A program made the translations under genes and the position numbers. Of a stretch of DNA of 64,000 nt, positions 1 through 64,000 are shown piece by piece. The stretch is taken from positions 806,001-870,000 of the forward strand of contig NC_017585.1 in NCBI RefSeq assembly GCF_000240165.1. Reading direction: 5' to 3'. Below the pieces are notes generated by a model that was given only the letters and a program-made list of their open reading frames with translations, was not told where the DNA came from and did not search any database. Each line of letters starts with the position of its first letter. Within the stretch, counting starts at the first letter, position 1. The DNA is from Streptantibioticus cattleyicolor NRRL 8057 = DSM 46488 (GTDB lineage Bacteria; Actinomycetota; Actinomycetes; Streptomycetales; Streptomycetaceae).

Positions 1-194
1 CGCCGGCGTGCCGTGATGTTGGCAGGAAGCACACCGACCTGCCCACGATGAAACCCTTCCGCCTGACCGGGCCCCTGGGGCTTCTCCCTCCCGGGCGAAT
101 CACCGAGCCATCCCAGGGCGCGGGCGAAGTCCTCGCATGATCCGAATGCTCCGCCCGGTGCCTGACATCGCTTGCCGACGCCGACGAGTCCGCT

Positions 195-1010
195 TCAGTG
201 GTGGTGGCCGTGTCGCCCGAGGGCCTGCACGGGCGTCGCGCCGGGGCGGGTCCACTGCGGCACGGGGCGGCTGGTCGGGCCCCAGGTGGCATTCCCGTCC
301 GCGTCTGTTCGCCAGTACCAACAGGCTTGGCGGCCTTGGGACGGATACCCCTCGCGGCCATCGCCGATCACCGGTCGGCCCTCGGGGTGGTCCTCCCAAT
401 CCTCGCCGCGGCCGTTGGGCGTCATGTCGAGCAGGCCCATGGACCCGTTGACCGGCTCGTTGCCACGGCCCGTCGTCGAGTAAGTGAGGAATACGCGGGC
501 GCCGGCGCGCAGGAAACAGACGATGTGCCCCATGTTGCGGCCGACCGGCGCCTCCACGCCCCGTACCGAGTACCAGGGCTGGGCATATCCCATGAACTCG
601 ACGTAGGGAGCCACCTCGTCCCACGGACCCGAGGTCAGGACGGCGAACGAGACGCCCCGCGCGTTGAGGTAGGCCGCGTCCTTCATGTGCCAGACCGTGG
701 TGGTGCAACCTTCGCACTGCCCCTGATGGGGCGTGCCGTCGTACCACATGTGTTTGTAGGCCACGAGCTCGTCGCGACCCTCGAACAGGTCCAGGAACGG
801 TACCGGGCCGTCGGCTCCGACGACCTCGACCGTTCCGTCCAGCTCCACCATCGGGAGTCGGCGGCGGGCGGCGGCGATGGCGTCGCCCTCACGGGTGTGG
901 GCCTTCTCGCGGACCAGGAGCTCGTCTCGGGCGGCCTGCCAGGTGGCCAGGTCAACGATGGGCGGATGGCCGGGCAGGGCCGCGGTCGGGTCGTCCGGTG
1001 CAGCTGTCAT
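195..1010 (-). CDS. DUF899 family thioredoxin-like protein
   Basis: This gene encodes 271 residues of the DUF899 family, thioredoxin-fold proteins common in actinobacteria whose physiological role is not known. The family block YKHMWYDG (about residues 85-92) is followed by a CEGC cysteine pair at residues 99 and 102, in the place where thioredoxins carry CxxC. The later stretches GFAVLTSG-like strand, NMGHIVCFLR and EDHPEGRP fit the family. I chose the ATG at 1010 because GGAGGA lies five bases upstream; the frame stays open further upstream but without a ribosome site or family sequence. The protein ends in a natural His-rich tail (GRHGHHH). The gene stands alone. Family assignment is firm; a redox role is inference. 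Confidence 0.85.
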   Translation of the reverse strand: MTAAPDDPTAALPGHPPIVDLATWQAARDELLVREKAHTREGDAIAAARRRLPMVELDGTVEVVGADGPVPFLDLFEGRDELVAYKHMWYDGTPHQGQCEGCTTTVWHMKDAAYLNARGVSFAVLTSGPWDEVAPYVEFMGYAQPWYSVRGVEAPVGRNMGHIVCFLRAGARVFLTYSTTGRGNEPVNGSMGLLDMTPNGRGEDWEDHPEGRPVIGDGREGYPSQGRQACWYWRTDADGNATWGPTSRPVPQWTRPGATPVQALGRHGHHH

Positions 1011-1040
1011 GCTGTCCTCCGTGGTGTCTCGTGCTGGCAG

Positions 1041-1062
1041 CGTCGTATGACGCCGTACGACG
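1041..1062. promoter_or_regulatory. Inverted repeat upstream of the DUF899 gene
   Basis: Perfect 7-bp arms CGTCGTA and TACGACG are separated by 8 bases, 31 to 52 bp upstream of the DUF899 start. The position suits an operator, but no adjacent regulator gene exists and its binding protein is unknown. Confidence 0.35.
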
Positions 1063-1518
1063 GTCACTACTACAGACTCCCGACATGCCAGAAACTCATC
1101 GCGGCAGGAGTTTTGGGTTCCGTCCGCCGAGTCCGCACGGGCCAGGTTCCGCTGACGAGTGCACGCCCCAGGCCGCCCAACGTGCCAGGTGCCCTGACGA
1201 AGCCGACGGCATCCCACGCCATCGAGGTCCGCTTGGGCGCCTCGCCCACGACCCCGAGCCGACACAGGCCAAGCCAAGGGCCAGGCGGCGCAACCCCGTC
1301 GCAGCAGCAACGCGCTGCCCTAGCGAACGCACCGGACAAGGCCAGACACCCGGCACCGCTGCTGAGGGCAAGCACCGCACAGCCGAAGGGCAGAGGCGAC
1401 GCTCGGCGTGTGAGCCGACGACGAGGCGGAACAACGGAGCGCCGAGCCTCGGCTTGATGGGATCCCCAGGCGGCGCTTGGTGTACGGCACGGCAGACAAG
1501 CGGTTGTCGCCGTAGGCC

Positions 1519-1590
1519 ATAACCCGGTTATAGGTCGAGCGGGGGCAAGCCCGGGCACCGTGTCGCTGCGGCTACCCATAACCCGGTTAT
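1519..1590. repeat. Two copies of palindrome ATAACC-C-GGTTAT
   Basis: Copies at 1519-1531 and 1578-1590 share 6-bp arms around a central C. The second copy with its left flank (CGGCTACCC then the palindrome, about 1569-1590) recurs in inverted orientation at 5408-5429. Another copy is at 22857-22875. The function is unknown; operator, protein-binding site and small dispersed repeat are all possible. Confidence 0.7.
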
Positions 1591-2279
1591 AACTGAGCCG
1601 TTCGCCATCGTTGATGACGGGGTAGGTCGGCGTGCGTGGGCCGGGGAGGAGGCGTCGTCGCGCCTAGGCATCGGTTGCTATGGCTTTGCCGGTGAGCGGT
1701 TGCTGCTCTGCGATAGGGGAGGCACTCCGCGGGGATGTCGGCGGGCGGTCTTGAGGCATCGAGACGGGTTGGTGGCCGAGCACAACGAACGCGATCGTCT
1801 TCGTGGCCGAGCCGCAGTTGGGTACGCGCCGAAACTGGTTGGCGGTGGTCGTTCCGGACGGTGCGTTTGACCAACGACCCATGCCCAAAGGGCCGGCTCG
1901 TCTGACGGGGTGGTCGCAAGTGGCGGAACTGCGATTCACGGATTCGTGGGTCGCCCGAACCGGTGACAGGATGTCGCGCGAACGTCGCCGAGCCCCTACC
2001 GTACTTTCCCGGAAGGGCGTTCACGTCGGAAGTCATACTCAGGCCACCGGGCGCCCTTCCGCCATGCCCGCTGGCAGCGGCCAAGAGCGCTCCCTCACGC
2101 GTGGACCTCCAACTTTCCAGGAGCAGCACGCGTCGCCGGTCGGTTCAACTCCCCACGTCCCGAACGTTGGACGCGGTGCGCAGCTTCCACCGAGCGCCCA
2201 CGCCCCAGGCGGCAGCGAGTAAGCCGTTTGGTATCCCCGCGCGGAAGTCCTACGGTCGTGGCGTGGCGGGACATCCGAA

Positions 2280-3217
2280 GTGAGGTGGCTGGCAGAGCGC
2301 TCGGTCGAGGCACTGAGCGAGGCGTTGCGGGGCGCGGCTCCGCAGCTCAGCGGATATCCGGTGACGGTCCCCGCGCCGACGGGAGGGGTGACCCGCTGTG
2401 GCGCAAGACCAGTACGGTCGCCCGTGGCCAGTTTGTGGTGAAGTTCGCATGGTCGCGTCCTGCCGTGCTTCGCTTGGCGCGGGAGAGCGGGGTTCTGGCC
2501 GCGCTGTCGTGCGCACCGGCGGTTCCGATCCTGCCCGAGGTCGTCGTCGGCAGTACCGATCCTTTGTTCCTGGTCACCAGGCTCGTGCCCGGAACGTCCT
2601 TGTTCCAGGTCGTCGATCCGATGGACTCGGACCAGGTTGGCAGGCAACTGGCGCAGTTCTTGGCGGCCCTGCACGCTCCGTCGGCCTTGGCGCGCGCCCG
2701 AGCCGCTTTCGGATCGCTACCCGACGCCCAACTCCCACCCGGACCGCCGCAGTCCTGCACGAGCGGCTGGCGCGACGGATCCGGCCGACGCAGCGCCGTA
2801 CCGTTACTCGCTGGTGCGACTGGGCCGATGCTGCGCTGGCGTCCTCCGGTCCGATCGTGCTGGCGCACGGTGACCTGCATGGCGACGACCAGGTGTGGCA
2901 CCGCCACGAACTCCGGCTGGCGGTGGACTTCGAGGCCGTCGGGGTCGCCGAGCCCGAGTATGACTTGCGGGGCTTTTCCGACCCCTGGATGGGACCGGGC
3001 GTGGCGCTGCTGACCGCTGTCATGCCTCACTACCAGCAGATCACCGGACAGCAGCTCTCCATGGAACGGGCGATGGCCTGGCATCCGCGGAACACCCTCA
3101 ACGACGTGCTGTGGCGCAGCGAAGTCGGCATTCCCCTGCCGGATCAGCGGACACCATCGGAGTGGGCGGACGACCCGCTTCACCGCGCTCGGCCTCGATC
3201 CTGAGGCGCCACCGTAA
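2280..3217 (+). pseudogene. Aminoglycoside-phosphotransferase-like kinase, frameshifted
   Basis: This is a broken gene for a phosphotransferase of the APH/choline-kinase fold. Reading from GTG 2280 gives VRWLAERSVEALSEALRG, then the homologous sequence jumps frame near 2385 (DPLWRKTSTVARGQFVVKF), again near 2750 (ERLARRIRPTQRR), and again near 3175 (RFTALGLDPEAPP, stop at 3215). The C-terminal half retains the catalytic-loop motif HGDLHGDDQVWH and the metal-binding VDFEAVG, so the parent was a full kinase of about 310 residues. Three shifts in under 1 kb make sequencing error unlikely as the sole cause. An intact gene of the same broad fold lies at 7268. The original substrate cannot be told. 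Confidence 0.8.
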
Positions 3218-3386
3218 CCACTCACACAGCCGCCGACTTGCGCCGAAGACAGGAGATCCTGAACGAGCCCTGCTCAACGTACGCGCATCACGAGCGGCAC
3301 GAACGTCCGCTCCAACTAAAGAAATTGGCGAGCGACCACAACCAGATCACACCCAGAAGCTAGAAGCGCCCCACCCCCTCCGAAAG

Positions 3387-4124
3387 TCAGTCGGACGTCC
3401 GACGCAGCACGAGACAGACGAAGCCGAAACTGTCCCGGTAGCCGTGCAGCCACTCGGACCGACGCGTGGTGGCCGTCTCAAGCACCTGCGGGCTGTCCGG
3501 ATCGGTCGGGTTGTCCAGAGCCCAGGCTGCCAGCGACCCCCAGCAGGCCCACTCGTAATCGTCCAGTTCGCTCCGCGTGCTGACATGTCCCTGAACCGGA
3601 GTCCATCCGTCGGCCACGACCCGGTCCACGGTGGTCGCCAGGTCGGCGAAGTCACCCAGGATCTCGATGGTCTCCGGGGTCGGCTCACGTTCCCAGAATC
3701 CGTCACCGATGAGCACCCGCCCGCCCGGAGCCAGATGCCGGCGCGCCGCCGCGAGCGTGGGGAGCAGGCCACCGAAGGCATGTGTGGCTCCGACACTGAG
3801 CACCAGATCGAACGGTTGTGGTGAGGAGAAGTCCGCCGCTTCCCGGTGGTGGAGCACGAGGCGCTCCTGGACGCCGAGGCTGGTTGCGGCCTGGCGAGCC
3901 TGAGTCAGGGAACCCTCGGAGATGTCGACGCCTTCGGCCCGGAGCCGGGGGTACGTGGCCAGTGCGCGCAACAGCCATTCAGCGCTGCCGCAGCCGAGGT
4001 CGAGTACGCGTTCGTCACCCCGAGGGAGGCCGTGCTCCAGCAGGCGGCGTACCGAATCATCGCCGAGCGGGGCCTTGATCGGATGGTCGGCATGGGAGAG
4101 CGCGGAGATCTGTTCTCGATTCAC
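3387..4124 (-). CDS. SAM-dependent class I methyltransferase
   Basis: The 245-residue protein has a Rossmann methyltransferase core. Motif I is VLDLGCGSAEWLL (about residues 40-52), the acidic residue after strand 2 is in AEGVDISEGS (about 64-73), and later motifs appear in FDLVLSVGATHAFGG and LAPGGRVLIGDGFWERE. The last motif resembles small-molecule methyltransferases of the Methyltransf_25 type. The start is GTG at 4124. The gene sits alone between a kinase pseudogene and an IS element and reads towards the pseudogene. The substrate is unknown. Nothing suggests decay of this gene, although its surroundings are degraded. Confidence 0.8.
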   Translation of the reverse strand: MNREQISALSHADHPIKAPLGDDSVRRLLEHGLPRGDERVLDLGCGSAEWLLRALATYPRLRAEGVDISEGSLTQARQAATSLGVQERLVLHHREAADFSSPQPFDLVLSVGATHAFGGLLPTLAAARRHLAPGGRVLIGDGFWEREPTPETIEILGDFADLATTVDRVVADGWTPVQGHVSTRSELDDYEWACWGSLAAWALDNPTDPDSPQVLETATTRRSEWLHGYRDSFGFVCLVLRRTSD

Positions 4125-4189
4125 CCGCGCAGCGTGACAGCGCGGGAGTCCGGGTGCATCTCGTTTTCTACGTCAGGCTCTCAACTCAC

Positions 4190-5066
4190 CCTAAGGGCTG
4201 TCCCGTAACTGCTGGTCACGGGTGAGATGATCTTGCTGTGTCTGGTGTGATCACGGCGTCTGAGCCCTCCTGGATAGCCCCGTTCACTGGGCTGAGCCCG
4301 CGCCAGTTCGGCAAGCTGATCACCGCGCTCCGGCGTGAGGGTGTGGACCCGGTGCGCAAGGGTCGGCCATGGAGCCTGCCGCTGGAGGACCGCGTGCTCC
4401 TGATCGCCGCGTACTGGCGGACGAACCTGACCCTGCGTCAACTGGCCCCGCTGTTCGGGGTGTCCAAGTCGGCGGCCGACCGCATCATCGACCACCTCGG
4501 GCCCGCGCTCGCGCTCCAGCAGCGCAAGCGGTTCCGCAAGGACACCGTGCTCCTCATGGACGGCACCCTCGTTCCCACCCGTGACCACACCATCGCCGAG
4601 CAGTCCAAGAACTACCGGTACTCCACCAACCACCAGGTCGTCATCGACGCCGACACCCGGCTCGTCGTCGCGGTCGGCCGACCAGTCGCAGGCAACCGCA
4701 ACGACTGCAAGGCGTGGGAGCTGTCCGGCGCGAAAGACGCCGTCGGCAAGACCACGGTCATCGCAGATGGCGGCTACCGGGGCACCGGCCTGGTCATCCC
4801 GCACCGCCGCGAGAAGGGCCAGACCGAACTCCCGGAATGGAAGGAGGAGCACAACGCCTCCCACCGCAAAGTCCGCGCCCGTGTAGAGCACGTCTTCGCC
4901 CGGATGAAGGGCTGGAAGATCCTTCGCGACTGCCGGCTGAAGGGCGACGGCGTCCAGCACGCCATGCTCGGCATCGCCCGCCTGCACAACCTCGTCCTTG
5001 CCGGGTGACGCAGAAACCAGCAGGCCACCAGACCCGTCAGAGATCATTTACGGGACAGCCCTTAGG
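4190..5066 (+). mobile_element. IS5-family insertion sequence, complete
   Basis: The element is bounded by perfect 19-bp terminal inverted repeats: CCTAAGGGCTGTCCCGTAA at 4190-4208 and its complement at 5048-5066. It is 877 bp and carries one intact transposase, so it looks recent. Flanking bases (ACC on the left, AAA on the right) give no clear target duplication. A TNA-type duplication inside the CTAAG ends cannot be separated from the repeats. Confidence 0.9.
4238..5008 (+). CDS. IS5-family transposase (DDE_Tnp_4 type)
   Basis: This 256-residue transposase catalyses movement of the surrounding element. A helix-turn-helix region spans about residues 62-86 (RTNLTLRQLAPLFGVSKSAA). The DDE catalytic residues are visible as D108 in LLMDGTLVP, D177 in IADGGYRG and E217 in RARVEHVFARMKGWK, the usual spacing for the family. 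GTG 4238 is the only start that fits between the left terminal repeat and the first conserved residues. Length and motifs are complete, so the enzyme is probably active. Confidence 0.93.
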   Translation: MSGVITASEPSWIAPFTGLSPRQFGKLITALRREGVDPVRKGRPWSLPLEDRVLLIAAYWRTNLTLRQLAPLFGVSKSAADRIIDHLGPALALQQRKRFRKDTVLLMDGTLVPTRDHTIAEQSKNYRYSTNHQVVIDADTRLVVAVGRPVAGNRNDCKAWELSGAKDAVGKTTVIADGGYRGTGLVIPHRREKGQTELPEWKEEHNASHRKVRARVEHVFARMKGWKILRDCRLKGDGVQHAMLGIARLHNLVLAG

Positions 5067-5829
5067 AAAGCACCACTTGATCAGCAACACAGCCGAGCGC
5101 GAGCGGAAGCGAAATCGAGAGGGACGCCAAGATTCATGGCGGCACGAGGCGGATGCCGTCGACCGACGAGCCTCCCAACGGTACCCCGGCGGCGTGATGA
5201 TGAAGCTGCCGGCGACCGAGCAAGCGGACAGGACTCGAGCCACCGGCTCCATGGCGGAGCGACACAACCAGGAGCCGGCGAACACCGTGCCGAAGCCCCC
5301 CACGGGCGCCAGCCCCCGCCCGACCGCCATGACCAGCCGACAGCAGCTGCCCCGACTCCGCTTCGCGCAACTGCTCTGGCGCGCCGCCAGGTCAGCTCGG
5401 CAGGGGCATAACCGGGTTATGGGTAGCCGGGGTATAACCCGGTAATGGATGGGGGAGGTTTGTAGGCCTCTCAGCGACGAGCGGGACACCGCTCGCGATT
5501 GGCGGTCCGATAGCGTCCTGGAGCGGACACAACTCCCTGGAGGCTGACAGGCCTTGGCCACTCGGCGTGGCATGGTGAGGAAGGTGCCGACCGAGGCAAC
5601 TCTCGGCCCCCCTCGAACGTCCCGGATCAGCGGAGCCGCCGGAACGTCCAGCCAGTGAGTTGCCACCAACTTGAAGTACCAGTCGACCGGGTGAGGAAGG
5701 CGTGACGTGGCTCGTCGGTCGCCGTGTCGTCTTCCCGCCACTTCAGCATGAGACGAGTACGACTCGGTGGCGGGGCCTGGAGCGTGCGGGTACGGACACG
5801 CCCGGGGCCCCGGTGCCGCCGGGTGTGTG
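5067..5829. other. Intergenic stretch, no supported gene
   Basis: About 760 bp between the IS element and the decarboxylase gene. Open frames exist on both strands but lack codon bias and recognisable motifs. The only structure I see is the pair of palindromic elements at 5408-5446. Confidence 0.5.
5408..5446. repeat. Two palindromic elements, one imperfect
   Basis: ATAACCGGGTTAT at 5408-5420 is the inverted counterpart of the copy at 1578-1590. With the adjoining GGGTAGCCG it forms a 22-bp inverted match to 1569-1590. An imperfect copy, ATAACCCGGTAAT, follows at 5434-5446. The two outer sites bracket the pseudogene, methyltransferase and IS element. Confidence 0.7.
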
Positions 5830-6234
5830 CTACTGCTTGCTGACTCGGTCCTGGAGCACCTCGCCGAGGATGAAGAAGGCGTTGAGCGCGGCGGGGAATC
5901 CGGCGAAGACGGCCATCTGCGTGATCGTTTCGGTGATCTCTTCCTTGGTGTTTCCCGTGTTGAGGGCGCTGTCGATATGTGTCTTCAGCTGAAGGGGGGC
6001 GGTGCCCATCGCGGTCAGACCGGCCACGGTCAGCAGTTCACGGGTCTTGACGCTCAGACCGGGCCGGGTGAACACGTCACCGAGGGTGAACTCGATGAGC
6101 AGGTCGGCGAAGCTCGGGGCGATGACTTCGAGAGCGTCGAACGACGCCTCGCCGGCAGAGTCCTGGTGCAGGTTGTTGTAGTAGGCGATGCCCCGCTGGT
6201 AGCGCTCGCTCTTGTCCTGGATCTGATCCGTCAT
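5830..6234 (-). CDS. Carboxymuconolactone decarboxylase family protein
   Basis: The 134-residue product is a single-domain CMD/AhpD-like all-alpha protein. The conserved helix pair is LSVKTRELLTVAGLTAMG (about residues 60-77), followed by LKTHIDSALNTGNTKEEITE and MAVFAGFPAALNAF. The classical AhpD CxxC is absent, so a peroxidase role is not supported. The true decarboxylase substrate is also not evident. ATG 6234 is preceded by GAAGGAA. The gene is divergent from a MerR regulator at 6386 with a MerR-type dyad between them, so it is the likely target of that regulator. Confidence 0.85.
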   Translation of the reverse strand: MTDQIQDKSERYQRGIAYYNNLHQDSAGEASFDALEVIAPSFADLLIEFTLGDVFTRPGLSVKTRELLTVAGLTAMGTAPLQLKTHIDSALNTGNTKEEITETITQMAVFAGFPAALNAFFILGEVLQDRVSKQ

Positions 6235-6335
6235 GTCGATTCCTTCGCTCTTGCCTGGCCGCGCCACGGGGAGGGCACGGCTGTTGTACGGGGGGCACGC
6301 CTTCGCTTTGCGCCCGCACGCCACTACGCTAAAAC

Positions 6336-6351
6336 CTGACGTTGACGTGAG
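6336..6351. promoter_or_regulatory. MerR-type operator dyad
   Basis: CTGACGTTGACGTGAG is a 16-bp dyad with one mismatch between its 8-bp halves. It lies between the divergent CMD and MerR genes. Closely similar dyads precede the two other MerR genes of the window (26200 and 35916), which supports a MerR-binding role. Confidence 0.6.
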
Positions 6352-6385
6352 ATGCAAGTCGAAGAGGGAGAGGGGTGGAGTCGCC

Positions 6386-6769
6386 ATGCGTATTGGAGAG
6401 CTGGCCAGGCGCTCGGGAGTGAGCGTCCGCGCCCTGCGCTACTACGAGGAGCAGAAGCTTCTGGAGTCGGCCAGGACATCCGGAAACCAGCGGGACTATG
6501 CCGAAGGCGCAGTGAGCCGCGTGCAGCTCATCCAGCAGCTCTACGCCGCCGGCCTGTCGAGCGGAACGATCGTCGATCTCCTGCCCTGCGTGACCACCGG
6601 TCTGGCAACCCAGGAGATGCTCGACCAACTCATCACCGAACGTGATCACATCGTTACGCGTATCGACGAATTGGGGCAGGCCAAGGAGAAGCTCGACCGA
6701 GTGATCGAACAGGTCATCGCGGCTGGCGTCGTCACCGGAGACGCTTCTACGACGGTGGCCGGCGAATGA
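6386..6769 (+). CDS. MerR family transcriptional regulator
   Basis: The protein is 127 residues. It has the MerR winged helix-turn-helix at its N-terminus (MRIGELARRSGVSVRALRYYEEQKLL) and a C-terminal coiled-coil dimerisation helix (about residues 90-115). A single cysteine sits in LLPCVTTG near residue 71, in the usual effector-linked region, and no metal-binding cysteine loop follows. The regulator closely resembles the MerR protein encoded at 35454, with the same LxPCxT motif. It is divergent from the CMD gene across a dyad operator, and control of that gene and itself is inferred from layout. The ligand is unknown. Confidence 0.88.
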   Translation: MRIGELARRSGVSVRALRYYEEQKLLESARTSGNQRDYAEGAVSRVQLIQQLYAAGLSSGTIVDLLPCVTTGLATQEMLDQLITERDHIVTRIDELGQAKEKLDRVIEQVIAAGVVTGDASTTVAGE

Positions 6770-7267
6770 CGCCGCGCCTAAAGTCCTGCCGCCAACAGAA
6801 AAGACAGCGACCTGTCTGCCTGGCCCGCCTTCTTCCCACAACTGCGAGCTGGACTCATAGGCGATGTCCGCCCGGCGGGGGCGAGCGCCAGTGGCGCGGA
6901 ACCAAGGAATCCGCCAGCAATCTGAACAGCGATCCAGTAGGCCCGGCGCCTACCACGCGGCCACCGGTCACCTGATGAGTGGAAGAGCTGCCACCTCACG
7001 CGCGATGGTTGAGCGCATCCACCGACAACGTTGCATTCGGCACGAGCACAGTCCAGCCCGCACTCCACCTCGTTCCCGAGCAGCGTGCCCACACCAGGCG
7101 AACTCGCCGCCCGCACCCGCCCGATCGAGCGGAACGAAGTAAACGCGACCGAGGAGCGGCGATCCCCGCAGCGCCCGCTCCGGCGTCACACCACATCACG
7201 CAGATCAGCACCCGCGACCCAGCACCCGCAACCCCGCACCCGTGGACGCCCATGCGAGGATGACGCC
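6770..7267. other. Intergenic stretch, no supported gene
   Basis: About 500 bp with no convincing gene on either strand. A frame stays open upstream of the next gene but has no start with a ribosome site and no codon bias before 7268. Confidence 0.5.
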
Positions 7268-8299
7268 ATGCTGTCTCGATTACCGTTCGGGGAGACGCTG
7301 CGCGCCGAGCTGGGTACGCCGGGCCGCGTCCGCAGGCTGGCCAGCAGTCCGAGATCACGGGTGTGGCAGGCCGAGCTGTCGGGCACCCGGGTCGTGGTCA
7401 AGCAACTCATCGAGGGCCCGGAGGCAGCCGACAGGTATGCCCGGGAGGTGACGGCGTTGCGCCTCGCATCCCGGGTGGAGCCGCCCGTGGTGCCCGCGCT
7501 GCTCGGTACGGATCCGCACGAACGCGTCATCGTGCTCGAGCACTTGGAGCAGAGGAAGCCGCCCGACGACTGGGTGATCGGCTACGCCTCGTCACTGGCC
7601 CGGCTCCACGCCGCCACCGGGGCGGACGCCAAGGGCACGCTCCCTGACTGGACCGGCCCGACCCAGGCCGACGCCAAATCCTTCCTCTCGCTCGCTCATG
7701 CGCTCGGCGTGGCGGTGCCGGCAGGCGTACGAACCGAACTCGACGGCCTCCTCGCGCGCCTGGCGCACGCCCCCGGTCACTCTCTGCTACATGGCGACCC
7801 TTGCCCGGGCAACGACATGCACACCACCGACGGCGTCCGGTTCATCGACTTCGAACAGGCAACGCTGGGCAACGGACTGGTGGAACTCGCCTACCTACGC
7901 ATCGGCTTCCCGACCTGCTGGTGCGCCACATCACCCGACCCGGCCCTACTCAACGCCGCCGAATCCACCTACCGAACGGCTTGGCGCGACGCGACAGGCA
8001 CCGACGTCCAGGGCGATCTGACCGACGCCTGCGCGGGCTGGCTGCTCCAAGGCGACGCACTGGTCGAGCGGGCCCACCGGAGGACGACCGACCACTTGGC
8101 CCGCCTCCCTGACCGGGATTGGCGATGGGGTACGGCCACCGCCCGGCAGCGGCTCGTCCACCGTCTCGGCGTCGTCGGCGTGATGGCCTCCTCCGGCAGC
8201 GGAGAGCTGAAGGGGCTGGCGCGACTCGCCACATCGATGCGCGACACCATGCTCACCCGCTGGCCGGCACTCAAACCGCTCCCGCGACGCAGACCCTAG
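7268..8299 (+). CDS. Aminoglycoside phosphotransferase family kinase
   Basis: The 343-residue protein has an APH-type kinase fold. The nucleotide-binding lysine is in TRVVVKQLIEG (about residues 40-50), the hinge follows VIVLEHLEQ, the catalytic loop is LLHGDPCPGND (about 172-182) and the metal-binding motif is RFIDFEQATLGN (about 191-202). The usual HGDxxxxN is present, so the active site looks intact. The substrate could be an antibiotic or a small metabolite; nothing nearby decides. ATG 7268 was chosen because homology begins there. The gene is single, with short tandem repeats immediately downstream. Confidence 0.8.
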   Translation: MLSRLPFGETLRAELGTPGRVRRLASSPRSRVWQAELSGTRVVVKQLIEGPEAADRYAREVTALRLASRVEPPVVPALLGTDPHERVIVLEHLEQRKPPDDWVIGYASSLARLHAATGADAKGTLPDWTGPTQADAKSFLSLAHALGVAVPAGVRTELDGLLARLAHAPGHSLLHGDPCPGNDMHTTDGVRFIDFEQATLGNGLVELAYLRIGFPTCWCATSPDPALLNAAESTYRTAWRDATGTDVQGDLTDACAGWLLQGDALVERAHRRTTDHLARLPDRDWRWGTATARQRLVHRLGVVGVMASSGSGELKGLARLATSMRDTMLTRWPALKPLPRRRP

Positions 8300-8301
8300 C
8301 G

Positions 8302-8389
8302 GAACGCAGAACGCAGAACGCAGAACGCGCAATGCGGGACGCGGAACCCGGACCACGCAACAGGCACCCCGCAACAGGCACCCCGCAAC
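8302..8389. repeat. Two short tandem repeat tracts
   Basis: Four copies of the 7-mer GAACGCA or a one-base variant run from 8302 to 8329. The 14-mer GCAACAGGCACCCC is repeated 2.3 times from 8357 to 8389. Both lie between the phosphotransferase stop and the VOC gene. They look like slippage-prone spacer DNA rather than a functional array. Confidence 0.75.
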
Positions 8390-8419
8390 CCAACCACCGT
8401 GACCTGGGACCATCAGTGG

Positions 8420-8854
8420 ATGGCGGACAACCATCCGAAGATCAAGGACATCACCATCGACTGTGCCGACCCCGAACGGCTGGCCTCGTTCTGGTCACAG
8501 CTCCTGGGCCGACCCGTCGCGGCGAGAATCGGGCCGTACGTATGGCTCGCCCGGGGCGACGGACCGGGGGTGGGCTTCCAGAGGGTCACCGAGGCCAAGA
8601 CCGGCAAGAACCGCGTCCACCTCGACCTCGCCTCACCGGATCCCGCAGCTGAACAGCACCGGATCGAAAGGCTCGGCGGACACCTGCTCCAGCAGTACGC
8701 GGCAGGAGGCTTCCTCGTCATGGCCGATCCGGAGGGCAACGAGTTCTGCGTCATCCCCGAGGATCCGTTCGACGTGGACGACGAGGGGCACGCGAGCTAC
8801 TTGACCGGGCCCGGCACGACCGCACAGAGGGTGATCACGCCACCGCGCGGTTGA
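8420..8854 (+). CDS. VOC family (glyoxalase-like) protein
   Basis: The 144-residue product has the vicinal-oxygen-chelate fold of two beta-alpha-beta-beta-beta units. The first begins KIKDITIDCADPERLASFW and the second KNRVHLDLASPDPAAEQHR, ending in FLVMADPEGNEFCVIPED, the usual glyoxalase/bleomycin-resistance signature. Candidate metal ligands are the aspartate or histidine positions HLDL and EFCV; a full set cannot be confirmed by eye. I chose ATG 8420; a GTG at 8399 in the same frame would add seven residues. The Streptomyces proteins of this type are small single-copy proteins of unknown substrate. Confidence 0.85.
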   Translation: MADNHPKIKDITIDCADPERLASFWSQLLGRPVAARIGPYVWLARGDGPGVGFQRVTEAKTGKNRVHLDLASPDPAAEQHRIERLGGHLLQQYAAGGFLVMADPEGNEFCVIPEDPFDVDDEGHASYLTGPGTTAQRVITPPRG

Positions 8855-8983
8855 GCCGGAACGGGCGCCCGGGCAGCGAGGCGACGAATCCGACGCGAAC
8901 CCGTCGACCACACCACCGTATCGGCGGCATATCACGTCACCGGGACGAAGTCCGGCATCGTCGGCACACTAGGATCGCCCCTC

Positions 8984-9271
8984 ATGGACATAGCCGTATA
9001 CCTCCTCATCGCCCTGACCTTGACGCTGGCCGCGACCGTCGAGCGCAAGGTCGGCCGGGTGGAACGGAAGGTCGCTCAGGTGGAGCGCAAACTCGACCTG
9101 ATCATGGCGCACTTGGGCGTCGAGGCGCCGGAGCCCGAACTGAGCCGGGTACGGGCGTTGCTCGCCGAGGGCAAGAAGATCGAGGCGATCAAGGCGTACC
9201 GGGAGATCACGGACGCGGACCTGAAGGAAGCCAAGGACGCCGTGGACCGGATGGCCGAATCGCCGAGCTGA
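8984..9271 (+). CDS. Small membrane-anchored L7/L12-like protein
   Basis: This 95-residue protein starts with one hydrophobic helix (IAVYLLIALTLTLAATV, residues 3-19). A charged heptad-like coiled coil follows (RKVGRVERKVAQVERKLD), and the C-terminal segment KKIEAIKAYREITDADLKEA resembles the C-terminal domain of ribosomal protein bL12. Such proteins recur in streptomycetes with no assigned role, and it is not a ribosomal L12. The ATG at 8984 is the only start giving the membrane helix. The gene is monocistronic. Confidence 0.75.
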   Translation: MDIAVYLLIALTLTLAATVERKVGRVERKVAQVERKLDLIMAHLGVEAPEPELSRVRALLAEGKKIEAIKAYREITDADLKEAKDAVDRMAESPS

Positions 9272-9642
9272 GCGTCCCTGACCCCGGGGAAATCAGTGCA
9301 GTGGTCGACGCCGAGCCGGCTGAGGCCGATCGGGAAACCCGTCCAGCCGCTCGCCCTCGGCCACGGAGTGACCGTACGGCGTGACGACCGGGACTACGTC
9401 GTGCGCGTCAGCACCGTCCCCCGGCCCATCGCACCGCCAACTCCCCCTCCACCGCCAGCCGTTCAACCGCGGCCAAGCCGTTCCAGCCCCGCCACCGGCC
9501 CCGCCGCGAGCACGAAACCCGGTCCAGCCTGCTCGCGCCAGTCGGACCAAAACCTCGCCCAGCGCCAACCGCCGCACCGGCGATTCCCGAGACCGGTCAG
9601 CAGCCGCTCGTCAGCGGAGCCCACGCACGGCCCACCACGGGA
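9272..9642. other. Intergenic stretch, no supported gene
   Basis: About 370 bp between convergent genes. Frames on both strands are open but low-complexity (Pro, Arg and Ser rich) and show no recognisable domain. I see no hairpin strong enough to call a terminator. Confidence 0.45.
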
Positions 9643-10572
9643 TCAAACGGTGAGCACGACCTTGCCCTGGAGGTGACCGCTGTCGAGCAGGCGGTGCGCG
9701 TCGGCGACGCGCTCGAACGGGAACGTCTCCTGCACGTGGACCCGGAGCCTGCCCTGTTCGACGAGTTGGACGAGGCCGCGCAGGGCGACCGGGTCGGGGT
9801 CGACCCCGATGCCGCTGAAGCGCATGCCGGCCGCCTCGTACCTGGCGGCGAGGTCCGCGTCCTCGTCGGCGACCGCCGTCACCAGGTGACCGCCTGGGCG
9901 GAGCACCTTCAGCGAGCGCTCGACGGTGTCGCCGCCGATCGTGTCGAGCACGACGTCGACGTCCCGGACCGCCTCGGCGAAGTCGACCGCCGTGTAGTCG
10001 ATCACCTCGTCGGCGCCCAACCCCTCGACGAACGTCCGCTTGCTCCCACCGGCTGTCGCGATCACGTACGCGCCGAGCGCCTTCGCGATCTGGATCGCCA
10101 CGTGGCCGACCCCGCCACCACCGCCGTGGATCAGGACGCGGTCGCCCTCGGCCACGCCGCCGAGATCGACGAGGCCCTGCCACGCCGTCAGCCCCACGAT
10201 CGGCAGCGCCGACGCCTCGACGTGCGACAGTGACGCCGGCTTGCGTGCCAGGTGCAACGCCGGTGCCGACACGACCTCGGCGTACGCGCTCGCCGCCCGC
10301 GGGAACAGCGGCATGCCGAACACCTCGTCGCCGGGCCTGAACCGCCAGGTCCCCGATGCGTCCTCGACCACGCCGCTGATGTCCCAGCCGAGGACGAACG
10401 GCGGCCGTCCGAGCAGCGGGAACTCGCCGGCGCGCAGGCGTGCCTCCAGCGGGTTGAGCCCGATCGCCTTGACGCGGACGAGGACCTCGGTCGGGAGGGG
10501 CCGGGGCTGCGGCGCGTCCACGATGGTGAGTACCTCGGGGCCGCCGAGCGTGTGCTGGGTGATGACTCGCAT
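9643..10572 (-). CDS. NADP-dependent zinc-less alcohol dehydrogenase / quinone oxidoreductase
   Basis: The 309-residue enzyme belongs to the quinone-oxidoreductase branch of the MDR superfamily. The N-terminal GroES-like domain includes GLNPLEARLRAG and PFVLGWDISGVV. The nucleotide-binding fold includes VLIHGGGGGVGHVAIQIAK (about residues 145-163) and DVVLDTIGGDT. Zinc-binding cysteines are absent, as expected for this branch. ATG 10572 follows a good AGGAGAG site. It is divergent from an HxlR regulator at 10648, an arrangement typical of redox-stress or quinone-responsive pairs, so control by that regulator is likely. Confidence 0.88.
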   Translation of the reverse strand: MRVITQHTLGGPEVLTIVDAPQPRPLPTEVLVRVKAIGLNPLEARLRAGEFPLLGRPPFVLGWDISGVVEDASGTWRFRPGDEVFGMPLFPRAASAYAEVVSAPALHLARKPASLSHVEASALPIVGLTAWQGLVDLGGVAEGDRVLIHGGGGGVGHVAIQIAKALGAYVIATAGGSKRTFVEGLGADEVIDYTAVDFAEAVRDVDVVLDTIGGDTVERSLKVLRPGGHLVTAVADEDADLAARYEAAGMRFSGIGVDPDPVALRGLVQLVEQGRLRVHVQETFPFERVADAHRLLDSGHLQGKVVLTV

Positions 10573-10647
10573 GACTCTCCTGACGTGGGAGTGGGGAGAG
10601 CACCCAGGCTAGGTTTCCGACAGGAACCGGCAGGTACCTTTGGCGCC

Positions 10648-11028
10648 ATGAGTGGTTTCGGGCCCGGCGACCCCTTTCTCGCCGACTGTCCGGCGCGTCT
10701 GGCGGTCGAGCTGATCGCCGACAAGTGGACGGTGGTCGTGCTCTACGGCCTCAGCAAGGGCCCGGTGCGCCATGGCGAGTTGATCGAGCTGATCGGTGGC
10801 ATCTCCCGCAAGGTGCTCACCCAGACGCTCCGACGGCTCCAGGCGCACGGACTCGTCCGCCGCCACGCCTACGCCGAGGTGCCACCTCGTGTCGAGTACG
10901 AGCTGACCCCGCTCGGGGCGACGCTGATCGAGCCGATCCATATGCTGACCGAGTGGGCGAGGGAGCACGGCGACGCGGTGCTCGACGCGTTGGACGCCGA
11001 TCCCGAGCCGGTCGCCCGTGGCAACTGA
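10648..11028 (+). CDS. HxlR family transcriptional regulator
   Basis: The 126-residue protein is an HxlR winged-helix regulator. It contains CPARLAVELIADKWTVVVLY (about residues 13-32) and the recognition-helix region GGISRKVLTQTLRRLQAHG (about 49-67), followed by the wing YELTPLGATL. The single N-terminal cysteine at about residue 13 is in the position used for thiol sensing in the HypR/QorR-type members. ATG 10648 is well placed. The short intergenic region to the divergent oxidoreductase contains dyads around GGTTTCC/GGAACC and AGGTACCT that could be operators. Quinone or aldehyde sensing is inference from the partner. Confidence 0.88.
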   Translation: MSGFGPGDPFLADCPARLAVELIADKWTVVVLYGLSKGPVRHGELIELIGGISRKVLTQTLRRLQAHGLVRRHAYAEVPPRVEYELTPLGATLIEPIHMLTEWAREHGDAVLDALDADPEPVARGN

Positions 11029-11092
11029 CGCCCCCGCCGAGGCACCCCGGCGATCCCGGCGCGGCGCAAGGTCCCGGACATGACCGAAGCCC

Positions 11093-12415
11093 CTACCGCT
11101 GCCACTGGTACAGCCCGTCCCGTTCGAGGATGCGCACCGCCTGGACGTCCCGTTCGATCTCGGTCTGGTCGTCCGCGACGAGGATGAGCGCGCCGGGGGA
11201 GGTGAGGAGTCCGGGGGTCCGGTGGAGGCGGGAGCCGGGGACGAGGTGGCCGACGGTGCCGGTGATGGTGGGCAGGGAGAGGATCTGCTGGAGGACGGCG
11301 GTGTTGAGGAAGCCGCCGCGGTCGGTGGCGAGGACGATACGGCAGGTGTATTTGGGGGCGCGGGTCGGCCGGTCCATGAGGGAGAGGGGATCGAGGAGGG
11401 CGGCGACGGCGTCGCGGGCGTGGTAGCTGCCGGTGGCCCAGAGCAGGGCGACGGGGTCGATGCCGCTGTCGGGACGGGGCTCGGTGGTGAGCAGCAGGGG
11501 GCCGTCGTCGGTGAGGACGATCTCGGAGTGGGCGGCTCCGTAGGCGATGCCGAGCGCGGTGAGGGCACGTGACACGTGGTCGGTGAGGACGCCGGCGACG
11601 GCGGAGCCGGGCGGCAGCAGATCGGCCCGGCCGCAGAGCATCACCCCGGCGCGCCCCATCCGGTGCTCCGCCCAGATCTCGGTCACCCGGTGATGACCGG
11701 CGTAGCTGACGGTGTTGACCAGGTAACGCGCCCCGGTGACCTCCGCGCGCAGCAGGAGGGGTGTGCCGGCGAGGGCGGGGTGGCCGGGGGCCTCCGGGGT
11801 GTCCTCGGGCGGGGCGAAGGGGGAGCCGCGCATCGCCTGCCAGGCGCGGACGAGGTCGTCGTGGTCGGTGCAGACGCGTTCGCCGGAGTCCCGGGCCGCG
11901 CTGTGCGAGGCGGATCCGAGTGTGTAGGGGCGGCGGCCGTTGCGGGCGGCCCACGCGACGGCTTCCTCCAGGTCGTCGGTGCAGAGTGTGGGGACGACGG
12001 GGACGCCGGCGTCGGCCAGGGTGTCGCGGGCGGCGGCGCGGTCGCGGCGGGCGTCGCCGGTGGGTACGGGGTTGCCGGGCAGGCCGAGGTGATGGGCGAG
12101 GGCGGCGGCGAGGGGGACGCCGAGTTCGCTGCCGGCGACCACGGCCTGGACGTCGCGTTGGCGTAATGCCTCGGCCGTGCGGGCCACGTCACCGTGGTCC
12201 TCGACGACGTGCAGGAAGTCGTCGTGGTGCACCCGGTGCTTGGGCGGGAGGGTGGTGTACGGCGGGGTGACGGCGATGCTCGACCAGCCGCGGCGGCGGA
12301 ACTCGGTGGCGTAGAACCGTCCGGTGCCGAACGGGGCGACGATGGCGGCCACGCCACGACGCGCCCTCAACTCGGGGGGTATGGCGTCGGGTTGGCGTGG
12401 ATCGGGGTGCGACAC
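11093..12415 (-). CDS. ATP-grasp domain enzyme of unknown substrate
   Basis: The 440-residue protein has an ATP-grasp layout. A preATP-grasp Rossmann-like region begins AAIVAPFGTGRFYATEFRRR. The middle segment PGNPVPTGDARRDRAAARD resembles the region before the ATP-binding domain of carboxylate-amine ligases. The acidic metal/ATP site region may include IVLTDDGPLLLTTEPRPDSG, where the usual glutamate/asparagine pair is hard to place. The start is GTG 12415, with GAGGAG eight bases upstream; upstream frame sequence lacks homology. Related proteins include L-amino acid ligases and biotin-carboxylase-like enzymes. It faces away from an SDR gene in a regulator-rich block, so a small-molecule biosynthetic role is plausible but unproven. 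Confidence 0.7.
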   Translation of the reverse strand: MSHPDPRQPDAIPPELRARRGVAAIVAPFGTGRFYATEFRRRGWSSIAVTPPYTTLPPKHRVHHDDFLHVVEDHGDVARTAEALRQRDVQAVVAGSELGVPLAAALAHHLGLPGNPVPTGDARRDRAAARDTLADAGVPVVPTLCTDDLEEAVAWAARNGRRPYTLGSASHSAARDSGERVCTDHDDLVRAWQAMRGSPFAPPEDTPEAPGHPALAGTPLLLRAEVTGARYLVNTVSYAGHHRVTEIWAEHRMGRAGVMLCGRADLLPPGSAVAGVLTDHVSRALTALGIAYGAAHSEIVLTDDGPLLLTTEPRPDSGIDPVALLWATGSYHARDAVAALLDPLSLMDRPTRAPKYTCRIVLATDRGGFLNTAVLQQILSLPTITGTVGHLVPGSRLHRTPGLLTSPGALILVADDQTEIERDVQAVRILERDGLYQWQR

Positions 12416-12973
12416 GGACGGTCTCCTCGAAGCGGTCGGCGCGGCGGCGAGCGGTCGGCGGTACGGGGCGGTGACGGGTGGCGTGGTCACCGGTCCGAGC
12501 GGGGCCCGCACGTCGGCGTACGGGCACCGGGCATGGCGCGCTCCCCCTGAACACCGGCCCCCCGGACACCAGCACCCCCCGAACACCAGCCCCCGAGCCC
12601 CGTCCCCACCGCCTCGGCCGGTACCCGGATCTCTATCGGGTCCGGGCGCGCGGGCGCCACGAAGCGGGGACCGGCGGGTTCATGCAAGGAGGTTTCATGA
12701 AGAACGATTCCACGCCGTCACCATATTGGCGTGTCTGTTCGCGTGGTGCGTCGGAATGGCGAATGACAGCGGTGTGGAACGTGGACGAGTGGTCACTACA
12801 TGGGGTGTGTGTGGTGGCGCTGTGCGGGGCGTGGAGATCAGATATGGGTCGGCGGGAACGACGGTGGGAAGGGATGGTGATCAACCCCTCGCCCGGCGGC
12901 GGTGGTTGGCCGTCCGATCGACGTAAGCAGAGTGCTCCGGAACCTCGGGGCCGTAATCCTCCCGGGAGGACGT
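12416..12973. other. Divergent intergenic region with a strong orphan ribosome site
   Basis: This 558-bp region separates the ATP-grasp and SDR genes. It contains AAGGAGGT at about 12686-12693 followed by ATG 12697, the best Shine-Dalgarno match in the neighbourhood. The frame from that ATG (starting MKNDSTPSPYWRVC) continues past the SDR start without stopping until 13176, has weak codon bias and no recognised domain. GC content is visibly lower than in the flanking genes, as expected for promoter DNA. I do not annotate a gene here. Confidence 0.45.
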
Positions 12974-13753
12974 GTGGACCTTCGTATGGCGGGTCGGACC
13001 GCGGTGGTCACCGGTGCCAGCCGAGGGATCGGGCTGGCCGTGGTGCGTACCCTGATCCGCGAGGGCCTTCGGGTGGTGGGCGCCGCGCGGACGATTTCCC
13101 CGGAACTCGGCGAGACCGGTGCCATTCCGGTCGCGGTCGATCTGACCGTGGCCGAGAACTGTACGTATCTCATTGAGCGGGCGGTGGCGGAACTCGGTGG
13201 GATCGATCTGCTGGTGAACAACGCGGGCGTCGGAGAAGTATTCGCCCGGGCCGGTTTTCTCTCGGCGGACGACGAAACGTGGCAGCGTTCGTGGGCGCTC
13301 AATTTCTTCGCGCCGGTGCGGCTGATCCGGGCGGCGCTGCCGACGTTGCTGGAGCGCCGGGGACGGGTGGTGAACGTGTCCTCCATCGGCGCCCGGTTGG
13401 CCACCGGCCCGGTGGACTACGCCGCGGCGAAGGCGGCGCTCAACACCCTGGGCAAGGCGCTGGCGGAGGAGTTCGGCCCGCGGGGCGTCCGGATCAACAC
13501 CGTCTCGCCCGGGCCCACCCGTACCACCGCCTGGGACGGGCCGTGCAGTTACGGAGCCCAGCAGGCGAAGCTGCACGGCGCGGACGTGCGGGAGTACATC
13601 GCCACGGTGCCGGACGAGAGCGGCATGATCACCGGGCGGCTGATCGAGCCGGAAGAGGTCGCCGCGCTGATCGCGTTCGTCGCCTCCGACGTGGCGAGCA
13701 GCATGCAGGGCACCGACTACGTCATCGACGGCGGGGCCGTCAAGACGGTGTGA
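12974..13753 (+). CDS. Short-chain dehydrogenase/reductase (SDR)
   Basis: The 259-residue enzyme is a classical SDR. It has the cofactor motif TGASRGIG (residues 13-20), the NNAG motif in LLVNNAGVGEV, and the catalytic serine and YxxxK in VNVSSIGARL and DYAAAKAAL. It ends with the family stretch MQGTDYVIDGGA. Reduction or oxidation of an unknown alcohol/ketone with NAD(P)(H) is expected. I prefer GTG 12974, four bases after GGGAGG, over ATG 12986. MmyB-type XRE regulators frequently neighbour SDR genes in actinobacteria, and one (13812) converges on this gene, so co-function with those regulators is likely. Confidence 0.9.
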   Translation: MDLRMAGRTAVVTGASRGIGLAVVRTLIREGLRVVGAARTISPELGETGAIPVAVDLTVAENCTYLIERAVAELGGIDLLVNNAGVGEVFARAGFLSADDETWQRSWALNFFAPVRLIRAALPTLLERRGRVVNVSSIGARLATGPVDYAAAKAALNTLGKALAEEFGPRGVRINTVSPGPTRTTAWDGPCSYGAQQAKLHGADVREYIATVPDESGMITGRLIEPEEVAALIAFVASDVASSMQGTDYVIDGGAVKTV

Positions 13754-13811
13754 CACGCGGGGCGGGCCCGGGGGAGGCCGGACGCTTCCCCGGGCCGGCC
13801 GGACACCCGTC

Positions 13812-14708
13812 TCACCGGGCCGGCTTCCAGTTGAGTAACAGCAGCGTGGCACCGCTGCCGTGGGGGTTGAGGACGTTGATGCGGACCCAGCCGACCTCGC
13901 CGGTGGTGCCGTGGGCGAAGGGGCGCAGGTCGCCGTCGGTGTGGGCGTACAGGGGGAGTTTGCCGCGGTAGAGGGGGCCGATGTCGGGGTCGGCGGCGAG
14001 TTCCTCGTCGAGCTGGGCGAGGGTGGGGTCGTCGGGGTGGCGGACGAACGTGGCACGGGCCACCGACAGGGCGCGGGGTGCCCAGACCTCCCAGAACTGG
14101 GGGAGCCAGGCGTGCACGGCGCCGTTCTCCGGGGCCTTGCGGACCTTCTCGTTCAGCAGCATCCAGCGCAGGAAGTTGAAGTCGTCGGGGATGCCGGCCA
14201 GGAGCGCTTCGGCGTGCGCGTTGTACATCCGGGGCGGCATCAGGTTCCAGCAGTGGTCCTGGATGTAGGCCGGGCCCTGGTAGAGGTCGAGCACGTCGCG
14301 GTAGCCGTCCGGCACGGTGACCGGCTGGTACTGCGGGCGGGGGCGGCAGGCGTAGACGCGCAGGAATTCGTACTGGCGGGCCGTGAGGCCGAGGAGTTCG
14401 GCGATCTGGAGGAGGCGTTCCTCGGGGGCGTTGGAGATCAGGCCGCGTTCGAGTTCGGCGTACCAGGTGCCGTCCCGGAGGCCGAGGAGGCGGCCGACCT
14501 CCAGTTGGGTCAGCCCCTTGGCGCGGCGGCCCCGGCCCGGCAGGTGGCGCGGGACCTCGCTGGGGTACTTGGCCTCGAAGACCGACCGGTCCACGCGTTC
14601 GCGGGCCTGGCCGAGGAAGGCCAGCTTCTCGCGCCGCTCCTCCTGCGTCGGTGTCAGCCTCCGGAGCGCCACCGCGCCCACGGGTCTGCCGCGTCGACCG
14701 TTTCCCAT
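13812..14708 (-). CDS. MmyB-like XRE regulator with a TTA codon
   Basis: The 298-residue protein has an N-terminal helix-turn-helix (KGLTQLEVGRLLGLRDGTWY, about residues 64-83). A long C-terminal PAS-like ligand-binding domain follows (from about DLYQGPAYIQDHCWNLM to the end), as in MmyB-type regulators. The GLTQ...ALGR-type start is preceded by an unusually long basic arm of about 60 residues. ATG 14708 follows GGAGGGG. The codon at 13836-13838, eleven residues before the stop, is TTA, rare in streptomycetes and dependent on the bldA tRNA. The gene converges on the SDR gene. Ligand and targets are unknown. Confidence 0.82.
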   Translation of the reverse strand: MGNGRRGRPVGAVALRRLTPTQEERREKLAFLGQARERVDRSVFEAKYPSEVPRHLPGRGRRAKGLTQLEVGRLLGLRDGTWYAELERGLISNAPEERLLQIAELLGLTARQYEFLRVYACRPRPQYQPVTVPDGYRDVLDLYQGPAYIQDHCWNLMPPRMYNAHAEALLAGIPDDFNFLRWMLLNEKVRKAPENGAVHAWLPQFWEVWAPRALSVARATFVRHPDDPTLAQLDEELAADPDIGPLYRGKLPLYAHTDGDLRPFAHGTTGEVGWVRINVLNPHGSGATLLLLNWKPAR

Positions 14709-15024
14709 GCGCCCACCCCTCCAGCGAGAATCCACGACGTGTGATCGCGTGTTGTGTCAAAAAGTGAACGATGCCTGTTGAATCATGAATAATAGGGAAC
14801 GAAAGTCCCCGGAAAAGCGCCCTCTGTCCCAACTCCCGGGCCCCGGGGCACAATCGGAGCTTCGACCAGCCGACCAGGGTCCGGCGTGCGGCTGGGAAGG
14901 GGGGACGAGCCGTGCGGGTCCGCTGCCGTGAGCAGAGGCGGGCGGCCGACCACACGGTGCCGCGGTCACCGCGTACCGTCCCGCCCATGTCGTGTGGCCG
15001 GCCCCCGAGAAGGCGTACTCGTAC
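14709..15024. other. Divergent promoter region between two XRE genes
   Basis: About 316 bp between divergently read XRE genes. Its first part is AT-richer than the flanks (around 14750-14800), consistent with promoters. I see no gene and no clear symmetrical operator. Confidence 0.45.
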
Positions 15025-16056
15025 ATGACCTCCCGCACCCCGGTCACCCCCGACGACTGTGCCGACGGGCCGCGGCGTCGCGCCGCCGCCCACCCTCAAC
15101 CCGTCGGCGCCGGGCCCCTGTTGCCCCTAACGATCCGGATCAGGTATCCGACTCCCGGAACCGCGAAGACGGTTCCCGCGCACAACACCGCCCCGGACAA
15201 AACCGCCGCAACCGGGACGACCCCGACACCTCCGGTGTGCGTCGGCCCCACCCCCCTCTCCCGCTTCCTGCGCACCCACCGCCGACGCGCCGGGCTCACC
15301 CAGGAGACCCTCGCCCGCCGGCTCGACGTCAGCACCCGCACCGTCAGCAACTGGGAACGCGGCCGGCACGGCGTGGACCCGGACCGCGTGGCGGACCTCG
15401 GCCACGCGCTCGGTCTCACGCCGGACGAACACGACCGATTACGCCTGCTCGTCCCCGCCGCCCCGGACCGCGCCGCCGACCCCGGCCCCGGCCCCGTACG
15501 GCCGGTGCCCCCACCCCACCTCGTCGCCCGCTTCACCGACGAATGGCGCCGCGGCTTCCACGATGTCGCCATGCCCGCCTACCTGCGCGACCCGGCCTGG
15601 CACATCCTCGCCTGCAACCCGGCGTTCACCAGCGCCTTCGCCACCGCCGCCGCCATGCCGCACGCCATGCCCTGGGAGAACTTCGCCCGCTTCGTGTGCC
15701 TCCACCCCGACGCCCCCCGGGTGCTCCACGACTGGTACGACGGGTGGCTCGTGCCCGTCCTCGGCGAGATCGCCGACGGGCTGCGGACCGGAACGGACCA
15801 GGCGGCGCCGCGCCGGCTGCTGGCGGAGCTGACGGGCCGGCCCGCGGTGGCCCGTGCCTGGACACGGGTCGCGGCGGCGGCGCGGCGGGCGGCGCCACCG
15901 CCGCGCAGACCGCTGAGCCACCCCGATCCGCGCGTCGGCAACGTCCTGGTGCACGTCAGCTCCATGGAACCGGAGGGCCTGCACGGCTACCGCAGCGTGT
16001 TCTGGCGGCTGGAGCCCAGGGAGCCGGCGCCGACGCGGCCGGGGTCGCGCGGCTGA
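15025..16056 (+). CDS. MmyB-like XRE regulator with a TTA codon
   Basis: As annotated the protein is 343 residues. The helix-turn-helix is AGLTQETLARRLDVSTRTVS within LSRFLRTHRRR... to WERGRHGVDP. The C-terminal domain has the MmyB ligand-domain features WHILACNPAFTSAFAT, NFARFVCLHPDA, DWYDGWLVP and SHPDPRVGNVLV. The start is uncertain: ATG 15025 has only a distant GAGAAGG, while GTG 15235 would place the HTH eight residues from the N-terminus, as is usual for the family, but has no ribosome site. A TTA leucine codon is in frame at 15439-15441. It ends five bases from a convergent third XRE gene. Confidence 0.78.
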   Translation: MTSRTPVTPDDCADGPRRRAAAHPQPVGAGPLLPLTIRIRYPTPGTAKTVPAHNTAPDKTAATGTTPTPPVCVGPTPLSRFLRTHRRRAGLTQETLARRLDVSTRTVSNWERGRHGVDPDRVADLGHALGLTPDEHDRLRLLVPAAPDRAADPGPGPVRPVPPPHLVARFTDEWRRGFHDVAMPAYLRDPAWHILACNPAFTSAFATAAAMPHAMPWENFARFVCLHPDAPRVLHDWYDGWLVPVLGEIADGLRTGTDQAAPRRLLAELTGRPAVARAWTRVAAAARRAAPPPRRPLSHPDPRVGNVLVHVSSMEPEGLHGYRSVFWRLEPREPAPTRPGSRG

Positions 16057-16061
16057 TCCGG

Positions 16062-16868
16062 TCACGCACCCGGCAGCAGCAACGTGACCGAACGCAGACC
16101 CCGCGCCAGCCCCGGCACCGGGACGGACTCGATGACATGGACACCGACGACGCCGAGGTCGGGGTGGCGGATCCGGCGGGGCCGGCCGTCACCGTGCAGC
16201 AGGTTCTCCGGACGGCCGGGCCAGATGGGCAGGTCGTCGACGAAGGCCCGCTTGGTGATCTCGTCGGCCTCCAGATCGACGGCGATGCGCCGCAGTTCGG
16301 CCGCGTCGGGGTAGCGCAGCAACGCCACCGACAACTGCGCCAGCGCCGGCAGCAGCCAGCGGTCGTACCAGTCCACCAGCATCTCGCGGGCGCCGGGGTG
16401 GAAGGCGACGAACCGCAGCGGGTTGTGCAGCGGGCTGCAACTGGGCTTCGGCGCCGAGGCGATCATGTCGGCCATGAGCAGTTCGTACGCCTCGTTGTAG
16501 AGGACGACGTTCCGCTCGACGTCGGTCAGGCAGGTGGGGTCGCTCTGCCGGTCGATCCAGAGCTTGCAGCCCGCCAGGTGCGGGGCGAGGTCGTGGAGGG
16601 AGGACGAGGCGGGCACCGGCGGGCCGGAGTGGTCGGCGAGCCAGTAGAGCAACGCCTCCTCCTGCGGCCCGAGGTCGAGGCGGCGACGCAGTTCGTCGAT
16701 GCGCTTGCGGTTGGGGACGGTGCTGCCGCGTTCCCAGTTGATGACGGTGTGCTCACTGGCCCGTACCAACGCGGCGAACCGGCGCTGCGGAAGCTTCATC
16801 CGGTGCCGGACGGCGGTGATGAAGGCGCCCCAGCCCTGCGGAGGGCGCCCTTCCACGTCGTCGTCCAC
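16062..16868 (-). CDS. MmyB-like XRE regulator
   Basis: The 268-residue protein carries an N-terminal helix-turn-helix (MKLPQRRFAALVRASEHTVI, then NWERGSTVPNRKR). The MmyB-type ligand domain is visible as NVVLYNEAYELLMADM, NPLRFVAFHPGARE, DWYDRWLLPAL and IRHPDLGVVGVHV. GTG 16868 has a strong GAAGGAG five bases upstream and is my choice. An alternative GTG at 16907 would overlap the stop of the upstream TetR gene as GTGA and add 13 residues. Either way it is co-transcribed with that TetR gene. Unlike its two neighbours of the same family, it has no TTA codon. Confidence 0.82.
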   Translation of the reverse strand: MDDDVEGRPPQGWGAFITAVRHRMKLPQRRFAALVRASEHTVINWERGSTVPNRKRIDELRRRLDLGPQEEALLYWLADHSGPPVPASSSLHDLAPHLAGCKLWIDRQSDPTCLTDVERNVVLYNEAYELLMADMIASAPKPSCSPLHNPLRFVAFHPGAREMLVDWYDRWLLPALAQLSVALLRYPDAAELRRIAVDLEADEITKRAFVDDLPIWPGRPENLLHGDGRPRRIRHPDLGVVGVHVIESVPVPGLARGLRSVTLLLPGA

Positions 16869-16903
16869 GCCGTCTCCTTCGCGGTTGCCCGGTATTGACG
16901 TCG

Positions 16904-17521
16904 TCACTGCGCGATCCTGACCTCGGGGGCGGTGTTGAGACGCGGGAGCAGGGCCGGCACCGCGAGACCGGGGAGCAGGTACCGCCACAGGACGGTGACG
17001 CGTCCCAGCAGATCGGCGCGGTTGTTGATGGCCTGCGAGAGCACCTGGATGCCGGTGAAGGCGCCGACGATCAGCGCGGTGACCTCCTCCGGGTCGACGC
17101 CCGGCAGCAGTTCGCCGTGATGCTCCGCCTCCCGCAGCAGCCGCAGCACCACGGCGTGCGAGCTGACGTAGGGGGAGGCGTCCGGCTTGCGGTACGACGC
17201 CTGCTCCACGGCGAGCCGTACCGCGCCGCGCAGCACCGGATCGTGGCGCAGCCGGTCGCCGAAGGACATGGTGAGGTCGATCGCGGCCTGGAGCCGCAGT
17301 TCCCGCTCGGGCGGGACGAGCGCCTCGTCCTGGGCGGCGACGACGGCGTCCGCGATCGCCTCCTTGGAGGGGAAGTGGAAGTACAGGGCGCCCCTGGTCA
17401 CCCCGCTGCGGTCGATGATCTCGTTGGTGGTGGCCGCGGCGAACCCCATCTCGTCGAAGACCGCCCCGGCCGCCTCGACGATCAGGCGGCGGGTCCTGAG
17501 CGCCCGCTCCTGCTGTGCCAT
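16904..17521 (-). CDS. TetR regulator, gamma-butyrolactone receptor-like
   Basis: The 205-residue protein matches the ArpA/ScbR class. The N-terminal DNA-binding domain is RALRTRRLIVEAAGAVFDEM then GFAAATTNEIIDRSGVTRGALYFHFPSKEAIAD (about residues 6-60). The C-terminal domain contains WRYLLPGL near the end. The ligand-pocket tryptophan cannot be placed with certainty. ATG 17521 starts the conserved MAQQERALRTRR. The gene heads a two-gene unit with the XRE gene at 16868. No AfsA-type butyrolactone synthase is in the window, so it may be an orphan or pseudo-receptor; I cannot distinguish these by eye. Confidence 0.82.
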   Translation of the reverse strand: MAQQERALRTRRLIVEAAGAVFDEMGFAAATTNEIIDRSGVTRGALYFHFPSKEAIADAVVAAQDEALVPPERELRLQAAIDLTMSFGDRLRHDPVLRGAVRLAVEQASYRKPDASPYVSSHAVVLRLLREAEHHGELLPGVDPEEVTALIVGAFTGIQVLSQAINNRADLLGRVTVLWRYLLPGLAVPALLPRLNTAPEVRIAQ

Positions 17522-17744
17522 CTCGTTACCACCCGCAGTTGACACCGACTCGGTCCAGGTCACGGCTGGCCCGGCGGGCTGGGCGCCACTTCGGTGCCAG
17601 TTTCACCGCACCGCCGGGGCGCCTGGTCCGGGGCAGGCAGGTCGCCGCAGGTGACGCAATGAGAATCAGCAAATAGTACAGCCAACGTCACCGTTGGGCG
17701 CCAGGCTCCGGGACCGCCGGAATACCACCGGGCCGCCGAACACG

Positions 17745-17832
17745 GGGCGTTCACGCCACCGGCCACCACCCCCCGCCCCCGGCCCGTCGGACGACGGGAG
17801 CCCGGGGGTGGTGTCCGGTGGCGTGAACGCCC
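17745..17832. repeat. Long inverted repeat, 29-bp arms
   Basis: Arms at 17745-17773 and 17804-17832 match with one mismatch and enclose a 30-base loop that contains its own CCCGTCGG-ACGACGGG hairpin. The outer part reads GGGCGTTCACGCCACCGG. It lies upstream of the TetR gene and downstream of the lytic transglycosylase stop, so it could terminate the latter or be a structured regulatory site. GGGGCGTTCA recurs in the direct repeats at 17931. Confidence 0.75.
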
Positions 17833-17930
17833 GTACCGGAAGGACCCCGCGCCCTGCGTGGTACCGGCGACGCCGTGCCACGCCACCGCCCGCGAGCTGG
17901 TCGCCGACGGCCTCGGCGCCGCCGCGGGGT

Positions 17931-17975
17931 GGGGCGTTCAGCCGTGTCGGCGAGGGGCGTTCAGCCGTGTCGGCG
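17931..17975. repeat. 22-bp direct repeat at a gene end
   Basis: GGGGCGTTCA-GCCGTGTCGGCG occurs at 17931-17952 and again at 17954-17975, one base apart. The second copy contains the stop codon and last codons of the transglycosylase gene, so the 3' end of that gene has been locally duplicated. Confidence 0.8.
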
Positions 17976-18653
17976 CACCACCTGGCCGGCCAGCGACCAG
18001 TACCCGCGCAGGCGGTCCAGGTACGACTGCGCCGCCGGGCCGAGGTGCGCGCCGCGCGCGAACGCCGCCATGTTCCCGGGGCCGGCGTTGTACCCCAGGG
18101 CCAGCAGCTCGTCCCGGGTGTAGGTACCCGACCGCGCGTCCGGCAGATCGCGGGCGAGATCGTGCAGGTACCAGGCCGCGGCCTCGATCGCCAGCGACGG
18201 GTCGTCCGGCAGTTCCTGCCAGCCGCGACCGGCGAAGTCGCGTCCGCGCTTGGTCTCGTCGAACGCCGCCTTGTGCATGTTGGCGATGCCGAACGCCGCG
18301 TCGGGCTTCATCCGCTGCCACGCCCGCTCCCACGCCGGATCGTGCGGCTTGTACGACTCGTTGTACAGGATCGCCATCAGCAGCTGCGGATGGATCCCGG
18401 CCTGGTCGGCGTACTTGACCACCTGCTTGGCGAAGCGCGACGGATCCTGGTTGCCGGCCGCCATGCCGCTGGGCGTGGGGGCCGGGGTGCCCGGGGCCGA
18501 CGCCGACGGGGACGCCGACGCGCCCGTCCGGTCCGCACCCGGCCCGCTTCCGTGGCCGTTCCCGTGGCCGCCCTGCGTCACCGCGCATCCGGCCACGATC
18601 GCCACGCCCGCCACGGCAAGCCACCACCGGGACTTCCGCGTCTGTGCCACCAC
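17961..18653 (-). CDS. Lytic transglycosylase-like (SLT) lipoprotein
   Basis: The protein is about 230 residues. It has a basic N-terminus and a lipobox, VAIVAGC, so it should be exported and lipid-anchored. A Ser/Pro/Gly-rich linker runs from about residue 25 to 65. The C-terminal lysozyme-like domain contains HPQLLMAILYNESY (the glutamate is the expected catalytic residue), DAAFGIANM and LGYNAGPGN, as in SLT/transglycosylase proteins that cut peptidoglycan glycan strands. Two adjacent GTG codons (18653 and 18650) are possible; the second has the better spacing to GGAGG. The gene is followed by direct and inverted repeats. Confidence 0.82.
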   Translation of the reverse strand: MVAQTRKSRWWLAVAGVAIVAGCAVTQGGHGNGHGSGPGADRTGASASPSASAPGTPAPTPSGMAAGNQDPSRFAKQVVKYADQAGIHPQLLMAILYNESYKPHDPAWERAWQRMKPDAAFGIANMHKAAFDETKRGRDFAGRGWQELPDDPSLAIEAAAWYLHDLARDLPDARSGTYTRDELLALGYNAGPGNMAAFARGAHLGPAAQSYLDRLRGYWSLAGQVVRRHG

Positions 18654-18953
18654 GTTCCTCCGCCCGCCTGCCGCCGGCCACGACTCCTTGAAAGATACGG
18701 CGGGGGGCGGGCCGGGGGTGCGGGGCGGTGGTGGATTGTGGCAGAGCCGTCATGGTGCGGGGGCCGACGAGGGGCGGGGGGCCGAGGAGGGGTCGGGGCG
18801 GTCGTGGGGCGGCGGGGGTTCGTGTGCGGCGGCGGGGGGACGTCGGCGGTGGCAGGGGGACGTCGGCGGTGGCGGCAGGCGGGCTCCGCCTGGGGGCGCG
18901 ATTCACCCGTACGTGCGATGCAGAGAAAATCGAACAAGTGATTCAATCTGGAT
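18654..18953. other. G-rich intergenic region with tandem repeat
   Basis: About 300 bp, extremely G-rich on this strand, between divergent genes. The 20-mer GGGGGACGTCGGCGGTGGCA is tandemly duplicated at 18835-18854 and 18855-18874 (last base differs). The AT-richer segment just before 18954 probably holds the promoter of the small gene. No other gene is seen. Confidence 0.5.
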
Positions 18954-19175
18954 GTGAGCACATACGCCTTCCCCGACGACCTGCTGCAAGCCCAGCGTGA
19001 CTGGTACGCCACGTACCGTGCGCTCGCGGCCACCGAACGTCCAGCCGAGACCACCGTCCTGCGCCGTCGGCTCCAACGGCTCTCCGTCCGCATCAGCACC
19101 CATCCCTACTGGGCCGACCTCGGCGGCAGCGCCCCCGCCGCCCGGGTCGCGCTGAAGCAGGCGACATGGGAATGA
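18954..19175 (+). CDS. Small hypothetical protein
   Basis: The 73-residue protein begins VSTYAFPDDLLQAQRDWYAT and is mostly helical and charged, with no membrane helix or signal. Codon third positions are strongly G/C, which supports it being real. Similar short proteins starting with this sequence are, to my knowledge, widespread in streptomycetes without a function. The GTG start at 18954 is the natural beginning. It converges on the hypothetical gene ending at 19217. Confidence 0.65.
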   Translation: MSTYAFPDDLLQAQRDWYATYRALAATERPAETTVLRRRLQRLSVRISTHPYWADLGGSAPAARVALKQATWE

Positions 19176-19216
19176 CCACCGCCCCCGTCGGCCTCCCGCC
19201 GCCTCGCCGTCCTCCG

Positions 19217-19576
19217 TTACGAAATGCCGTACCGGGTCGAGCCGGTCCCGCCCGTGACGAGGTGGGTGGCCGCGTCCGCAGGCGTGATCCGCTGCGGGGG
19301 TCCGCTCCGCCGGGAGTCGTGGCGGGGGCACCTCCGGCATCGGTTGCTCCGCGCCACGTTGGCGGCACCGCAGTTGATGGCGGTCAGCACGGTGGTGCGC
19401 CGCGGCAGCACGCGGGTCAGGAGCAGCTTCCCCGCCGCGCCGGTCGGCGTGGGGCCGACGTTGGCGAGCCGGGGGTTCTCCATCGCCCACAGCAGGTTGT
19501 TGTCGGGGAGGTGATAGGTGTCGTCCCTCACGGCCTGGTCGGCGGGGGAGGGCGTTCCGATGCGGGAGCCCACCAC
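19217..19576 (-). CDS. Hypothetical protein, unrecognised
   Basis: This frame shows almost exclusively G or C in third codon positions over most of its length and fills a gap between two other genes, so I judge it coding. The product would be 119 residues from GTG 19576, 15 bases after the stop of the upstream B3/B4 gene. GTG 19531 (VRDDTYHLPDNNLLWAMENP) is an alternative start. The middle is moderately hydrophobic (GKLLLTRVLPRRTTVLTAIN) and three cysteines occur (INCG, RCRRC). No domain is recognised and no good ribosome site is seen, so translational coupling is possible. Confidence 0.4.
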   Translation of the reverse strand: MVGSRIGTPSPADQAVRDDTYHLPDNNLLWAMENPRLANVGPTPTGAAGKLLLTRVLPRRTTVLTAINCGAANVARSNRCRRCPRHDSRRSGPPQRITPADAATHLVTGGTGSTRYGIS

Positions 19577-19590
19577 GCCTGGCAGCGTCC

Positions 19591-20298
19591 CTAGACGGCG
19601 ACCTGGGGCTGTGCGGGGGCGAGGTACTGGACGGTGGTCGCTTCGGCGTGCGGGGCGAGCAGGGCGCGTAGTTCCTCCGCGGTGGCCTTGACCAGGTGGC
19701 CGTCGCGGGTGGCGTGGAGGGTTTCGAGGATGAAGGCGACGCGGACGGAGTCCTCGGTGACGCGGGTGCGGTGGGCGTCGCGGTGGTTCCAGTGGCGGGT
19801 CAGGACGCCGGTGGCGTCGGCGTAGACGATCTCGCCGGGCTTGGGGTGCTCGACGGTGCCCGGTTCGCCGAGCGGGGTGAAGGACTCGGTGCCGTCCGCG
19901 TGACGGATGTGGACGTCGCCGGTGACCTGGTCCAGGTCGAAGGCGCCGGCGGGCAGGGCGTGGCGGACGGAGACGGCGTTGTAGGAGTCGACGGCCGGGT
20001 TGATACGTGGCAGGGCGCCCTTCTTGGCCAGGCGGCGGCCGAGGGCGTCGACGCTGGGGCGAACGCGGCGCGGGTTGGTGCCGAAGGAACGGTAGGCGGT
20101 GTGCCACGCCGCGATACGGGGGTCACTCTCGTCGGCGGGCTGCCAGGCGCCGTCGGCGAGTTGCCGCTCCAACTCCGCCACGGCGGTGTCGGTCTCCGGC
20201 CAGGGCTGGTGGCCGCGCAGGCCGGTCGCGGTGACCAGGGCGATGAGGGTGCCTGGGAAGGCGTCGGCGACGGCGGGGGAGAGGTGGAAGGAGGCCAT
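19591..20298 (-). CDS. B3/B4 tRNA-binding domain protein
   Basis: The 235-residue protein consists of a B3/B4 domain, the fold found in the beta subunit of phenylalanyl-tRNA synthetase and in free-standing proteins thought to act on mischarged tRNA. Typical stretches are YRSFGTNPRRVRPSVDALGR (about residues 69-88), LPRINPAVDSYNAVSVRHAL (about 95-114) and AFDLDQVTGDVHIRHADGTE. The N- and C-terminal synthetase domains are absent. ATG 20298 is used. A possible small gene follows directly downstream on the same strand. A role in tRNA editing is family inference. Confidence 0.85.
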   Translation of the reverse strand: MASFHLSPAVADAFPGTLIALVTATGLRGHQPWPETDTAVAELERQLADGAWQPADESDPRIAAWHTAYRSFGTNPRRVRPSVDALGRRLAKKGALPRINPAVDSYNAVSVRHALPAGAFDLDQVTGDVHIRHADGTESFTPLGEPGTVEHPKPGEIVYADATGVLTRHWNHRDAHRTRVTEDSVRVAFILETLHATRDGHLVKATAEELRALLAPHAEATTVQYLAPAQPQVAV

Positions 20299-20423
20299 GG
20301 GGAGGGAGCCCTTCGTGGTGCGGGTGGGTCGAGGGGGGCCGGTCGGGGGCGCGCTGCCCTGGTGAGGCTGCCGGAGACGGCGGTGCGAGAGCTATGGGCT
20401 CGCGGTCGCCTGGGACCAGCGGT

Positions 20424-21260
20424 TCAGGTAAGGGCGAGGAGGCTGACGGCGACGGCGGCGGTGCCGAGTCCGACGAGTTGGCCGCGGTGGATGCGCTCGG
20501 CGAGCACGCCGCGGGCGAGCAGGACGGTGCCGGCCGGGTAGAGGGCGGTGATCAGGGCGACCACGGTGAGGTCTCCGCTGCGGGCGGCGAGCAGGAAGAG
20601 CAGGTTCGCCAGCGAGTCCAGCACACCCGCGGTCGCCGAGATCGCATACGCGGGTTTCTCGGAGCCGAGCCTGCGACGCATGATCCCGGCTGCCGTCAAG
20701 GTCACGGCCGAGGAGACCGCCCGGCCGATGATGAGAGGGGCCACGCCGCTGTCGGTGGGCGCCTGGTGCAGGAAGATCAGTTGAAGGGCGATGGCGGCGC
20801 CCGCCCCGAAGGCCAGCAGCAGCGCGGTCCGCGAGGGACGCGCCGACCCCGCCCCGTGCCCGGCGCTGACCAGTACCACCGCCGCCAGCGCCAACGGCAG
20901 ACCCACCAGCCCGGCCGCCGTCAGCCGCTCGCCCTGGAGCAGCCCCACGCCCACGGGAAGCGCGGCGGACACCAGCGCGGTCACCGGCGACAGCACGTTC
21001 ATCGGGCCGATCGCCAGCGTCCTGTACAGCAACGCGAACGCGGCGGCCGACGCGACCCCCGACGCGGCACCCCAGCCGAGAGCCGCCGGGCCGAACGAGG
21101 CGCCGAGCACGGGCCACAGCACCAGTTCGACCCCGAGAGAGGCCGGGGCGGCGACCATCACGGTCCGCAGCACGTGAGCCTTACGGGCACCGAGGCCCCC
21201 CAGGAAGTCGGCGCATCCGTAGGCGAGTGAGCTGCCCAGGGCCAGGAGCAGAGCGAGCAC
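20424..21260 (-). CDS. EamA/DMT-superfamily transporter
   Basis: The 278-residue membrane protein has about ten hydrophobic segments in two homologous halves, the pattern of EamA (DMT) exporters. Examples are LALLLALGSSLAYGCADFLG at the start, VTALVSAALPVGVGLLQGERL, and GDLTVVALITALYPAGTVLL near the end. GTG 21260 has AAGGG upstream at a good distance. The gene is divergent from an XRE-cupin regulator at 21378, a common pairing for metabolite efflux under ligand control. The substrate (amino acid, sugar or other metabolite) is unknown. Confidence 0.87.
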   Translation of the reverse strand: MLALLLALGSSLAYGCADFLGGLGARKAHVLRTVMVAAPASLGVELVLWPVLGASFGPAALGWGAASGVASAAAFALLYRTLAIGPMNVLSPVTALVSAALPVGVGLLQGERLTAAGLVGLPLALAAVVLVSAGHGAGSARPSRTALLLAFGAGAAIALQLIFLHQAPTDSGVAPLIIGRAVSSAVTLTAAGIMRRRLGSEKPAYAISATAGVLDSLANLLFLLAARSGDLTVVALITALYPAGTVLLARGVLAERIHRGQLVGLGTAAVAVSLLALT

Positions 21261-21276
21261 GGCACATCCCTTACCA

Positions 21277-21294
21277 TTCAGTGGAACGACTGAA
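21277..21294. promoter_or_regulatory. Palindromic operator candidate
   Basis: TTCAGT and ACTGAA form perfect 6-bp arms with a 6-bp spacer, 17 bp upstream of the transporter start and in the shared promoter with the XRE-cupin gene. It is a good candidate binding site for that regulator. Confidence 0.5.
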
Positions 21295-21377
21295 CCGTAC
21301 AACGGATCGACCGGAAGTTGTCAATCGAACGACCGGGCGGTGCAATGAAGTGGTCCACTGGTGAGGATGGTGATCGG

Positions 21378-21962
21378 ATGGCCGAGACAGAGGCGGCCCT
21401 ACGGACGCTCGCGCACAACGTCCGGGCGGCCCGTACCCGGGCGGGCCTGTCCCTGGACGAACTCGGCCGCCGCGCCAAGGTCAGCAAGGGCGCCCTGGTC
21501 GCACTGGAGAAAGCGCAGGGCAACCCCAACTTCGCCACGCTCGTCCGGCTGGCCGACACCCTCGGCATCTCGGTCTCCGCCCTGCTCGAAGGGGCGCCCG
21601 AGGGCCGGGTCCGCGTCGTGAGCGCCGACACGGTCGCTCCGCTGTGGGCCGGGGAACAGGGCGGTGAGGCCCGTCTCATGCTGACCACCTCGGGCCCGGC
21701 CCCCGTCGAGGTCTGGCGCTGGCGCCTGGAGCCCGGCGAGGAATACCCCAGCCACCCCCACCAGGCCGGAGTCGTGGAAACCGTCAGCGTCACCGCCGGC
21801 CGCATGACCCTCGTCGTGGACGGCACCGAGTACCCCCTCGACGCCGGACAGACCGCCACGTTCGACGCCGACGCCCCGCACACCTACCGCGGCGCCGGCA
21901 CCGCCACCTGCCACCTGATCATGACCGTCCACCTGCCGCCCGGCCCCGCCCCCGCCTCCTGA
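21378..21962 (+). CDS. XRE-cupin transcriptional regulator
   Basis: The 194-residue protein joins an N-terminal Cro/CI helix-turn-helix (AGLSLDELGRRAKVSKGALV, then LEKAQGNPNFATLVRLADTL, about residues 22-62) to a C-terminal cupin sensor domain. The cupin contains EEYPSHPHQAGVVETVSV, MTLVVDGTEYPLDAGQTATF and DAPHTYRGAG. Such proteins usually repress a neighbouring transporter or catabolic gene until the cupin binds its ligand. ATG 21378 begins the conserved sequence. The divergent EamA gene and the palindrome between them are the obvious targets. Confidence 0.9.
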   Translation: MAETEAALRTLAHNVRAARTRAGLSLDELGRRAKVSKGALVALEKAQGNPNFATLVRLADTLGISVSALLEGAPEGRVRVVSADTVAPLWAGEQGGEARLMLTTSGPAPVEVWRWRLEPGEEYPSHPHQAGVVETVSVTAGRMTLVVDGTEYPLDAGQTATFDADAPHTYRGAGTATCHLIMTVHLPPGPAPAS

Positions 21963-22228
21963 CCGCCGCCGAGCCCGTGTCGTGCCCGGTGTCCGGGGAC
22001 GCGGCCCGGGCCCGTTCGGTCAGCACGCTCGTCGGCCCTGGGTCCGGTCCTCCTCGGTGCCCATGCCGGGGGGCTCGGGCGGTCTTGGCGGCGGGCCGCC
22101 CGTCTGCTGTTGGGCGTGAACGTCCGGTACCTTCGCCCTCCATCGGGCTCGACCCTCCCCGACCCTGACGCGGAACCCGTCCTCCGCACGCCCCTCGCCC
22201 CCGCCATGCCCCGCACCGGCTCCGTTCC

Positions 22229-22777
22229 TCACGACGCCGGGGCCACCTCCGCACGGCACACCGGGCACCGTTCCCTGCCGTCCCACTGATCCCAGCCGAA
22301 ATCCCCCGGCGACAACGGCTGTCCCTCCAACTCCGTACGCACCGCCGCGCGATACGCCCACACCGCGCGCAAATAGGGGTGGTACACCTCGTGAAAGGCG
22401 GCCGAATCCTTCCCGGCCCCCGCCGCGACCACGCTGCGCAGCGCCCGCAACCCCTCGTACATGGCCTGCCCCGCACCGGCGACACTCGTCGACGCGTCGA
22501 TGAACAACCTCTCGCGCACCTCGTAGATCGCCGCGTCGGACAAGGCCGCGCGCGTCGCCGCCTCCAAGTCCGCCTCGGCCTCCGGCGCTTGGGCTATCTC
22601 CCGCAACCTGGTGTGGCACAACCCCGCGGCCGTGATGAACTCGATGTACACCGCCCGCCGCCGTGTCTCCAGCCCGCGTTCGTCGTCATGACGATTGCGC
22701 AACCGGTCCGCCAACACCGTGCCGGACATCGCGACGACGCCGCCACTCACCGTCGCCACGAGGGTCCCCCAGTCCAC
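22229..22777 (-). CDS. Hypothetical protein with N-terminal membrane helix
   Basis: The 182-residue product begins with a membrane-type segment (LVATVSGGVVAMSGTVLADRL), then a helical cytoplasmic region (NRHDDERGLETRRRAVYIEF and on), and ends with a short CPVC pair in RERCPVCRAEVAPAS. The C-terminal cysteine pair alone is too little to call a zinc ribbon. The pattern of a single anchor followed by long helices resembles uncharacterised streptomycete proteins, and I do not recognise a domain. The start is GTG 22777. It stands between an XRE-cupin gene and a palindromic element. Confidence 0.7.
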   Translation of the reverse strand: MDWGTLVATVSGGVVAMSGTVLADRLRNRHDDERGLETRRRAVYIEFITAAGLCHTRLREIAQAPEAEADLEAATRAALSDAAIYEVRERLFIDASTSVAGAGQAMYEGLRALRSVVAAGAGKDSAAFHEVYHPYLRAVWAYRAAVRTELEGQPLSPGDFGWDQWDGRERCPVCRAEVAPAS

Positions 22778-22856
22778 GCCCGCCTCCCGTCACGCTCACC
22801 ACGCAGCCGTGGCCGAGCCTACTGGCCGTGCCCGACGACCCGTTCCGTTCCGCCCA

Positions 22857-22875
22857 CCCATAACCCGGTTATGGG
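22857..22875. repeat. Palindromic element CCCATAACC-C-GGTTATGGG
   Basis: Perfect 9-bp arms around a central C, the most symmetrical copy of the element seen at 1519, 1578, 5408 and 5434. It lies in the short gap between two minus-strand genes, upstream of the GTG at 22777. Confidence 0.75.
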
Positions 22876-22949
22876 CCACCCGGCCGGTTTTCCGGCGGGG
22901 CGACTCCCGCGAGACGCCGCCGAAGCCCATGCGCCGTACCGGCCCACAC

Positions 22950-23912
22950 TCACAGCAGCACCACGCACCCCCGTTGCCGCAACGCCTGGATCCAGGGCGG
23001 CAGTTGGTCGAGCTTCGTCCACCGGAGGTCGAGTTTCTCCAGGGAGGGGAGCGTGGCGAGGGTGTCCGGGAGGTGGCGGAGGTGGGTGGCGCGGAGGTCG
23101 AGGTGGCGGAGGCGGTGGAGGGTGCCGAGGGTGTCGGGGAGGTGGCGGAGGGGGTTGTTGCGGAGGTCGAGGTGGCGGAGGTCGTGCAGGTCGCCGAGGG
23201 TGTGAGGGAGGACGGTGAGGTGGTTGTCGGCGAGGTGGAGTTCGCGGAGGCGGGTGAGGCGGCCGAGGGTGGAGGGGAGGGTGGCGAGGTGGTTGTCGTA
23301 GAGCCGGAGTTCGCGGAGGGCGGCCATGTCGCCGAGGGTGTCGGGAAGGGTGGTGAGGTGGTTGTGGGTGAGGTTGAGGTAGTCGAGCCCGGTGAGGCGG
23401 CCCAGGGAGGCGGGGACGGAGGTGAAGCCGTTGTCGCTGAGGTAGAGGTAGTCGGTGAGGTTGGGTAGGTCGCCGAGGGCGTCGGGGATGTGGTGCAGCC
23501 GGTTGTGGCCGAGGTCGAGCATCCGTAGGTCGGTGAGGTCGCCGAGGCGTGGGGGGAGGGCGGTGAGGAGGTTTTCGGCGAGGTTGAGCGAGCGGAGGGT
23601 GGTCAGGCGGCAGAGGGAGTCGGGAACGCGGGTGAGGCGGTTGCCGCCGAGGCTGAGGTGACGGAGGGCGGGGGCGTCGCCCAAGGCGTCGGGTACGTGG
23701 GTGAGTTGGTTGGCGTAGAGCGAGAGGGTTGCCAGCGCGGGGAGGGCGGCGACCTCGGCGGGGAGATGGGGGAGCGCGTTGCCGTCGAGGTCGATGCGGC
23801 GCAGTGCGGTCATCCGGGCGAGGCCGGTGGGCCAACGGGTGAGTCCGGCCCGGGGGCGGACGAGGTCCCGGGTCTCGGTGGCGTTCGGGGCGGCCCGGGG
23901 GACATCGCTCAT
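22950..23912 (-). CDS. Leucine-rich repeat protein
   Basis: The 320-residue protein is built almost wholly of 23-residue leucine-rich repeats of the form LPxxLGxLxxLRxLxLxxNxL. I count about eleven from roughly residue 36 to 300. A short non-repeat N-terminus precedes them and the C-terminus is hydrophobic (QRGCVVLL). There is no signal peptide or membrane helix, so a cytoplasmic interaction scaffold is most likely. No enzymatic domain is attached, unlike many bacterial LRR effectors or kinases. ATG 23912 is used. Function and partner are unknown. Confidence 0.85.
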   Translation of the reverse strand: MSDVPRAAPNATETRDLVRPRAGLTRWPTGLARMTALRRIDLDGNALPHLPAEVAALPALATLSLYANQLTHVPDALGDAPALRHLSLGGNRLTRVPDSLCRLTTLRSLNLAENLLTALPPRLGDLTDLRMLDLGHNRLHHIPDALGDLPNLTDYLYLSDNGFTSVPASLGRLTGLDYLNLTHNHLTTLPDTLGDMAALRELRLYDNHLATLPSTLGRLTRLRELHLADNHLTVLPHTLGDLHDLRHLDLRNNPLRHLPDTLGTLHRLRHLDLRATHLRHLPDTLATLPSLEKLDLRWTKLDQLPPWIQALRQRGCVVLL

Positions 23913-24006
23913 GCGCCGGACCTTACCGGCCGGGCCGGTTCGTAGGGTGAGGTGTGGGCAGCAGGGCCGGGCGTGTGACGTGCTCGTGGTGGTGTCGGGG
24001 ACGAAG

Positions 24007-24032
24007 GGCCCCGAGGCGTATTCCTCGGGGCC
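24007..24032 (-). terminator. Hairpin downstream of the SGNH hydrolase gene
   Basis: GGCCCCGAGG and CCTCGGGGCC form a perfect 10-bp stem with a 6-base loop, 32 bp beyond the stop of the hydrolase gene at 24064. No T-tract follows, which is normal for high-GC actinobacterial terminators. Confidence 0.6.
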
Positions 24033-24063
24033 GGGAGCGGGGCCGTTACGTGGGCAGGTCAGG

Positions 24064-25695
24064 TCACCCGTGCAGGTACACGATGCCCAGCTTCGTCAGT
24101 TGCCACAGTTGTCCGGCCGCGCCGGTGTCGGGCTGGAGGACGGTGACGGGGTTGCCGGAGGGGTCGGTGGTGGAGCCGGTGCCGAGGGTGGCGACCATGG
24201 CGGGGTCCTGGGAGTCGGCGAGTTTGTAGTGGCCGTCTCCGGCGGGTTGGAGGAGCCAGTGTTGGTTGGCGCCGCCGTCGCAGGACCATTGTTCGAGGGG
24301 GGTGTCGGCGGTGGTGGCGCCGCCCTTGGCGTCCAGGCACATGGCGCGGTTGCCGCTGACGTCGAGTTCGTAGGTGCCGCCGGGTTTGGCCTCCAGGACG
24401 AAGGACTGGTTGAGGCCGCCGTCGGCGGGATAGGTGATGGCGGGGCGGCCGTTGGTGCTGTCGCCGTAGGAGCCGCCGCCGGAGAGGTCGAGCACCTGGC
24501 CGGTGGCCTGGTTGGTCAGTTGGTACCAGGCGCCGTCCTCGGGGACGTCCTGGAACGGCTGGCCGGGGGTGAGGGGTTCGATGGTGGTGCCGTCGGCCTG
24601 GTCGAGGGTGCAGTAGGCCTCGCGTTGGTCGGGACGGGCGTAGAACTGGCCGAGGCAGGCGCCTTCGCCCTGGTAGCCGGCGACCCGTAGGTGGAAGGAC
24701 TGCCGGATCTCGTTCTCGCACAGGTCGAGGATGCCGATGGAGTAGTCGCAGCCGTTGCGGGTCTTCTCGCCCAGGTCGATGACGTCGCCGTTGGTGTATT
24801 CGTACGGCGAGGTGGTCATCTCGGCGCAGACCTCGTGGCCGTAGGAGACCCGGCGCTGGTCGAGGAAGCGGACGCCGGGGATCGCCTCGGCCGCCGTGCG
24901 CAGGGTGTCGTCGAGCTGTCCGACCACCCAGTTGTGGCCCCAGGCAAGGTCTTCGGGGAACGCGGGACAGCCGTTCGCCACCTTGCCGGCGTAGGTGTTG
25001 GTGCGGATGTCCGGGGTGATGGGGGTGAAGTAGGACTGGAGCACGAGTTGGTAGTCGCCGTCGGCGTAACCGGCGGTGCGCATGGTCTGCCGTACGTCGG
25101 TGAGCGCCGCCTCGACCTTGGGCAGGACGGCCTTGGCGCGGGCGGTGATGGCGGCGCTGCCGATGGTGTCGCGGCACCCTTGGGACTTGGGCACCGGGAA
25201 GTACTGGCCCAGGCAGGTCTCCATGATGCCGCTGAAGTCGAAGTCGTCGTTGGCGCCGATGGTGACGACGACCATCTTGACCTGGTACTGGGCCGCGGTG
25301 GCGGCGAGTTGGGCGTCCTGCTTGGGCTCGCCGAAGTCGCCGCTGCCGGTGCCGGTGGTACGGGCGAGCGCCGGATCGCTGACCAGGTCGCCGGTCTGGG
25401 CGCCGGAGCAGGCCAGGTCGACGCCGGTGACGCCGGGGAGTCCGGTGTCGAAGATCTCGGACCGGGGGTGGCGGTGGCAGTAGTCGGCCGGACCGTCGGT
25501 GCCGGCCACGTAGCCGTCGTTGGTGTCGGTGCCGGCGCCTTCGCCGGATATCGCGCTGTCGCCGAGGGCCACGATGGCCGGGGTCCGGGCGGCGGCGGAG
25601 GTGGCGGCGGTCGCCGGTGAGGCGGTGAGGGCGAATGCCGCGGTGAGGCACGCCGCGCCGAGCGCGACGGCGGTCGACAATGCTGATCTGGGCAC
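24064..25695 (-). CDS. Secreted SGNH hydrolase with ricin-B-type lectin domain
   Basis: The 543-residue protein has a Sec-type signal peptide (STAVALGAACLTAAFALTAS, ending near ATA). The SGNH/GDSL hydrolase domain shows the nucleophile block IVALGDSAISGEGAG (about residues 40-54) and a GAND block (VVTIGANDDFDFSG). The C-terminal 150 residues resemble a ricin-B beta-trefoil with QxW-like repeats (NQSFVLEA, NQHWLLQP, GQLWQLT), so binding to a polysaccharide is likely. The start is GTG 25695, with AGGAG upstream. An esterase or lipase acting on polymer-bound acyl groups is inference. The gene is monocistronic. Confidence 0.87.
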   Translation of the reverse strand: MPRSALSTAVALGAACLTAAFALTASPATAATSAAARTPAIVALGDSAISGEGAGTDTNDGYVAGTDGPADYCHRHPRSEIFDTGLPGVTGVDLACSGAQTGDLVSDPALARTTGTGSGDFGEPKQDAQLAATAAQYQVKMVVVTIGANDDFDFSGIMETCLGQYFPVPKSQGCRDTIGSAAITARAKAVLPKVEAALTDVRQTMRTAGYADGDYQLVLQSYFTPITPDIRTNTYAGKVANGCPAFPEDLAWGHNWVVGQLDDTLRTAAEAIPGVRFLDQRRVSYGHEVCAEMTTSPYEYTNGDVIDLGEKTRNGCDYSIGILDLCENEIRQSFHLRVAGYQGEGACLGQFYARPDQREAYCTLDQADGTTIEPLTPGQPFQDVPEDGAWYQLTNQATGQVLDLSGGGSYGDSTNGRPAITYPADGGLNQSFVLEAKPGGTYELDVSGNRAMCLDAKGGATTADTPLEQWSCDGGANQHWLLQPAGDGHYKLADSQDPAMVATLGTGSTTDPSGNPVTVLQPDTGAAGQLWQLTKLGIVYLHG

Positions 25696-26302
25696 GCGTT
25701 GCTCCTGTGAACGCAGGGACCCGCCGCGGGTGGGGGAGCGGCGGTACGGCGGAACGGCGTGGATCGGTCCAGAGGCTAGATACCGTCAGGTAACAAAACA
25801 AGAGCAAGGCTCATGTTTTCTGCGGACGGGGAACGGCGCCGGGGCTCCGACGCGGGCCGGCCCCGTAAGCCGGCCGAGGCGAGGGCCGGAACGGGCCAGG
25901 GCCGAGCCCCCGAACCGACGCCCGCTCGGCCGCGCCCCGGCTCGGGGCCACACCACACTCGGGACCGCCGCCGGAGCGGGCCGAGCGCGGGAGCCGCAAG
26001 CCGGGCGCGCCCCCATGCCACGGGCCCGCGCACGGGACACGGAACGGGACCGGGGTCGGGGGTTCCGGATCCGGCCACCGAGCCGCACGGCCGCCGTCCG
26101 GGCCGCCGACCAGCCCCCACACCAAAGGGACCCGAGCGCAAGCCCCCGACCGACGCCCGCGCGCACGGCGGGTCCCCCCTCCGCCGCCGCCCCCTCGCCC
26201 TGACGTCCACGTCAACCCCTACCGTGATCCCACGACGCACGCGAGCGGCACGGCGGACGGACGGGAACGGACGGGAAACGGATCGGGAAGGGGTCTGCAT
26301 CC
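25696..26302. other. Intergenic stretch, no supported gene
   Basis: About 600 bp between divergent genes. A frame beginning with ATG 25813 is open for 167 codons but encodes a Pro/Arg/Gly-rich sequence with only average third-position bias and no ribosome site, so I reject it. The right end holds the MerR dyad at 26200. Confidence 0.5.
26200..26215. promoter_or_regulatory. MerR-type operator dyad
   Basis: CTGACGTCCACGTCAA contains the perfect dyad TGACGT-CC-ACGTCA, 88 bp upstream of the MerR start at 26303. It matches the dyads found next to the other two MerR genes. Autoregulation is the likely function. Confidence 0.6.
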
Positions 26303-26722
26303 ATGCGCATCGGTGAGCTGGCCGAACGGGCGGGGACGACGACGCGGGCCCTGCGTTACTACGAGTCGCGCGGGTTGTTGACGGCCCGCCGCGACGGCAG
26401 TGGGTACCGCAGGTACGACGAGGCCGACCTGCGGGTGTTGCGGCAGATCAGGCTGCTCCAGGACTTCGGTTTCGAGCTGGAGGAGACGCGGCCGTTCGTG
26501 GAGTGCCTGCGGGCCGGCAATCCGGCCGGTGACACCTGCCCGACCTCGATCGAGGTGTACCGCCGCAAGCTCGCCGAACTCGACGCCTGCATCACGGAGT
26601 TGACCGGCGTCCGGGACACCATCAGGGAACGCCTGGCCCGGGCCGAGGGCACCCCGGCCGCCCCGGAGGACGACGCGGGACGACCGGCGCCGCGCTGCGA
26701 GCTGTTCCCGCACGGCAGCTGA
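26303..26722 (+). CDS. MerR family regulator upstream of thioredoxin
   Basis: The 139-residue protein has the N-terminal MerR DNA-binding domain (MRIGELAERAGTTTRALRYY) and a C-terminal dimerisation helix (about residues 80-115). Cysteines occur in FVECLRAG (near residue 72), DTCPTS (near 83), DACITEL and in the tail PRCELFPHG, more than in the other two MerR proteins of the window, which would suit thiol or metal sensing. ATG 26303 has GGAAGGGG upstream. A thioredoxin gene starts 42 bp after its stop on the same strand, so the pair probably forms an operon. Confidence 0.88.
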   Translation: MRIGELAERAGTTTRALRYYESRGLLTARRDGSGYRRYDEADLRVLRQIRLLQDFGFELEETRPFVECLRAGNPAGDTCPTSIEVYRRKLAELDACITELTGVRDTIRERLARAEGTPAAPEDDAGRPAPRCELFPHGS

Positions 26723-26764
26723 CGCGACCGCATCAGCAAAGACAACGCAGACAGGAGAGCCACG

Positions 26765-27109
26765 ATGACACGCACCCACGCGGTACCGGAGGTCACCGAC
26801 GCCGACTTCGCCGAGGAGGTGCTGGCGGCGGAGGGGCCGGTGCTGGTGAAGTTCACGGCGGACTGGTGCGCCCCGTGCCGGCAGCTCGCACCGGTGCTGA
26901 GCGAGATCGCGGCGGAGGAGAGCGGACGCCTCAAGGTCGTCCAGGTGAACGTCGACAGCAGCCCCGGCACACCGGCCGCGTACGGCGTGCTGGCGACGCC
27001 GACCCTGATGGTCTTCCGGGCGGGGGAGCCGGTGCGGCAGCTGGTCGGCGCCCGGGCGAAGCGGCGGTTGCTGGCGGAGATCGCGGACGTGCTCCCCGCG
27101 CGTCCCTGA
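26765..27109 (+). CDS. trxA: Thioredoxin
   Basis: The 114-residue protein is a canonical thioredoxin that reduces disulfides using electrons from thioredoxin reductase. The active site is FTADWCAPCRQLAPVL (about residues 32-47), with the resolving WCxPC motif and, further on, the cis-proline loop LATPTLMVFRAG (about 76-87). There is no signal peptide, so it is cytoplasmic. Its A in WCAPC, in place of the more usual G, is within family variation. ATG 26765 follows AGGAGAGCC. It lies downstream of a cysteine-containing MerR regulator that probably controls it. The gene symbol is a family name and this may be one of several paralogues. Confidence 0.92.
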   Translation: MTRTHAVPEVTDADFAEEVLAAEGPVLVKFTADWCAPCRQLAPVLSEIAAEESGRLKVVQVNVDSSPGTPAAYGVLATPTLMVFRAGEPVRQLVGARAKRRLLAEIADVLPARP

Positions 27110-27286
27110 CCGCGCGGCCGGTACGGGCCCGTACGTCCCGGCGACGGCCGCGCGCCCGGACACGTTGCCGACCCGCCACTCCGCCAGGTGAACGCGGCCA
27201 CCCCTGGGTGTGATCGGCGGGTTCGGGCGGCAGCGGCACGGGCAGGGCTGCCGCGACGCACCGCACGAGGCAGGGGAGACCGCTCG

Positions 27287-28315
27287 GTGAGCACACGCGA
27301 TCTGGACGCCGCCGGCCTGACCGAGCCGCATCTGCGCGCCGCGTACGCCGGCGCGGCCCGGTACCTGAGCCGGCGCAACTCGGCCGCGTACCCCGTGACG
27401 CGCTGCCTGCTCCCGCCCGGCAAACGCCCGTACTGGGACGCCATCCTGGCGTTCTCCACCTACGTCGACGACCTGGTCGACGACCCCGGGGCCGCGCCCG
27501 AGTGCCGGGTCGCCCGCTACGAGGGGTACGAGCGCGCGTTCTTCCGGCTGCTGGACGGGGACGACCCGTGGGACGGCGACGGTGACGGGGTGCCCCGGCA
27601 GCGTGACGGTTCCGGGGTTGCGGCGGCCGAGGACGGGCGGCACTTCGCCCGCGCCTTCGCCCATTTCGTGCGGACCTGGGACATCCCGGCCGACTCCGTA
27701 CGGCAGTTCATGGCCACCATCCGCACCGATCTGTGGGTCACCGAGTACCCGACCTTCCGGGACCTGGAGCGCTACATCCACGGGGTGTGCGCGCAGGGGT
27801 CGCTGTGGGGGAACGCGTTGCTGGAGCCGCGCGGGGAGGAGGCGGCGGGGAAGTCGGCGGCCGTGAGCTTCGGGTTGCAGCTCACCGACTACCTGCGTGA
27901 CCTGCACGAAGACCTGACGGTGGGCCGGTTGTACGTGCCGTTGGAGGACCTGGAGCGGTTCGGGCTGGAACGCGGGGAGCTCCAGGCGGCGGCGGAGGAA
28001 CGGCGGATGACGGAGCCGTTGCGGGACCTCGTACGGTTCCAGGTGGAGCGGGCCCGGGCGTTCTTCGACGACGCGGCCGACTGGTGGCGGCTGGTGGACC
28101 CGGCGTCGTGCGAACTGCCGCGGCAGTACGTGCGGTTGGGCCGCAACTCGCTGGAGCAGATCGCCCGCGCCGACCACGACATCTTCCGGGGCCGCCCGCC
28201 GCACCACCTGGCCAACACGGTGTGGGCGGCGGGCGGGCTGTACTGGGGGTATCTGCGCACCACCGGGCGGCGGTGCGCGCGCCGGGTCACCGGGTGTAGC
28301 TCGGGCGGTTGTTGA
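27287..28315 (+). CDS. Squalene/phytoene synthase family protein
   Basis: The 342-residue protein has the all-helical prenyl-synthase fold. The first aspartate-rich motif is in FSTYVDDLVDDPG (about residues 58-70) and the second is TDYLRDLHED (about 200-209), the DxxxD pair that binds the diphosphates through magnesium. Motif YLSRRNSAAYPVTRCLLPPG matches the N-terminus of the family. Head-to-head condensation of two prenyl diphosphates is expected; squalene versus phytoene cannot be decided. The start is GTG 27287, with GGGGAG upstream. The 3' end overlaps the convergent monooxygenase gene by 29 bp. No other terpene gene is in sight. Confidence 0.85.
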   Translation: MSTRDLDAAGLTEPHLRAAYAGAARYLSRRNSAAYPVTRCLLPPGKRPYWDAILAFSTYVDDLVDDPGAAPECRVARYEGYERAFFRLLDGDDPWDGDGDGVPRQRDGSGVAAAEDGRHFARAFAHFVRTWDIPADSVRQFMATIRTDLWVTEYPTFRDLERYIHGVCAQGSLWGNALLEPRGEEAAGKSAAVSFGLQLTDYLRDLHEDLTVGRLYVPLEDLERFGLERGELQAAAEERRMTEPLRDLVRFQVERARAFFDDAADWWRLVDPASCELPRQYVRLGRNSLEQIARADHDIFRGRPPHHLANTVWAAGGLYWGYLRTTGRRCARRVTGCSSGGC

Positions 28316-29468
28316 GCCGTTCGACATCGCTGCCGGTGGCGCTCCGGTAGGCGTCGGTGATGCGGGCCAGTTCCCTCGGGCCCCAGCCGTGCGAACGCTG
28401 CATGGTGCGGTTGGCGTGCACCACGTCGGCGGTGGCGGCGCGACGGGCCTCCTCGTAGCGGGCGAGGCCGGCCGGTATGTCGTCGGCGGCGGCCAGTTCG
28501 AAGGCGAGGACGCGGGCGTCGACGATCGCCTGGGAGCCGCCGTTGGCGCCCACCGGGTACATGGGGTGGGCGGCGTCGCCGAGCAGTGTCACCCGGCCCT
28601 CGCCCCAGGAGGGCAGTGGGTCGCGGTCGACCATGGGGTATTCCAGGATCTCGGTGGCGCCGGCGAGCATGGTGGGCACGTCGAGCCAGTCGAGCGACCA
28701 GTGGGCGTAGTACGGCAGGACGTCCGCCAGGTCTCCGGCGCGGTTCCAGGCGGCGGCTCCGTCCACCGGTCCGGGGTCGGCGACCCGTACCTGGCAGACC
28801 CAGTTGATGCGGTCGCGGCCGATGGGGTAGGCGACGAGTTCGGCGGTGCCGTCGCGCACGATGGCCATCGAGCGGCCGGTGAGGAAGGGGGCGGCCCGGG
28901 TGGTGCCGCGCCACATCCGCACCCCCGACCACAGTAGCGGGCCGTCGTCGGGGTGGAGCCGGGCGCGTACCGCCGAGTGGATGCCGTCGGCGCCGATCAG
29001 GGCGGTGGCGTCGGTGGGTGTGACGGTGCCGGTGGCCCGGTCCTGGAGCTGGACGCGGACGGTGTCGCCGGCCGGGGTGAAGCCGGTCAGGCGGGTGCCG
29101 GTGCGGACGGCGTGCGGGCCGAGCCGGTCGCGGACGGCGGCGAGGAGGAGCAGTTGCAACTCGCCGCGGTGGATGGAGTATTGCGGCCAGCGGTAGCCGC
29201 GGGCGACGCCGCGGGGTTCGCGGAAGGCGACGGTGCCGTGGTGGTCGGCGTAGACGATCTCGGTGGTGGCCACGCCGGTCGTGGCGAGGGCGGGGCCGAG
29301 GCCGAGTTCGGTCAGTTCGCGTACCGCGTGCGGCAGGAGGTTGATGCCGACCCCGAGCGGGCGGATCTCCCGGGCGCTCTCCACCACGGTGGCGTCGACG
29401 CCCGCGGCGTGCAGGCTCAGGGCGGCGGTGAGGCCGCCGATCCCGGCTCCGGCGATGAGGACCGTCAT
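28287..29468 (-). CDS. FAD-dependent monooxygenase
   Basis: The 393-residue enzyme is a group A flavin monooxygenase (p-hydroxybenzoate hydroxylase fold). It has the FAD motif VLIAGAGIGGLTAALSLHAA at residues 3-22, DGIHSAVRARL (the DG motif) near 165, and the second FAD motif GRVTLLGDAAHPMYPVGANG near 295-314. The substrate would be an aromatic or polycyclic compound. ATG 29468 starts two bases after the stop of a SnoaL-like gene, so they form an operon, divergent from a LysR regulator at 29983. It could tailor an aromatic natural product or take part in aromatic degradation. Confidence 0.9.
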   Translation of the reverse strand: MTVLIAGAGIGGLTAALSLHAAGVDATVVESAREIRPLGVGINLLPHAVRELTELGLGPALATTGVATTEIVYADHHGTVAFREPRGVARGYRWPQYSIHRGELQLLLLAAVRDRLGPHAVRTGTRLTGFTPAGDTVRVQLQDRATGTVTPTDATALIGADGIHSAVRARLHPDDGPLLWSGVRMWRGTTRAAPFLTGRSMAIVRDGTAELVAYPIGRDRINWVCQVRVADPGPVDGAAAWNRAGDLADVLPYYAHWSLDWLDVPTMLAGATEILEYPMVDRDPLPSWGEGRVTLLGDAAHPMYPVGANGGSQAIVDARVLAFELAAADDIPAGLARYEEARRAATADVVHANRTMQRSHGWGPRELARITDAYRSATGSDVERLNNRPSYTR

Positions 29469-29470
29469 GG

Positions 29471-29857
29471 TCAGCCCCGCACTTCGGGACGGTCCATGAT
29501 CCGCAGCCAGGTGCCGTCCGGCTGGCGGCGGGCGACCTGGACCCGGCCGCCGGTGCCGTCGGCGGGACGGGTGGAGGTCAGCGCCAGGTCGCCGTAGCAC
29601 ACGGTGGGCAGCGGCTCCTCGATCTGGAAGGGGAGCGTGGTGTGCTCCAGCATCCGTTCGCACACGGCGCGGATCGCCTCGCGGCCGACGGTGGCCGAAC
29701 CCGGCGGGTAGGCGAGCACGGCGTCGGGAGCGTACAGCTCGGCCAGCCCCTCGGCGTCCCGGGCGTTGGCCCGCTCGACGAAGAGCCGGGCCAGGTCTTC
29801 GGGGGTGCGGGCGGGTTCACGGTGCGTGGTCGTCTGCGTGGACGTCTGCGTGGTCAT
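29471..29857 (-). CDS. SnoaL-like / NTF2-fold protein
   Basis: The 128-residue protein starts with a Thr/Gln-rich arm (MTTQTSTQTTTHREP) and then has the NTF2/SnoaL-like cone fold. Typical stretches are RLFVERANARDAEGLAELYA (about residues 24-43), VLAYPPGSATVGREAIRAVC, and a C-terminal strand pair. Family members include polyketide cyclases, steroid isomerases and proteins of unknown function. ATG 29857 has GAGGAG upstream. It is the first gene of an operon with the FAD monooxygenase. The enzymatic role is not evident; coupling to the oxygenase suggests it acts on the same compound. Confidence 0.82.
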   Translation of the reverse strand: MTTQTSTQTTTHREPARTPEDLARLFVERANARDAEGLAELYAPDAVLAYPPGSATVGREAIRAVCERMLEHTTLPFQIEEPLPTVCYGDLALTSTRPADGTGGRVQVARRQPDGTWLRIMDRPEVRG

Positions 29858-29959
29858 CTCGGCTCCTCGGATCGGTGGGTGGTGGCGGGGCGTTTCCCTC
29901 GTCCCCGCGGCACTTCCAACTCTCGGCCGATTCCGGTCAGAAGTCCAAGAGATGGTTTG

Positions 29960-29972
29960 TCTAGGTACTAGA
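29960..29972. promoter_or_regulatory. Dyad upstream of the LysR gene
   Basis: TCTAG-GTA-CTAGA is a 13-bp dyad ending 10 bp before the LysR ATG, within the divergent promoter. It may be part of a LysR-binding site. The closeness to the start and the lack of a ribosome site suggest the LysR transcript may be leaderless or nearly so. Confidence 0.4.
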
Positions 29973-29982
29973 ATCATTGGTT

Positions 29983-30867
29983 ATGGAACTGCGCCAGCTC
30001 GAATACTTCGTGACGGTCGCCGAGGAGCGGAACTTCACCCGGGCCGCGGAGAAGCTGCACGTCGCCCAGCCCGGGGTGAGCGCGCAGATCCGCAGGCTGG
30101 AACGGGAGTTGGGGCAGGAGTTGCTGGACCGCTCGGGGCGTGCGGTGCGGCTCACCGAGGTCGGGGCGGCCGTCCTGCCGTACGCGCGGGCGGCGCTGGC
30201 CGCGGTGGACGGCGCCCGGCTCGCCGTGGACGAGCTGACCGGCCTGCTGCGCGGCCACGTCGCCGTGGGCACCGTCACCTCGCACAGCGTCGATCTGCCG
30301 GGGTTGCTCGCCGACTTCCACGACGACCACCCCGGGGTGGAGATCACCTTGGGGGAGGGGGCCAGCGACGACCTCCTGGAGGGGGTGCGTTCCGGACGGC
30401 TGGACGCGGCCGTGGTCAGCGTCGGCCGCACCACCCCGCCCGGCGTCGAGCTGCTCGTCCTCACCGACCAGCCGATCGTCGCCGCCGTCAGCCACGACCA
30501 CGAGCTGGCGGTGCACCGGTCCATCTCGCTGGACACGCTGCGCGGCCGTCCGCTGATCAGCCTGCCGCGCGGCACCGGGCTGCGCTCGCGGCTGGACGAG
30601 GCGTGCGCCGCCGCCGGGTTCACCCCGCGCATCGCGTTCGAGGCCGGGGTGCCGGAGGTGCTCGCCCAGCTCGCCGCGCGCGGCCTGGGCGCCGCCATCC
30701 TGCCCGGCGCGTTCGCCGAGGCCCGGTCGGACGTGCTGCGCGTGCTGCCGATCACCCGCCCGTCGCTGCGCGGCCGGCTCGCCTTCGCGTGGCGAGCGGA
30801 GGGCCCGGTCAGCCCGGCGGCCCGTGTGCTGGTGGCCCGGGCGCGGAAGATGCTCGGCGGAGCGTGA
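29983..30867 (+). CDS. LysR family transcriptional regulator
   Basis: The 294-residue protein begins MELRQLEYFVTVAEERNFTR and has the LysR winged helix-turn-helix (AAEKLHVAQPGVSAQIRRLE, about residues 21-40). A substrate-binding domain of periplasmic-protein type follows (from about residue 90, with VAVGTVTSHS and LLADFHDDHPGVEITLGEG). ATG 29983 is the family start; the TTG six bases upstream is not needed. It is divergent from the SnoaL-like/monooxygenase operon, its probable target. The inducer is unknown. Confidence 0.92.
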   Translation: MELRQLEYFVTVAEERNFTRAAEKLHVAQPGVSAQIRRLERELGQELLDRSGRAVRLTEVGAAVLPYARAALAAVDGARLAVDELTGLLRGHVAVGTVTSHSVDLPGLLADFHDDHPGVEITLGEGASDDLLEGVRSGRLDAAVVSVGRTTPPGVELLVLTDQPIVAAVSHDHELAVHRSISLDTLRGRPLISLPRGTGLRSRLDEACAAAGFTPRIAFEAGVPEVLAQLAARGLGAAILPGAFAEARSDVLRVLPITRPSLRGRLAFAWRAEGPVSPAARVLVARARKMLGGA

Positions 30868-30944
30868 GCCGGGGGGCTGCGCCGGGCGTGGCTGCCCCCG
30901 GCCGGGCCGACCGGACGTGCCGCGCCGGGGCCAACCCCCGCGGG

Positions 30945-31427
30945 TTACAGCGGCTTGGCGAGGATCAGCTCGCGGCGGCCGTCGGGGAGGAGGTCGCCGG
31001 GCTCGGCGGTGGGGGTGAAGGCGTGCCGGGCGTAGAGGGCGAGGGCCGCGGTGTTGTCCGGGGCGACCGCGAGGCGCAGCGTGGGGGCGCCGTTGTCGGC
31101 CGCCCAGCGCTCCACCGCACGTATCAGCGCGTCGCCGACACCGAGGCCGCGGGCGGCCGGGGCCACCCAGAGCGAGATCAGCTCGGCGTGGCCGTGCGGC
31201 GCGGGGATGCCGCCGGCCATGCCGACGTGGTCGCCGTCGGCCAGGGCGAGGAGGTTGTACGAGCCGGGGACGGACAGCCGGCCGCGCCAGCGTTCCTCGC
31301 GGTCGCCGTCACCCTGCCAGTCGGCGAGCCGGGAGCCGAACGCGTACGGGGCCTCGGTGAGCGCGTCGAGCCGCAGGCGGCGCCACAGCCGCCAGTCGTC
31401 GGGGGTGAGGGCAAGGATTTCGATCAT
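30945..31427 (-). CDS. GNAT family N-acetyltransferase
   Basis: The 160-residue protein has a GNAT acetyltransferase fold. Motif A, which binds acetyl-CoA, is ISLWVAPAARGLGVGDALIR (about residues 86-105) with the R-x-x-G-x-G/A core, and motif B follows as LRLAVAPDNTAALALYARHAF. The amine acceptor could be an amino acid, an antibiotic or a protein terminus. ATG 31427 starts MIEILALTPDDWRLWRRLRL, the usual N-terminus. It converges on the LysR gene end. Function beyond acetyl transfer cannot be given. Confidence 0.88.
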   Translation of the reverse strand: MIEILALTPDDWRLWRRLRLDALTEAPYAFGSRLADWQGDGDREERWRGRLSVPGSYNLLALADGDHVGMAGGIPAPHGHAELISLWVAPAARGLGVGDALIRAVERWAADNGAPTLRLAVAPDNTAALALYARHAFTPTAEPGDLLPDGRRELILAKPL

Positions 31428-31745
31428 CTGAATGATGGTTTCGTCCGAAGGGGCCGTTCCGCAAGCGAATTTCGAACGGCGTGCGCCCGTAGCGCGCCGG
31501 GCGTGCGGACCGGACGGCCTGAAAAGGATGTTTGGCGCGAAAAAAGCGCGAAGTGCCGTGTACGGCAAGGGCGTTGACCTGGGGCGGCGGAGGTGAGTGG
31601 AAACGTTTCTGCGCAGCTGCCATGAATCCGTACACATCAATTCGCATGATGATAATAAAAGTTGTTCGAGGGGTCTCCTGACGCCTTTTCGTCGTTCCCG
31701 TCAGCGCCGCTGACACGGCAATGACCCGCCCCTACCTTCGTCCGC
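31428..31745. other. Divergent intergenic region
   Basis: About 320 bp, AT-rich by local standards near 31625-31665, between the acetyltransferase and the amine oxidase. Promoters for both are expected here. I see no gene and no clear symmetrical operator. Confidence 0.45.
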
Positions 31746-33533
31746 GTGAACGCTCATTCTCCACGCCCTCTCGGGCGCCGCGGATTCATAGGCGCCACCG
31801 CCGCCCTGGCCGCCGGAGCCGCCACCGGCACCGGCCTCGCCACCGGTCCCGACCTGGCCTGGGCCGCCCGTACCGCCGAGCGCGCCGGGGACCTCGGCGT
31901 CGACCTCGCCCGCAAACTCCTGCTGGTCGGCGCCGGCGGGGAGGACCTCAAACTCCGCTACCTCGACACCCTCATCGACCACGGCCTGCCGAAAACCACC
32001 AAGCCCAAGAAGGTGCTCGTGGTCGGCGCCGGAATCGCCGGGCTCACCGCGGCCATGCTGCTGCGCGACGCCGGACACCACGTCGTCGTCCTGGAGGCCA
32101 ACGCCAACCGCACCGGGGGACGCATCAAGACCTTCCGGGGCGTCTTCTCCGACCGGGCGCTGCACGCCGAGGCCGGCGCCATGCGACTGCCCGACTTCCA
32201 CCCGCTGGTATTGGCGCTCGCCGACAAACTCGGCATCCGCCGACGGCTGTTCTACAACGCGGACGTGGCACCCGGTGCCCTGGGCACCGGCCGGACGCCG
32301 CCGGTCGTCTACCACTCGTTCACCGGCCGCACCTGGACCAACGGCGCACCCACCGACTTCCAGGCGCCCACGGCCACCGGGCGCACCCTCATCCAGGTCA
32401 ACGGGGTACGGGTGACCCGGGGCGGGTACGCCGCGGCGCCCGGCGCCGTCAACCGTTCCTTCGGCGCCGCCGTGGACACCACCATGTCGGCGGCGGTGGA
32501 CCAGGCCCTGGCCCCGGTGACCGTCCCGTCGACCTGGCCGATCGAGAAGCAGATCGCCGCCTGGGCCAAGGTGATCCACGACTTCGACGACTACTCCACG
32601 CACCGCTACCTCGTCGAGCACGCCGGCTGGGACCTGGCCCGGGTGCAGGCGGCCGGCACCCTGGAGAACCTCACCTCCCGGCTGCACTACTCCCTCATCC
32701 CCGCCCTGATGGACCGAGCCATCATCAACCCCGGCTCCCGCTACTGGGAACTGGCCGACGGCACGGCCGCCCTCACCGACGCCCTGACCGCCCGGCTGCG
32801 CGGCGCCATCCGCTACGACCGCCGGATGACCAGGCTGGTGCAGACGGCCGGCGGGGTACGGATCGAGACCACCGCGGAGTCCGGCGGCGAGGAATCCTGC
32901 GACGGCGCGCCCATCCCGCCCACCGAGACCTTCGAGGCCGACTACGCCATCGTCACGGCGCCCTTCTCGGCCGTCCGCTTCTGCCAGTTCGAGCCGGCGC
33001 TCTCCTACCCGAAGCGGCGCGCCGTCACCGAACTGCACTACGACAGCGCGACCAAGGTGCTGCTGGAGTTCAAGCGCCGCTTCTGGGAGCGCGGGGCGGG
33101 CGGTTTCACCGGGGGCGGCTGCGTCTCCGACAGCCCCAACCGCTTCACGTACTTCCCCTCCGCCGTGGAGGGTTCCCCGGGCGGTGTCGTCTTGGCCTCC
33201 TACACCTGGTCGGACGACGCGATGCGCTGGGACTCCCTCACCCCGGGGGAACGGTACGCGTTCGCGCTCGACAACCTCGAGCGGATGTTCGGCCGCGTGG
33301 TGCGGGACGAGTTCACCGGTCACGGCGCCACCCAGTCGTGGACCAGGGCCCGTTACGCGCTCGGCGAGGCGGTGATCTTCACCCCGGGACAGCTCCACGA
33401 ACACCACCCGGCCACCCGGACCGTGGAGGGCCGGGTGCACTTCGCCGGCGAACACACCAGCCTCAAACCCGCCTGGATCGAGGGCGCGTTGGAGAGCGCG
33501 GTCCGCGTCGGCCTCGAAGTGCACGGGCGCTGA
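31746..33533 (+). CDS. Tat-exported flavin amine oxidase / L-amino acid oxidase-like
   Basis: The 595-residue enzyme has a twin-arginine signal ([20 protein letters not shown], about residues 9-28), so it is exported already folded. The FAD motif [17 protein letters not shown] (about 89-105) is followed by [20 protein letters not shown], typical of monoamine/L-amino acid oxidases. The C-terminus carries [20 protein letters not shown], the second flavin-contact region. Such enzymes deaminate L-amino acids and release hydrogen peroxide and ammonia. The start is GTG 31746. A proline-rich membrane protein gene starts nine bases after its stop, so they may be co-transcribed. Confidence 0.9.
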
Positions 33534-33541
33534 GGGGCGCG

Positions 33542-34189
33542 ATGGCCGCCACACCGGCACGTGTCCCCAGGGTGTGGCGGACCGTGGCGGCGGTGGCGGC
33601 GGGTGTCGTCCTCGCGCTCGCCACGCCGCCGTCCGTCGCGGCGCACCCCCGGCCGGACCCGGGCGGCCGGGTCGCCGTGGGGTGCCACGACGACGGCTGC
33701 GGGGTGTCGGTGGTGGCGTGCGGCCCCGGCGGCGCGGTGGTGGTGTCGGTGACCGAGGACGGGGTGCGGGTGGCCGCGACGGCACGCCGGTGCGGCCACC
33801 GGCCGCCGCCTCCGGACGAGCCGTGTCCGTCGCGGCCCACCCCGCCGCCGTCCCCGAGCCCGCCGGAGAAGCCCCCGCCGCACCCGCCGCCCGCCAGGCC
33901 CCGTCCGCCGCACCGTCCGCCCGCGCCGCCGTCGCACGTCCCGCGCCGCCCGGCCCGTCCCGTCCATTCGGTCATCCCCGTTCCCGCGCCCGCCGCGGCG
34001 CCGCCCGTCCGCGTACCGGCCCGCCCGTCCGCGCCGCCGTCCGTCCAGGCCCTGCCCTCGCCGCTGCCCGGCACGCCCTACCAGCGGGACGACGATCCGG
34101 CCCGTTGGTGGCTGCTGACGATCGCGGTGGTGCTGGTGCCGGCGATCCTCGCGGCGGCGTACCCCTGGCACGGCGGACGCCGCAGGTGA
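33542..34189 (+). CDS. Proline-rich exported protein with C-terminal membrane anchor
   Basis: The 215-residue protein has an N-terminal signal-type hydrophobic segment (VWRTVAAVAAGVVLALATPP), a short globular part with cysteines (GCHDDGCGVSVVACGPGG), and a very proline-rich stalk of about 90 residues. A C-terminal helix (WWLLTIAVVLVPAILAAAYP) is followed by a basic tail (HGGRRR), the layout of a wall-spanning anchored protein. The LPxTG sortase motif is absent. Codon usage is normal. ATG 33542 is nine bases after the amine oxidase stop. No enzymatic domain is recognised. Confidence 0.75.
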   Translation: MAATPARVPRVWRTVAAVAAGVVLALATPPSVAAHPRPDPGGRVAVGCHDDGCGVSVVACGPGGAVVVSVTEDGVRVAATARRCGHRPPPPDEPCPSRPTPPPSPSPPEKPPPHPPPARPRPPHRPPAPPSHVPRRPARPVHSVIPVPAPAAAPPVRVPARPSAPPSVQALPSPLPGTPYQRDDDPARWWLLTIAVVLVPAILAAAYPWHGGRRR

Positions 34190-34255
34190 GCACGGCCCCG
34201 GCGGGCGTGGCCACCGCGTCCCGTACCGCCTGACCCACCCAGCACTTGGAGCGCC

Positions 34256-35017
34256 ATGTACCTGGTCAGTTTCGCCGCCACGCTCGGCGGTGTGGTCTTC
34301 GCCGCCGTACTGGGCCGGCTGCTCGGCCGCGGGCAGCGGGCCACGGCGGGCGAGTACAACGGGCAGGCGCTCTCGCTCATCGGCGGGGTGCTGCTCAGCT
34401 CGTTCATTTTGCTGACGGGTTTTCAGGTGGCGGGCAGCTGGTCGGCGTTGAGCACCGCGCGGGCGCGTACCTACGACGAGGCCCGCGCGCTGACCGACGT
34501 CTACTGGGCGGCCGGGGGACTGGCCGCGCCCGACCGGGACCGGCTGCGCGGACTGCTGAAGAACTACACCCGGCAGGTGGAGCGGCGGGAGTTCCCGGCC
34601 CTGGCCGCCGGTCACACCAGCCCGCAGGCGTGGCAGGCGCTGGACGCGGTGCGCGGGGCGCTCGACACCGCGCCGGCGACGACCCCGGCCCGCCAGTCGG
34701 CCAAGTCGGCGGCCCAGTCCAACCTGGCCACCGTCTACCAGACCCGTACCGACCGGGCGGCGCAGGTCAAGGCAGGGATGCCGTTGATCACCTGGATCGC
34801 GCTGCTGGTGGCGGGGGCCTTCCTGATCGCCTTCCCGGCTGTCCTCGGGCTCACCGCCTCCGTGCGCAACCTGGTCGCGCTGTGCTTCGTCGGCGCCGCG
34901 GTGGCCTTCGCCGTCTGCCTCACCGCGCAGCTCAACCACGCCTTCCAGCCGCCGTACGCGGTGCGGCCGACCGCCTATCTCTTCGCCGAGGCCCGGTTCC
35001 GGCAGATCGACGGCTGA
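34256..35017 (+). CDS. DUF4239 family membrane protein
   Basis: The 253-residue protein has membrane segments at each end (about residues 1-22, 40-60, then LITWIALLVAGAFLIAFPAV and VALCFVGAAVAFAVCLTAQL). A charged middle domain with EARALTDVYWAAGGLAAPDR matches DUF4239, the bestrophin-related family of unknown function. ATG 34256 follows TTGGAGCGCC. The gene lies on the same strand as the proline-rich protein, 66 bp downstream. Ion channel activity has not been shown for this branch and I do not infer it. Confidence 0.75.
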   Translation: MYLVSFAATLGGVVFAAVLGRLLGRGQRATAGEYNGQALSLIGGVLLSSFILLTGFQVAGSWSALSTARARTYDEARALTDVYWAAGGLAAPDRDRLRGLLKNYTRQVERREFPALAAGHTSPQAWQALDAVRGALDTAPATTPARQSAKSAAQSNLATVYQTRTDRAAQVKAGMPLITWIALLVAGAFLIAFPAVLGLTASVRNLVALCFVGAAVAFAVCLTAQLNHAFQPPYAVRPTAYLFAEARFRQIDG

Positions 35018-35122
35018 GCCCCCCCCGGTTGTCGGTGGGGCGTACTACGGTGGACCGCGAACGACCCGGCACGCAGCCGAAGGACGCCCGGTTCCCCGCC
35101 GCCTGGAACGAGGACCATCCCC

Positions 35123-35323
35123 ATGAAGATCCTGATCAGCCACGACCGCTGCCAGGGCGCCGGTCAGTGCGCCCTCAACGCCCCCGCGCTCTTCGACCAG
35201 TCCGAGGACGACGGCACCGTCATCCTCCGCACCGAGCAGCCCCCGCCCGAGCAGCACGACGCCGCCCGCCTGGCCGCCGGCCTCTGCCCGAACGCGGTGA
35301 TCGGCATAGCCGAGGACGACTGA
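35123..35323 (+). CDS. [3Fe-4S]-type ferredoxin
   Basis: The 66-residue ferredoxin has cysteines in DRCQGAGQCALNAP (residues 10 and 16) and LCPNAV (near residue 54). With three cysteines and no fourth in the first motif, it fits the 3Fe-4S ferredoxins that pass electrons to cytochrome P450 enzymes. No P450 or ferredoxin reductase gene is nearby, so its partner is elsewhere. ATG 35123 starts MKILISHDRCQG, the usual beginning. The gene has its own upstream gap of about 100 bp. Confidence 0.9.
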   Translation: MKILISHDRCQGAGQCALNAPALFDQSEDDGTVILRTEQPPPEQHDAARLAAGLCPNAVIGIAEDD

Positions 35324-35453
35324 CCCGGCAGGCGTGGAGAACCCCGCCTGTCCGCGCGGCCTTTACCGGCTTCAGCTTCCGATTTCCACTACCGATTTCC
35401 CCTGCCCGATACCGGTTTCCCCTGCCGACTTCGACCCGGCGGATCGGAAGACA

Positions 35454-35876
35454 TCAGCCGGGGGACGCTGTCGAGCGCGAACCGTACAGGTCCGGAAGGC
35501 CCGGCGCCGAGCCGTCCGCCGTGTCCGCCAGGAAGTCCCGGTTGACGTCGATCAGGCGATCAAGCGCTTCTCTGGCGGCGGTCAGGCTGTCGATCGTGGC
35601 GGAAAGACGGGTGCGCTCCTGATTCATCGCGGTCAAGGCTTGCTCAGCTCTTTCCGCATTGGGCTCCGTCATGCAGGGAACCAGCTGGGCGATGGTTCTG
35701 CTGGACATTCCGGCGGCCAGGAACGTCTGAATCAGCGCGACCCGCTCGACGTGGGCGTCGCCGTAGCACCGCTGGCCGCCGGCGGACCTCGTGCTGACCA
35801 GCAGGCCCTGCTGCTCGTAGTAGCGCAGTGACCGACGGCTCGCTCCTGTCCGGACGGACAGTTCACGGATCCGCAT
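35454..35876 (-). CDS. MerR family transcriptional regulator
   Basis: The 140-residue protein has the MerR helix-turn-helix at its N-terminus (MRIRELSVRTGASRRSLRYY) and a C-terminal dimerisation helix with a leucine-rich pattern (LSATIDSLTAAREALDRLID). A cysteine occurs in LVPCMTEPN near residue 68. It is a clear paralogue of the MerR protein encoded at 6386. ATG 35876 has GGGGAG upstream. It is divergent from an EthD-domain gene at 36022 with a MerR-type dyad in between, so the EthD gene is the probable target. Confidence 0.87.
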   Translation of the reverse strand: MRIRELSVRTGASRRSLRYYEQQGLLVSTRSAGGQRCYGDAHVERVALIQTFLAAGMSSRTIAQLVPCMTEPNAERAEQALTAMNQERTRLSATIDSLTAAREALDRLIDVNRDFLADTADGSAPGLPDLYGSRSTASPG

Positions 35877-35915
35877 CTCGACTCCCCGTGTGCGCTGGGT
35901 CACGGCGACTTGCCC

Positions 35916-35931
35916 CTGACATCGATGTGAG
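35916..35931. promoter_or_regulatory. MerR-type operator dyad
   Basis: CTGACATCGATGTGAG is a 16-bp dyad with one mismatch between halves, in the divergent promoter of the MerR and EthD genes. It has the same design as the dyads at 6336 and 26200. Confidence 0.6.
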
Positions 35932-36021
35932 CGTTTAGGTTGACGCCATGGCTCACGACCCGCTGTCGGAGGGATCCGGGCACCGACCTCGGACGCCCGC
36001 CGGCGCGGAAGGAGAAACATC

Positions 36022-36357
36022 ATGCTCAAGTTCGCTTTCCTGATCAACCGTATCGACGGAATGACCTTCGAGGAATTCGTCGGGTATCACCGGGACCGTC
36101 ACGCACCGTTGTTCACGTCGATTCCGGAAGCACGGCAGTACGTGAAGAAGTACACCGTCTCGCACCCGGTACCCGCTGAAGGCTACCCGAGCCCCGCCTA
36201 CGACGGCCTCACCGAGATCTGGTTCGAGAGCTGGGCGGATCACGACGCCTTCTTCACGTCCGGCAATTACCGGGAGTTGGTGCACCCGGACGAGAGCGAG
36301 TTCATCGACATGGATTCGGTGGCGGTGATGGTCACCGAAGAAACGGTTGTGGTCTAG
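36022..36357 (+). CDS. EthD-domain protein
   Basis: The 111-residue protein belongs to the EthD/dimeric alpha-beta barrel family. It shows MLKFAFLINRIDGMTFEEFV, YHRDRHAPLFTSIPEAR and YDGLTEIWFESWADHDAFFT. Members are small proteins of uncertain chemistry, first named from an ether-degradation locus, and several act in polyketide or monooxygenase pathways. ATG 36022 has GGAAGGAG upstream. It is likely regulated by the divergent MerR protein. The function here is not assignable. Confidence 0.87.
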   Translation: MLKFAFLINRIDGMTFEEFVGYHRDRHAPLFTSIPEARQYVKKYTVSHPVPAEGYPSPAYDGLTEIWFESWADHDAFFTSGNYRELVHPDESEFIDMDSVAVMVTEETVVV

Positions 36358-36474
36358 CCGGCCGGACCGCGCGCGTCGGGCCGTGACTGTGCCCGCTCCG
36401 CGCACCTCGACGGCCTGGCGCGCGGCCCGTCGTCGAGCGGGCCGGCCAGGGCGGCTGACCGCGGCTCTTCGAGC

Positions 36475-37847
36475 TCAATCGTGCTCAGGGGCCTGATTGT
36501 CGTGGTTGGGCGTGGGGGCTGCTGGTCCGGGGTGCGAGGTGGCCGCGCGCGGCGGGTGGTGGCAGCGCGGGTGCGTAGGCGCTGGTTGACGGGGTTGCGG
36601 TGGCCGTAGGCGCAGCGTGTGTCGGTCTTGATGACGCGGTTCACGCCTTCGGAGCCGGGGTTCGTGACGCCGGTGGTGATTCCGGCGAGGTTCTGCGGCC
36701 ACCAGGTCGAGATGGTCTGGGCCAGGCGTTCGCACTCGGGCAGTTCGCTGGCGGTGGCGTTCTCGTAGAACGTGGTGAGCAGGGAGCTGATCTGGGGTCG
36801 GGTCGGGTGGGTGCTGTGCAGGGCGAGCAGGTCCATCAGGTCTTCCTTGACGTTCCAGGCCGTGAGGATCGGCTGCCCGGTCCTCTTCGGCACCGCCCGC
36901 AGGCCGTCGATCATCGCGTCCAGGTGCGTCGCGTGCATTCGCGCGCCCGAGCGGGTGAGCCTGTTGCGTAGTTCCCATTCCCGGTCGCCTTTGCGTCCGC
37001 GCCGCCCGGCTGTTGAAGGGTGACCCGGCGGCGCACCTCGGTGACGGCGGCGTTGGCCAGTTGAGCCAGGTGGAAGCGGTCGACCACGATCGTCGCGTGC
37101 GCCAGGCTGCGGCGGATGGCGGCCTTGCATACGGTGCACTGTCAATCGCCACGACCTTCACTCCCGCCCGCCACTCGGCGCTTTGCGCCTCGAGCCAGGT
37201 TGAAACGGCCTGCGCGGTGCGTCCTTCGACCTGCCCGAGCAGTCCGGCTCCGCCGGACAGGTCGGCGAAGCCGATGTGCCAACGGTCCGCGGTGACCTCC
37301 CAGGTGTCGGCGCCGTCTGCCTCGACGCGGCGGAAGCGCGTTTGCCGCGCCGGATCTCGTCGATCCCCAGATGCTCGACGGGCGGAGTGCCGGTGGGCAG
37401 AACCGCTGCCGCCCGTGTTGCGAACGCGGCCTGGGCCACCGGCCATGAGACTTCGAAGTCGCGTGCTGCCTGGATCACCGTGCGCGCGCCGTCCGCCACC
37501 GCGGCCCCGATCGCGGCCCTGGCCCGCGCGGTGATCCGGTGCCGGGGCGGGATCTGCGGGACGGACTCGGTGAACGTGCGGCGTGCACTTCCCGGGTTGC
37601 GGCAGCGCCAGCGGCGTTTCGTCCATTCCAGCGCGGTGTGCCGCCCGGCCGGCGGCACATCCCGCAGCCGGGTGCGCACCTACGCGTGCGGATGGTGCGA
37701 TGTGACGCCGCGGTTCGGGCAGCGCCTGGCCTGCTCGGCGGCCGTCACCAGGGCCAGGATCGGATTCGCCTCGCGATCGAGGGCGATTGAGGCCACCTCG
37801 ACCCCTTCGAGGCCGAACAGCAGCGTCACATCGTCGGGCAAGCTCAC
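36475..37847 (-). pseudogene. ISL3-family transposase, multiply disrupted
   Basis: Pieces of one ISL3 transposase follow in order but in different frames. From GTG 37847 (VSLPDDVTLLFGLEGVEVAS) the first segment reaches an in-frame TAG at 37680-37682 and continues unchanged beyond it (MRTRLRDVPPAGR). Frame then shifts near 37335, again near 37135 and again near 37030. The catalytic remnants HLGIDEIRRG, VVAID and TNPGSEGVNRVIKT are visible. The zinc finger CPNCG has become CPNRG. A possible end, GGCTCTTCGAGCTC, sits at 36463-36476, but I find no matching partner on the other side. The element is dead. Confidence 0.85.
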
Positions 37848-37955
37848 GGCCTCCCGGGTGCACCGACCGCTGTCGGGTCGGGGTGGAGGATCGACGGATT
37901 CGGGCACGGCGGCCAGGGCCGCCGGCCGGGCCTTGGCCGATCGGCGCGGGCTTCG

Positions 37956-38354
37956 TCAGGAATGCGATGTCGGTGGAGCGACCTGCGCGGTGCGGCGCGG
38001 GATGTCGGTGGCGTCGTAGTAGACGGGCAGGCCCAATCCGGTCGCGATCTGCACATCCTGGTCGGCGCCTGCGGACCTGCCCGGCAGCCGCAGCACCGCG
38101 TCGCAGTGCTGCAGCAGGCGCTGGGCGGTGGGGTAGAGCACCTGCTCGGCCAGCGGGTCCTCGATGGTGGCACCCGCCGAGCGCAGCACGGGCAGTGCCA
38201 CCCATTCTCCGATCATCGGGATGTGGCCGGCCTCGAACACCGGCCACGCCGCTTGTTCGAGCCGGGTGAGGTTCGCGGCCATCGCCTCGGGATCTCCGTC
38301 GGTGCCGGAGCGGTACGGCCCGGCGATCAGTATCAGCATCGGGGTGTCGGTCAT
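37956..38354 (-). CDS. DUF4406 (nucleoside deoxyribosyltransferase-like) protein
   Basis: The 132-residue protein has LILIAGPYRSGTDGDPEAM at its start, a motif of the nucleoside 2-deoxyribosyltransferase/DUF4406 fold. AAWPVFEAGHIPMIGEWVAL and HCDAVLRLPGRSAGADQDVQ follow, the last supplying the usual acidic residues of the active-site region. Members bind nucleosides or modified nucleotides, but activity is known for few of them. ATG 38354 is divergent from the DeoR gene with 55 bp between. The pairing with a DeoR regulator is suggestive of sugar or nucleoside metabolism. Confidence 0.8.
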   Translation of the reverse strand: MTDTPMLILIAGPYRSGTDGDPEAMAANLTRLEQAAWPVFEAGHIPMIGEWVALPVLRSAGATIEDPLAEQVLYPTAQRLLQHCDAVLRLPGRSAGADQDVQIATGLGLPVYYDATDIPRRTAQVAPPTSHS

Positions 38355-38369
38355 GGCGCTACGCTACAC

Positions 38370-38390
38370 ACATGCACGCAGAAACATGCA
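38370..38390. promoter_or_regulatory. Direct repeats in the DUF4406/DeoR promoter
   Basis: ACATGCA occurs at 38370-38376 and at 38384-38390, 14 bp apart. This spacing and position between divergent genes suggest binding of the DeoR protein encoded next to it. Confidence 0.5.
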
Positions 38391-38409
38391 AGACCAGGAA
38401 GGAATAGGA

Positions 38410-39165
38410 ATGCTGGCTGCGGAACGACGTGACTACCTGCTGGGCGTGCTCACCGAAGAGGGCAAGATCGTCGCCAAGGACATCGCCGAACGGCTCGGCC
38501 TGTCCGACGACAGCGTCCGACGCGACCTGCGGGAACTTGCGGCCGAAGGACTCTGCCAACGGGTGTACGGCGGAGCGCTGCCCGCCTCCCCGGCCATCGC
38601 CGACTACGCCACACGGCGGCAGGTGGCGCCGGCGAGCAAGCAGAAAGTCGCCACCGCTGCCGCCGGACTCATCCGACCCGGATCCACCGTCATCCTCGAC
38701 GGCGGCACCACCACCCTGGCCCTCGCCCAGGCCCTGCCCGCCAACCTGGACTGCACCGTGATCACGCACAGTCCCACCATCGCGACGGCCCTGGTCGAAC
38801 ACCCCACGGCCGAGGTGTTCCTACTCGGCGGAAAGATCTTCAAGCACTCGGCCGTCGCCTGCGGATCAGCCGCCGTCGAAGCCGCCCAACAGATCTCCGC
38901 CGACCTGTGCCTGCTGGGAGTGACCGGTGTGCACCCCGAGGCGGGACTGACCACCGGCGACCCCGACGAAGCCGCGATGAAACGCGCACTGGCAGCCAGG
39001 TCCGCAGACACCTACATCCTCGCCTCGACCGAGAAGATCGGCGCAGCATCCCGCTACCGCGTCCTGCCTTGGGAAGAGATCAGCGGCCTGATCACCGACG
39101 CGCCTCCGGCGAACCCCGTAATCACCCAACTCGCGCAACACGGCACCAACATCGTCGCCGCTTGA
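38410..39165 (+). CDS. DeoR/GlpR family transcriptional regulator
   Basis: The 251-residue protein has the DeoR helix-turn-helix (IVAKDIAERLGLSDDSVRRD then LRELAAEGLCQRVYGGAL, about residues 20-57) and a C-terminal sugar-phosphate sensor domain (VILDGGTTTLALAQAL, ADLCLLGVTGVHPEAGLTTG). DeoR repressors usually respond to a phosphorylated sugar. ATG 38410 is preceded by AGGAAGGAATAGGA. It is divergent from the DUF4406 gene across short direct repeats, so it most likely controls that gene and itself. Confidence 0.9.
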   Translation: MLAAERRDYLLGVLTEEGKIVAKDIAERLGLSDDSVRRDLRELAAEGLCQRVYGGALPASPAIADYATRRQVAPASKQKVATAAAGLIRPGSTVILDGGTTTLALAQALPANLDCTVITHSPTIATALVEHPTAEVFLLGGKIFKHSAVACGSAAVEAAQQISADLCLLGVTGVHPEAGLTTGDPDEAAMKRALAARSADTYILASTEKIGAASRYRVLPWEEISGLITDAPPANPVITQLAQHGTNIVAA

Positions 39166-39260
39166 CGTATACCGAAGAGCCTTGACCGCTCCCGGCTGAC
39201 CGTCCCCGGAAAAAATCAGCGGCGCCGGCCCCTACGTCCCTGCAACAATGCCCCGACCCG

Positions 39261-39292
39261 GCCGGACGTGACCGCGTGACCGCACGTCCGGC
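39261..39292 (+). promoter_or_regulatory. Stem-loop in the leader of the ribosomal protection gene
   Basis: GCCGGACGTG and CACGTCCGGC form a perfect 10-bp stem with a 12-base loop, 93 bp upstream of the ribosomal protection protein start. A short reading frame with a good ribosome site begins at 39318. The arrangement resembles translational or transcriptional attenuation leaders. Confidence 0.55.
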
Positions 39293-39317
39293 GACCACCG
39301 GCGGAAGGGCAGACACG

Positions 39318-39443
39318 ATGCGCCGACTCCTCGAATTCACCCAGCTCCCTGTTCTGGCGTACGAATCCGAGGATCCCCGCACGTATGACCCCCGCACCGG
39401 CAACCCTGAACATCGGCATCCTGGCGCACATCGACGCCGGTAA
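39318..39443 (+). CDS. Possible leader peptide
   Basis: This 41-codon frame (starting MRRLLEFTQLPVLAYESEDP) begins at ATG 39318, eight bases after GGAAGGG, a better ribosome site than that of the main gene. It overlaps the first 59 bases of the main gene in another frame and ends at TAA 39441. It could regulate the resistance gene through ribosome stalling or coupling. No homology is recognised and it may be fortuitous. Confidence 0.4.
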   Translation: MRRLLEFTQLPVLAYESEDPRTYDPRTGNPEHRHPGAHRRR

Positions 39444-41373
39444 GACCAGCCTGACCGAGCGTCTGCTCTTCGACACCGGGGCCATCGACCGCCTCGGCAG
39501 CGTGGACGCCGGGGACACCCGCACCGACAGCGGCGAGATCGAGCGCGAACGCGGCATCACCGTGCGCTCCGCCGTGACCGCGTTCCGCGTCGGGGAACGG
39601 CAGATCAACCTGATCGACACCCCCGGCCACAGCGACTTCATCGCCGAGGTGGAACGCGTGCTCGGCGTGCTCGACGCGGCCGTGCTGATGATCTCCGCCG
39701 TCGAGGGCGTCCAGGCGCAGACCCGCGTCCTGATGCGCACCCTGACCCGGCTGCGCCTGCCCACCGTGCTCTTCGCCAACAAGACCGACCGCACCGGCGC
39801 CCGCGACACCGCGCTGCTGGCCGAGATCCGCCGCAAGCTCACCCCGCACGTCCTCGCGGTCAACGAGGTGCGCGCGACCGGCACGCGCGGCGCCCACTGC
39901 CTGCCGCGCCCGCCCGCCTCGCCGGAACACCTCGCCGAGACCGCGGAGGTCCTCGCCGACCACGACGACGGGCTGCTGGCCGACCTCGTGGACGGACGGG
40001 TGCCGCCGCCCGCCGTCGTACGCGCCGCGCTCGCCGCGCAGACCGCGCGGGGGCTGACGCACCCGCTGGTCTTCGGCTCGGCGCTGACCGGACAGGGCGT
40101 CGACACCTTGATCGACACCCTCGCCGGGCTGCTCCCGGTGCCCGAGGCGCCCCGGGACGAGGTGGTGCGCGGCCGGGTCTTCGCGGTGGAACGCGGTCCG
40201 GCCGGGGAACGGATCGCCCTGCTGCGGCTGCGGTCCGGGAGCCTGCGCCGGGGGCAGCGGCTCACCTTCCACCGGCTGTCACCGCTGGGCGCCACCACCC
40301 GCTCCGCCCGGGTCGGCGCGCTGGAGGTGGTCGCGCCGGAACCCGGCACCCTCCGCGCGCCGGCCGCCGGGGACATCGTGCGGCTGTGGGGGCTCACCGG
40401 TGTCCGGGTCGGCGACCACACCGGACCGGTCGGACCGGGGGACGCCGACGCCCACTTCCCGCCGCCCAGCCTGGAATCGGTGGCCGTGCCCAGGCGCCCG
40501 GAGCAGGCCCCGCGACTGCACGCCGCGCTGACCGTCCTCGCCGACCGCGACCCGCTGATCGGCGCCCGTACCGTGCCCGGACGCGGCACCGCGGTGCTGC
40601 TCTACGGGGAGGTGCAGAAGGAGGTCATCGCCGAGACGCTGCGCCGCGAGTTCGGGGTGGAGGCCGACTTCGAGCCGACCCGGGTGCGGTACCTGGAGCG
40701 TCCGGTGGGCCGTGGCGAGGCCGCCGAGGTGCTCGACCGGCACCGCCGGCCCGACTTCTGGGCCACCGTGGGCCTGCGGGTGGAACCCGGCGGCTCCGGC
40801 ACCGGGGTCGTCTTCCGCCGCGAGACCGAACTCGGCGCGCTGCCCGCCGCGTTCGACCGGGCGGTGGTGGACTCCGTGCACGGCACGCTCCGGCAGGGGC
40901 TGCACGGCTGGCCGGTGACGGACGTCGTGGTGACGCTGACGCACAGCGGGTTCGTCGGCCCGATCAGCACCGCCGCCGACTTCCGCGGGCTCACCCCGCT
41001 GGTGCTGATGCGCGCGCTCGCCGAGGCGGGCACCCGCGGGTACGAACCGTGCCACGCGTTCGAGGCGGAGGTGCCGCACGACTGCCTCGGCCCGGCGCTC
41101 ACCCGGCTCGCCGCGCTCGGCGCCGACGTCACGGCGGCCACCCCGCTGTCCGGCCGGTGGCAGGTCACCGGGACCCTGCCCGCCCGCCAAGTGCACGTCT
41201 TCCAGGGCGAGTTGCCCACCCTCACCGGCGGCGAGGGGCTGTGGTGGTCGCGTCCCTCCGGCGACCGCCCGGTCACCGGGGCGTACCCGTACGCCGAACG
41301 CACCGACGGCAACCCGCTGGACCGCAAGGAATACCTGGGCCACCTGGCCCGTACCGGCGGCGCCCGGGTCTGA
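39385..41373 (+). CDS. Tetracycline-resistance ribosomal protection protein (TetM/OtrA type)
   Basis: The 662-residue GTPase resembles elongation factor G. GTP motifs are IAHIDAGKTSLTERLL (about residues 12-27), ERERGITVRSA, LIDTPGHSDFIAEVERVL and FANKTDRTGA (NKTD in place of the NKxD consensus). The remaining domains match TetM/OtrA proteins that displace tetracycline from the ribosome using GTP. The C-terminal end YPYAERTDGNPLDRKEYLGH is typical of the streptomycete branch. ATG 39385 has only a weak site. Such genes are often intrinsic in streptomycetes and do not prove resistance. A stem-loop and a short frame lie upstream. Confidence 0.9.
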   Translation: MTPAPATLNIGILAHIDAGKTSLTERLLFDTGAIDRLGSVDAGDTRTDSGEIERERGITVRSAVTAFRVGERQINLIDTPGHSDFIAEVERVLGVLDAAVLMISAVEGVQAQTRVLMRTLTRLRLPTVLFANKTDRTGARDTALLAEIRRKLTPHVLAVNEVRATGTRGAHCLPRPPASPEHLAETAEVLADHDDGLLADLVDGRVPPPAVVRAALAAQTARGLTHPLVFGSALTGQGVDTLIDTLAGLLPVPEAPRDEVVRGRVFAVERGPAGERIALLRLRSGSLRRGQRLTFHRLSPLGATTRSARVGALEVVAPEPGTLRAPAAGDIVRLWGLTGVRVGDHTGPVGPGDADAHFPPPSLESVAVPRRPEQAPRLHAALTVLADRDPLIGARTVPGRGTAVLLYGEVQKEVIAETLRREFGVEADFEPTRVRYLERPVGRGEAAEVLDRHRRPDFWATVGLRVEPGGSGTGVVFRRETELGALPAAFDRAVVDSVHGTLRQGLHGWPVTDVVVTLTHSGFVGPISTAADFRGLTPLVLMRALAEAGTRGYEPCHAFEAEVPHDCLGPALTRLAALGADVTAATPLSGRWQVTGTLPARQVHVFQGELPTLTGGEGLWWSRPSGDRPVTGAYPYAERTDGNPLDRKEYLGHLARTGGARV

Positions 41374-41421
41374 GACCGCCGCGCGCCCGCCCCCGTACCG
41401 TTTCCGGGGGCGGGGCGCGGG

Positions 41422-42399
41422 TCAGGAGGCGGAGGTGGTCTGCTCCCCGGTGGCGCTGCCGGTCAGCCACTGCGACCAGTCGACGTTGAAGTCGGCGTAG
41501 CCGTTGTCACCCTCGGCCTTGCCGCGCGGCGAGCCGGTGATGGTGATCGGGTCGCCCACGTGGACGTAGTCGTAGAACCACTCGGCGTCCGAGTAGGACA
41601 GGTGGACGCAGCCGTGCGAGCCGTAGCTGTGGCCGGGCTGGGGGTCGCCGGTGGAGTAGTGGACGTAGGTGCCCGAGGTGGTCAGCTGGACGTCCCACGG
41701 CAGCGTCAGGTCGTAGTAGTTGGCGCTGCCCTTGGTGCACGAGATGCCGACGCTGCACGAGGTCATCCGCACCTCGCGTTCCTTGTCCATGACGGCCATC
41801 GTGCCGTCCCAGGACGGGAAGTCGGGGCTGCCGGCGTCGATCGGCATGGTGCGCACCACCGAGTGGTCCCGGGTGACCTTCATGGTGTGGTCGGGGACGG
41901 AGACCGAGACCTCGGTGTCCGGGCCGACGGTGAAGGTGTGCTTGTAGTCGTGGGTGCCGTAACGGCCGTTGCCGTTGCCCACCCCGGTCAGGCGCGCGTC
42001 CAGGGTGACCTTGGTGCCGGAGGGCCAGTAGGACTTGGGGCGCCAGTCGACACGGGTGCTGCCGAACCAGTGCCACGCGCCGGTGACCGGGGCCGAGGCG
42101 GTCACCTTCATGTGCTTCTCGATCTGGGCCCGGGCGGAGGCGGCCACCGGGTTGCTGAACTCCACGGATATCGGCATGGCCACGCCGACCGTGGCGCCGT
42201 CCTGCGGGGCGATCGTGTCCAGCAGCATCGGCGGCCCGGCGGGCTGGGTGTGCGTGGGGTGGGGCTTGACCGGGTGGGCCGTCGTGGCCGCCTTGGCCTT
42301 CGCGTCCGAGGCCGTCGCGGCGCCGCCGCACGCGCTGGTGGTCGCCAGCACCACCCCGGCCAGCAATGCGATCCCCACGCCGCTCTTGATCCGCCCCAC
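41422..42399 (-). CDS. L,D-transpeptidase lipoprotein
   Basis: The 325-residue protein has a signal peptide with a lipobox (GVVLATTSACGG, about residues 13-24), so it is a lipoprotein. An Ig-like N-terminal region (residues 55-160) precedes the YkuD catalytic domain. The active-site motif SYGSHGCVHLS (about 272-282) contains the catalytic cysteine and the HGC signature, with HYSTGDPQPGH upstream. It cross-links peptidoglycan through 3-3 bonds. The start is GTG 42399. It converges on the ribosomal protection gene. Closest known relatives are the Ldt enzymes of mycobacteria. Confidence 0.92.
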   Translation of the reverse strand: MGRIKSGVGIALLAGVVLATTSACGGAATASDAKAKAATTAHPVKPHPTHTQPAGPPMLLDTIAPQDGATVGVAMPISVEFSNPVAASARAQIEKHMKVTASAPVTGAWHWFGSTRVDWRPKSYWPSGTKVTLDARLTGVGNGNGRYGTHDYKHTFTVGPDTEVSVSVPDHTMKVTRDHSVVRTMPIDAGSPDFPSWDGTMAVMDKEREVRMTSCSVGISCTKGSANYYDLTLPWDVQLTTSGTYVHYSTGDPQPGHSYGSHGCVHLSYSDAEWFYDYVHVGDPITITGSPRGKAEGDNGYADFNVDWSQWLTGSATGEQTTSAS

Positions 42400-42560
42400 G
42401 CCCTGCTCCCGCTCGCGTTCACTTCACCGGATGGACATCACCCGTTCACCGGGTGTCCGGCGCCATCGAAGACGTTCAACTCTACGCAAGCGGTTGCGGC
42501 GACCACGTAAAGCGATGGCCAAGCTTTGCCCTGGTGACCGGGGGTGAGCGGCGGGGGAGG

Positions 42561-43829
42561 TCAGGCCCCCTGGCGCAGCAGCTCCCGCACGGCCGGCCAC
42601 TCCGGGGTGGTCGCCGGGTACGTCCCGGTGCCGGTGGCCAGGTCCTTGAAGCCGCTGGAGGTGGCCACGCAGACCACCGGGCCGTCCCCGTCCTCCGCCG
42701 CCGCGCCCGACGCCCGCCGGGCGCGCAGTCCGGCCAGGCCCGCGGCCGAGGAGAGCTCCACCCACATCCCCTGCGCCGCCAACTCGGCGCGCGCGGCGGT
42801 CAGTTGGGCGTCGGTGACGGCCAGCGCCGCGCCGTCGCTGCGGCGTACCGCGACCACCCCCCGGTAGCCGCCGACCGGGCAGGCGATGCCGTACGCCCCG
42901 GTGGGGCCCACCGGCACCTGGGCGGCGGGCCGTCCGGCGCGCAGCGCGGCGCCCAGCGGACCGCCCGCGGCCGGCTCGCACGCGTACAACCGCGGCACGC
43001 GGTCGGCCCGCCCCAGCAGCGTCAGCTCGTGGAACCCCTTCCAGACGCCGAAGAGCAGCTCCCCGTACCCGGTCGGCACGTAGACCGCCGCCGGGACCCG
43101 GCCGAGGTCGCGGAAGATCTCGTACGCGATGGTCTTGTACCCCTCCGGGCCGAAGGGGTGGCCGGTGTGCGCGGTGTCGGTGACGCTGCTCACCGGGTGG
43201 TAGCCGAACTCCTCGACGACCCGGCGCACCAGGGGCCGCAGCCACTCGCGCTCCACGGTGACCACGGTGGCGCCGTAGGCCCGGACGAACGAGGCGACCG
43301 CGGGCGGGGTGTGCGGGGAGGTGAAGACCGCGCAGCGCAGCCCGGCGCGCGCCGCGTAGGCCGCCGCCGCGGCGCCGTGGTTGCCGGAGGAGGCCACCAC
43401 CACCCCCGGCGCCCCGGACTCCTTGGCGGCGCTCACCGCGACCCGGTTCAGCCGGTCCTTGTGGCTCCACGTCGGGTTGCGCGACTCGTCCTTGACGTGG
43501 ACGCCGCCGCCGATCGGCACCAGCGGGGTGTTGCCCTCGCCGAGCCCCGGCGCGGCCAGCGGTGGCAGCAGCGGCGCCCACCGTTCCAGCCCGGGCCCGG
43601 CCGGCCGCCGGAACAGGTCCTCCGGCACCGCCGCGTAGTCGTACTCGACCTCCAGCGGATACACCGTGTCCCCGTCGGCCGTGCGCGGGCACCCCGCGGT
43701 CAGCGGCGGCCACAGCGGATAGCGCACCGATGGGTCCCCCAGCGAACGCTGCCCGGTCGCCAGCGAACGCGCGGGGTGGTACGGGACGGCTTCGGGTTCC
43801 CTGGGCGACGACTCCATGGAGTGGATCAT
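42561..43829 (-). CDS. Threonine-synthase-like PLP-dependent enzyme
   Basis: The 422-residue enzyme has the fold II PLP domain of threonine synthase and threonine dehydratase. The PLP lysine is in NPTWSHKDRLNRVAVSAA, preceded by EGNTPLVPIGG and followed by VVASSGNHGAAAAAYAARAG, the substrate and phosphate loops. Threonine synthases, diaminopropionate lyases and cysteate synthases share these motifs, so the exact reaction is uncertain. ATG 43829 is used, with a second start (MESSPREPEAVPY) at 43817. It stands divergent from a gene of unknown function at 43882. A housekeeping threonine synthase would normally lie elsewhere with thrB. Confidence 0.75.
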   Translation of the reverse strand: MIHSMESSPREPEAVPYHPARSLATGQRSLGDPSVRYPLWPPLTAGCPRTADGDTVYPLEVEYDYAAVPEDLFRRPAGPGLERWAPLLPPLAAPGLGEGNTPLVPIGGGVHVKDESRNPTWSHKDRLNRVAVSAAKESGAPGVVVASSGNHGAAAAAYAARAGLRCAVFTSPHTPPAVASFVRAYGATVVTVEREWLRPLVRRVVEEFGYHPVSSVTDTAHTGHPFGPEGYKTIAYEIFRDLGRVPAAVYVPTGYGELLFGVWKGFHELTLLGRADRVPRLYACEPAAGGPLGAALRAGRPAAQVPVGPTGAYGIACPVGGYRGVVAVRRSDGAALAVTDAQLTAARAELAAQGMWVELSSAAGLAGLRARRASGAAAEDGDGPVVCVATSSGFKDLATGTGTYPATTPEWPAVRELLRQGA

Positions 43830-43881
43830 GCCAGGCGGCGGCCGGGGACGGCCACGGGTGCGAACGCGGACGGCGCGGCCG

Positions 43882-44838
43882 ATGATGGTGTCCGTGGACG
43901 GTTCCCGCGGCCCCGGCCGTGGTGCGGACCCGGCGGATTGCGCGCGCGAGGCGGACGGCGATCCGCTGTGGCGGGGGCTGGCCGGTTTCGCGGCGGTGCC
44001 GGTGCGGGAGACGCGGGTCAGGCGGGAGCTGGCAGCCCGGCTGCTGGCGTCGCCGGGGGCCCGCGAGCGGCTCGCCGGGGGCGCGCGGGGGGCGGACCGG
44101 CGGGCGGCCGTGCTGGACGTGGCCCGCCTCGACGTGGCGGAGGCGGGCGAACGGGACTGGACGCGGCGGGCCGAGTCGTGGCTGACCGCGGTGCGGGCGA
44201 CGTGGTGGGAGTCGGCGGCGTTCTGCGCGGACGTGGCGTGGACGGCCCGGCGGGAGGGGTACGGCCCGGCGTGGCGGCTCACCGTGGCCGACGTGCTCGC
44301 CCCCCGGCTGCCGCCGCCCGCCGCCCGCGCCCGGCTCCATCTGTACGCCCTCGGGCTGCGGTACGACTTCCGGTGCGACGCCCTGCGGTCGCTCTTCGCC
44401 GCCCACCCCGTGCCGGTGGCGGCGCTGGACCCGTACAGCCGGGCGCTGCACGCCTTCGCCGTGCTCGGGGAGTCCGATCCGGCGGGCCTGGGGGCGCTGG
44501 AGGCGGTGCCGGCCGCGGCGGGGGACGACGTCAAGACGCTCCACGCGCTGCTGCACGGACTGTGGCTCGGCGTCGACCTGCCGGACGGCCCGCTGCGCAC
44601 CCTGGCGCTGGTCGGCCATCCGGCGTTCGCCGTCCGCGAGGACCCGATCGCCGGGTACCGGGAGGCGTGCGCGCTGCGCCGGCTGCGCCGCTACCGGGCG
44701 GCCACCGCCGCCATCGAGCGGGCCCTGGACGGTCTGCCGCCCGGCACGGAGGAGTCGGTCCGCCGCGACCTGCTGCGTGAGCGCCTGGTGATCACGGCGA
44801 TGGCGGGCGCCGGGCGAGATCGTTCCGGGGGACGGTGA
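43882..44838 (+). CDS. Hypothetical protein, helical repeats
   Basis: The 318-residue product is alanine- and arginine-rich and mostly helical, with no signal peptide or membrane segment. The C-terminal part (YREACALRRLRRYRAATAAI and on) has the look of a TPR-like helical hairpin, but I cannot identify a domain. Codon third positions are strongly G/C, supporting a real gene. ATG 43882 and 43885 are both possible. It is divergent from the threonine-synthase-like gene and convergent with an SRPBCC protein gene. Confidence 0.65.
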   Translation: MMVSVDGSRGPGRGADPADCAREADGDPLWRGLAGFAAVPVRETRVRRELAARLLASPGARERLAGGARGADRRAAVLDVARLDVAEAGERDWTRRAESWLTAVRATWWESAAFCADVAWTARREGYGPAWRLTVADVLAPRLPPPAARARLHLYALGLRYDFRCDALRSLFAAHPVPVAALDPYSRALHAFAVLGESDPAGLGALEAVPAAAGDDVKTLHALLHGLWLGVDLPDGPLRTLALVGHPAFAVREDPIAGYREACALRRLRRYRAATAAIERALDGLPPGTEESVRRDLLRERLVITAMAGAGRDRSGGR

Positions 44839-44871
44839 CAGGGCGCCATCCGGGGGGTACCGGATGAGCGG

Positions 44872-45342
44872 TCAGGGCATGAGCCATGGCTCGGTGGGCA
44901 GCGGTTCCCCGGTCTCGACCAGCGTCTTGAGGTTGGCGAGCACCGCCGTCCAGCCCGCCGCGGCGGCGGCGCGTTCGTCCTCGTCGGCGAGGTCCTCGTG
45001 GGTCACGGTGAGCCGGACGATGCCGTCGTGCCCCTGGATGCCGAAGGTGACCCGGGAGGGGACGCCGGCCGCCTCGCCGTCCGGCGACGCCCAAGTGGTG
45101 ACGAGACGGTGCGGCGGGGCGCTCTCGACCACCGTGCCCACCACGTCCGCGACCCCGCTGCCGTCGGTACGCCGGTGCTCCCACCGCGACCCCGGCCGCC
45201 AGTCCGAGACGTTGGCGTGCCCCCAGTACCGCGCGGTCAGCTCCGGATCGGTCAGCGCCCGCCACACCTGCTCCGGCGTGCCCGCCACGTACGTGGCGTT
45301 GGCATACGCCGCCCGGACGTCCGGCACCTCGGCATCGCTCAT
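44872..45342 (-). CDS. SRPBCC (AHSA1-like) protein
   Basis: The 156-residue protein has the START/Bet v1-like helix-grip fold of the AHSA1 group. Recognisable segments are YVAGTPEQVWRALTDPELTA (about residues 18-37), YWGHANVSDWRPGSRWEHRR and the C-terminal helix ERAAAAAGWTAVLANLKTLV. Such proteins often sit with ArsR regulators in toxin or stress loci, but none is here. ATG 45342 is used. The ligand is unknown. Confidence 0.87.
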   Translation of the reverse strand: MSDAEVPDVRAAYANATYVAGTPEQVWRALTDPELTARYWGHANVSDWRPGSRWEHRRTDGSGVADVVGTVVESAPPHRLVTTWASPDGEAAGVPSRVTFGIQGHDGIVRLTVTHEDLADEDERAAAAAGWTAVLANLKTLVETGEPLPTEPWLMP

Positions 45343-45494
45343 GGCGTCATCCGCCCGTCGTCACGGAAACCGGGCCCGCGTCCTCGGCGAGCCCCGGACG
45401 CGGCCAGCCTACGAGGGGGCGGTGGCCGCCGCGACCCGGGCGGGGTGGGGGGCGCGGCGGTGCGCGGGACGGATCACTTCCGGCCGGGGTGCTC

Positions 45495-45500
45495 TATGAT
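45495..45500 (+). promoter_or_regulatory. Possible -10 element of the ABC operon
   Basis: TATGAT lies 97 bp upstream of the transporter operon start and just before a short dyad GTGCGC...GCGCAC. A convincing -35 element could not be assigned, so this is a weak call. Confidence 0.3.
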
Positions 45501-45596
45501 GTGCGCGCTCGACCGTGTGCGCACGTCATCCGCAAGTTCGTTGGCCGTCGGTAAGTGATCCGTCCGCTGTTGTGAACTCCAGGAAGGCCGAAGCCC

Positions 45597-46484
45597 GTGC
45601 CCCGGACCGCACCTGTACGTCGTCGCATGTCCACCCTCGCGTTCGCCGTGGCCGGGCTGGTGCTCGCCGCGGGGTGCTCGTCGACCGGAGGGGCGAAGGG
45701 GGCGACGGCCGACGGGGTGCCGTTGGTGGCCGCCGGGCGGCTGAAAACCTGCACCCATCTGCCGTACCCGCCCTTCCAGTTCGAGCGTGGCGGCAAGGTG
45801 GTCGGCTTCGACGTGGACCTGCTCGACCTGGTGGCCAAGCGCCTCGGGGTGCGCCAGGAGATCGTGGACACCCCGTTCGAGAACATCAAGACCGGGGCGT
45901 TCCTCAACTCCGGCCAGTGCGACGTGGCGGCGGCCGGGATGACGATCACCGCGGAGCGCCGCAAGAACATCGACTTCTCGGTGCCGTACTTCGACGCCAC
46001 CCAGGCGGTGGTCACCCGCAAGGACAGCGGCATCACCTCGCTCGCCGACGTCAAGGCGAAGAAGCGCAAGCTGGGGGCGCAGGCGCAGACCACCGGCGAG
46101 GACTACGCCGACCGGGGCGGCTTCGACCCGGTCTCCTTCGACACCTCCGACGCGCTCCTCAACGGCCTGCGCACCGGCCAGGTGGCCGCCGTCATCGTCG
46201 ACTACCCGGTGGCCCGCGGCTGGCTGAAGGACCCCGCCAACTCCGGCCCGTTCCACCAGGTCGACAACCTCCACACCGGTGAGCAGTACGGCATCGGCGT
46301 CAAGAAGGGCAACAACAAACTGCTCGCGGCGATCGACAAGGCGATCACCGACGCCAGGGCGGACGGCACCTACCGGAGTCTGTACGAGAAGTGGATCGGC
46401 CCGCTGCCGTCGTCCGGCTCGCCGGGGCGGTCCATCGCCTCGGGTGAGCCCGCCCCGGCCGGCTCGGCCTCGGAGCGTTCATGA
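45597..46484 (+). CDS. Polar amino-acid ABC transporter substrate-binding lipoprotein
   Basis: The 295-residue protein has a lipobox (VLAAGCSS, about residues 21-28), so it is a lipid-anchored solute-binding protein. The SBP_bac_3 features are [54 protein letters not shown] and [14 protein letters not shown] near the end. Family members bind polar amino acids such as glutamate or glutamine. The start is GTG 45597, with AGGAAGG upstream. Its stop overlaps the permease start as ATGA, and the ATPase follows, so all three form one operon. Confidence 0.93.
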
Positions 46485-47344
46485 CCTCGGCCACCGGCCG
46501 TACCACCAGCGGCGGCCCGCGCCCGGACACCGGGAGGGCCGGCGACGGCCGCCGTCTGACGAGGCGTCAGAGAAGGCGGCTGGTACGCGGCGCGCAGTAC
46601 GCGGTCTTCGTCGCGGCGGTCGCGGCCGTGGCGGCGGGCGCCGACTGGGGGCGGCTGGCGAACCAGTTCGCCCAGCCGGCGCTCTTCCGGCAGCTCTTCC
46701 CGGAGATCATCACGGTGGCGCTGCGCAACACCGTGCTCTACACGGTCGCCGGCTTCGTCTCCGGACTGGTGCTGGCGGTGCCGCTGGCGTTGATGCGGCT
46801 GTCGTCGGTGGCGCCGTACCGCTGGGCGGCGGGGGTGTACATCGAGTTCTTCCGCGGACTGCCCGCCCTGCTGATCTTCATCTTCGTCGGGGTCGCGGTG
46901 CCGTTGGCGTTCCCCGGCACGCAGATCGCCGGGGGCACGTACGGCAAGGTGGCGGTGGCGCTGGGGCTGGTCTCCGCCGCGTACATGGCGGAGACGATCC
47001 GGGCCGGCATCCAGGCGGTGCCCAAGGGGCAGGTGGAGGCGGCCCGTTCGCTGGGCTTCTCGGCGCGCCGGGCGATGGTCTCGGTGGTGATGCCGCAGGC
47101 GCTGCGCATCGTCATCCCGCCGCTCACCAACGAACTGGTGCTGCTCTTCAAGGACTCCTCGCTGGTGCTCTTCCTCGGCGTCACCCTCCAGGAACGCGAA
47201 CTGGCCAAGTACGGCCGCGACCTGGCCAGCGAGAGCGCCAACTCCACCCCCATCCTGGTCGCCGGCGTCTGCTACCTGCTGGTCACCGTGCCCCTGGGCT
47301 ACCTGGTACGACGCCTGGAGAACCGCACCGGAAGGGGACGCTGA
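46481..47344 (+). CDS. Amino-acid ABC transporter permease
   Basis: The 287-residue membrane protein has five hydrophobic segments in the HisM/GlnP arrangement. An N-terminal cytoplasmic arm of about 30 residues precedes them. The EAA loop is [20 protein letters not shown] (about residues 175-194), which contacts the ATPase. Its ATG overlaps the preceding stop by four bases. No second permease is present, so it probably works as a homodimer with the ATPase at 47347. The predicted substrate is a polar amino acid. Confidence 0.92.
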
Positions 47345-47346
47345 CC

Positions 47347-48150
47347 ATGGCCGGGACGACCGACGCGGCGACCGAGGTCGACGTCCGCGCGCTGCGCAAG
47401 ACGTTCGGCACCGGAGCCGACGCCAACGAGGTGCTGCGCGGCATCGACCTGAGCGTCGCGGCCGGCCAGGTCGTCTGCGTGATCGGCCCCTCCGGCTCGG
47501 GCAAGTCGACCCTGCTGCGCTGCGTCAACCTGCTGGAGGAGCCGACCTCGGGGCAGGTCTTCGTGGGCGGCACCGAGGTCACCGATCCGGACGTGGACAT
47601 CGACGCGGTACGCCGCCGGATCGGCATGGTCTTCCAGCACTTCAACCTCTTCCCGCACCTGACCGTCACCGGCAACCTGACGCTGCCGCAGCGCCGGGTG
47701 CTCGGCCGGGGCCGGGCCCGTGCCGCGGCCGTCGCGGCGGAGAACCTGGCCCGGGTGGGGCTCGCCGACAAGGCCGACGCCTACCCCGCGCAGCTCTCCG
47801 GCGGCCAGCAGCAACGGGTCGCCATCGCCCGGGCGCTGGCGATGGGGCCGGAGGTGATGCTCTTCGACGAGCCCACCTCGGCGCTCGACCCCGAACTCGT
47901 CGGAGACGTGCTCGCCGTGATGCGCTCCCTCGCCGACGACGGCATGACCATGATCGTGGTCACCCATGAGATGGGGTTCGCCCGCGAGGTGGCCGACCGG
48001 GTGGTCTTCATGGACGGCGGTCGCATCGTGGAGGAGGGCACACCGCACGACGTCCTCACCACACCACGCGAGGAACGCACCCGCGCCTTCCTGGCCCGGG
48101 TCGCCGCCCCGGTGCCGGCCCCTCCGGTCCCGGACGGCGACGGCCGCTAG
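47347..48150 (+). CDS. Amino-acid ABC transporter ATP-binding protein
   Basis: The 267-residue ATPase has all expected motifs. Walker A is [13 protein letters not shown] (about residues 49-61), the Q-loop is [13 protein letters not shown], the ABC signature is [15 protein letters not shown] and Walker B is [13 protein letters not shown]. The switch histidine is in [14 protein letters not shown]. It powers uptake by the adjoining binding protein and permease. The ATG at 47347 starts two bases after the permease stop. The gene ends six bases from the convergent GH15 gene. Confidence 0.95.
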
Positions 48151-48156
48151 CCGGTC

Positions 48157-49998
<1,842 letters not shown>

Positions 49999-50058
49999 GC
50001 CGGACGCCTCCCACCCGGTCGCAGCGGTACGGGCGTACTTCCATGGTAAAGCGTGAGG

Positions 50059-50682
50059 TCACCGGGTGCGTGGTGGAGGCGGCCCCGGCGGTGGGTCCGC
50101 GGGGCGCGTGAGCCCGGCCGCCACCCGGCGCGCGGTGCGGGCGATCTCCGGATCCGGGTCGTGCTCGGCCAGCTCCAGCAGGGTCCGGCGGTACTCGGAC
50201 CAGCCGGCGTAGGCCATCGCCCGCACCGCGGCCTCGCGCACCCGGGGGTCGTCGTCCCTGGCGGCCCACTCCACCACGGCGATCACCGCCCCGTCGGGGT
50301 CCGGCGGGGAGGCGACGCCGAGGCGGCGCACCGCCCTGGCCCGGCCCGCCGGGTACACCCGCACCGTGGCCTCCAGGACCAGGTCCTCCAGCGGCCAGAC
50401 GGCCACCCCCGCGCCGATCGCGGCCACCAGACGGGCCCGTGCCCCGGCGTCCTCGCCGGCCACGACGACGTACCGTTCGGCCATCAGCTCGTCCTCGACG
50501 TAGTGCACCGAGGTGTCGCCGCCGGCGTCCCACCTGATCTCGAAGTGGACGCCGTTCGCCGGGTCCCGGGGGACGTGGCCGGCCAGCCGCCAGCCCCGGG
50601 CGTCCGCGAGGTTCCGCAGATCCCGCACGGTCACCGAATCCCTCACCACGATCCGGTGACTCATGGGTCGATCGCCAGACAT
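50059..50682 (-). CDS. HEAT-repeat domain protein
   Basis: The 207-residue protein has an N-terminal region of about 100 residues without a recognised domain (MSHRIVVRDSVTVRDLRNLA and following). A C-terminal HEAT-like repeat region follows, for example RDDDPRVREAAVRAMAYAGW and HDPDPEIARTARRVAAGL. ATG 50682 has GAGGAAGG upstream. It lies 60 bp upstream of the GH15 gene on the same strand and may be in one transcript with it. The function is unknown. Confidence 0.75.
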   Translation of the reverse strand: MSGDRPMSHRIVVRDSVTVRDLRNLADARGWRLAGHVPRDPANGVHFEIRWDAGGDTSVHYVEDELMAERYVVVAGEDAGARARLVAAIGAGVAVWPLEDLVLEATVRVYPAGRARAVRRLGVASPPDPDGAVIAVVEWAARDDDPRVREAAVRAMAYAGWSEYRRTLLELAEHDPDPEIARTARRVAAGLTRPADPPPGPPPPRTR

Positions 50683-50920
50683 CGTGCCTTCCTCGCCGGT
50701 CGGGGACAGTCGCCTCGTGCAGTGTCGCACCGGAGACTGACGCTCCATCAGTAAACGTGCCAAACCGGGTAGTCGGCCGCCGAGAGCTTCGTGCCCGGAC
50801 CGGGTGACCCCTAGGGGGCCGGGTCATCCCGGGTGGGGAGGAAGGGATGGTTCCGGGGGTGAGATGCCTTCCCCCTCCAGGGTGACGCCGTTACGTGTGG
50901 TGCGTTCTAGCGTCCTCGGC

Positions 50921-52084
50921 ATGACACGAATACGTCGCACGGCCGCAGCCGCCGTGCTCGCGCTCGTCCTGCCGCTACCGGTGCTCGCCGCGGTCCCGGC
51001 CTCGGCAGCCGCCCCCGTCGCGGCGTCCGAGACCCGGGAGAGACCCGCGCAACTGCCCCGCCCCACCGGTCCGTACGCGGTCGGCCGGGAGATCCTGCAC
51101 CTCGTCGACGAGCACCGGCAGGACCCGTGGGTGCCGTCGGCGGGACCGCGGCAGCTCATGGTGTCGATGTACTACCCCGCCCGGCCCGGCACCGGCGGAC
51201 CGGCCCCGTACATGACCATCGACGCGGCCCGGATGATGCTCCAGATGAAGCTGCCGGGCACCACGGTCCCGCCGGAGCTGGTCAGCGGGACCCGCACCTG
51301 GTCGCGCACCGGCGCGCGTCCGGAGCACGGCAGGTTCCCGCTGGTCGTCCTCTCGCCCGGCTTCACCATGCCGCGCACCGAACTCACCTCGCTGGCCGAG
51401 GAGTTGACCAGTCGCGGTTACGTCGTCGCCCTGGTCGACCACACCTACGAGAACTCCGGCACCACCTTCCCCGACGGGCGGACGCTCCCCTGTGCCATCT
51501 GCGACAAGCCGCCGGCGGGCGGACCCGGGGTGGTGGCGGAGAGCCGGGCGAAGGACATCTCGTTCGTCATCGATCAGCTGACGAGCCGTCACCCGGCCTG
51601 GCGCTACGCCCACCTGATCGACGCCAGGCGGATCGGGGTGGCCGGCCACTCCCTCGGCGGCGACGCCGCGGTGACCACGATGGCCGCCGACAAGCGGGTA
51701 CGGGCCGGGGTCAACCTCGACGGCACCATGTTCGCGCCGGTCCCCGGGAACGGGCTGGGCGGCCGGCCCTTCATGCTCATGGGCCACGCCCTGCCGGCCG
51801 GCCAGGAGGACGAGACCTGGACGAGCGGCTGGGCCCACCTCGACGGCTGGAAACGCTGGCTGACCGTCAACGGCGCCAACCACAGCAGCTTCACCGACCT
51901 CCAGATCCTCGCCGACCGGATCGGCGTCCCCGAACCACCCGGCACCACGATCTCCGCTCCGCGGTCGGTCCAGCTCACCCGCACCTACGTCGGTGCCTTC
52001 TTCGACCTGCACCTGAAGGGCATCGCGCAGCCGGTCCTGGACGGCCCCACCGCGGCCGACCCGGAGGTCACCTTCCACCCGTGA
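50921..52084 (+). CDS. Secreted alpha/beta hydrolase (PAF-acetylhydrolase/lipase type)
   Basis: The 387-residue protein has a Sec signal peptide (AAAAVLALVLPLPVLAAVPA, cleaved near ASAAAP). The alpha/beta hydrolase fold shows the oxyanion region VVLSPGFTMPRTEL and the nucleophile elbow GVAGHSLGGDAAV. The catalytic aspartate and histidine candidates are in VNLDGTMF and NGANHSSFTD. The family resembles platelet-activating-factor acetylhydrolases and poly(ester) hydrolases. ATG 50921 has no ribosome site, so the transcript may be leaderless. The gene has no functional neighbours. Confidence 0.87.
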   Translation: MTRIRRTAAAAVLALVLPLPVLAAVPASAAAPVAASETRERPAQLPRPTGPYAVGREILHLVDEHRQDPWVPSAGPRQLMVSMYYPARPGTGGPAPYMTIDAARMMLQMKLPGTTVPPELVSGTRTWSRTGARPEHGRFPLVVLSPGFTMPRTELTSLAEELTSRGYVVALVDHTYENSGTTFPDGRTLPCAICDKPPAGGPGVVAESRAKDISFVIDQLTSRHPAWRYAHLIDARRIGVAGHSLGGDAAVTTMAADKRVRAGVNLDGTMFAPVPGNGLGGRPFMLMGHALPAGQEDETWTSGWAHLDGWKRWLTVNGANHSSFTDLQILADRIGVPEPPGTTISAPRSVQLTRTYVGAFFDLHLKGIAQPVLDGPTAADPEVTFHP

Positions 52085-52301
52085 CACCTCGGTGCCGAGC
52101 GCCACGCGGGCGGGGCGCGTGGCGGGGGCAAGGTGGGCGCGGGCGCTCCGGTGTGCGTCCGCGCGCCGATCACGGCGCCCGACCGGGGCATTGCCGCCGG
52201 CGGGCGCCCGAGGTGACCATTTTGGAGGAAAGAGGACCAATTCATTTACTTTTCGTATGGTGACGGCGTCCTTGGCGGGGGCCGTCCGAGGGGGGAACGC
52301 C

Positions 52302-53300
52302 ATGCTGGTGGACACGACCCCGGCGCACGCCCGGCTCGTCTCGGTCGCCGGATACCGGCCCCGGGCCCGGGTCGGCAACGCCGAGCTGGTGCGGGCGGGC
52401 GCGCTGGACACCTCGGACGAGTGGATCAGGCAGCGCACCGGGATCACCGCCCGCCACCTCGCCGACGACACCGAACCCATCGAATACCTCGGCGCCCGCG
52501 CCGCTCGCACCGCGGTGCGCCGGGCCGGTCTCGCCATGGCCGACATCGACTGCGTGATCGCGGCGACCATGAGCCACGCCCGCCACGGCCGCTCCCTCGC
52601 CCGGGGCATCGCCGACCGGCTGACCCCGGCGCCCCGTGCCGCGCTCGACGTCAACGCGGCCTGCGCGGGCTTCTGTTACGCCCTGGAGATGGCCCGCACC
52701 CTGATCGGCGGACGTACCTTCGAGCGGATCGTGGTGGTCGGCGCCGAGCGGATGAGCGACATCGTCGACCACGGCGACCGCACCACCCGGGTGATCTTCG
52801 CCGACGGGGCCGGCGCCGCGGTGGTGTGCCGGTCCGGCGAGCCGGGCATCGCCGCCCCGGTGTGGGGGAGCGACACCGCCTGCCGTGACTTCCTCACCCG
52901 CCCCGCCGGGGCCGGGCCGGACGGGGCGCGCGCCCCGTGGACCCCGGGCCACCTGAAGATGCAGGGCCCCGCGCTCTACCGCTGGGTGCACGCCCATGTG
53001 CCCGAGGCGGCCCGGGCCGCGGTGCGCCGGGCCGGCGTGCGCCTGGAGGACCTGCGCGTCTTCGTCCCCCACCAGGCCAACGACCGCATGATCAGCGGGA
53101 TCGTGGCCGCCCTCGACCTGCCGCCGACGGTGACCGTGGCCCGCGACATCACCCGTACCGGCAACACCTCCGCGGCCTCCATCCCGCTGGCCCTGGACGC
53201 CCTGCTCCACCGCGACCCGACGCTCTCCGGCGAACTCGCCCTGCTCATCGGATTCGGCGCCGGGCTGAGCTACGCGGCCCAGGTCGTCGTGGTGCCCTGA
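52302..53300 (+). CDS. Beta-ketoacyl-ACP synthase III (FabH-like)
   Basis: The 332-residue enzyme has the thiolase fold with the full KAS III catalytic triad: cysteine in VNAACAGFCYALEMA, histidine in VFVPHQANDRMIS and asparagine in TRTGNTSAASIPLA. It joins an acyl-CoA to malonyl-ACP in fatty acid or specialised-metabolite initiation. ATG 52302 follows GAGGGGGGAACGCC. No acyl carrier protein, KAS II or other fatty acid gene lies nearby, so this is a stand-alone copy, unlike the housekeeping fabH that sits with fabD-acpP-fabF. Its role is unclear. Confidence 0.88.
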   Translation: MLVDTTPAHARLVSVAGYRPRARVGNAELVRAGALDTSDEWIRQRTGITARHLADDTEPIEYLGARAARTAVRRAGLAMADIDCVIAATMSHARHGRSLARGIADRLTPAPRAALDVNAACAGFCYALEMARTLIGGRTFERIVVVGAERMSDIVDHGDRTTRVIFADGAGAAVVCRSGEPGIAAPVWGSDTACRDFLTRPAGAGPDGARAPWTPGHLKMQGPALYRWVHAHVPEAARAAVRRAGVRLEDLRVFVPHQANDRMISGIVAALDLPPTVTVARDITRTGNTSAASIPLALDALLHRDPTLSGELALLIGFGAGLSYAAQVVVVP

Positions 53301-53338
53301 ACGCCCCCGCACCCTGAACGCCCGCGCACCCGGTGCCG

Positions 53339-53638
53339 TCAGCCCCGGCGGCCCGCCCGGCCGCCCGGCGCGGCGAGCAGATGCGGGGCGTAGGTGCGTA
53401 CCGCGCCCAGCAGCCGGCGGCGCGACGGGTTCACCATCGCCTTGCCCGCCACCGTGACCGTCGGCACCGTCTCGTTGCCGCCGGCCACCGAGCGGACGAA
53501 GGCGGCGGCCTCGTGGTCGCGCCAGATGTCGACCTCGGTGAAGGGCAGCCGGGACAGCCGCAGCAGCAGCCGCAGCTTCATGCAGTACGGGCACCCCGGC
53601 CGCCAGTAGACGACCACGCCGTCGTGATCCGCGGACAT
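53339..53638 (-). CDS. Glutaredoxin-like (mycoredoxin-type) protein
   Basis: The 99-residue protein is a glutaredoxin with the active site VVYWRPGCPYCMKLRLLL (CPYC) and the TVPTVTVAGKAMVNP cis-proline region. In actinobacteria such proteins usually serve mycothiol-dependent reduction. ATG 53638 starts MSADHDGVVVYW, and the open frame upstream is not coding-like. It converges on the KAS III gene. Whether it uses mycothiol is inference from the organism group. Confidence 0.87.
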   Translation of the reverse strand: MSADHDGVVVYWRPGCPYCMKLRLLLRLSRLPFTEVDIWRDHEAAAFVRSVAGGNETVPTVTVAGKAMVNPSRRRLLGAVRTYAPHLLAAPGGRAGRRG

Positions 53639-53772
53639 GCCACCCCCTGCCGCCCGTTCCCGTGTGGCCACAGCGTAGTGCAGCATGTGCCGGTGGCGGG
53701 TGCGTTCGGTCGGGCGCGGCCGGTATGTGACGGTGCGTCAGTCGGCGTCCACGGTGTGCGGGCGGGTGCCGG

Positions 53773-54906
53773 TCAGCCCACCGCGAGCCGGTAGCCGCGC
53801 TTGGGCACCGTGCGGACCAGCCCGGCGTGGGCGCCCAGCGCGCCGCGCAGCCGGGCCACCGCGGCCTCCACGGCGTGTTCGTCGGCCTGGCCGGAACCCC
53901 AGACGCGGCGCAGGAGTTCGGCCCGGCTGAGCACCCGGCCGGGTTGCTCGGCCAGCGCCCGCAGCAGCGCGGCCAGCATCGGCGGCAGTGTCACCGCCCC
54001 GTCGTCCACCACCACCGCGTCGCCCTGGAGGACGACGCGCAGCGCCCCGCTGACCAGTTCGACCCGGCCACGCGCCGGGAGGCGTTCGGCGAGGGTGCGG
54101 ACGAGCGCGCCGAGCCGGCCGCGTTCCGGCACCACCGCGTGGATACCCAGGTCGAGCAGGGGCCGGGCGCACAGCGGGCCCACGCACGCGGCGAGCACGT
54201 CACCGCCGAGCGCGGCGAGCACCTGCGCCCGCCGTCCGGCGGAGTCGGCGCACCGCAGCAGCGCGTCGATCGCCGGGGCGCTGGTGAACGTCAGCGCGTG
54301 CACCTCCCGCCGCACCGTCAGCTCCACCAGGCGGCGCACCGCCTCCGGGTCCTCCGGCGGGCCCCAGCGGTAGACCGGCACCTCGATCACCTCGGCGCCA
54401 CGGTCCCGCAGCGCCGCGGCGAAGCCGTCGAGCGGGGCGCCGTGCTCCTGCACCGCGACCCGGCGGCCGGCCAGCTCCCTCGCCAGCAGCCAGCGCAGCA
54501 GCTCACCGGTGGCCTCCGAGCCCGGCGAATACGTCTCGGCCAGCCCCGAGGCGCGTACCGCCCCGGTCGCCTTGGGGCCACGGGTGAGCACGGCGGCCCC
54601 CCGGCAGGCCGCGGCGAGCCCGGCGGCCAGCCCCCACCCGTCGGCGGCGCTCATCCAGCCGCGCCAGCCGAGCCCGGTGGTGGCCACCACGTAGTCCAGC
54701 GGCGCGGCCAGGCAGCGCTCGGTGGCCCGGCGAAGCGCGGCGTCGTCGTCCAGCGGGACGATCCGCAAGGTGGGCGCCTCGACCACCCGGGCGCCACGGC
54801 GGCGCAGCAGGGCCACCAGCTCCTCGCGGCGGCGCGTCGCGGTCACGCCGATGGTGAAACCGGTCAGCGGTCCCGGCGGCGGCGCGGCGGTCGTGGCAGT
54901 ACCCAT
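53773..54906 (-). CDS. Uroporphyrinogen-III synthase (HemD-like) fused to winged helix
   Basis: The 377-residue protein has a HemD-like region from about residue 15 to 265 (GFTIGVTATRRREELVALLR, RVVEAPTLRIVPLDDDAALR, LTRGPKATGAVRASGLAET). A C-terminal OmpR/PhoB-type winged helix follows (LPPMLAALLRALAEQPGRVL, SRAELLRRVWGSGQADEHAV, VPKRGYRLAVG). HemD makes uroporphyrinogen III, precursor of siroheme used by NirB. Whether the enzyme part is active or has become a sensor is unknown. ATG 54906 is divergent from the nitrate operon with a GlnR-like array between. Similar fusions accompany nitrite reductase genes in actinobacteria. Confidence 0.88.
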   Translation of the reverse strand: MGTATTAAPPPGPLTGFTIGVTATRRREELVALLRRRGARVVEAPTLRIVPLDDDAALRRATERCLAAPLDYVVATTGLGWRGWMSAADGWGLAAGLAAACRGAAVLTRGPKATGAVRASGLAETYSPGSEATGELLRWLLARELAGRRVAVQEHGAPLDGFAAALRDRGAEVIEVPVYRWGPPEDPEAVRRLVELTVRREVHALTFTSAPAIDALLRCADSAGRRAQVLAALGGDVLAACVGPLCARPLLDLGIHAVVPERGRLGALVRTLAERLPARGRVELVSGALRVVLQGDAVVVDDGAVTLPPMLAALLRALAEQPGRVLSRAELLRRVWGSGQADEHAVEAAVARLRGALGAHAGLVRTVPKRGYRLAVG

Positions 54907-54929
54907 GGGGTGCAGGGTCGGTCCCGGAT

Positions 54930-54967
54930 GTTACCGGCCGGTTCCCGGCAGGTCACGAGGCAGTAAG
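54930..54967. promoter_or_regulatory. GlnR-box-like array
   Basis: The sequence follows the GlnR pattern of 5-bp half-sites separated by 6 bp: GTTAC (54930), GTTCC (54941), GTCAC (54952) and GTAAG (54963). The a-sites fit gTnAC well; the b-sites only partly match GaAAc. It lies between the divergent HemD-like gene and the nitrate operon. Confidence 0.6.
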
Positions 54968-55098
54968 CGAACGCGTCGCCCGTGTTACGGAAGATGTCGT
55001 CCGCCTCACCCGCCACCGGCGACGACGTGAGCCGGCCGTGCCGTCACCGCAACACGGCGGACCTCGCGGTGTAACGGCCACGGGCGAGTCTCGTTGCC

Positions 55099-57543
55099 AT
55101 GACGACGACCGACACCCACTGTCCGTACTGCGCGCTCCAGTGCGGCATGCGCCTCGCGGCGCGGGACGGCGCCGGCGTGGAGGTGCGGGAGCGGCCGGAG
55201 TTCCCGGTGAACCGGGGCGCCCTGTGCGGCAAGGGCCGCACCGCCCCCGCCCTGCTGGACCGGGCCGCCCGGCTCACCTCGCCGCTGGTCCGCGACGGCC
55301 GCGGCGCGCCGCTGCGCGAGGCGACGTGGGAGGAGGCGCTGGACCGGATCGCGGCGGGGCTGACCACGGTGCGGCGACGGTACGGCGCCGACGCGGTCGG
55401 TGTCCTCGGCGGCGGCGGGCTGACCAACGAGAAGGCGTACGCGCTCGGCAAGTTCGCCCGCGTGGTGCTGCGCACCGCGTCCATCGACTACAACGGCCGG
55501 TTCTGCATGTCGTCGGCGGCGGCGGCGCACAAGGCCGCCTTCGGGCTCGACCGCGGACTGCCGTTCCCGCTGGCCGACATCGCCCGCGCCGGGTGCGTCG
55601 TGCTGGTCGGCGCCAACCCGGCCGAGACGATGCCGCCCGCGCTGCGTTACTTCCGCGAACTGCGGGAGAACGGCGGCCGGCTCGTCGTCGTCGACCCGCG
55701 CCGCACCCGCACCGCCGAACAGGCCGACCTCCATCTGCGCCCGGTCCCCGGCACCGACCTCGCGCTCGCCCTCGGCATGCTGCACCTGCTGATCGCCGAC
55801 GGCCGGGTGGACGAGGACTTCGTCGCCGCCCGCACCACCGGCTTCGAGCAGGCCCGCGCGGCGGCGATGGCTCACTGGCCGGAACGGGTCGAGGCGATCA
55901 CCGGCGTCCCGGTGCCGGCGATGCGGCAGGCCGTCACCGCGTTCGCCGACGCCGCCACCGCCATGGTGCTCACCGCCCGCGGCTCCGAACAGCACAGCAA
56001 GGGCACCGACACGGTGGGCGCCTGGATCAACCTGTGCCTGGCGGCCGGCAAGGCGGGGCGCCCCGGCTCCGGTTACGGCTGCCTCACCGGCCAGGGCAAC
56101 GGCCAGGGCGGCCGGGAACACGGCCAGAAGGCCGACCAGTTGCCCGGCTACCGGTCCATCACCGACCCCGCCGCCCGCGCCCACGTCGCCCGCGTCTGGG
56201 GCGTCGACCCCGACGACCTGCCGGGCCCGGGACGCTCCGCGTACGAACTCCTCGACACCCTCGGCCGGGACGGCGGGGCCCGGGCGCTGCTGCTGATGGG
56301 GTCCAACCCGGTGGTCTCCGCCCCGCACGCCGCCCATGTCACCGAACGCCTGCGGGCGCTGGACTTCCTCGCGGTGGGCGACGTGGTGCTGTCGGAGACC
56401 GCGTGCCTGGCCGACGTCGTCCTGCCGGTCGCCCAGTGGGCCGAGGAGACCGGCACCATGACCAACCTGGAGGGCAGGGTCGTCCTGCGGCAGGCCGCGC
56501 TCACCCCGCCCGAGGGGGTCCGCACCGACCTGCGGGTGCTGCGCGACCTGGCCGCGCGGTTCGGGGTGCGCGACGGGTTCTCCGACGACCCCGAGGAGGT
56601 CTTCGACGAACTGCGCCGCGCCTCCGCGGGCGGCCCGGCCGACTACGCGGGCATCAGCTACCGGCGGATCCGCGCCGGTGAGGGGCTGCACTGGCCCTGC
56701 CGCGACCAGTCCGACCCCGGCACCCCGCGGCTCTTCCTCGACCGCTTCGCCACGCCGGACGGACGGGCCCGGTTCGCCGCCGTCTCGCACCGCCCGGCCG
56801 CCGAGGTGCCCGACGCGGACTTCCCGCTCCATCTGACCACCGGCCGGGTGGTCGCCCAGTACCAGAGCGGTGCCCAGACCCGGCGCGTCGCCGAACTGGC
56901 CGCCGCCGCCCCCGGGCCCTTCGTGGAGCTCCACCCCCACCTCGCCGCGCGGCTCGGCGTGGCCGAGGGCGACCTGCTCACGGTCACCAGCCGGCGCGGC
57001 CACGCCCTCGCCCCGGCCCGGGTCACCGACGCCATCCGTCCCGACACCGTCTTCATGCCCTTCCACTGGGACGGCCCCGGCCGCGCCAACACCCTGACCA
57101 ACCCGGCGCTCGACCCGGTGTCCCGGATGCCGGAGTTCAAGGTGTGCGCGGTCCGCGTGGAGAAGTCCCCGGCGGCGCGACCGACCCCGGTGCGGGAGGG
57201 AGCCGCGGCGGGTGCCGCGCTCGCGCGGGTGCCGGACGTTTCCGGCGCGGCCGGGGGCGAGTTCGTGCCGGGTTCCGGTGCGGGTGCGCCGGTGCAGCCG
57301 GCCGCGGTGCCGGAGGGAGCCGCGGCGGGTGCCGCGCCCGTGGCGGGGGTGGGTGCCGTGCTCGCGGGGGCGCCGGAGGTTTCCGGCGCAGCGGGGGGCG
57401 AGTTCGTGCCGGGTTCCGGTGCGGGTGCGTCGTCGGGGTCGGCAGGGGTGCCGGACGTCGGCCTGGCCGGGGGTGCGTTCGTGCCGGGGGCCGGCGCTCG
57501 GGGCGCTTTCGTGGCGGGGACGGGTGGGGAGGGGGCGGCGTGA
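55099..57543 (+). CDS. nasC: Assimilatory nitrate reductase catalytic subunit
   Basis: The 814-residue molybdopterin oxidoreductase reduces nitrate to nitrite in the cytoplasm. A [4Fe-4S] site is formed by C8, C11, C15 (CPYCALQCGM) and C43 (GALCGKG). Cofactor-binding domains follow, with EQHSKGTDTVGAWINLCLA and LMGSNPVVSAPHAAHV, and the C-terminal MopB dinucleotide-binding fold from about residue 575. Core homology ends near residue 690 (FKVCAVRVEK). The last 120 residues are a low-complexity Gly/Ala/Pro tail containing repeats. No signal peptide is present. ATG 55099 is used. The stop overlaps the next start as GTGA. Confidence 0.92.
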   Translation: MTTTDTHCPYCALQCGMRLAARDGAGVEVRERPEFPVNRGALCGKGRTAPALLDRAARLTSPLVRDGRGAPLREATWEEALDRIAAGLTTVRRRYGADAVGVLGGGGLTNEKAYALGKFARVVLRTASIDYNGRFCMSSAAAAHKAAFGLDRGLPFPLADIARAGCVVLVGANPAETMPPALRYFRELRENGGRLVVVDPRRTRTAEQADLHLRPVPGTDLALALGMLHLLIADGRVDEDFVAARTTGFEQARAAAMAHWPERVEAITGVPVPAMRQAVTAFADAATAMVLTARGSEQHSKGTDTVGAWINLCLAAGKAGRPGSGYGCLTGQGNGQGGREHGQKADQLPGYRSITDPAARAHVARVWGVDPDDLPGPGRSAYELLDTLGRDGGARALLLMGSNPVVSAPHAAHVTERLRALDFLAVGDVVLSETACLADVVLPVAQWAEETGTMTNLEGRVVLRQAALTPPEGVRTDLRVLRDLAARFGVRDGFSDDPEEVFDELRRASAGGPADYAGISYRRIRAGEGLHWPCRDQSDPGTPRLFLDRFATPDGRARFAAVSHRPAAEVPDADFPLHLTTGRVVAQYQSGAQTRRVAELAAAAPGPFVELHPHLAARLGVAEGDLLTVTSRRGHALAPARVTDAIRPDTVFMPFHWDGPGRANTLTNPALDPVSRMPEFKVCAVRVEKSPAARPTPVREGAAAGAALARVPDVSGAAGGEFVPGSGAGAPVQPAAVPEGAAAGAAPVAGVGAVLAGAPEVSGAAGGEFVPGSGAGASSGSAGVPDVGLAGGAFVPGAGARGAFVAGTGGEGAA
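57240..57429 (+). repeat. In-frame direct repeats in the nasC tail
   Basis: A 49-bp unit at 57240-57288 recurs at 57381-57429 with two mismatches, 141 bp (47 codons) apart. Both encode SGAAGGEFVPGSGAGA. A second, shorter unit encoding EGAAAGAA also recurs. The repeats keep frame and extend the nitrate reductase C-terminus. Confidence 0.85.
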
Positions 57544-58772
57544 GCGGGGTGCGGGTGGTGGCGGGGGCGGTGCGGAGGGTGGCGGTGGTCGGGGCGGGGA
57601 TGGCCGCGGCGCGGTTCGCGGAGCAGATGGCGGGGCGGGCGCCGGAGGTGGAGGTGACGTTGTACGGGGCGGAGGCACACGTTCCGTACAACCGGGCGCT
57701 CCTGGCCGAGGTGCTCACCGGGCGGCTGCGGCCGGAGGATGTCGCGCTGCCGGCCGGGAACGGGACGCGGGTGCGCACCGGGACCCGGGTGGTGGGGGTG
57801 GACGTCGCCGCGCGTGCGGTGCGGCTGGCCGACGGCAGCGGGGCCGGGTACGACCACCTGGTGCTGGCCGTCGGGGCGGAGCCGGTGCTGCCGCGGTTGC
57901 CGGGGCTGCGTACCGTCGGCGGACCGGCCGAGGGCGTACACGTGCTGCGGACGCTGGACGACTGCGGGCGGCTCGCCGGGGCGGCGGCGTCGGCCGGCCG
58001 CGCGGTCGTGGTCGGCGGCGGCGTGCTCGGGGTGAGCGCGGCGCGCGCCCTGACCGCGCTCGGGGTGACCACCGAACTCGTCCACGAGGCAAGCCACCTG
58101 ATAGGGCGTCACCTCGACGCGGGCGCGTCCGGCACGCTGGTCCGCGGGCTCACCGCGCTCGGCATAGGCGTCCACCTCGGCGCCCGCCCGCACGCACTGC
58201 GCGGCACCGGCCGGGTCACCGGGGTGGAACTCGCCGACGGCCGGGTGCTCGACGCCGACCTCCTCGTCCTGGCCTGCGGGGTCCGCCCGCGTACCGGGCT
58301 CGCCCGCCGCGCGGGCCTGCGCACCGCGTACGGCGTCGTGGTCGACGACCACCTCGCCACCTCCGCCCCGCACATCTCGGCCATCGGCGACTGCGCCGAA
58401 CACCGCGGTGTCGCGCACGGCCTGGCCGGACCCGCCTGGGACCAGGCCGACGTGCTCGCCGCGCGGCTGTCCGGGGCCGGCCCCGAGGCCGCCTACCCCG
58501 GGTCGCCGCGGCTGTTCCGGCTCACCGCCGGCCCGCTGGAGTACGCCGCCTTCGGCGAGACCGGCGACGTACCCGGCGCCGACGTGGTGCGCCTGGCCGA
58601 CGCCACCCGGGGCTCGTACCGCAAGCTCGTGCTGCGCGGCGACCGCCTCGTCGGCGGGATCCTGCTCGGCGACCTCACCGCCGTCGGCGACCTCACCCGG
58701 GCCTTCCTGGACGGCGCCCACGCGCTGCCCGGCGACCCGACGCACCTGCTCACCACCGAAGGAGCCGCATGA
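57540..58772 (+). CDS. nasB: FAD-dependent NAD(P)H reductase of nitrate reductase
   Basis: The 410-residue flavoprotein supplies electrons to the nitrate reductase. It has the FAD motif VAVVGAGMAAARFAEQM near residue 14, the NAD(P)-binding motif VVVGGGVLGVSAARALTAL near 157, and the FAD-contact motif PHISAIGDCAEHRG near 278. A C-terminal domain of about 90 residues follows. GTG 57540 overlaps the preceding TGA by three bases, so translation is coupled. The stop overlaps nirB as ATGA. The symbol is assigned from position and domains. Start-of-gene sequence is glycine and valine rich. Confidence 0.87.
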   Translation: MSGVRVVAGAVRRVAVVGAGMAAARFAEQMAGRAPEVEVTLYGAEAHVPYNRALLAEVLTGRLRPEDVALPAGNGTRVRTGTRVVGVDVAARAVRLADGSGAGYDHLVLAVGAEPVLPRLPGLRTVGGPAEGVHVLRTLDDCGRLAGAAASAGRAVVVGGGVLGVSAARALTALGVTTELVHEASHLIGRHLDAGASGTLVRGLTALGIGVHLGARPHALRGTGRVTGVELADGRVLDADLLVLACGVRPRTGLARRAGLRTAYGVVVDDHLATSAPHISAIGDCAEHRGVAHGLAGPAWDQADVLAARLSGAGPEAAYPGSPRLFRLTAGPLEYAAFGETGDVPGADVVRLADATRGSYRKLVLRGDRLVGGILLGDLTAVGDLTRAFLDGAHALPGDPTHLLTTEGAA

Positions 58773-61366
58773 CGAACCCCTCCCCGACCGCACCCGGCCA
58801 CCTCGTACTGGTCGGCCACGGCATGGTCGGCCAGCGATTCCTCGAAGCGCTCTTCGACTCCGGCGCGGGGGCGCGCTGGCGGGTGACCGTGCTCGCCGAG
58901 GAACCCCGCCCGGCGTACGACCGGGTCCATCTGACCTCGTGGTTCGCCGGAACCACCGCCGAGGAACTGTCGTTGTGCGACGACGACTTCCTCACCGGGC
59001 ACGGCATCGAACTGCGCCTGGGCGACCCGGTGACCTCGGTGGACCGCGCGGCCCGCACCGTCACCACGGCCGCCGGCCACACCCTCGGCTACGACGCGCT
59101 GGTGCTGGCCACCGGCTCGTACCCGTTCGTCCCCCCGGTGCCCGGCCACGACGCCACCGGCTGCCACGTCTACCGCACCCTGGACGACGTCGCCGGGATC
59201 CGGGCGGAGGCCGCCCACGCCCGCACCGGAGTGGTGGTCGGCGGCGGGCTGCTCGGCCTGGAGGCGGCCGGTGCCCTCACCGAGATGGGGCTCGACACCC
59301 ACGTCGTCGAGTTCGCCCCGCGCCTGATGGCCCTCCAGGTCGACGAGGGCGGCGGCCAGTTGCTGCGCCGCCGCATCGAGGAGCTGGGCGTCACCGTGCA
59401 CACCGGCGCCGGCACCCAGCGCATCGACCCCGGACCGGACGGCCGGGTCGCCGCCATGGAACTCTCCGACGGCACCGTGCTCGACACCGACCTGGTGGTC
59501 TTCTCGGCCGGCGTCCGCCCGCGCGACCAGCTCGCCCGCGACTGCGGCCTGCCGGTCGGCGAACGCGGCGGCATCACCGTGGACGCCCGCTGCCGCACCG
59601 CCGACCCGCACATCTGGGCCATCGGCGAATGCGCCCAGGCCGCCGACGGCCGGGTCTACGGCCTGGTGGCCCCCGGCTACGCCATGGCCGAGGCCGCCGC
59701 CCGCGACCTCACCGGCCACGACGCCTCCTTCACCGGCGGCGACACCTCCACCAAGCTCAAACTCCTCGGCGTCGACGTGGCCAGCTTCGGCGACCCGCAC
59801 GGCACCGCCGAGGGCGCCCTGGAGGTGCTGTACGCCAACAGCCGGGCCGGCGTCTACAAGAAACTCGTGCTCGGCGCGGACGGCGCCCTGCTCGGCGGCG
59901 TCCTGGTCGGCGACACCGAGTCCTACGGCACGCTGCGCCCGCTGGTCGGCTCCACCCGGCTGCCCGCACCGCCCGAACGGCTGCTGCTGCCGGCCACCGG
60001 CGGCGGCGCCCCGGCCGGCCCCGGCGCCCTCCCCGACGACGCGGTGATCTGCTCCTGCCACAACGTCGCCAAGGGCGTCATCCGCCGCGCCGTCACCGAC
60101 CAGGGGTGCGCCGGCGTCACGGAGGTGAAGAAGTGCACCAAGGCCGGTACCGGCTGCGGGAGTTGCCTCAAGACCGTCACCGCGATCGTGGAGTCCGAAC
60201 TGGCCGCCTCCGGCGCCGAGGTCGCACCGGGACTGTGCGAACACTTCACCCACACCCGCGCCGAACTCTACGAGATCGTCCGGGCCAAGGGGATCACCAC
60301 CTTCTCCCGGCTGGTCGACGAACACGGCACCGGCGAGGGGTGCGAGGTCTGCAAACCCGTCGTCGCCTCCATCCTGGCGTCCCTGACCAACACCTACGTC
60401 CTCGACGGCGAACAGGCCGCCTTGCAGGACACCAACGACCACGTGCTCGCCAACCTGCAACGCAACGGCTCCTACTCGGTCGTACCGCGCGTCCCCGGCG
60501 GCGAGATCACCCCCGAGGGGCTGATCACCATCGGCGAGATCGCCCGTGACTTCGGCCTCTACACCAAGATCACCGGAGGCCAGCGCATCGACCTGTTCGG
60601 CGCCCGCCTCGACGACCTGCCGCGCATCTGGCGCCGACTGGTCGACGCCGGCTTCGAATCCGGCCACGCCTACGGCAAGGCGCTGCGCACCGTGAAGTCC
60701 TGCGTCGGCGAGACCTGGTGCCGCTACGGGGTGCAGGACTCGGTGGCGCTCGCCATCGAACTGGAGCTGCGCTACCGCGGACTGCGCTCCCCGCACAAGC
60801 TCAAGGCCGCCGTCTCCGGCTGCGCCCGCGAGTGCGCCGAGGCGCAGAGCAAGGACTTCGGCGTCATCGCCACCTCCGCCGGCTGGAACCTCTACGTCGG
60901 AGGCAACGGCGGCATGACCCCGCGCCACGCCGACCTGCTCGCCGCCGACCTCGACCGCGACACCCTGATCCGCACCATCGACCGCTTCCTGATGTTCTAC
61001 ATCCGCACCGCCGACCGCCTGGAACGCACCGCGCCCTGGCTGGAACGCCTCGACGGCGGCCTCGACCACCTGCGCGAGGTCGTCCTCGACGACTCGCTCG
61101 GCATCTGCGCCGACCTCGACGAACTGATGCAACGTCACATCGAGACGTACCAGGACGAGTGGGCGGCCACCCTCGCCGACCCCGACCGCCTGCGGCGCTT
61201 CGTCTCATTCGCCAACGCCCCCGACGTCCCCGACCCCACGGTGCGCTTCGTCCCCGAACGCGGCCAGATCCGCCCGGCCCGCCCGGAGGAGGCCGCCGCC
61301 CCCGACGGCGAACTCGTCGGCGCCACCGTGATCGCCGGCCCGCGACTGGAGGTCCGTCCCCGATGA
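58769..61366 (+). CDS. nirB: Nitrite reductase large subunit NirB
   Basis: The 865-residue NAD(P)H-dependent nitrite reductase converts nitrite to ammonium in six electrons. It carries an FAD/NAD reductase domain (VLVGHGMVGQRFLEAL at the start, VVVGGGLLGLEAAGAL near residue 155). A BFD-type [2Fe-2S] domain follows (VICSCHNV near 428, CTKAGTGCGSC near 453). The siroheme/[4Fe-4S] part has KSCVGETWCRYG near 644 and SGCARECAEAQ near 684. Length is as usual for the family. ATG 58769 has GGAG upstream and overlaps the nasB stop. NirD follows with an ATGA overlap. Confidence 0.95.
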   Translation: MTNPSPTAPGHLVLVGHGMVGQRFLEALFDSGAGARWRVTVLAEEPRPAYDRVHLTSWFAGTTAEELSLCDDDFLTGHGIELRLGDPVTSVDRAARTVTTAAGHTLGYDALVLATGSYPFVPPVPGHDATGCHVYRTLDDVAGIRAEAAHARTGVVVGGGLLGLEAAGALTEMGLDTHVVEFAPRLMALQVDEGGGQLLRRRIEELGVTVHTGAGTQRIDPGPDGRVAAMELSDGTVLDTDLVVFSAGVRPRDQLARDCGLPVGERGGITVDARCRTADPHIWAIGECAQAADGRVYGLVAPGYAMAEAAARDLTGHDASFTGGDTSTKLKLLGVDVASFGDPHGTAEGALEVLYANSRAGVYKKLVLGADGALLGGVLVGDTESYGTLRPLVGSTRLPAPPERLLLPATGGGAPAGPGALPDDAVICSCHNVAKGVIRRAVTDQGCAGVTEVKKCTKAGTGCGSCLKTVTAIVESELAASGAEVAPGLCEHFTHTRAELYEIVRAKGITTFSRLVDEHGTGEGCEVCKPVVASILASLTNTYVLDGEQAALQDTNDHVLANLQRNGSYSVVPRVPGGEITPEGLITIGEIARDFGLYTKITGGQRIDLFGARLDDLPRIWRRLVDAGFESGHAYGKALRTVKSCVGETWCRYGVQDSVALAIELELRYRGLRSPHKLKAAVSGCARECAEAQSKDFGVIATSAGWNLYVGGNGGMTPRHADLLAADLDRDTLIRTIDRFLMFYIRTADRLERTAPWLERLDGGLDHLREVVLDDSLGICADLDELMQRHIETYQDEWAATLADPDRLRRFVSFANAPDVPDPTVRFVPERGQIRPARPEEAAAPDGELVGATVIAGPRLEVRPR

Positions 61367-61755
61367 CCACGCTCGTCCCCGTCCAACTCCCGAACGCCAC
61401 CGTCGAGATCGACGACGACGGCACCTGGACCCCGGTCTGCGCCTACCGCGACCTGCTGCCCGGACGCGGTGTCGCCGTGCTGGTCGGCGGCGCCCAGGTG
61501 GCGCTCTTCCGGGACCGCTCCGGCGCGCTGTACGCGGTCGACAACCTCGACCCGTTCAGCCACGCGTACGTCATCGCCCGTGGCATCACCGGCACCCGCG
61601 ACGGCGTCCCGGTGGTCTTCTCCCCGATGTACAAGCACGCCTTCTCGCTGCGCACCGGCGACTGCCTGGACGAGGAGACCACCCCCGACGGCGCCCCCGC
61701 CCGGCTGCGCTGCCGCCGCGTCCGCCTCGCCCCGGACACCGCGCACCACCCCTGA
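61363..61755 (+). CDS. nirD: Nitrite reductase small subunit NirD
   Basis: The 130-residue protein is the Rieske-like small subunit of NADH-dependent nitrite reductase. It has the fold of a Rieske domain, with VALFRDRSGALYAVDNLDPF and VFSPMYKHAFSLRTGDCLDE. The cysteine and histidine cluster ligands of true Rieske proteins are not all present (only one cysteine near the second motif), as in many NirD proteins. ATG 61363 overlaps the nirB stop. It stabilises or assists the large subunit. The transporter gene follows 29 bp later. Confidence 0.93.
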   Translation: MTTLVPVQLPNATVEIDDDGTWTPVCAYRDLLPGRGVAVLVGGAQVALFRDRSGALYAVDNLDPFSHAYVIARGITGTRDGVPVVFSPMYKHAFSLRTGDCLDEETTPDGAPARLRCRRVRLAPDTAHHP

Positions 61756-61784
61756 CCCGAGCCCCCACCACCCGGCAGGTGCCC

Positions 61785-63167
61785 ATGACCACGACAGTCC
61801 CGCCGTCCGGCCGCGCCCGCGCCGCCGCCCCCGGCGCACGCCCCCGTACCCTCGACGAATGGCGGCCGGAGGACCCCGCCTTCTGGGCGGCCACCGGCGC
61901 CCGGGTGGCCCGGCGCAACCTGGTCCACTCGGTGCTCACCGAACACATCGGCTTCTCGGTGTGGAGCCTGTGGTCGGCGCTGGTGCTCTTCCTCGGCCCG
62001 GAATACCACATCGACCCGGCCGGCAAGTTCCTGCTGACCGCGGTGCCCACGGCCGTCGGATCGGCGCTGCGGCTGCCGTACACCTTCGCGGTGGCCCGGT
62101 TCGGCGGACGCAACTGGACGGTGTTCAGCGCCCTGTTGCTGCTGGTGCCCACCGTCGCCGCCGCCGTGCTGCTGCGCCCCGGCGTACCGTACGGAACCCT
62201 GCTGGCGCTCGCCGCGGTGGCCGGGGTGGGCGGCGGCAACTTCGCCTCCTCGATGGCCAACATCAACGCCTTCTACCCGCAGCACCTCAAGGGGCGCGCG
62301 CTGGGCATCAACGCCGGCGGCGGCAACGTCGGCGTGGCCGCCGTGCAACTCGTCGGACTGCTGGTGCTCGCCACCGCCGGCGCCGCCCACCCGCGGCTGC
62401 TGCCCGGCGTCTACCTGCCGCTCGTGGTGCTCGCCGCGCTCGGCGCCGCGCTGCGGATGGACAACCTGCCGGCCACCGGTACCGGCGCGGACCGGCGGGC
62501 GCTGCGCGAGATCCTTCGGCTGCCGCACACCTGGGTGGTCTCCCTGCTGTACGTGGGCACCTTCGGCTCGTTCATCGGGTTCGGCTTCGCCTTCGGACAG
62601 GTCCTCCAGGTCCAGTTCCACCAGCAGTTCGACACCCCGCTCAAGGCCGCGTACCTGACGTTCCTCGGGCCGCTGGCCGGATCGCTGGCGCGTCCGCTGG
62701 GCGGGGCGCTCGCCGACCGGTGGGGCGGGGCGCGGGTGACGCTGGCCGCCTTCGCGGCGATGGCGGCCGGCGCGCTCACCGTGCTGATCGCCTCCCGCAC
62801 CGCCTCGCTCGCCCTCTTCCTCACCGGGTTCGTGGCGCTCTTCGTCCTCAGCGGCGTGGGCAACGGGTCGACGTACAAGATGATCCCGGCCGTCTTCCAG
62901 GCCCGGGCCCGCGCCGCCGAACGGGCCGGCGCCGATCCGGCCGCCGCCGGTGCCACCGCCCGCCGGCACGCCACCGCGCTGATCGGACTCGCCGGAGCCG
63001 TCGGCGGGTTCGGCGGCGTCCTGGTCAACCTCGCCTTCCGGCAGACGTTCCTGACCGCGCACCACGGCGACCCGGCCTACCTCGCCTTCCTCGCCGCCTA
63101 CGGGGTGTGCGCGCTGGTCACCTGGGGCGTATACCTGCGACCGGGGGCCCGCACGCCCGGGGTGTGA
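61785..63167 (+). CDS. Nitrate/nitrite transporter, NarK/NasA type
   Basis: The 460-residue major-facilitator protein has about 12 membrane segments. Nitrate-transporter signatures include VGGGNFASSMANINAFYPQH (about residues 149-168) and GNVGVAAVQLVGLLVL, with a second glycine-rich segment LSGVGNGSTYKMIPAVFQ near 363. It should import nitrate for the operon enzymes or exchange nitrate and nitrite. I chose ATG 61785; a GTG six bases upstream is possible. It is the last gene of the operon and converges on the regulator gene at the right edge. Confidence 0.92.
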   Translation: MTTTVPPSGRARAAAPGARPRTLDEWRPEDPAFWAATGARVARRNLVHSVLTEHIGFSVWSLWSALVLFLGPEYHIDPAGKFLLTAVPTAVGSALRLPYTFAVARFGGRNWTVFSALLLLVPTVAAAVLLRPGVPYGTLLALAAVAGVGGGNFASSMANINAFYPQHLKGRALGINAGGGNVGVAAVQLVGLLVLATAGAAHPRLLPGVYLPLVVLAALGAALRMDNLPATGTGADRRALREILRLPHTWVVSLLYVGTFGSFIGFGFAFGQVLQVQFHQQFDTPLKAAYLTFLGPLAGSLARPLGGALADRWGGARVTLAAFAAMAAGALTVLIASRTASLALFLTGFVALFVLSGVGNGSTYKMIPAVFQARARAAERAGADPAAAGATARRHATALIGLAGAVGGFGGVLVNLAFRQTFLTAHHGDPAYLAFLAAYGVCALVTWGVYLRPGARTPGV

Positions 63168-64000
63168 ACGGCCCCCGGGCGCTTCACCGGCCGGCCCACG
63201 ACCACCGTCTCCGCCTCGGCCACCCCGAGCCCGCCGAGGTCACGCGTGACGAACCGGTACAGATCCGCCAGGTCCCGCAGCCACACCGCGGCGTACAGAT
63301 TGGCCGCCCCGCGGTGGCGAACGCCCCGTGCACCGCCGGATGACGGGCGAGCGCGCGCCCCACCGCGTCCAGCCGGGCCGGGGCCACCCGCATCAGCACG
63401 TTGGCGTCCACGGCGAGCCCGAGCCGCCGCACGTCCGCCCAGACCTCGGTGCGCAGCAGCCCGCGTCCGCTCAGCGCGGCGATCCGGCGGCGCACCGTGG
63501 AGTCGGGGTGCCCGCAGGCGGCGGCGACCGCGGCGGCCGGGGCGCGGGCGTCGTCCCGCAACGCGGCGAGCACGTCCCGGTCCACGGCGTCCAGGCCGCG
63601 GGCGGCGGCGGGGGCCGGACGCGGCGGGGCCAGCGCCGCCCGCTCGGCGGGGGTGAGCACGTCGTGGCGCCAGTCGGAGGAGTAGGCGAACACGTGCACC
63701 ACCTGCGCCGCGGTGACCGAGGTGACCGCCCGGGTGGCGGTCAGCCGCCGGAACACCAGCGCGTCCCGCGCGCCCGCGGCGCTCACCGCGACGGCGTGGA
63801 TCTCGTCCCCGGTCGCCGACAGATCCACGTACGGCACGTCCGGGCGGGCCGCGAGCGCGTCGGCGATCACCTCCACCGTGCCGCGCAGCACCTTCACCCG
63901 CAGCAGCGTCGCCCCCAGCGCGCCGCCCCGGTCCGGCGCCGCCACCACCCGCACCACCCCGTCCGCGAGGAGCGCGCGCCATCGCCGGTGCACCGTCCGC
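63098..64000 (-). pseudogene. Lrp/AsnC-type regulator, frameshifted and cut by window edge
   Basis: The N-terminal part beyond 64000 is missing. The visible sequence contains one AsnC ligand-domain unit, then a helix-turn-helix (LDAVDRDVLAALRDDARAPA and AAACGHPDSTVRRRIAAL), and then the second AsnC ligand domain, the layout of double-AsnC regulators. Near 63310-63330 the reading frame breaks: the sequence GAFAT continues in another frame as GAANLYAAVWLRDLADLYRF, ending at 63098. A single-base deletion or a sequencing error is equally possible. The intact frame would overlap the transporter gene 3' end by 70 bp. Nitrogen control is possible by location. Confidence 0.65.

Follow-up and report, generated by a model that had tools for sequence, protein, structure and literature searches.

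The locus lies on the megaplasmid pSCAT of Streptantibioticus cattleyicolor NRRL 8057, in a stretch of 64,000 nucleotides (the window) whose positions are used throughout. Six genes occupy 11093-17521, from the end of an ATP-grasp ligase gene to the start of a TetR gene: the ATP-grasp gene, an SDR gene, three XRE genes with MmyB-type ligand domains and a ScbR-type TetR gene (Table 1). A first-pass annotation had named this cluster, and gene calls with Pfam and NCBIfam recovered all six members.

Table 1. Genes and candidate DNA elements of the cassette in the window.
Feature	Position	Strand	Remarks
ATP-grasp ligase gene, 440 aa	11093..12415	-	GTG start, GAGGAG upstream; divergent from SDR
23-bp near-perfect palindrome TTCATGCAAGGAGGTTTCATGAA	12679..12701	.	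Candidate operator of the SDR, perhaps also ATP-grasp, promoter
Weak ARE-like (autoregulatory element) site adjoining the palindrome	12716..12741	-	PWM 11.7; window copy only
SDR oxidoreductase, 259 aa	12974..13753	+	Pfam adh_short_C2, 160.7 bits; conserved cassette member
XRE1, MmyB/MltR-type regulator, 298 aa	13812..14708	-	PF17765, 39.4 bits; conserved cassette member
Conserved block in XRE1/XRE2 divergent promoter region, TGAATAATAGGGAWCG...CACAATCGG	14786..14860	.	Local score 43
XRE2, MmyB-type regulator, 343 aa, start inferred	15025..16056	+	HTH_31, 60 bits; PF17765, 38.5 bits; conserved cassette member
XRE3, extra MmyB-type regulator, convergent with XRE2	16062..16907	-	PF17765, 34.6 bits
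ScbR-type TetR autoregulator receptor, 205 aa	16904..17521	-	NF041196, 209.5 bits; conserved cassette member

Four of the six genes (SDR, XRE1, XRE2 and TetR) recur elsewhere on the plasmid, at a distance of 91 kb, with order and orientation kept, so the grouping exceeds chance. Neither copy has an interrupted reading frame, and protein identity between them is 55-76% (SDR 73%, XRE1 68%, TetR 76%); XRE2 is the most diverged, at 55% over 265 residues. Homology at the DNA level runs through window positions 12959-17525, from SDR start to TetR start with the exception of XRE3, which favours a duplicated cassette, and no collinear genes were found outside this homologous stretch of the two copies. 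None of the genes in the 18-kb copy-2 stretch matched the ATP-grasp gene. Judged from its sequence, the core unit is therefore SDR (+), XRE1 (-), XRE2 (+) and TetR (-), smaller than first proposed. The earlier idea that the genes form a unit survives for these four, through the collinear repeat, a palindrome confined to the two copies and a conserved XRE1/XRE2 intergenic block; it fails for the ATP-grasp gene, which is missing from copy 2, and for XRE3, a local addition in the window copy.

The TetR protein had been called ScbR/ArpA-like, and it clears the curated NCBIfam ScbR model (cut-off 150 bits), in favour of a signal-receptor role. Its best PDB match was AvaR1 (6wp7, E 3.8e-48), another gamma-butyrolactone receptor was also among the nearest, and autoregulator receptors ranked far ahead of drug-binding TetRs. 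Each cassette copy carries one such protein. Both retain AvaR1 positions Gln64, Val158, Phe161 and Thr162 together with the recognition-helix segment TRGALYFHF, which is identical in 6/11 AfsA-linked relatives and one residue off in 5/11. Both also have Ser in place of Trp127 and Ala at AvaR1 position 108 (Thr), substitutions that count against the receptor reading. Position 108 Thr of AvaR1 is the proposed coupler of ligand to DNA release. Trp127, described as nearly universal in such receptors (PMC7347384), was, however, also absent from all 21 aligned relatives, 11 of which are AfsA-linked. An AfsA gene was present in the fetched stretch at 10 of 17 TetR-relative loci from other genomes (picked from the upper part of the match list), and a cassette-type SDR gene adjoined the receptor at two of these 17. 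The closest relative in the plasmid's own genome (C2:1931713, 72%) lacked an AfsA match within its 14-kb stretch, which weighs against the receptor interpretation. By sequence, the TetR falls in a subfamily of receptors that frequently have AfsA-type lactone synthases nearby.

All three XRE proteins scored above the 26.3-bit cut-off of the Pfam MLTR_LBD model (PF17765), as expected from their earlier description as MmyB-type regulators. They are outlying members: the five lowest matches in the genome (34-43 bits) are these three and two copy-2 paralogues, while among all 31 matches, a count in which some proteins are split over two, 22 scored 101-228 bits and four scored 47-90. The HTH_31 model (cut-off 27) was passed by XRE2, with XRE1 (24.6 bits) and XRE3 (19.7) both under it. 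A structure model of XRE1 (pLDDT 86.1) matched the HTH protein 1y7y over residues 22-117 with a middling Z of 7.4, and its top fold match was MltR (3pxp; Z 11.9 over residues 24-298, next row Z 8.2), which supports a ligand-sensing role. MltR is a relative of MmyB that has been crystallised with a fatty acid (PMC3406030). The XRE1-3pxp comparison covered 233 residues with an rmsd of 13.4 over both domains, so the two domains are placed differently relative to each other. The two-domain MltR fold, with its PAS-like ligand domain, is thus a prediction for XRE1 only; the XRE2 model was too poor for such a comparison (pLDDT 58.1). Of the 19 proteins aligned, only XRE1 and its counterpart in copy 2 have an additional loop of eight or nine residues and further insertions.

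XRE3 is 31% identical to XRE2, and 16341-16415 within XRE3 matches the copy-2 XRE2-type gene at 77.6% in reverse orientation; it seems to have arisen from an XRE2-type gene by inverted duplication. At 16904-16907 the sequence GTGA overlaps the inferred GTG start of XRE3 with the TetR stop, which suggests translational coupling. MmyB regulators usually diverge from a putative target, often an SDR or MDR gene, as reported for 15 of 16 in S. coelicolor (PMC3406030). The first-pass annotation had appealed to this association with SDR genes, but the usual arrangement does not apply here: SDR and XRE1 are convergent, and XRE1 and XRE2 are divergent. Divergence from the target is a common habit of the family and no strict criterion.

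The SDR is ordinary by family (Pfam) and retains the motifs TGASRGIG and YAAAK; relatives were found in 81 of 393 other family genomes (E 1e-70). Its best match outside its own genome (G015, 62%) adjoins a receptor gene and is one of the two such loci among the 17 TetR-relative loci. Among SDR loci from 29 of the 81 other genomes with a match, a receptor lay within the 1.5-kb flanks at 2/29; most SDR relatives thus have no receptor nearby, a point against the signal-receptor reading. The ATP-grasp protein scored 221 bits against NCBIfam PRK07206 (NF005543), under the cut-off of 302, and 90.5 bits against the dapdiamide A synthase DdaF, and matched the L-amino acid ligase 30vh in the PDB (E 9.2e-30, residues 17-433 of 440). 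It is, by sequence, of the PRK07206/L-amino-acid-ligase type, with near full-length likeness to a solved member. No housekeeping family matched it over cut-off; the first-pass annotation had left the enzyme unclassified.

The palindrome recurs upstream of the copy-2 SDR gene in reversed orientation, with a local score of 41 against a shuffle maximum of 32. Allowing up to two mismatches, the 8.1-Mb genome held two sites, both upstream of SDR genes, whereas the reversed pattern, as a control, gave 0, and 100 shuffles of the window gave no site; this specificity supports an operator for the cassette SDR. We considered a ribosome-binding site, as the window element contains AAGGAGG followed by ATG, but the opposite orientation to the SDR in copy 2 makes a shared start signal unlikely. 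The block between XRE1 and XRE2 also argues for a regulated cassette (shuffle maximum 36; its score was reached in 0/200 shuffles).

Canonical ARE sites were sought with a matrix built from eight sites chosen by eye from AfsA-linked receptor promoters, which themselves score 29-47. The palindrome scored 0.6 and 1.7, a weak resemblance to the matrix that counts against the signal-receptor reading. The site at 12716 was the best in the 8.5 kb scanned and one of four matches of at least 9.5 among 333,338 scored on both strands; it was not seen in copy 2, and position 6797, outside the cassette, scored higher (12.9). We therefore rejected a canonical ARE in the cassette, where no strong site was found. 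The matrix scan found no clear ARE in the TetR's own promoter region. The stretches upstream of TetR in copy 1 and copy 2 align no better than chance (score reached by 16/200 shuffles), so conserved TetR autoregulation was not found, a further point against the signal-receptor reading.

The full cassette occurred in no other genome examined, which counts against the signal-receptor reading; the family and class genome samples were partial, and absence from them is not proof. An SDR-receptor pair was found in two other genera. XRE1 searches recovered 19 others among 297 family genomes (E 1e-20, 32-39% identity), in whose neighbourhoods a TetR match was found in 0/19 and some SDR, at no more than 42% identity, in 8/19. 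For the XRE1 pair, 256 class genomes yielded only its own genome (E 1e-25). The XRE2 pair found 17 others among 394 family genomes (E 1e-30), the best at 122 bits against 543 and 550 for its own copies, and the ATP-grasp protein two others among 249 genomes (E 1e-50, 35-40%). Scans of genome contigs from 84,980 species, using two short peptide patterns each and possibly leaving out the plasmid's own record, gave no locus for XRE1 and one for the TetR ligand domain, in Streptomyces sp. ICBB 8177. In a plasmid search, one of 186 matching records covered 80% of the cassette, and it was pSCAT itself; two plasmid loci with ScbR-type genes had a ScbA/BarX gene close by and no annotated MmyB-type gene. 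No paper on the cassette was among the matches listed in a search of open-access full texts. Conserved synteny, which had been proposed as a check, is thus found between the two copies on one plasmid and in no other genome examined.

Our preferred reading, with a probability of about 0.5, is a duplicated signal-receptor cassette carried by the plasmid, whose lactone-type receptor and MmyB-type sensors would control the SDR. The ScbR-type TetR would most likely repress until a lactone- or furan-like signal releases it. No synthase match (PF03756) was found at either copy, which weighs against this reading, and the signal would come from neighbours or from elsewhere in the cell: AfsA-family matches occur on the chromosome and also on this plasmid, where the nearest is C1:783501, about 35 kb from the cassette. 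XRE1 and XRE2, with one shared promoter region, may be PAS-type sensors that respond to a second ligand, probably acyl or lipid-like, and would control the SDR jointly with the TetR through the 23-bp palindrome. The SDR would probably reduce or oxidise the signal or its precursor, providing feedback. In the window copy, XRE3 would have been added in the TetR operon, and the ATP-grasp gene would have come to use the SDR promoter region; because it shares that region, it is perhaps a recruited output.

A furan or butenolide circuit of the methylenomycin type with its synthase lost or outsourced, in which an MmfR-like TetR directly represses an MmyB-type activator of a plasmid pathway elsewhere, seems to us unlikely but credible. 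ArpA-like TetR repressors and MmyB have been described in one plasmid-borne cluster (PMC3406030, PMC6335953) and an ArpA-like circuit with an ATP-grasp-containing cluster in the case of scleric acid (PMC6335953, PMC13307308), and the AfsA-type genes elsewhere in this genome would suit such a scheme. However, neither copy has an AfsA-type gene, and none of the five best ARE-matrix matches in 10500-19000 falls in the XRE1/XRE2 promoter region. Among the 19 proteins of the cassette and its neighbourhood that were scanned, Pfam also recognised no pathway, although genes for a squalene/phytoene synthase (27188-28315) and an amine-oxidase-type protein (31746-33533) are located 10-14 kb to the right. 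A search for a CarA-type locus with PF09147 says nothing either way, as the model matched nowhere, controls included.

The same lack of an adjoining synthase or recognised pathway would fit a local detoxification or catabolic unit, in which the SDR is induced when its regulators detect a xenobiotic or metabolite, without hormone signalling, the ScbR- and MmyB-type folds being merely ligand sensors. The occurrence of SDR relatives in 81 of 393 other family genomes is consistent with this, and an SDR or MDR neighbour is common for MmyB-type proteins: among the 16 in S. coelicolor it is reported for those without an antibiotic-related gene alongside (PMC3406030). The frequent AfsA neighbours of the receptor's subfamily and the autoregulator receptors that top its PDB matches point the other way, and four regulators would be excessive for one SDR; we give this account a similarly small chance. 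Distinctly improbable, in our judgement, is a more specific form of the signal-receptor cassette: a previously undescribed, self-contained two-receptor module whose lactone-type receptor and PAS-type MmyB sensors read one signal in two states, as substrate and as product of the cassette SDR, a bistable decoder of hormones made elsewhere, with two diverged copies for two different signals. Least probable is a duplicate that is decaying or neutral, on a large plasmid that gathers regulator genes lacking a joint function: restriction to one strain so far, far-diverged XRE proteins and the low XRE2 identity would fit, but open frames, gene order held at such divergence and two retained intergenic elements do not.

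Since the genes make up a genuine unit and the TetR has the character of an autoregulator receptor, the small-molecule switch that had been suggested is the best reading; its specialised-metabolite part stays an inference, with no pathway recognised. Thienamycin is the parent of imipenem. Its producer is S. cattleyicolor (as Streptomyces cattleya; PMC8115136), and a receptor cassette present twice on the megaplasmid offers a concrete lever for turning on silent pathways, with the palindrome as a ready probe. Some MmyB proteins have been speculated to recognise A-factor-like molecules (PMC3406030), an idea that related ligands for the ScbR-type receptor and the MmyB-type proteins would put to the test.

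The scleric acid cluster (SclM1, SclM4, SclG), likened here by its described gene content, likewise combines ArpA-like regulators with an ATP-grasp ligase gene, but it has MmfLHP homologues and an NRPS-containing pathway, whereas our locus has no recognised pathway and the ATP-grasp gene in one copy only. The methylenomycin cassette of SCP1 in S. coelicolor (mmfLHP, mmfR, mmyR, mmyB), whose activator is MmyB (PMC3406030), similarly joins ScbR/ArpA-type TetR and MmyB-type XRE proteins on a large plasmid. Unlike that cassette, which has mmfL with mmfR and mmyR, ours has no AfsA/MmfL-type synthase, one ScbR-type TetR per copy, several MmyB-type proteins and an SDR as its conserved enzyme. The TetR is homologous to AvaR1, ScbR and ArpA over its whole length, passes the ScbR model and keeps several pocket positions, but differs in its Ser for Trp127, the lack of an adjoining AfsA gene and of a clear ARE in its own promoter. 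Like the MltR/MmyB family, often beside SDR or MDR genes, the cassette regulators probably pair an XRE HTH with a PAS-like ligand domain, as the fold match of XRE1 indicates, and adjoin an SDR gene; they differ in scoring lowest in the genome, in the convergence of XRE1 with the SDR and in the XRE1-specific insertions. The cassette is thus made of familiar parts in a new, unusual arrangement.

Family searches bore out the labels that the first-pass annotation had given to all six genes of the cassette: an ATP-grasp enzyme, an SDR, three XRE regulators with MmyB-type ligand domains (PF17765) and a ScbR-type TetR receptor. Gene starts were adjusted by eye, using both copies of the cassette and upstream sequence. 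Streptantibioticus cattleyicolor was formerly placed in Streptomyces. Over the 4,901 bases from 12640 to 17540 the window matches pSCAT (NC_016113.1), the linear megaplasmid of S. cattleyicolor NRRL 8057, with 100% identity.

Genes of the cassette, in window positions
Gene	Position	Strand	Basis
ATP-grasp	11093-12415	-	family search
SDR	12974-13753	+	family search
XRE1	13812-14708	-	family search
XRE2	15025-16056	+	family search
XRE3	16062-16907	-	family search
TetR	16904-17521	-	family search

Four of these genes recur in the same order, SDR (+), XRE1 (-), XRE2 (+) and TetR (-), on the same plasmid (megaplasmid contig C1, ~909.9-913.4 kb), with protein identities of 73%, 68%, 55% and 76%, respectively. 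DNA similarity spans 12959-17525, from SDR start to TetR start, as three pieces; the XRE1/XRE2 promoter region makes one break and XRE3 the other. Outside the cassette, no collinearity was found between the remaining window genes and the 18-kb stretch around copy 2, where the only extra protein matches (E 1e-4) were a 29% dehydrogenase pair and partial TetR/XRE cross-matches. The ATP-grasp gene has no counterpart in this 18-kb stretch and XRE3 none in copy 2; by inference, both are additions in the window copy. An XRE3 segment (16341-16415) matches the XRE2-type gene of copy 2 in reverse orientation, which points to XRE3 probably being an inverted duplicate. The overlap of its inferred GTG start with the TetR stop, GTGA, suggests that the two are translationally coupled. 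In the copy-2 stretch (L009), ~3.6 kb from the SDR, a crotonase gene (3438-4322, -; C1 ~905.4-906.3 kb) gives an end-to-end match to PDB 5o34, 'Enoyl-CoA hydratase carB homologue' (643 bits/294 residues), and apparently encodes the same protein.

The solved structures nearest to the cassette TetR are AvaR1 and a further gamma-butyrolactone receptor. We aligned 21 receptors with AvaR1, leaving out a poorly aligned 22nd row (L115b). Gln64 (AvaR1 numbering) is present in 20 of the 21; both cassette receptors retain Val158, Phe161 and Thr162 and have Ala at position 108. Trp127 occurs in none of the 21, 11 AfsA-linked receptors among them. The genome holds eight ScbR-model members above cut-off, counting both cassette TetRs. 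At 17 other-genome receptor loci, picked from the top of the relatives list, an AfsA (lactone signal synthase family) gene lay within the fetched stretch in 10 cases and a cassette-type SDR in two (55% and 62%), and no XRE1, XRE2 or XRE3 match at E 1e-6 was found at 20 receptor loci (three from the own genome). One SDR-bearing locus is in G015, which corresponds to Streptomyces sp. ICBB 8177; its receptor gene (contig C11, locus L115 ~6600-7230, -) adjoins the best SDR relative. The ScbR-type ligand domain of this receptor shares 73% identity with the one in the window but is carried on a clearly different HTH, a possible domain swap of a signal receptor.

AfsA-family matches occur at several places in the own genome, including C1:783501 on the same plasmid. 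A ScbR-type TetR stands beside AfsA-family matches at C1:782751-784475 (locus L106), ~22 kb left of the window. Two matches on the chromosome contig (C2:816-1669 and C2:6229854-6230708) have identical best scores of 86.5 bits; one is near the contig end and the other ~52 kb from the opposite end, possibly reflecting a repeated terminal region.

The MmyB-type domains of the three cassette XRE proteins are weak members of their family: among the 31 PF17765 matches in the genome, XRE1, XRE2, XRE3 and the two copy-2 paralogues have the five lowest scores. The XRE1 structure model (pLDDT 86.1) is closest to MltR 3pxp (Z 11.9; runner-up 8.2), whose crystal, according to PMC3406030, contained myristic acid. 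Ligand-domain residues N163, N178, R190 and W209 (XRE1 numbering) are invariant across 19 aligned XRE1 relatives. The XRE2 model was poor (pLDDT 58.1). The SDR is of a common type, matched at E 1e-70 or better in 81/393 other family genomes, and among 29 loci returned from other genomes, 2 have the receptor within the 1.5-kb flanks. By its PDB match, the ATP-grasp protein is similar to an L-amino acid ligase, and it is rare (E 1e-50 in 2/248 other family genomes).

The best local alignment between the two SDR upstream DNAs is a 23-bp near-perfect palindrome (22/23 positions), oppositely oriented relative to the SDR in the two copies. With up to two mismatches it has two sites in 8.1 Mb, both at the cassette copies; the reversed-pattern control gave 0 sites in 8.1 Mb. 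We scored both palindromes with a matrix for the ARE, the element bound by ScbR/ArpA-type receptors, built from eight sites chosen by eye in AfsA-linked receptor promoters, which themselves score 29-47. The palindromes scored 0.6 and 1.7, values attained at 25 and 18 of 333,338 places scored (both strands, palindromes counted in), a weak hint that they may be a remote ARE variant. Alternatively, an XRE protein rather than TetR may bind this candidate operator. Between the divergent XRE1 and XRE2 genes, ~75 bp are conserved as a block in both copies (local score 43, shuffle maximum 36); conservation between the TetR upstream regions was not beyond chance (score reached in 16/200 shuffles).

In the mechanism we propose, TetR without ligand would repress and would be released by a lactone- or furan-like signal. 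XRE1 and XRE2, from their shared promoter region, would answer a second ligand, and the SDR would act on a signal or its precursor, closing a loop.

Around the cassette, a HxlR-like regulator identified by eye (10648-11028, +) is divergent from a quinone-reductase-type MDR (9643-10572, -), and the pair looks like a separate unit between left flank and cassette. A putative DDE-type insertion-sequence transposase was also read by eye (4238-5008, +). A long terminator-like inverted repeat (17747-17830; arms 17747-17762 and 17815-17830) lies between TetR and a transglycosylase gene. Further right, squalene/phytoene-synthase-type (27188-28315, +) and amine-oxidase-type (31746-33533, +) genes possibly belong to a small terpenoid set.

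As far as our searches went, three things are new: four such genes are arranged together with no synthase among them, this set exists as two diverged copies on a single plasmid, and the palindrome is specific to the cassette. Every part of the cassette falls in an already known family. The pairing of an ArpA-type TetR with MmyB on a plasmid has a precedent in methylenomycin (PMC3406030, PMC6335953).
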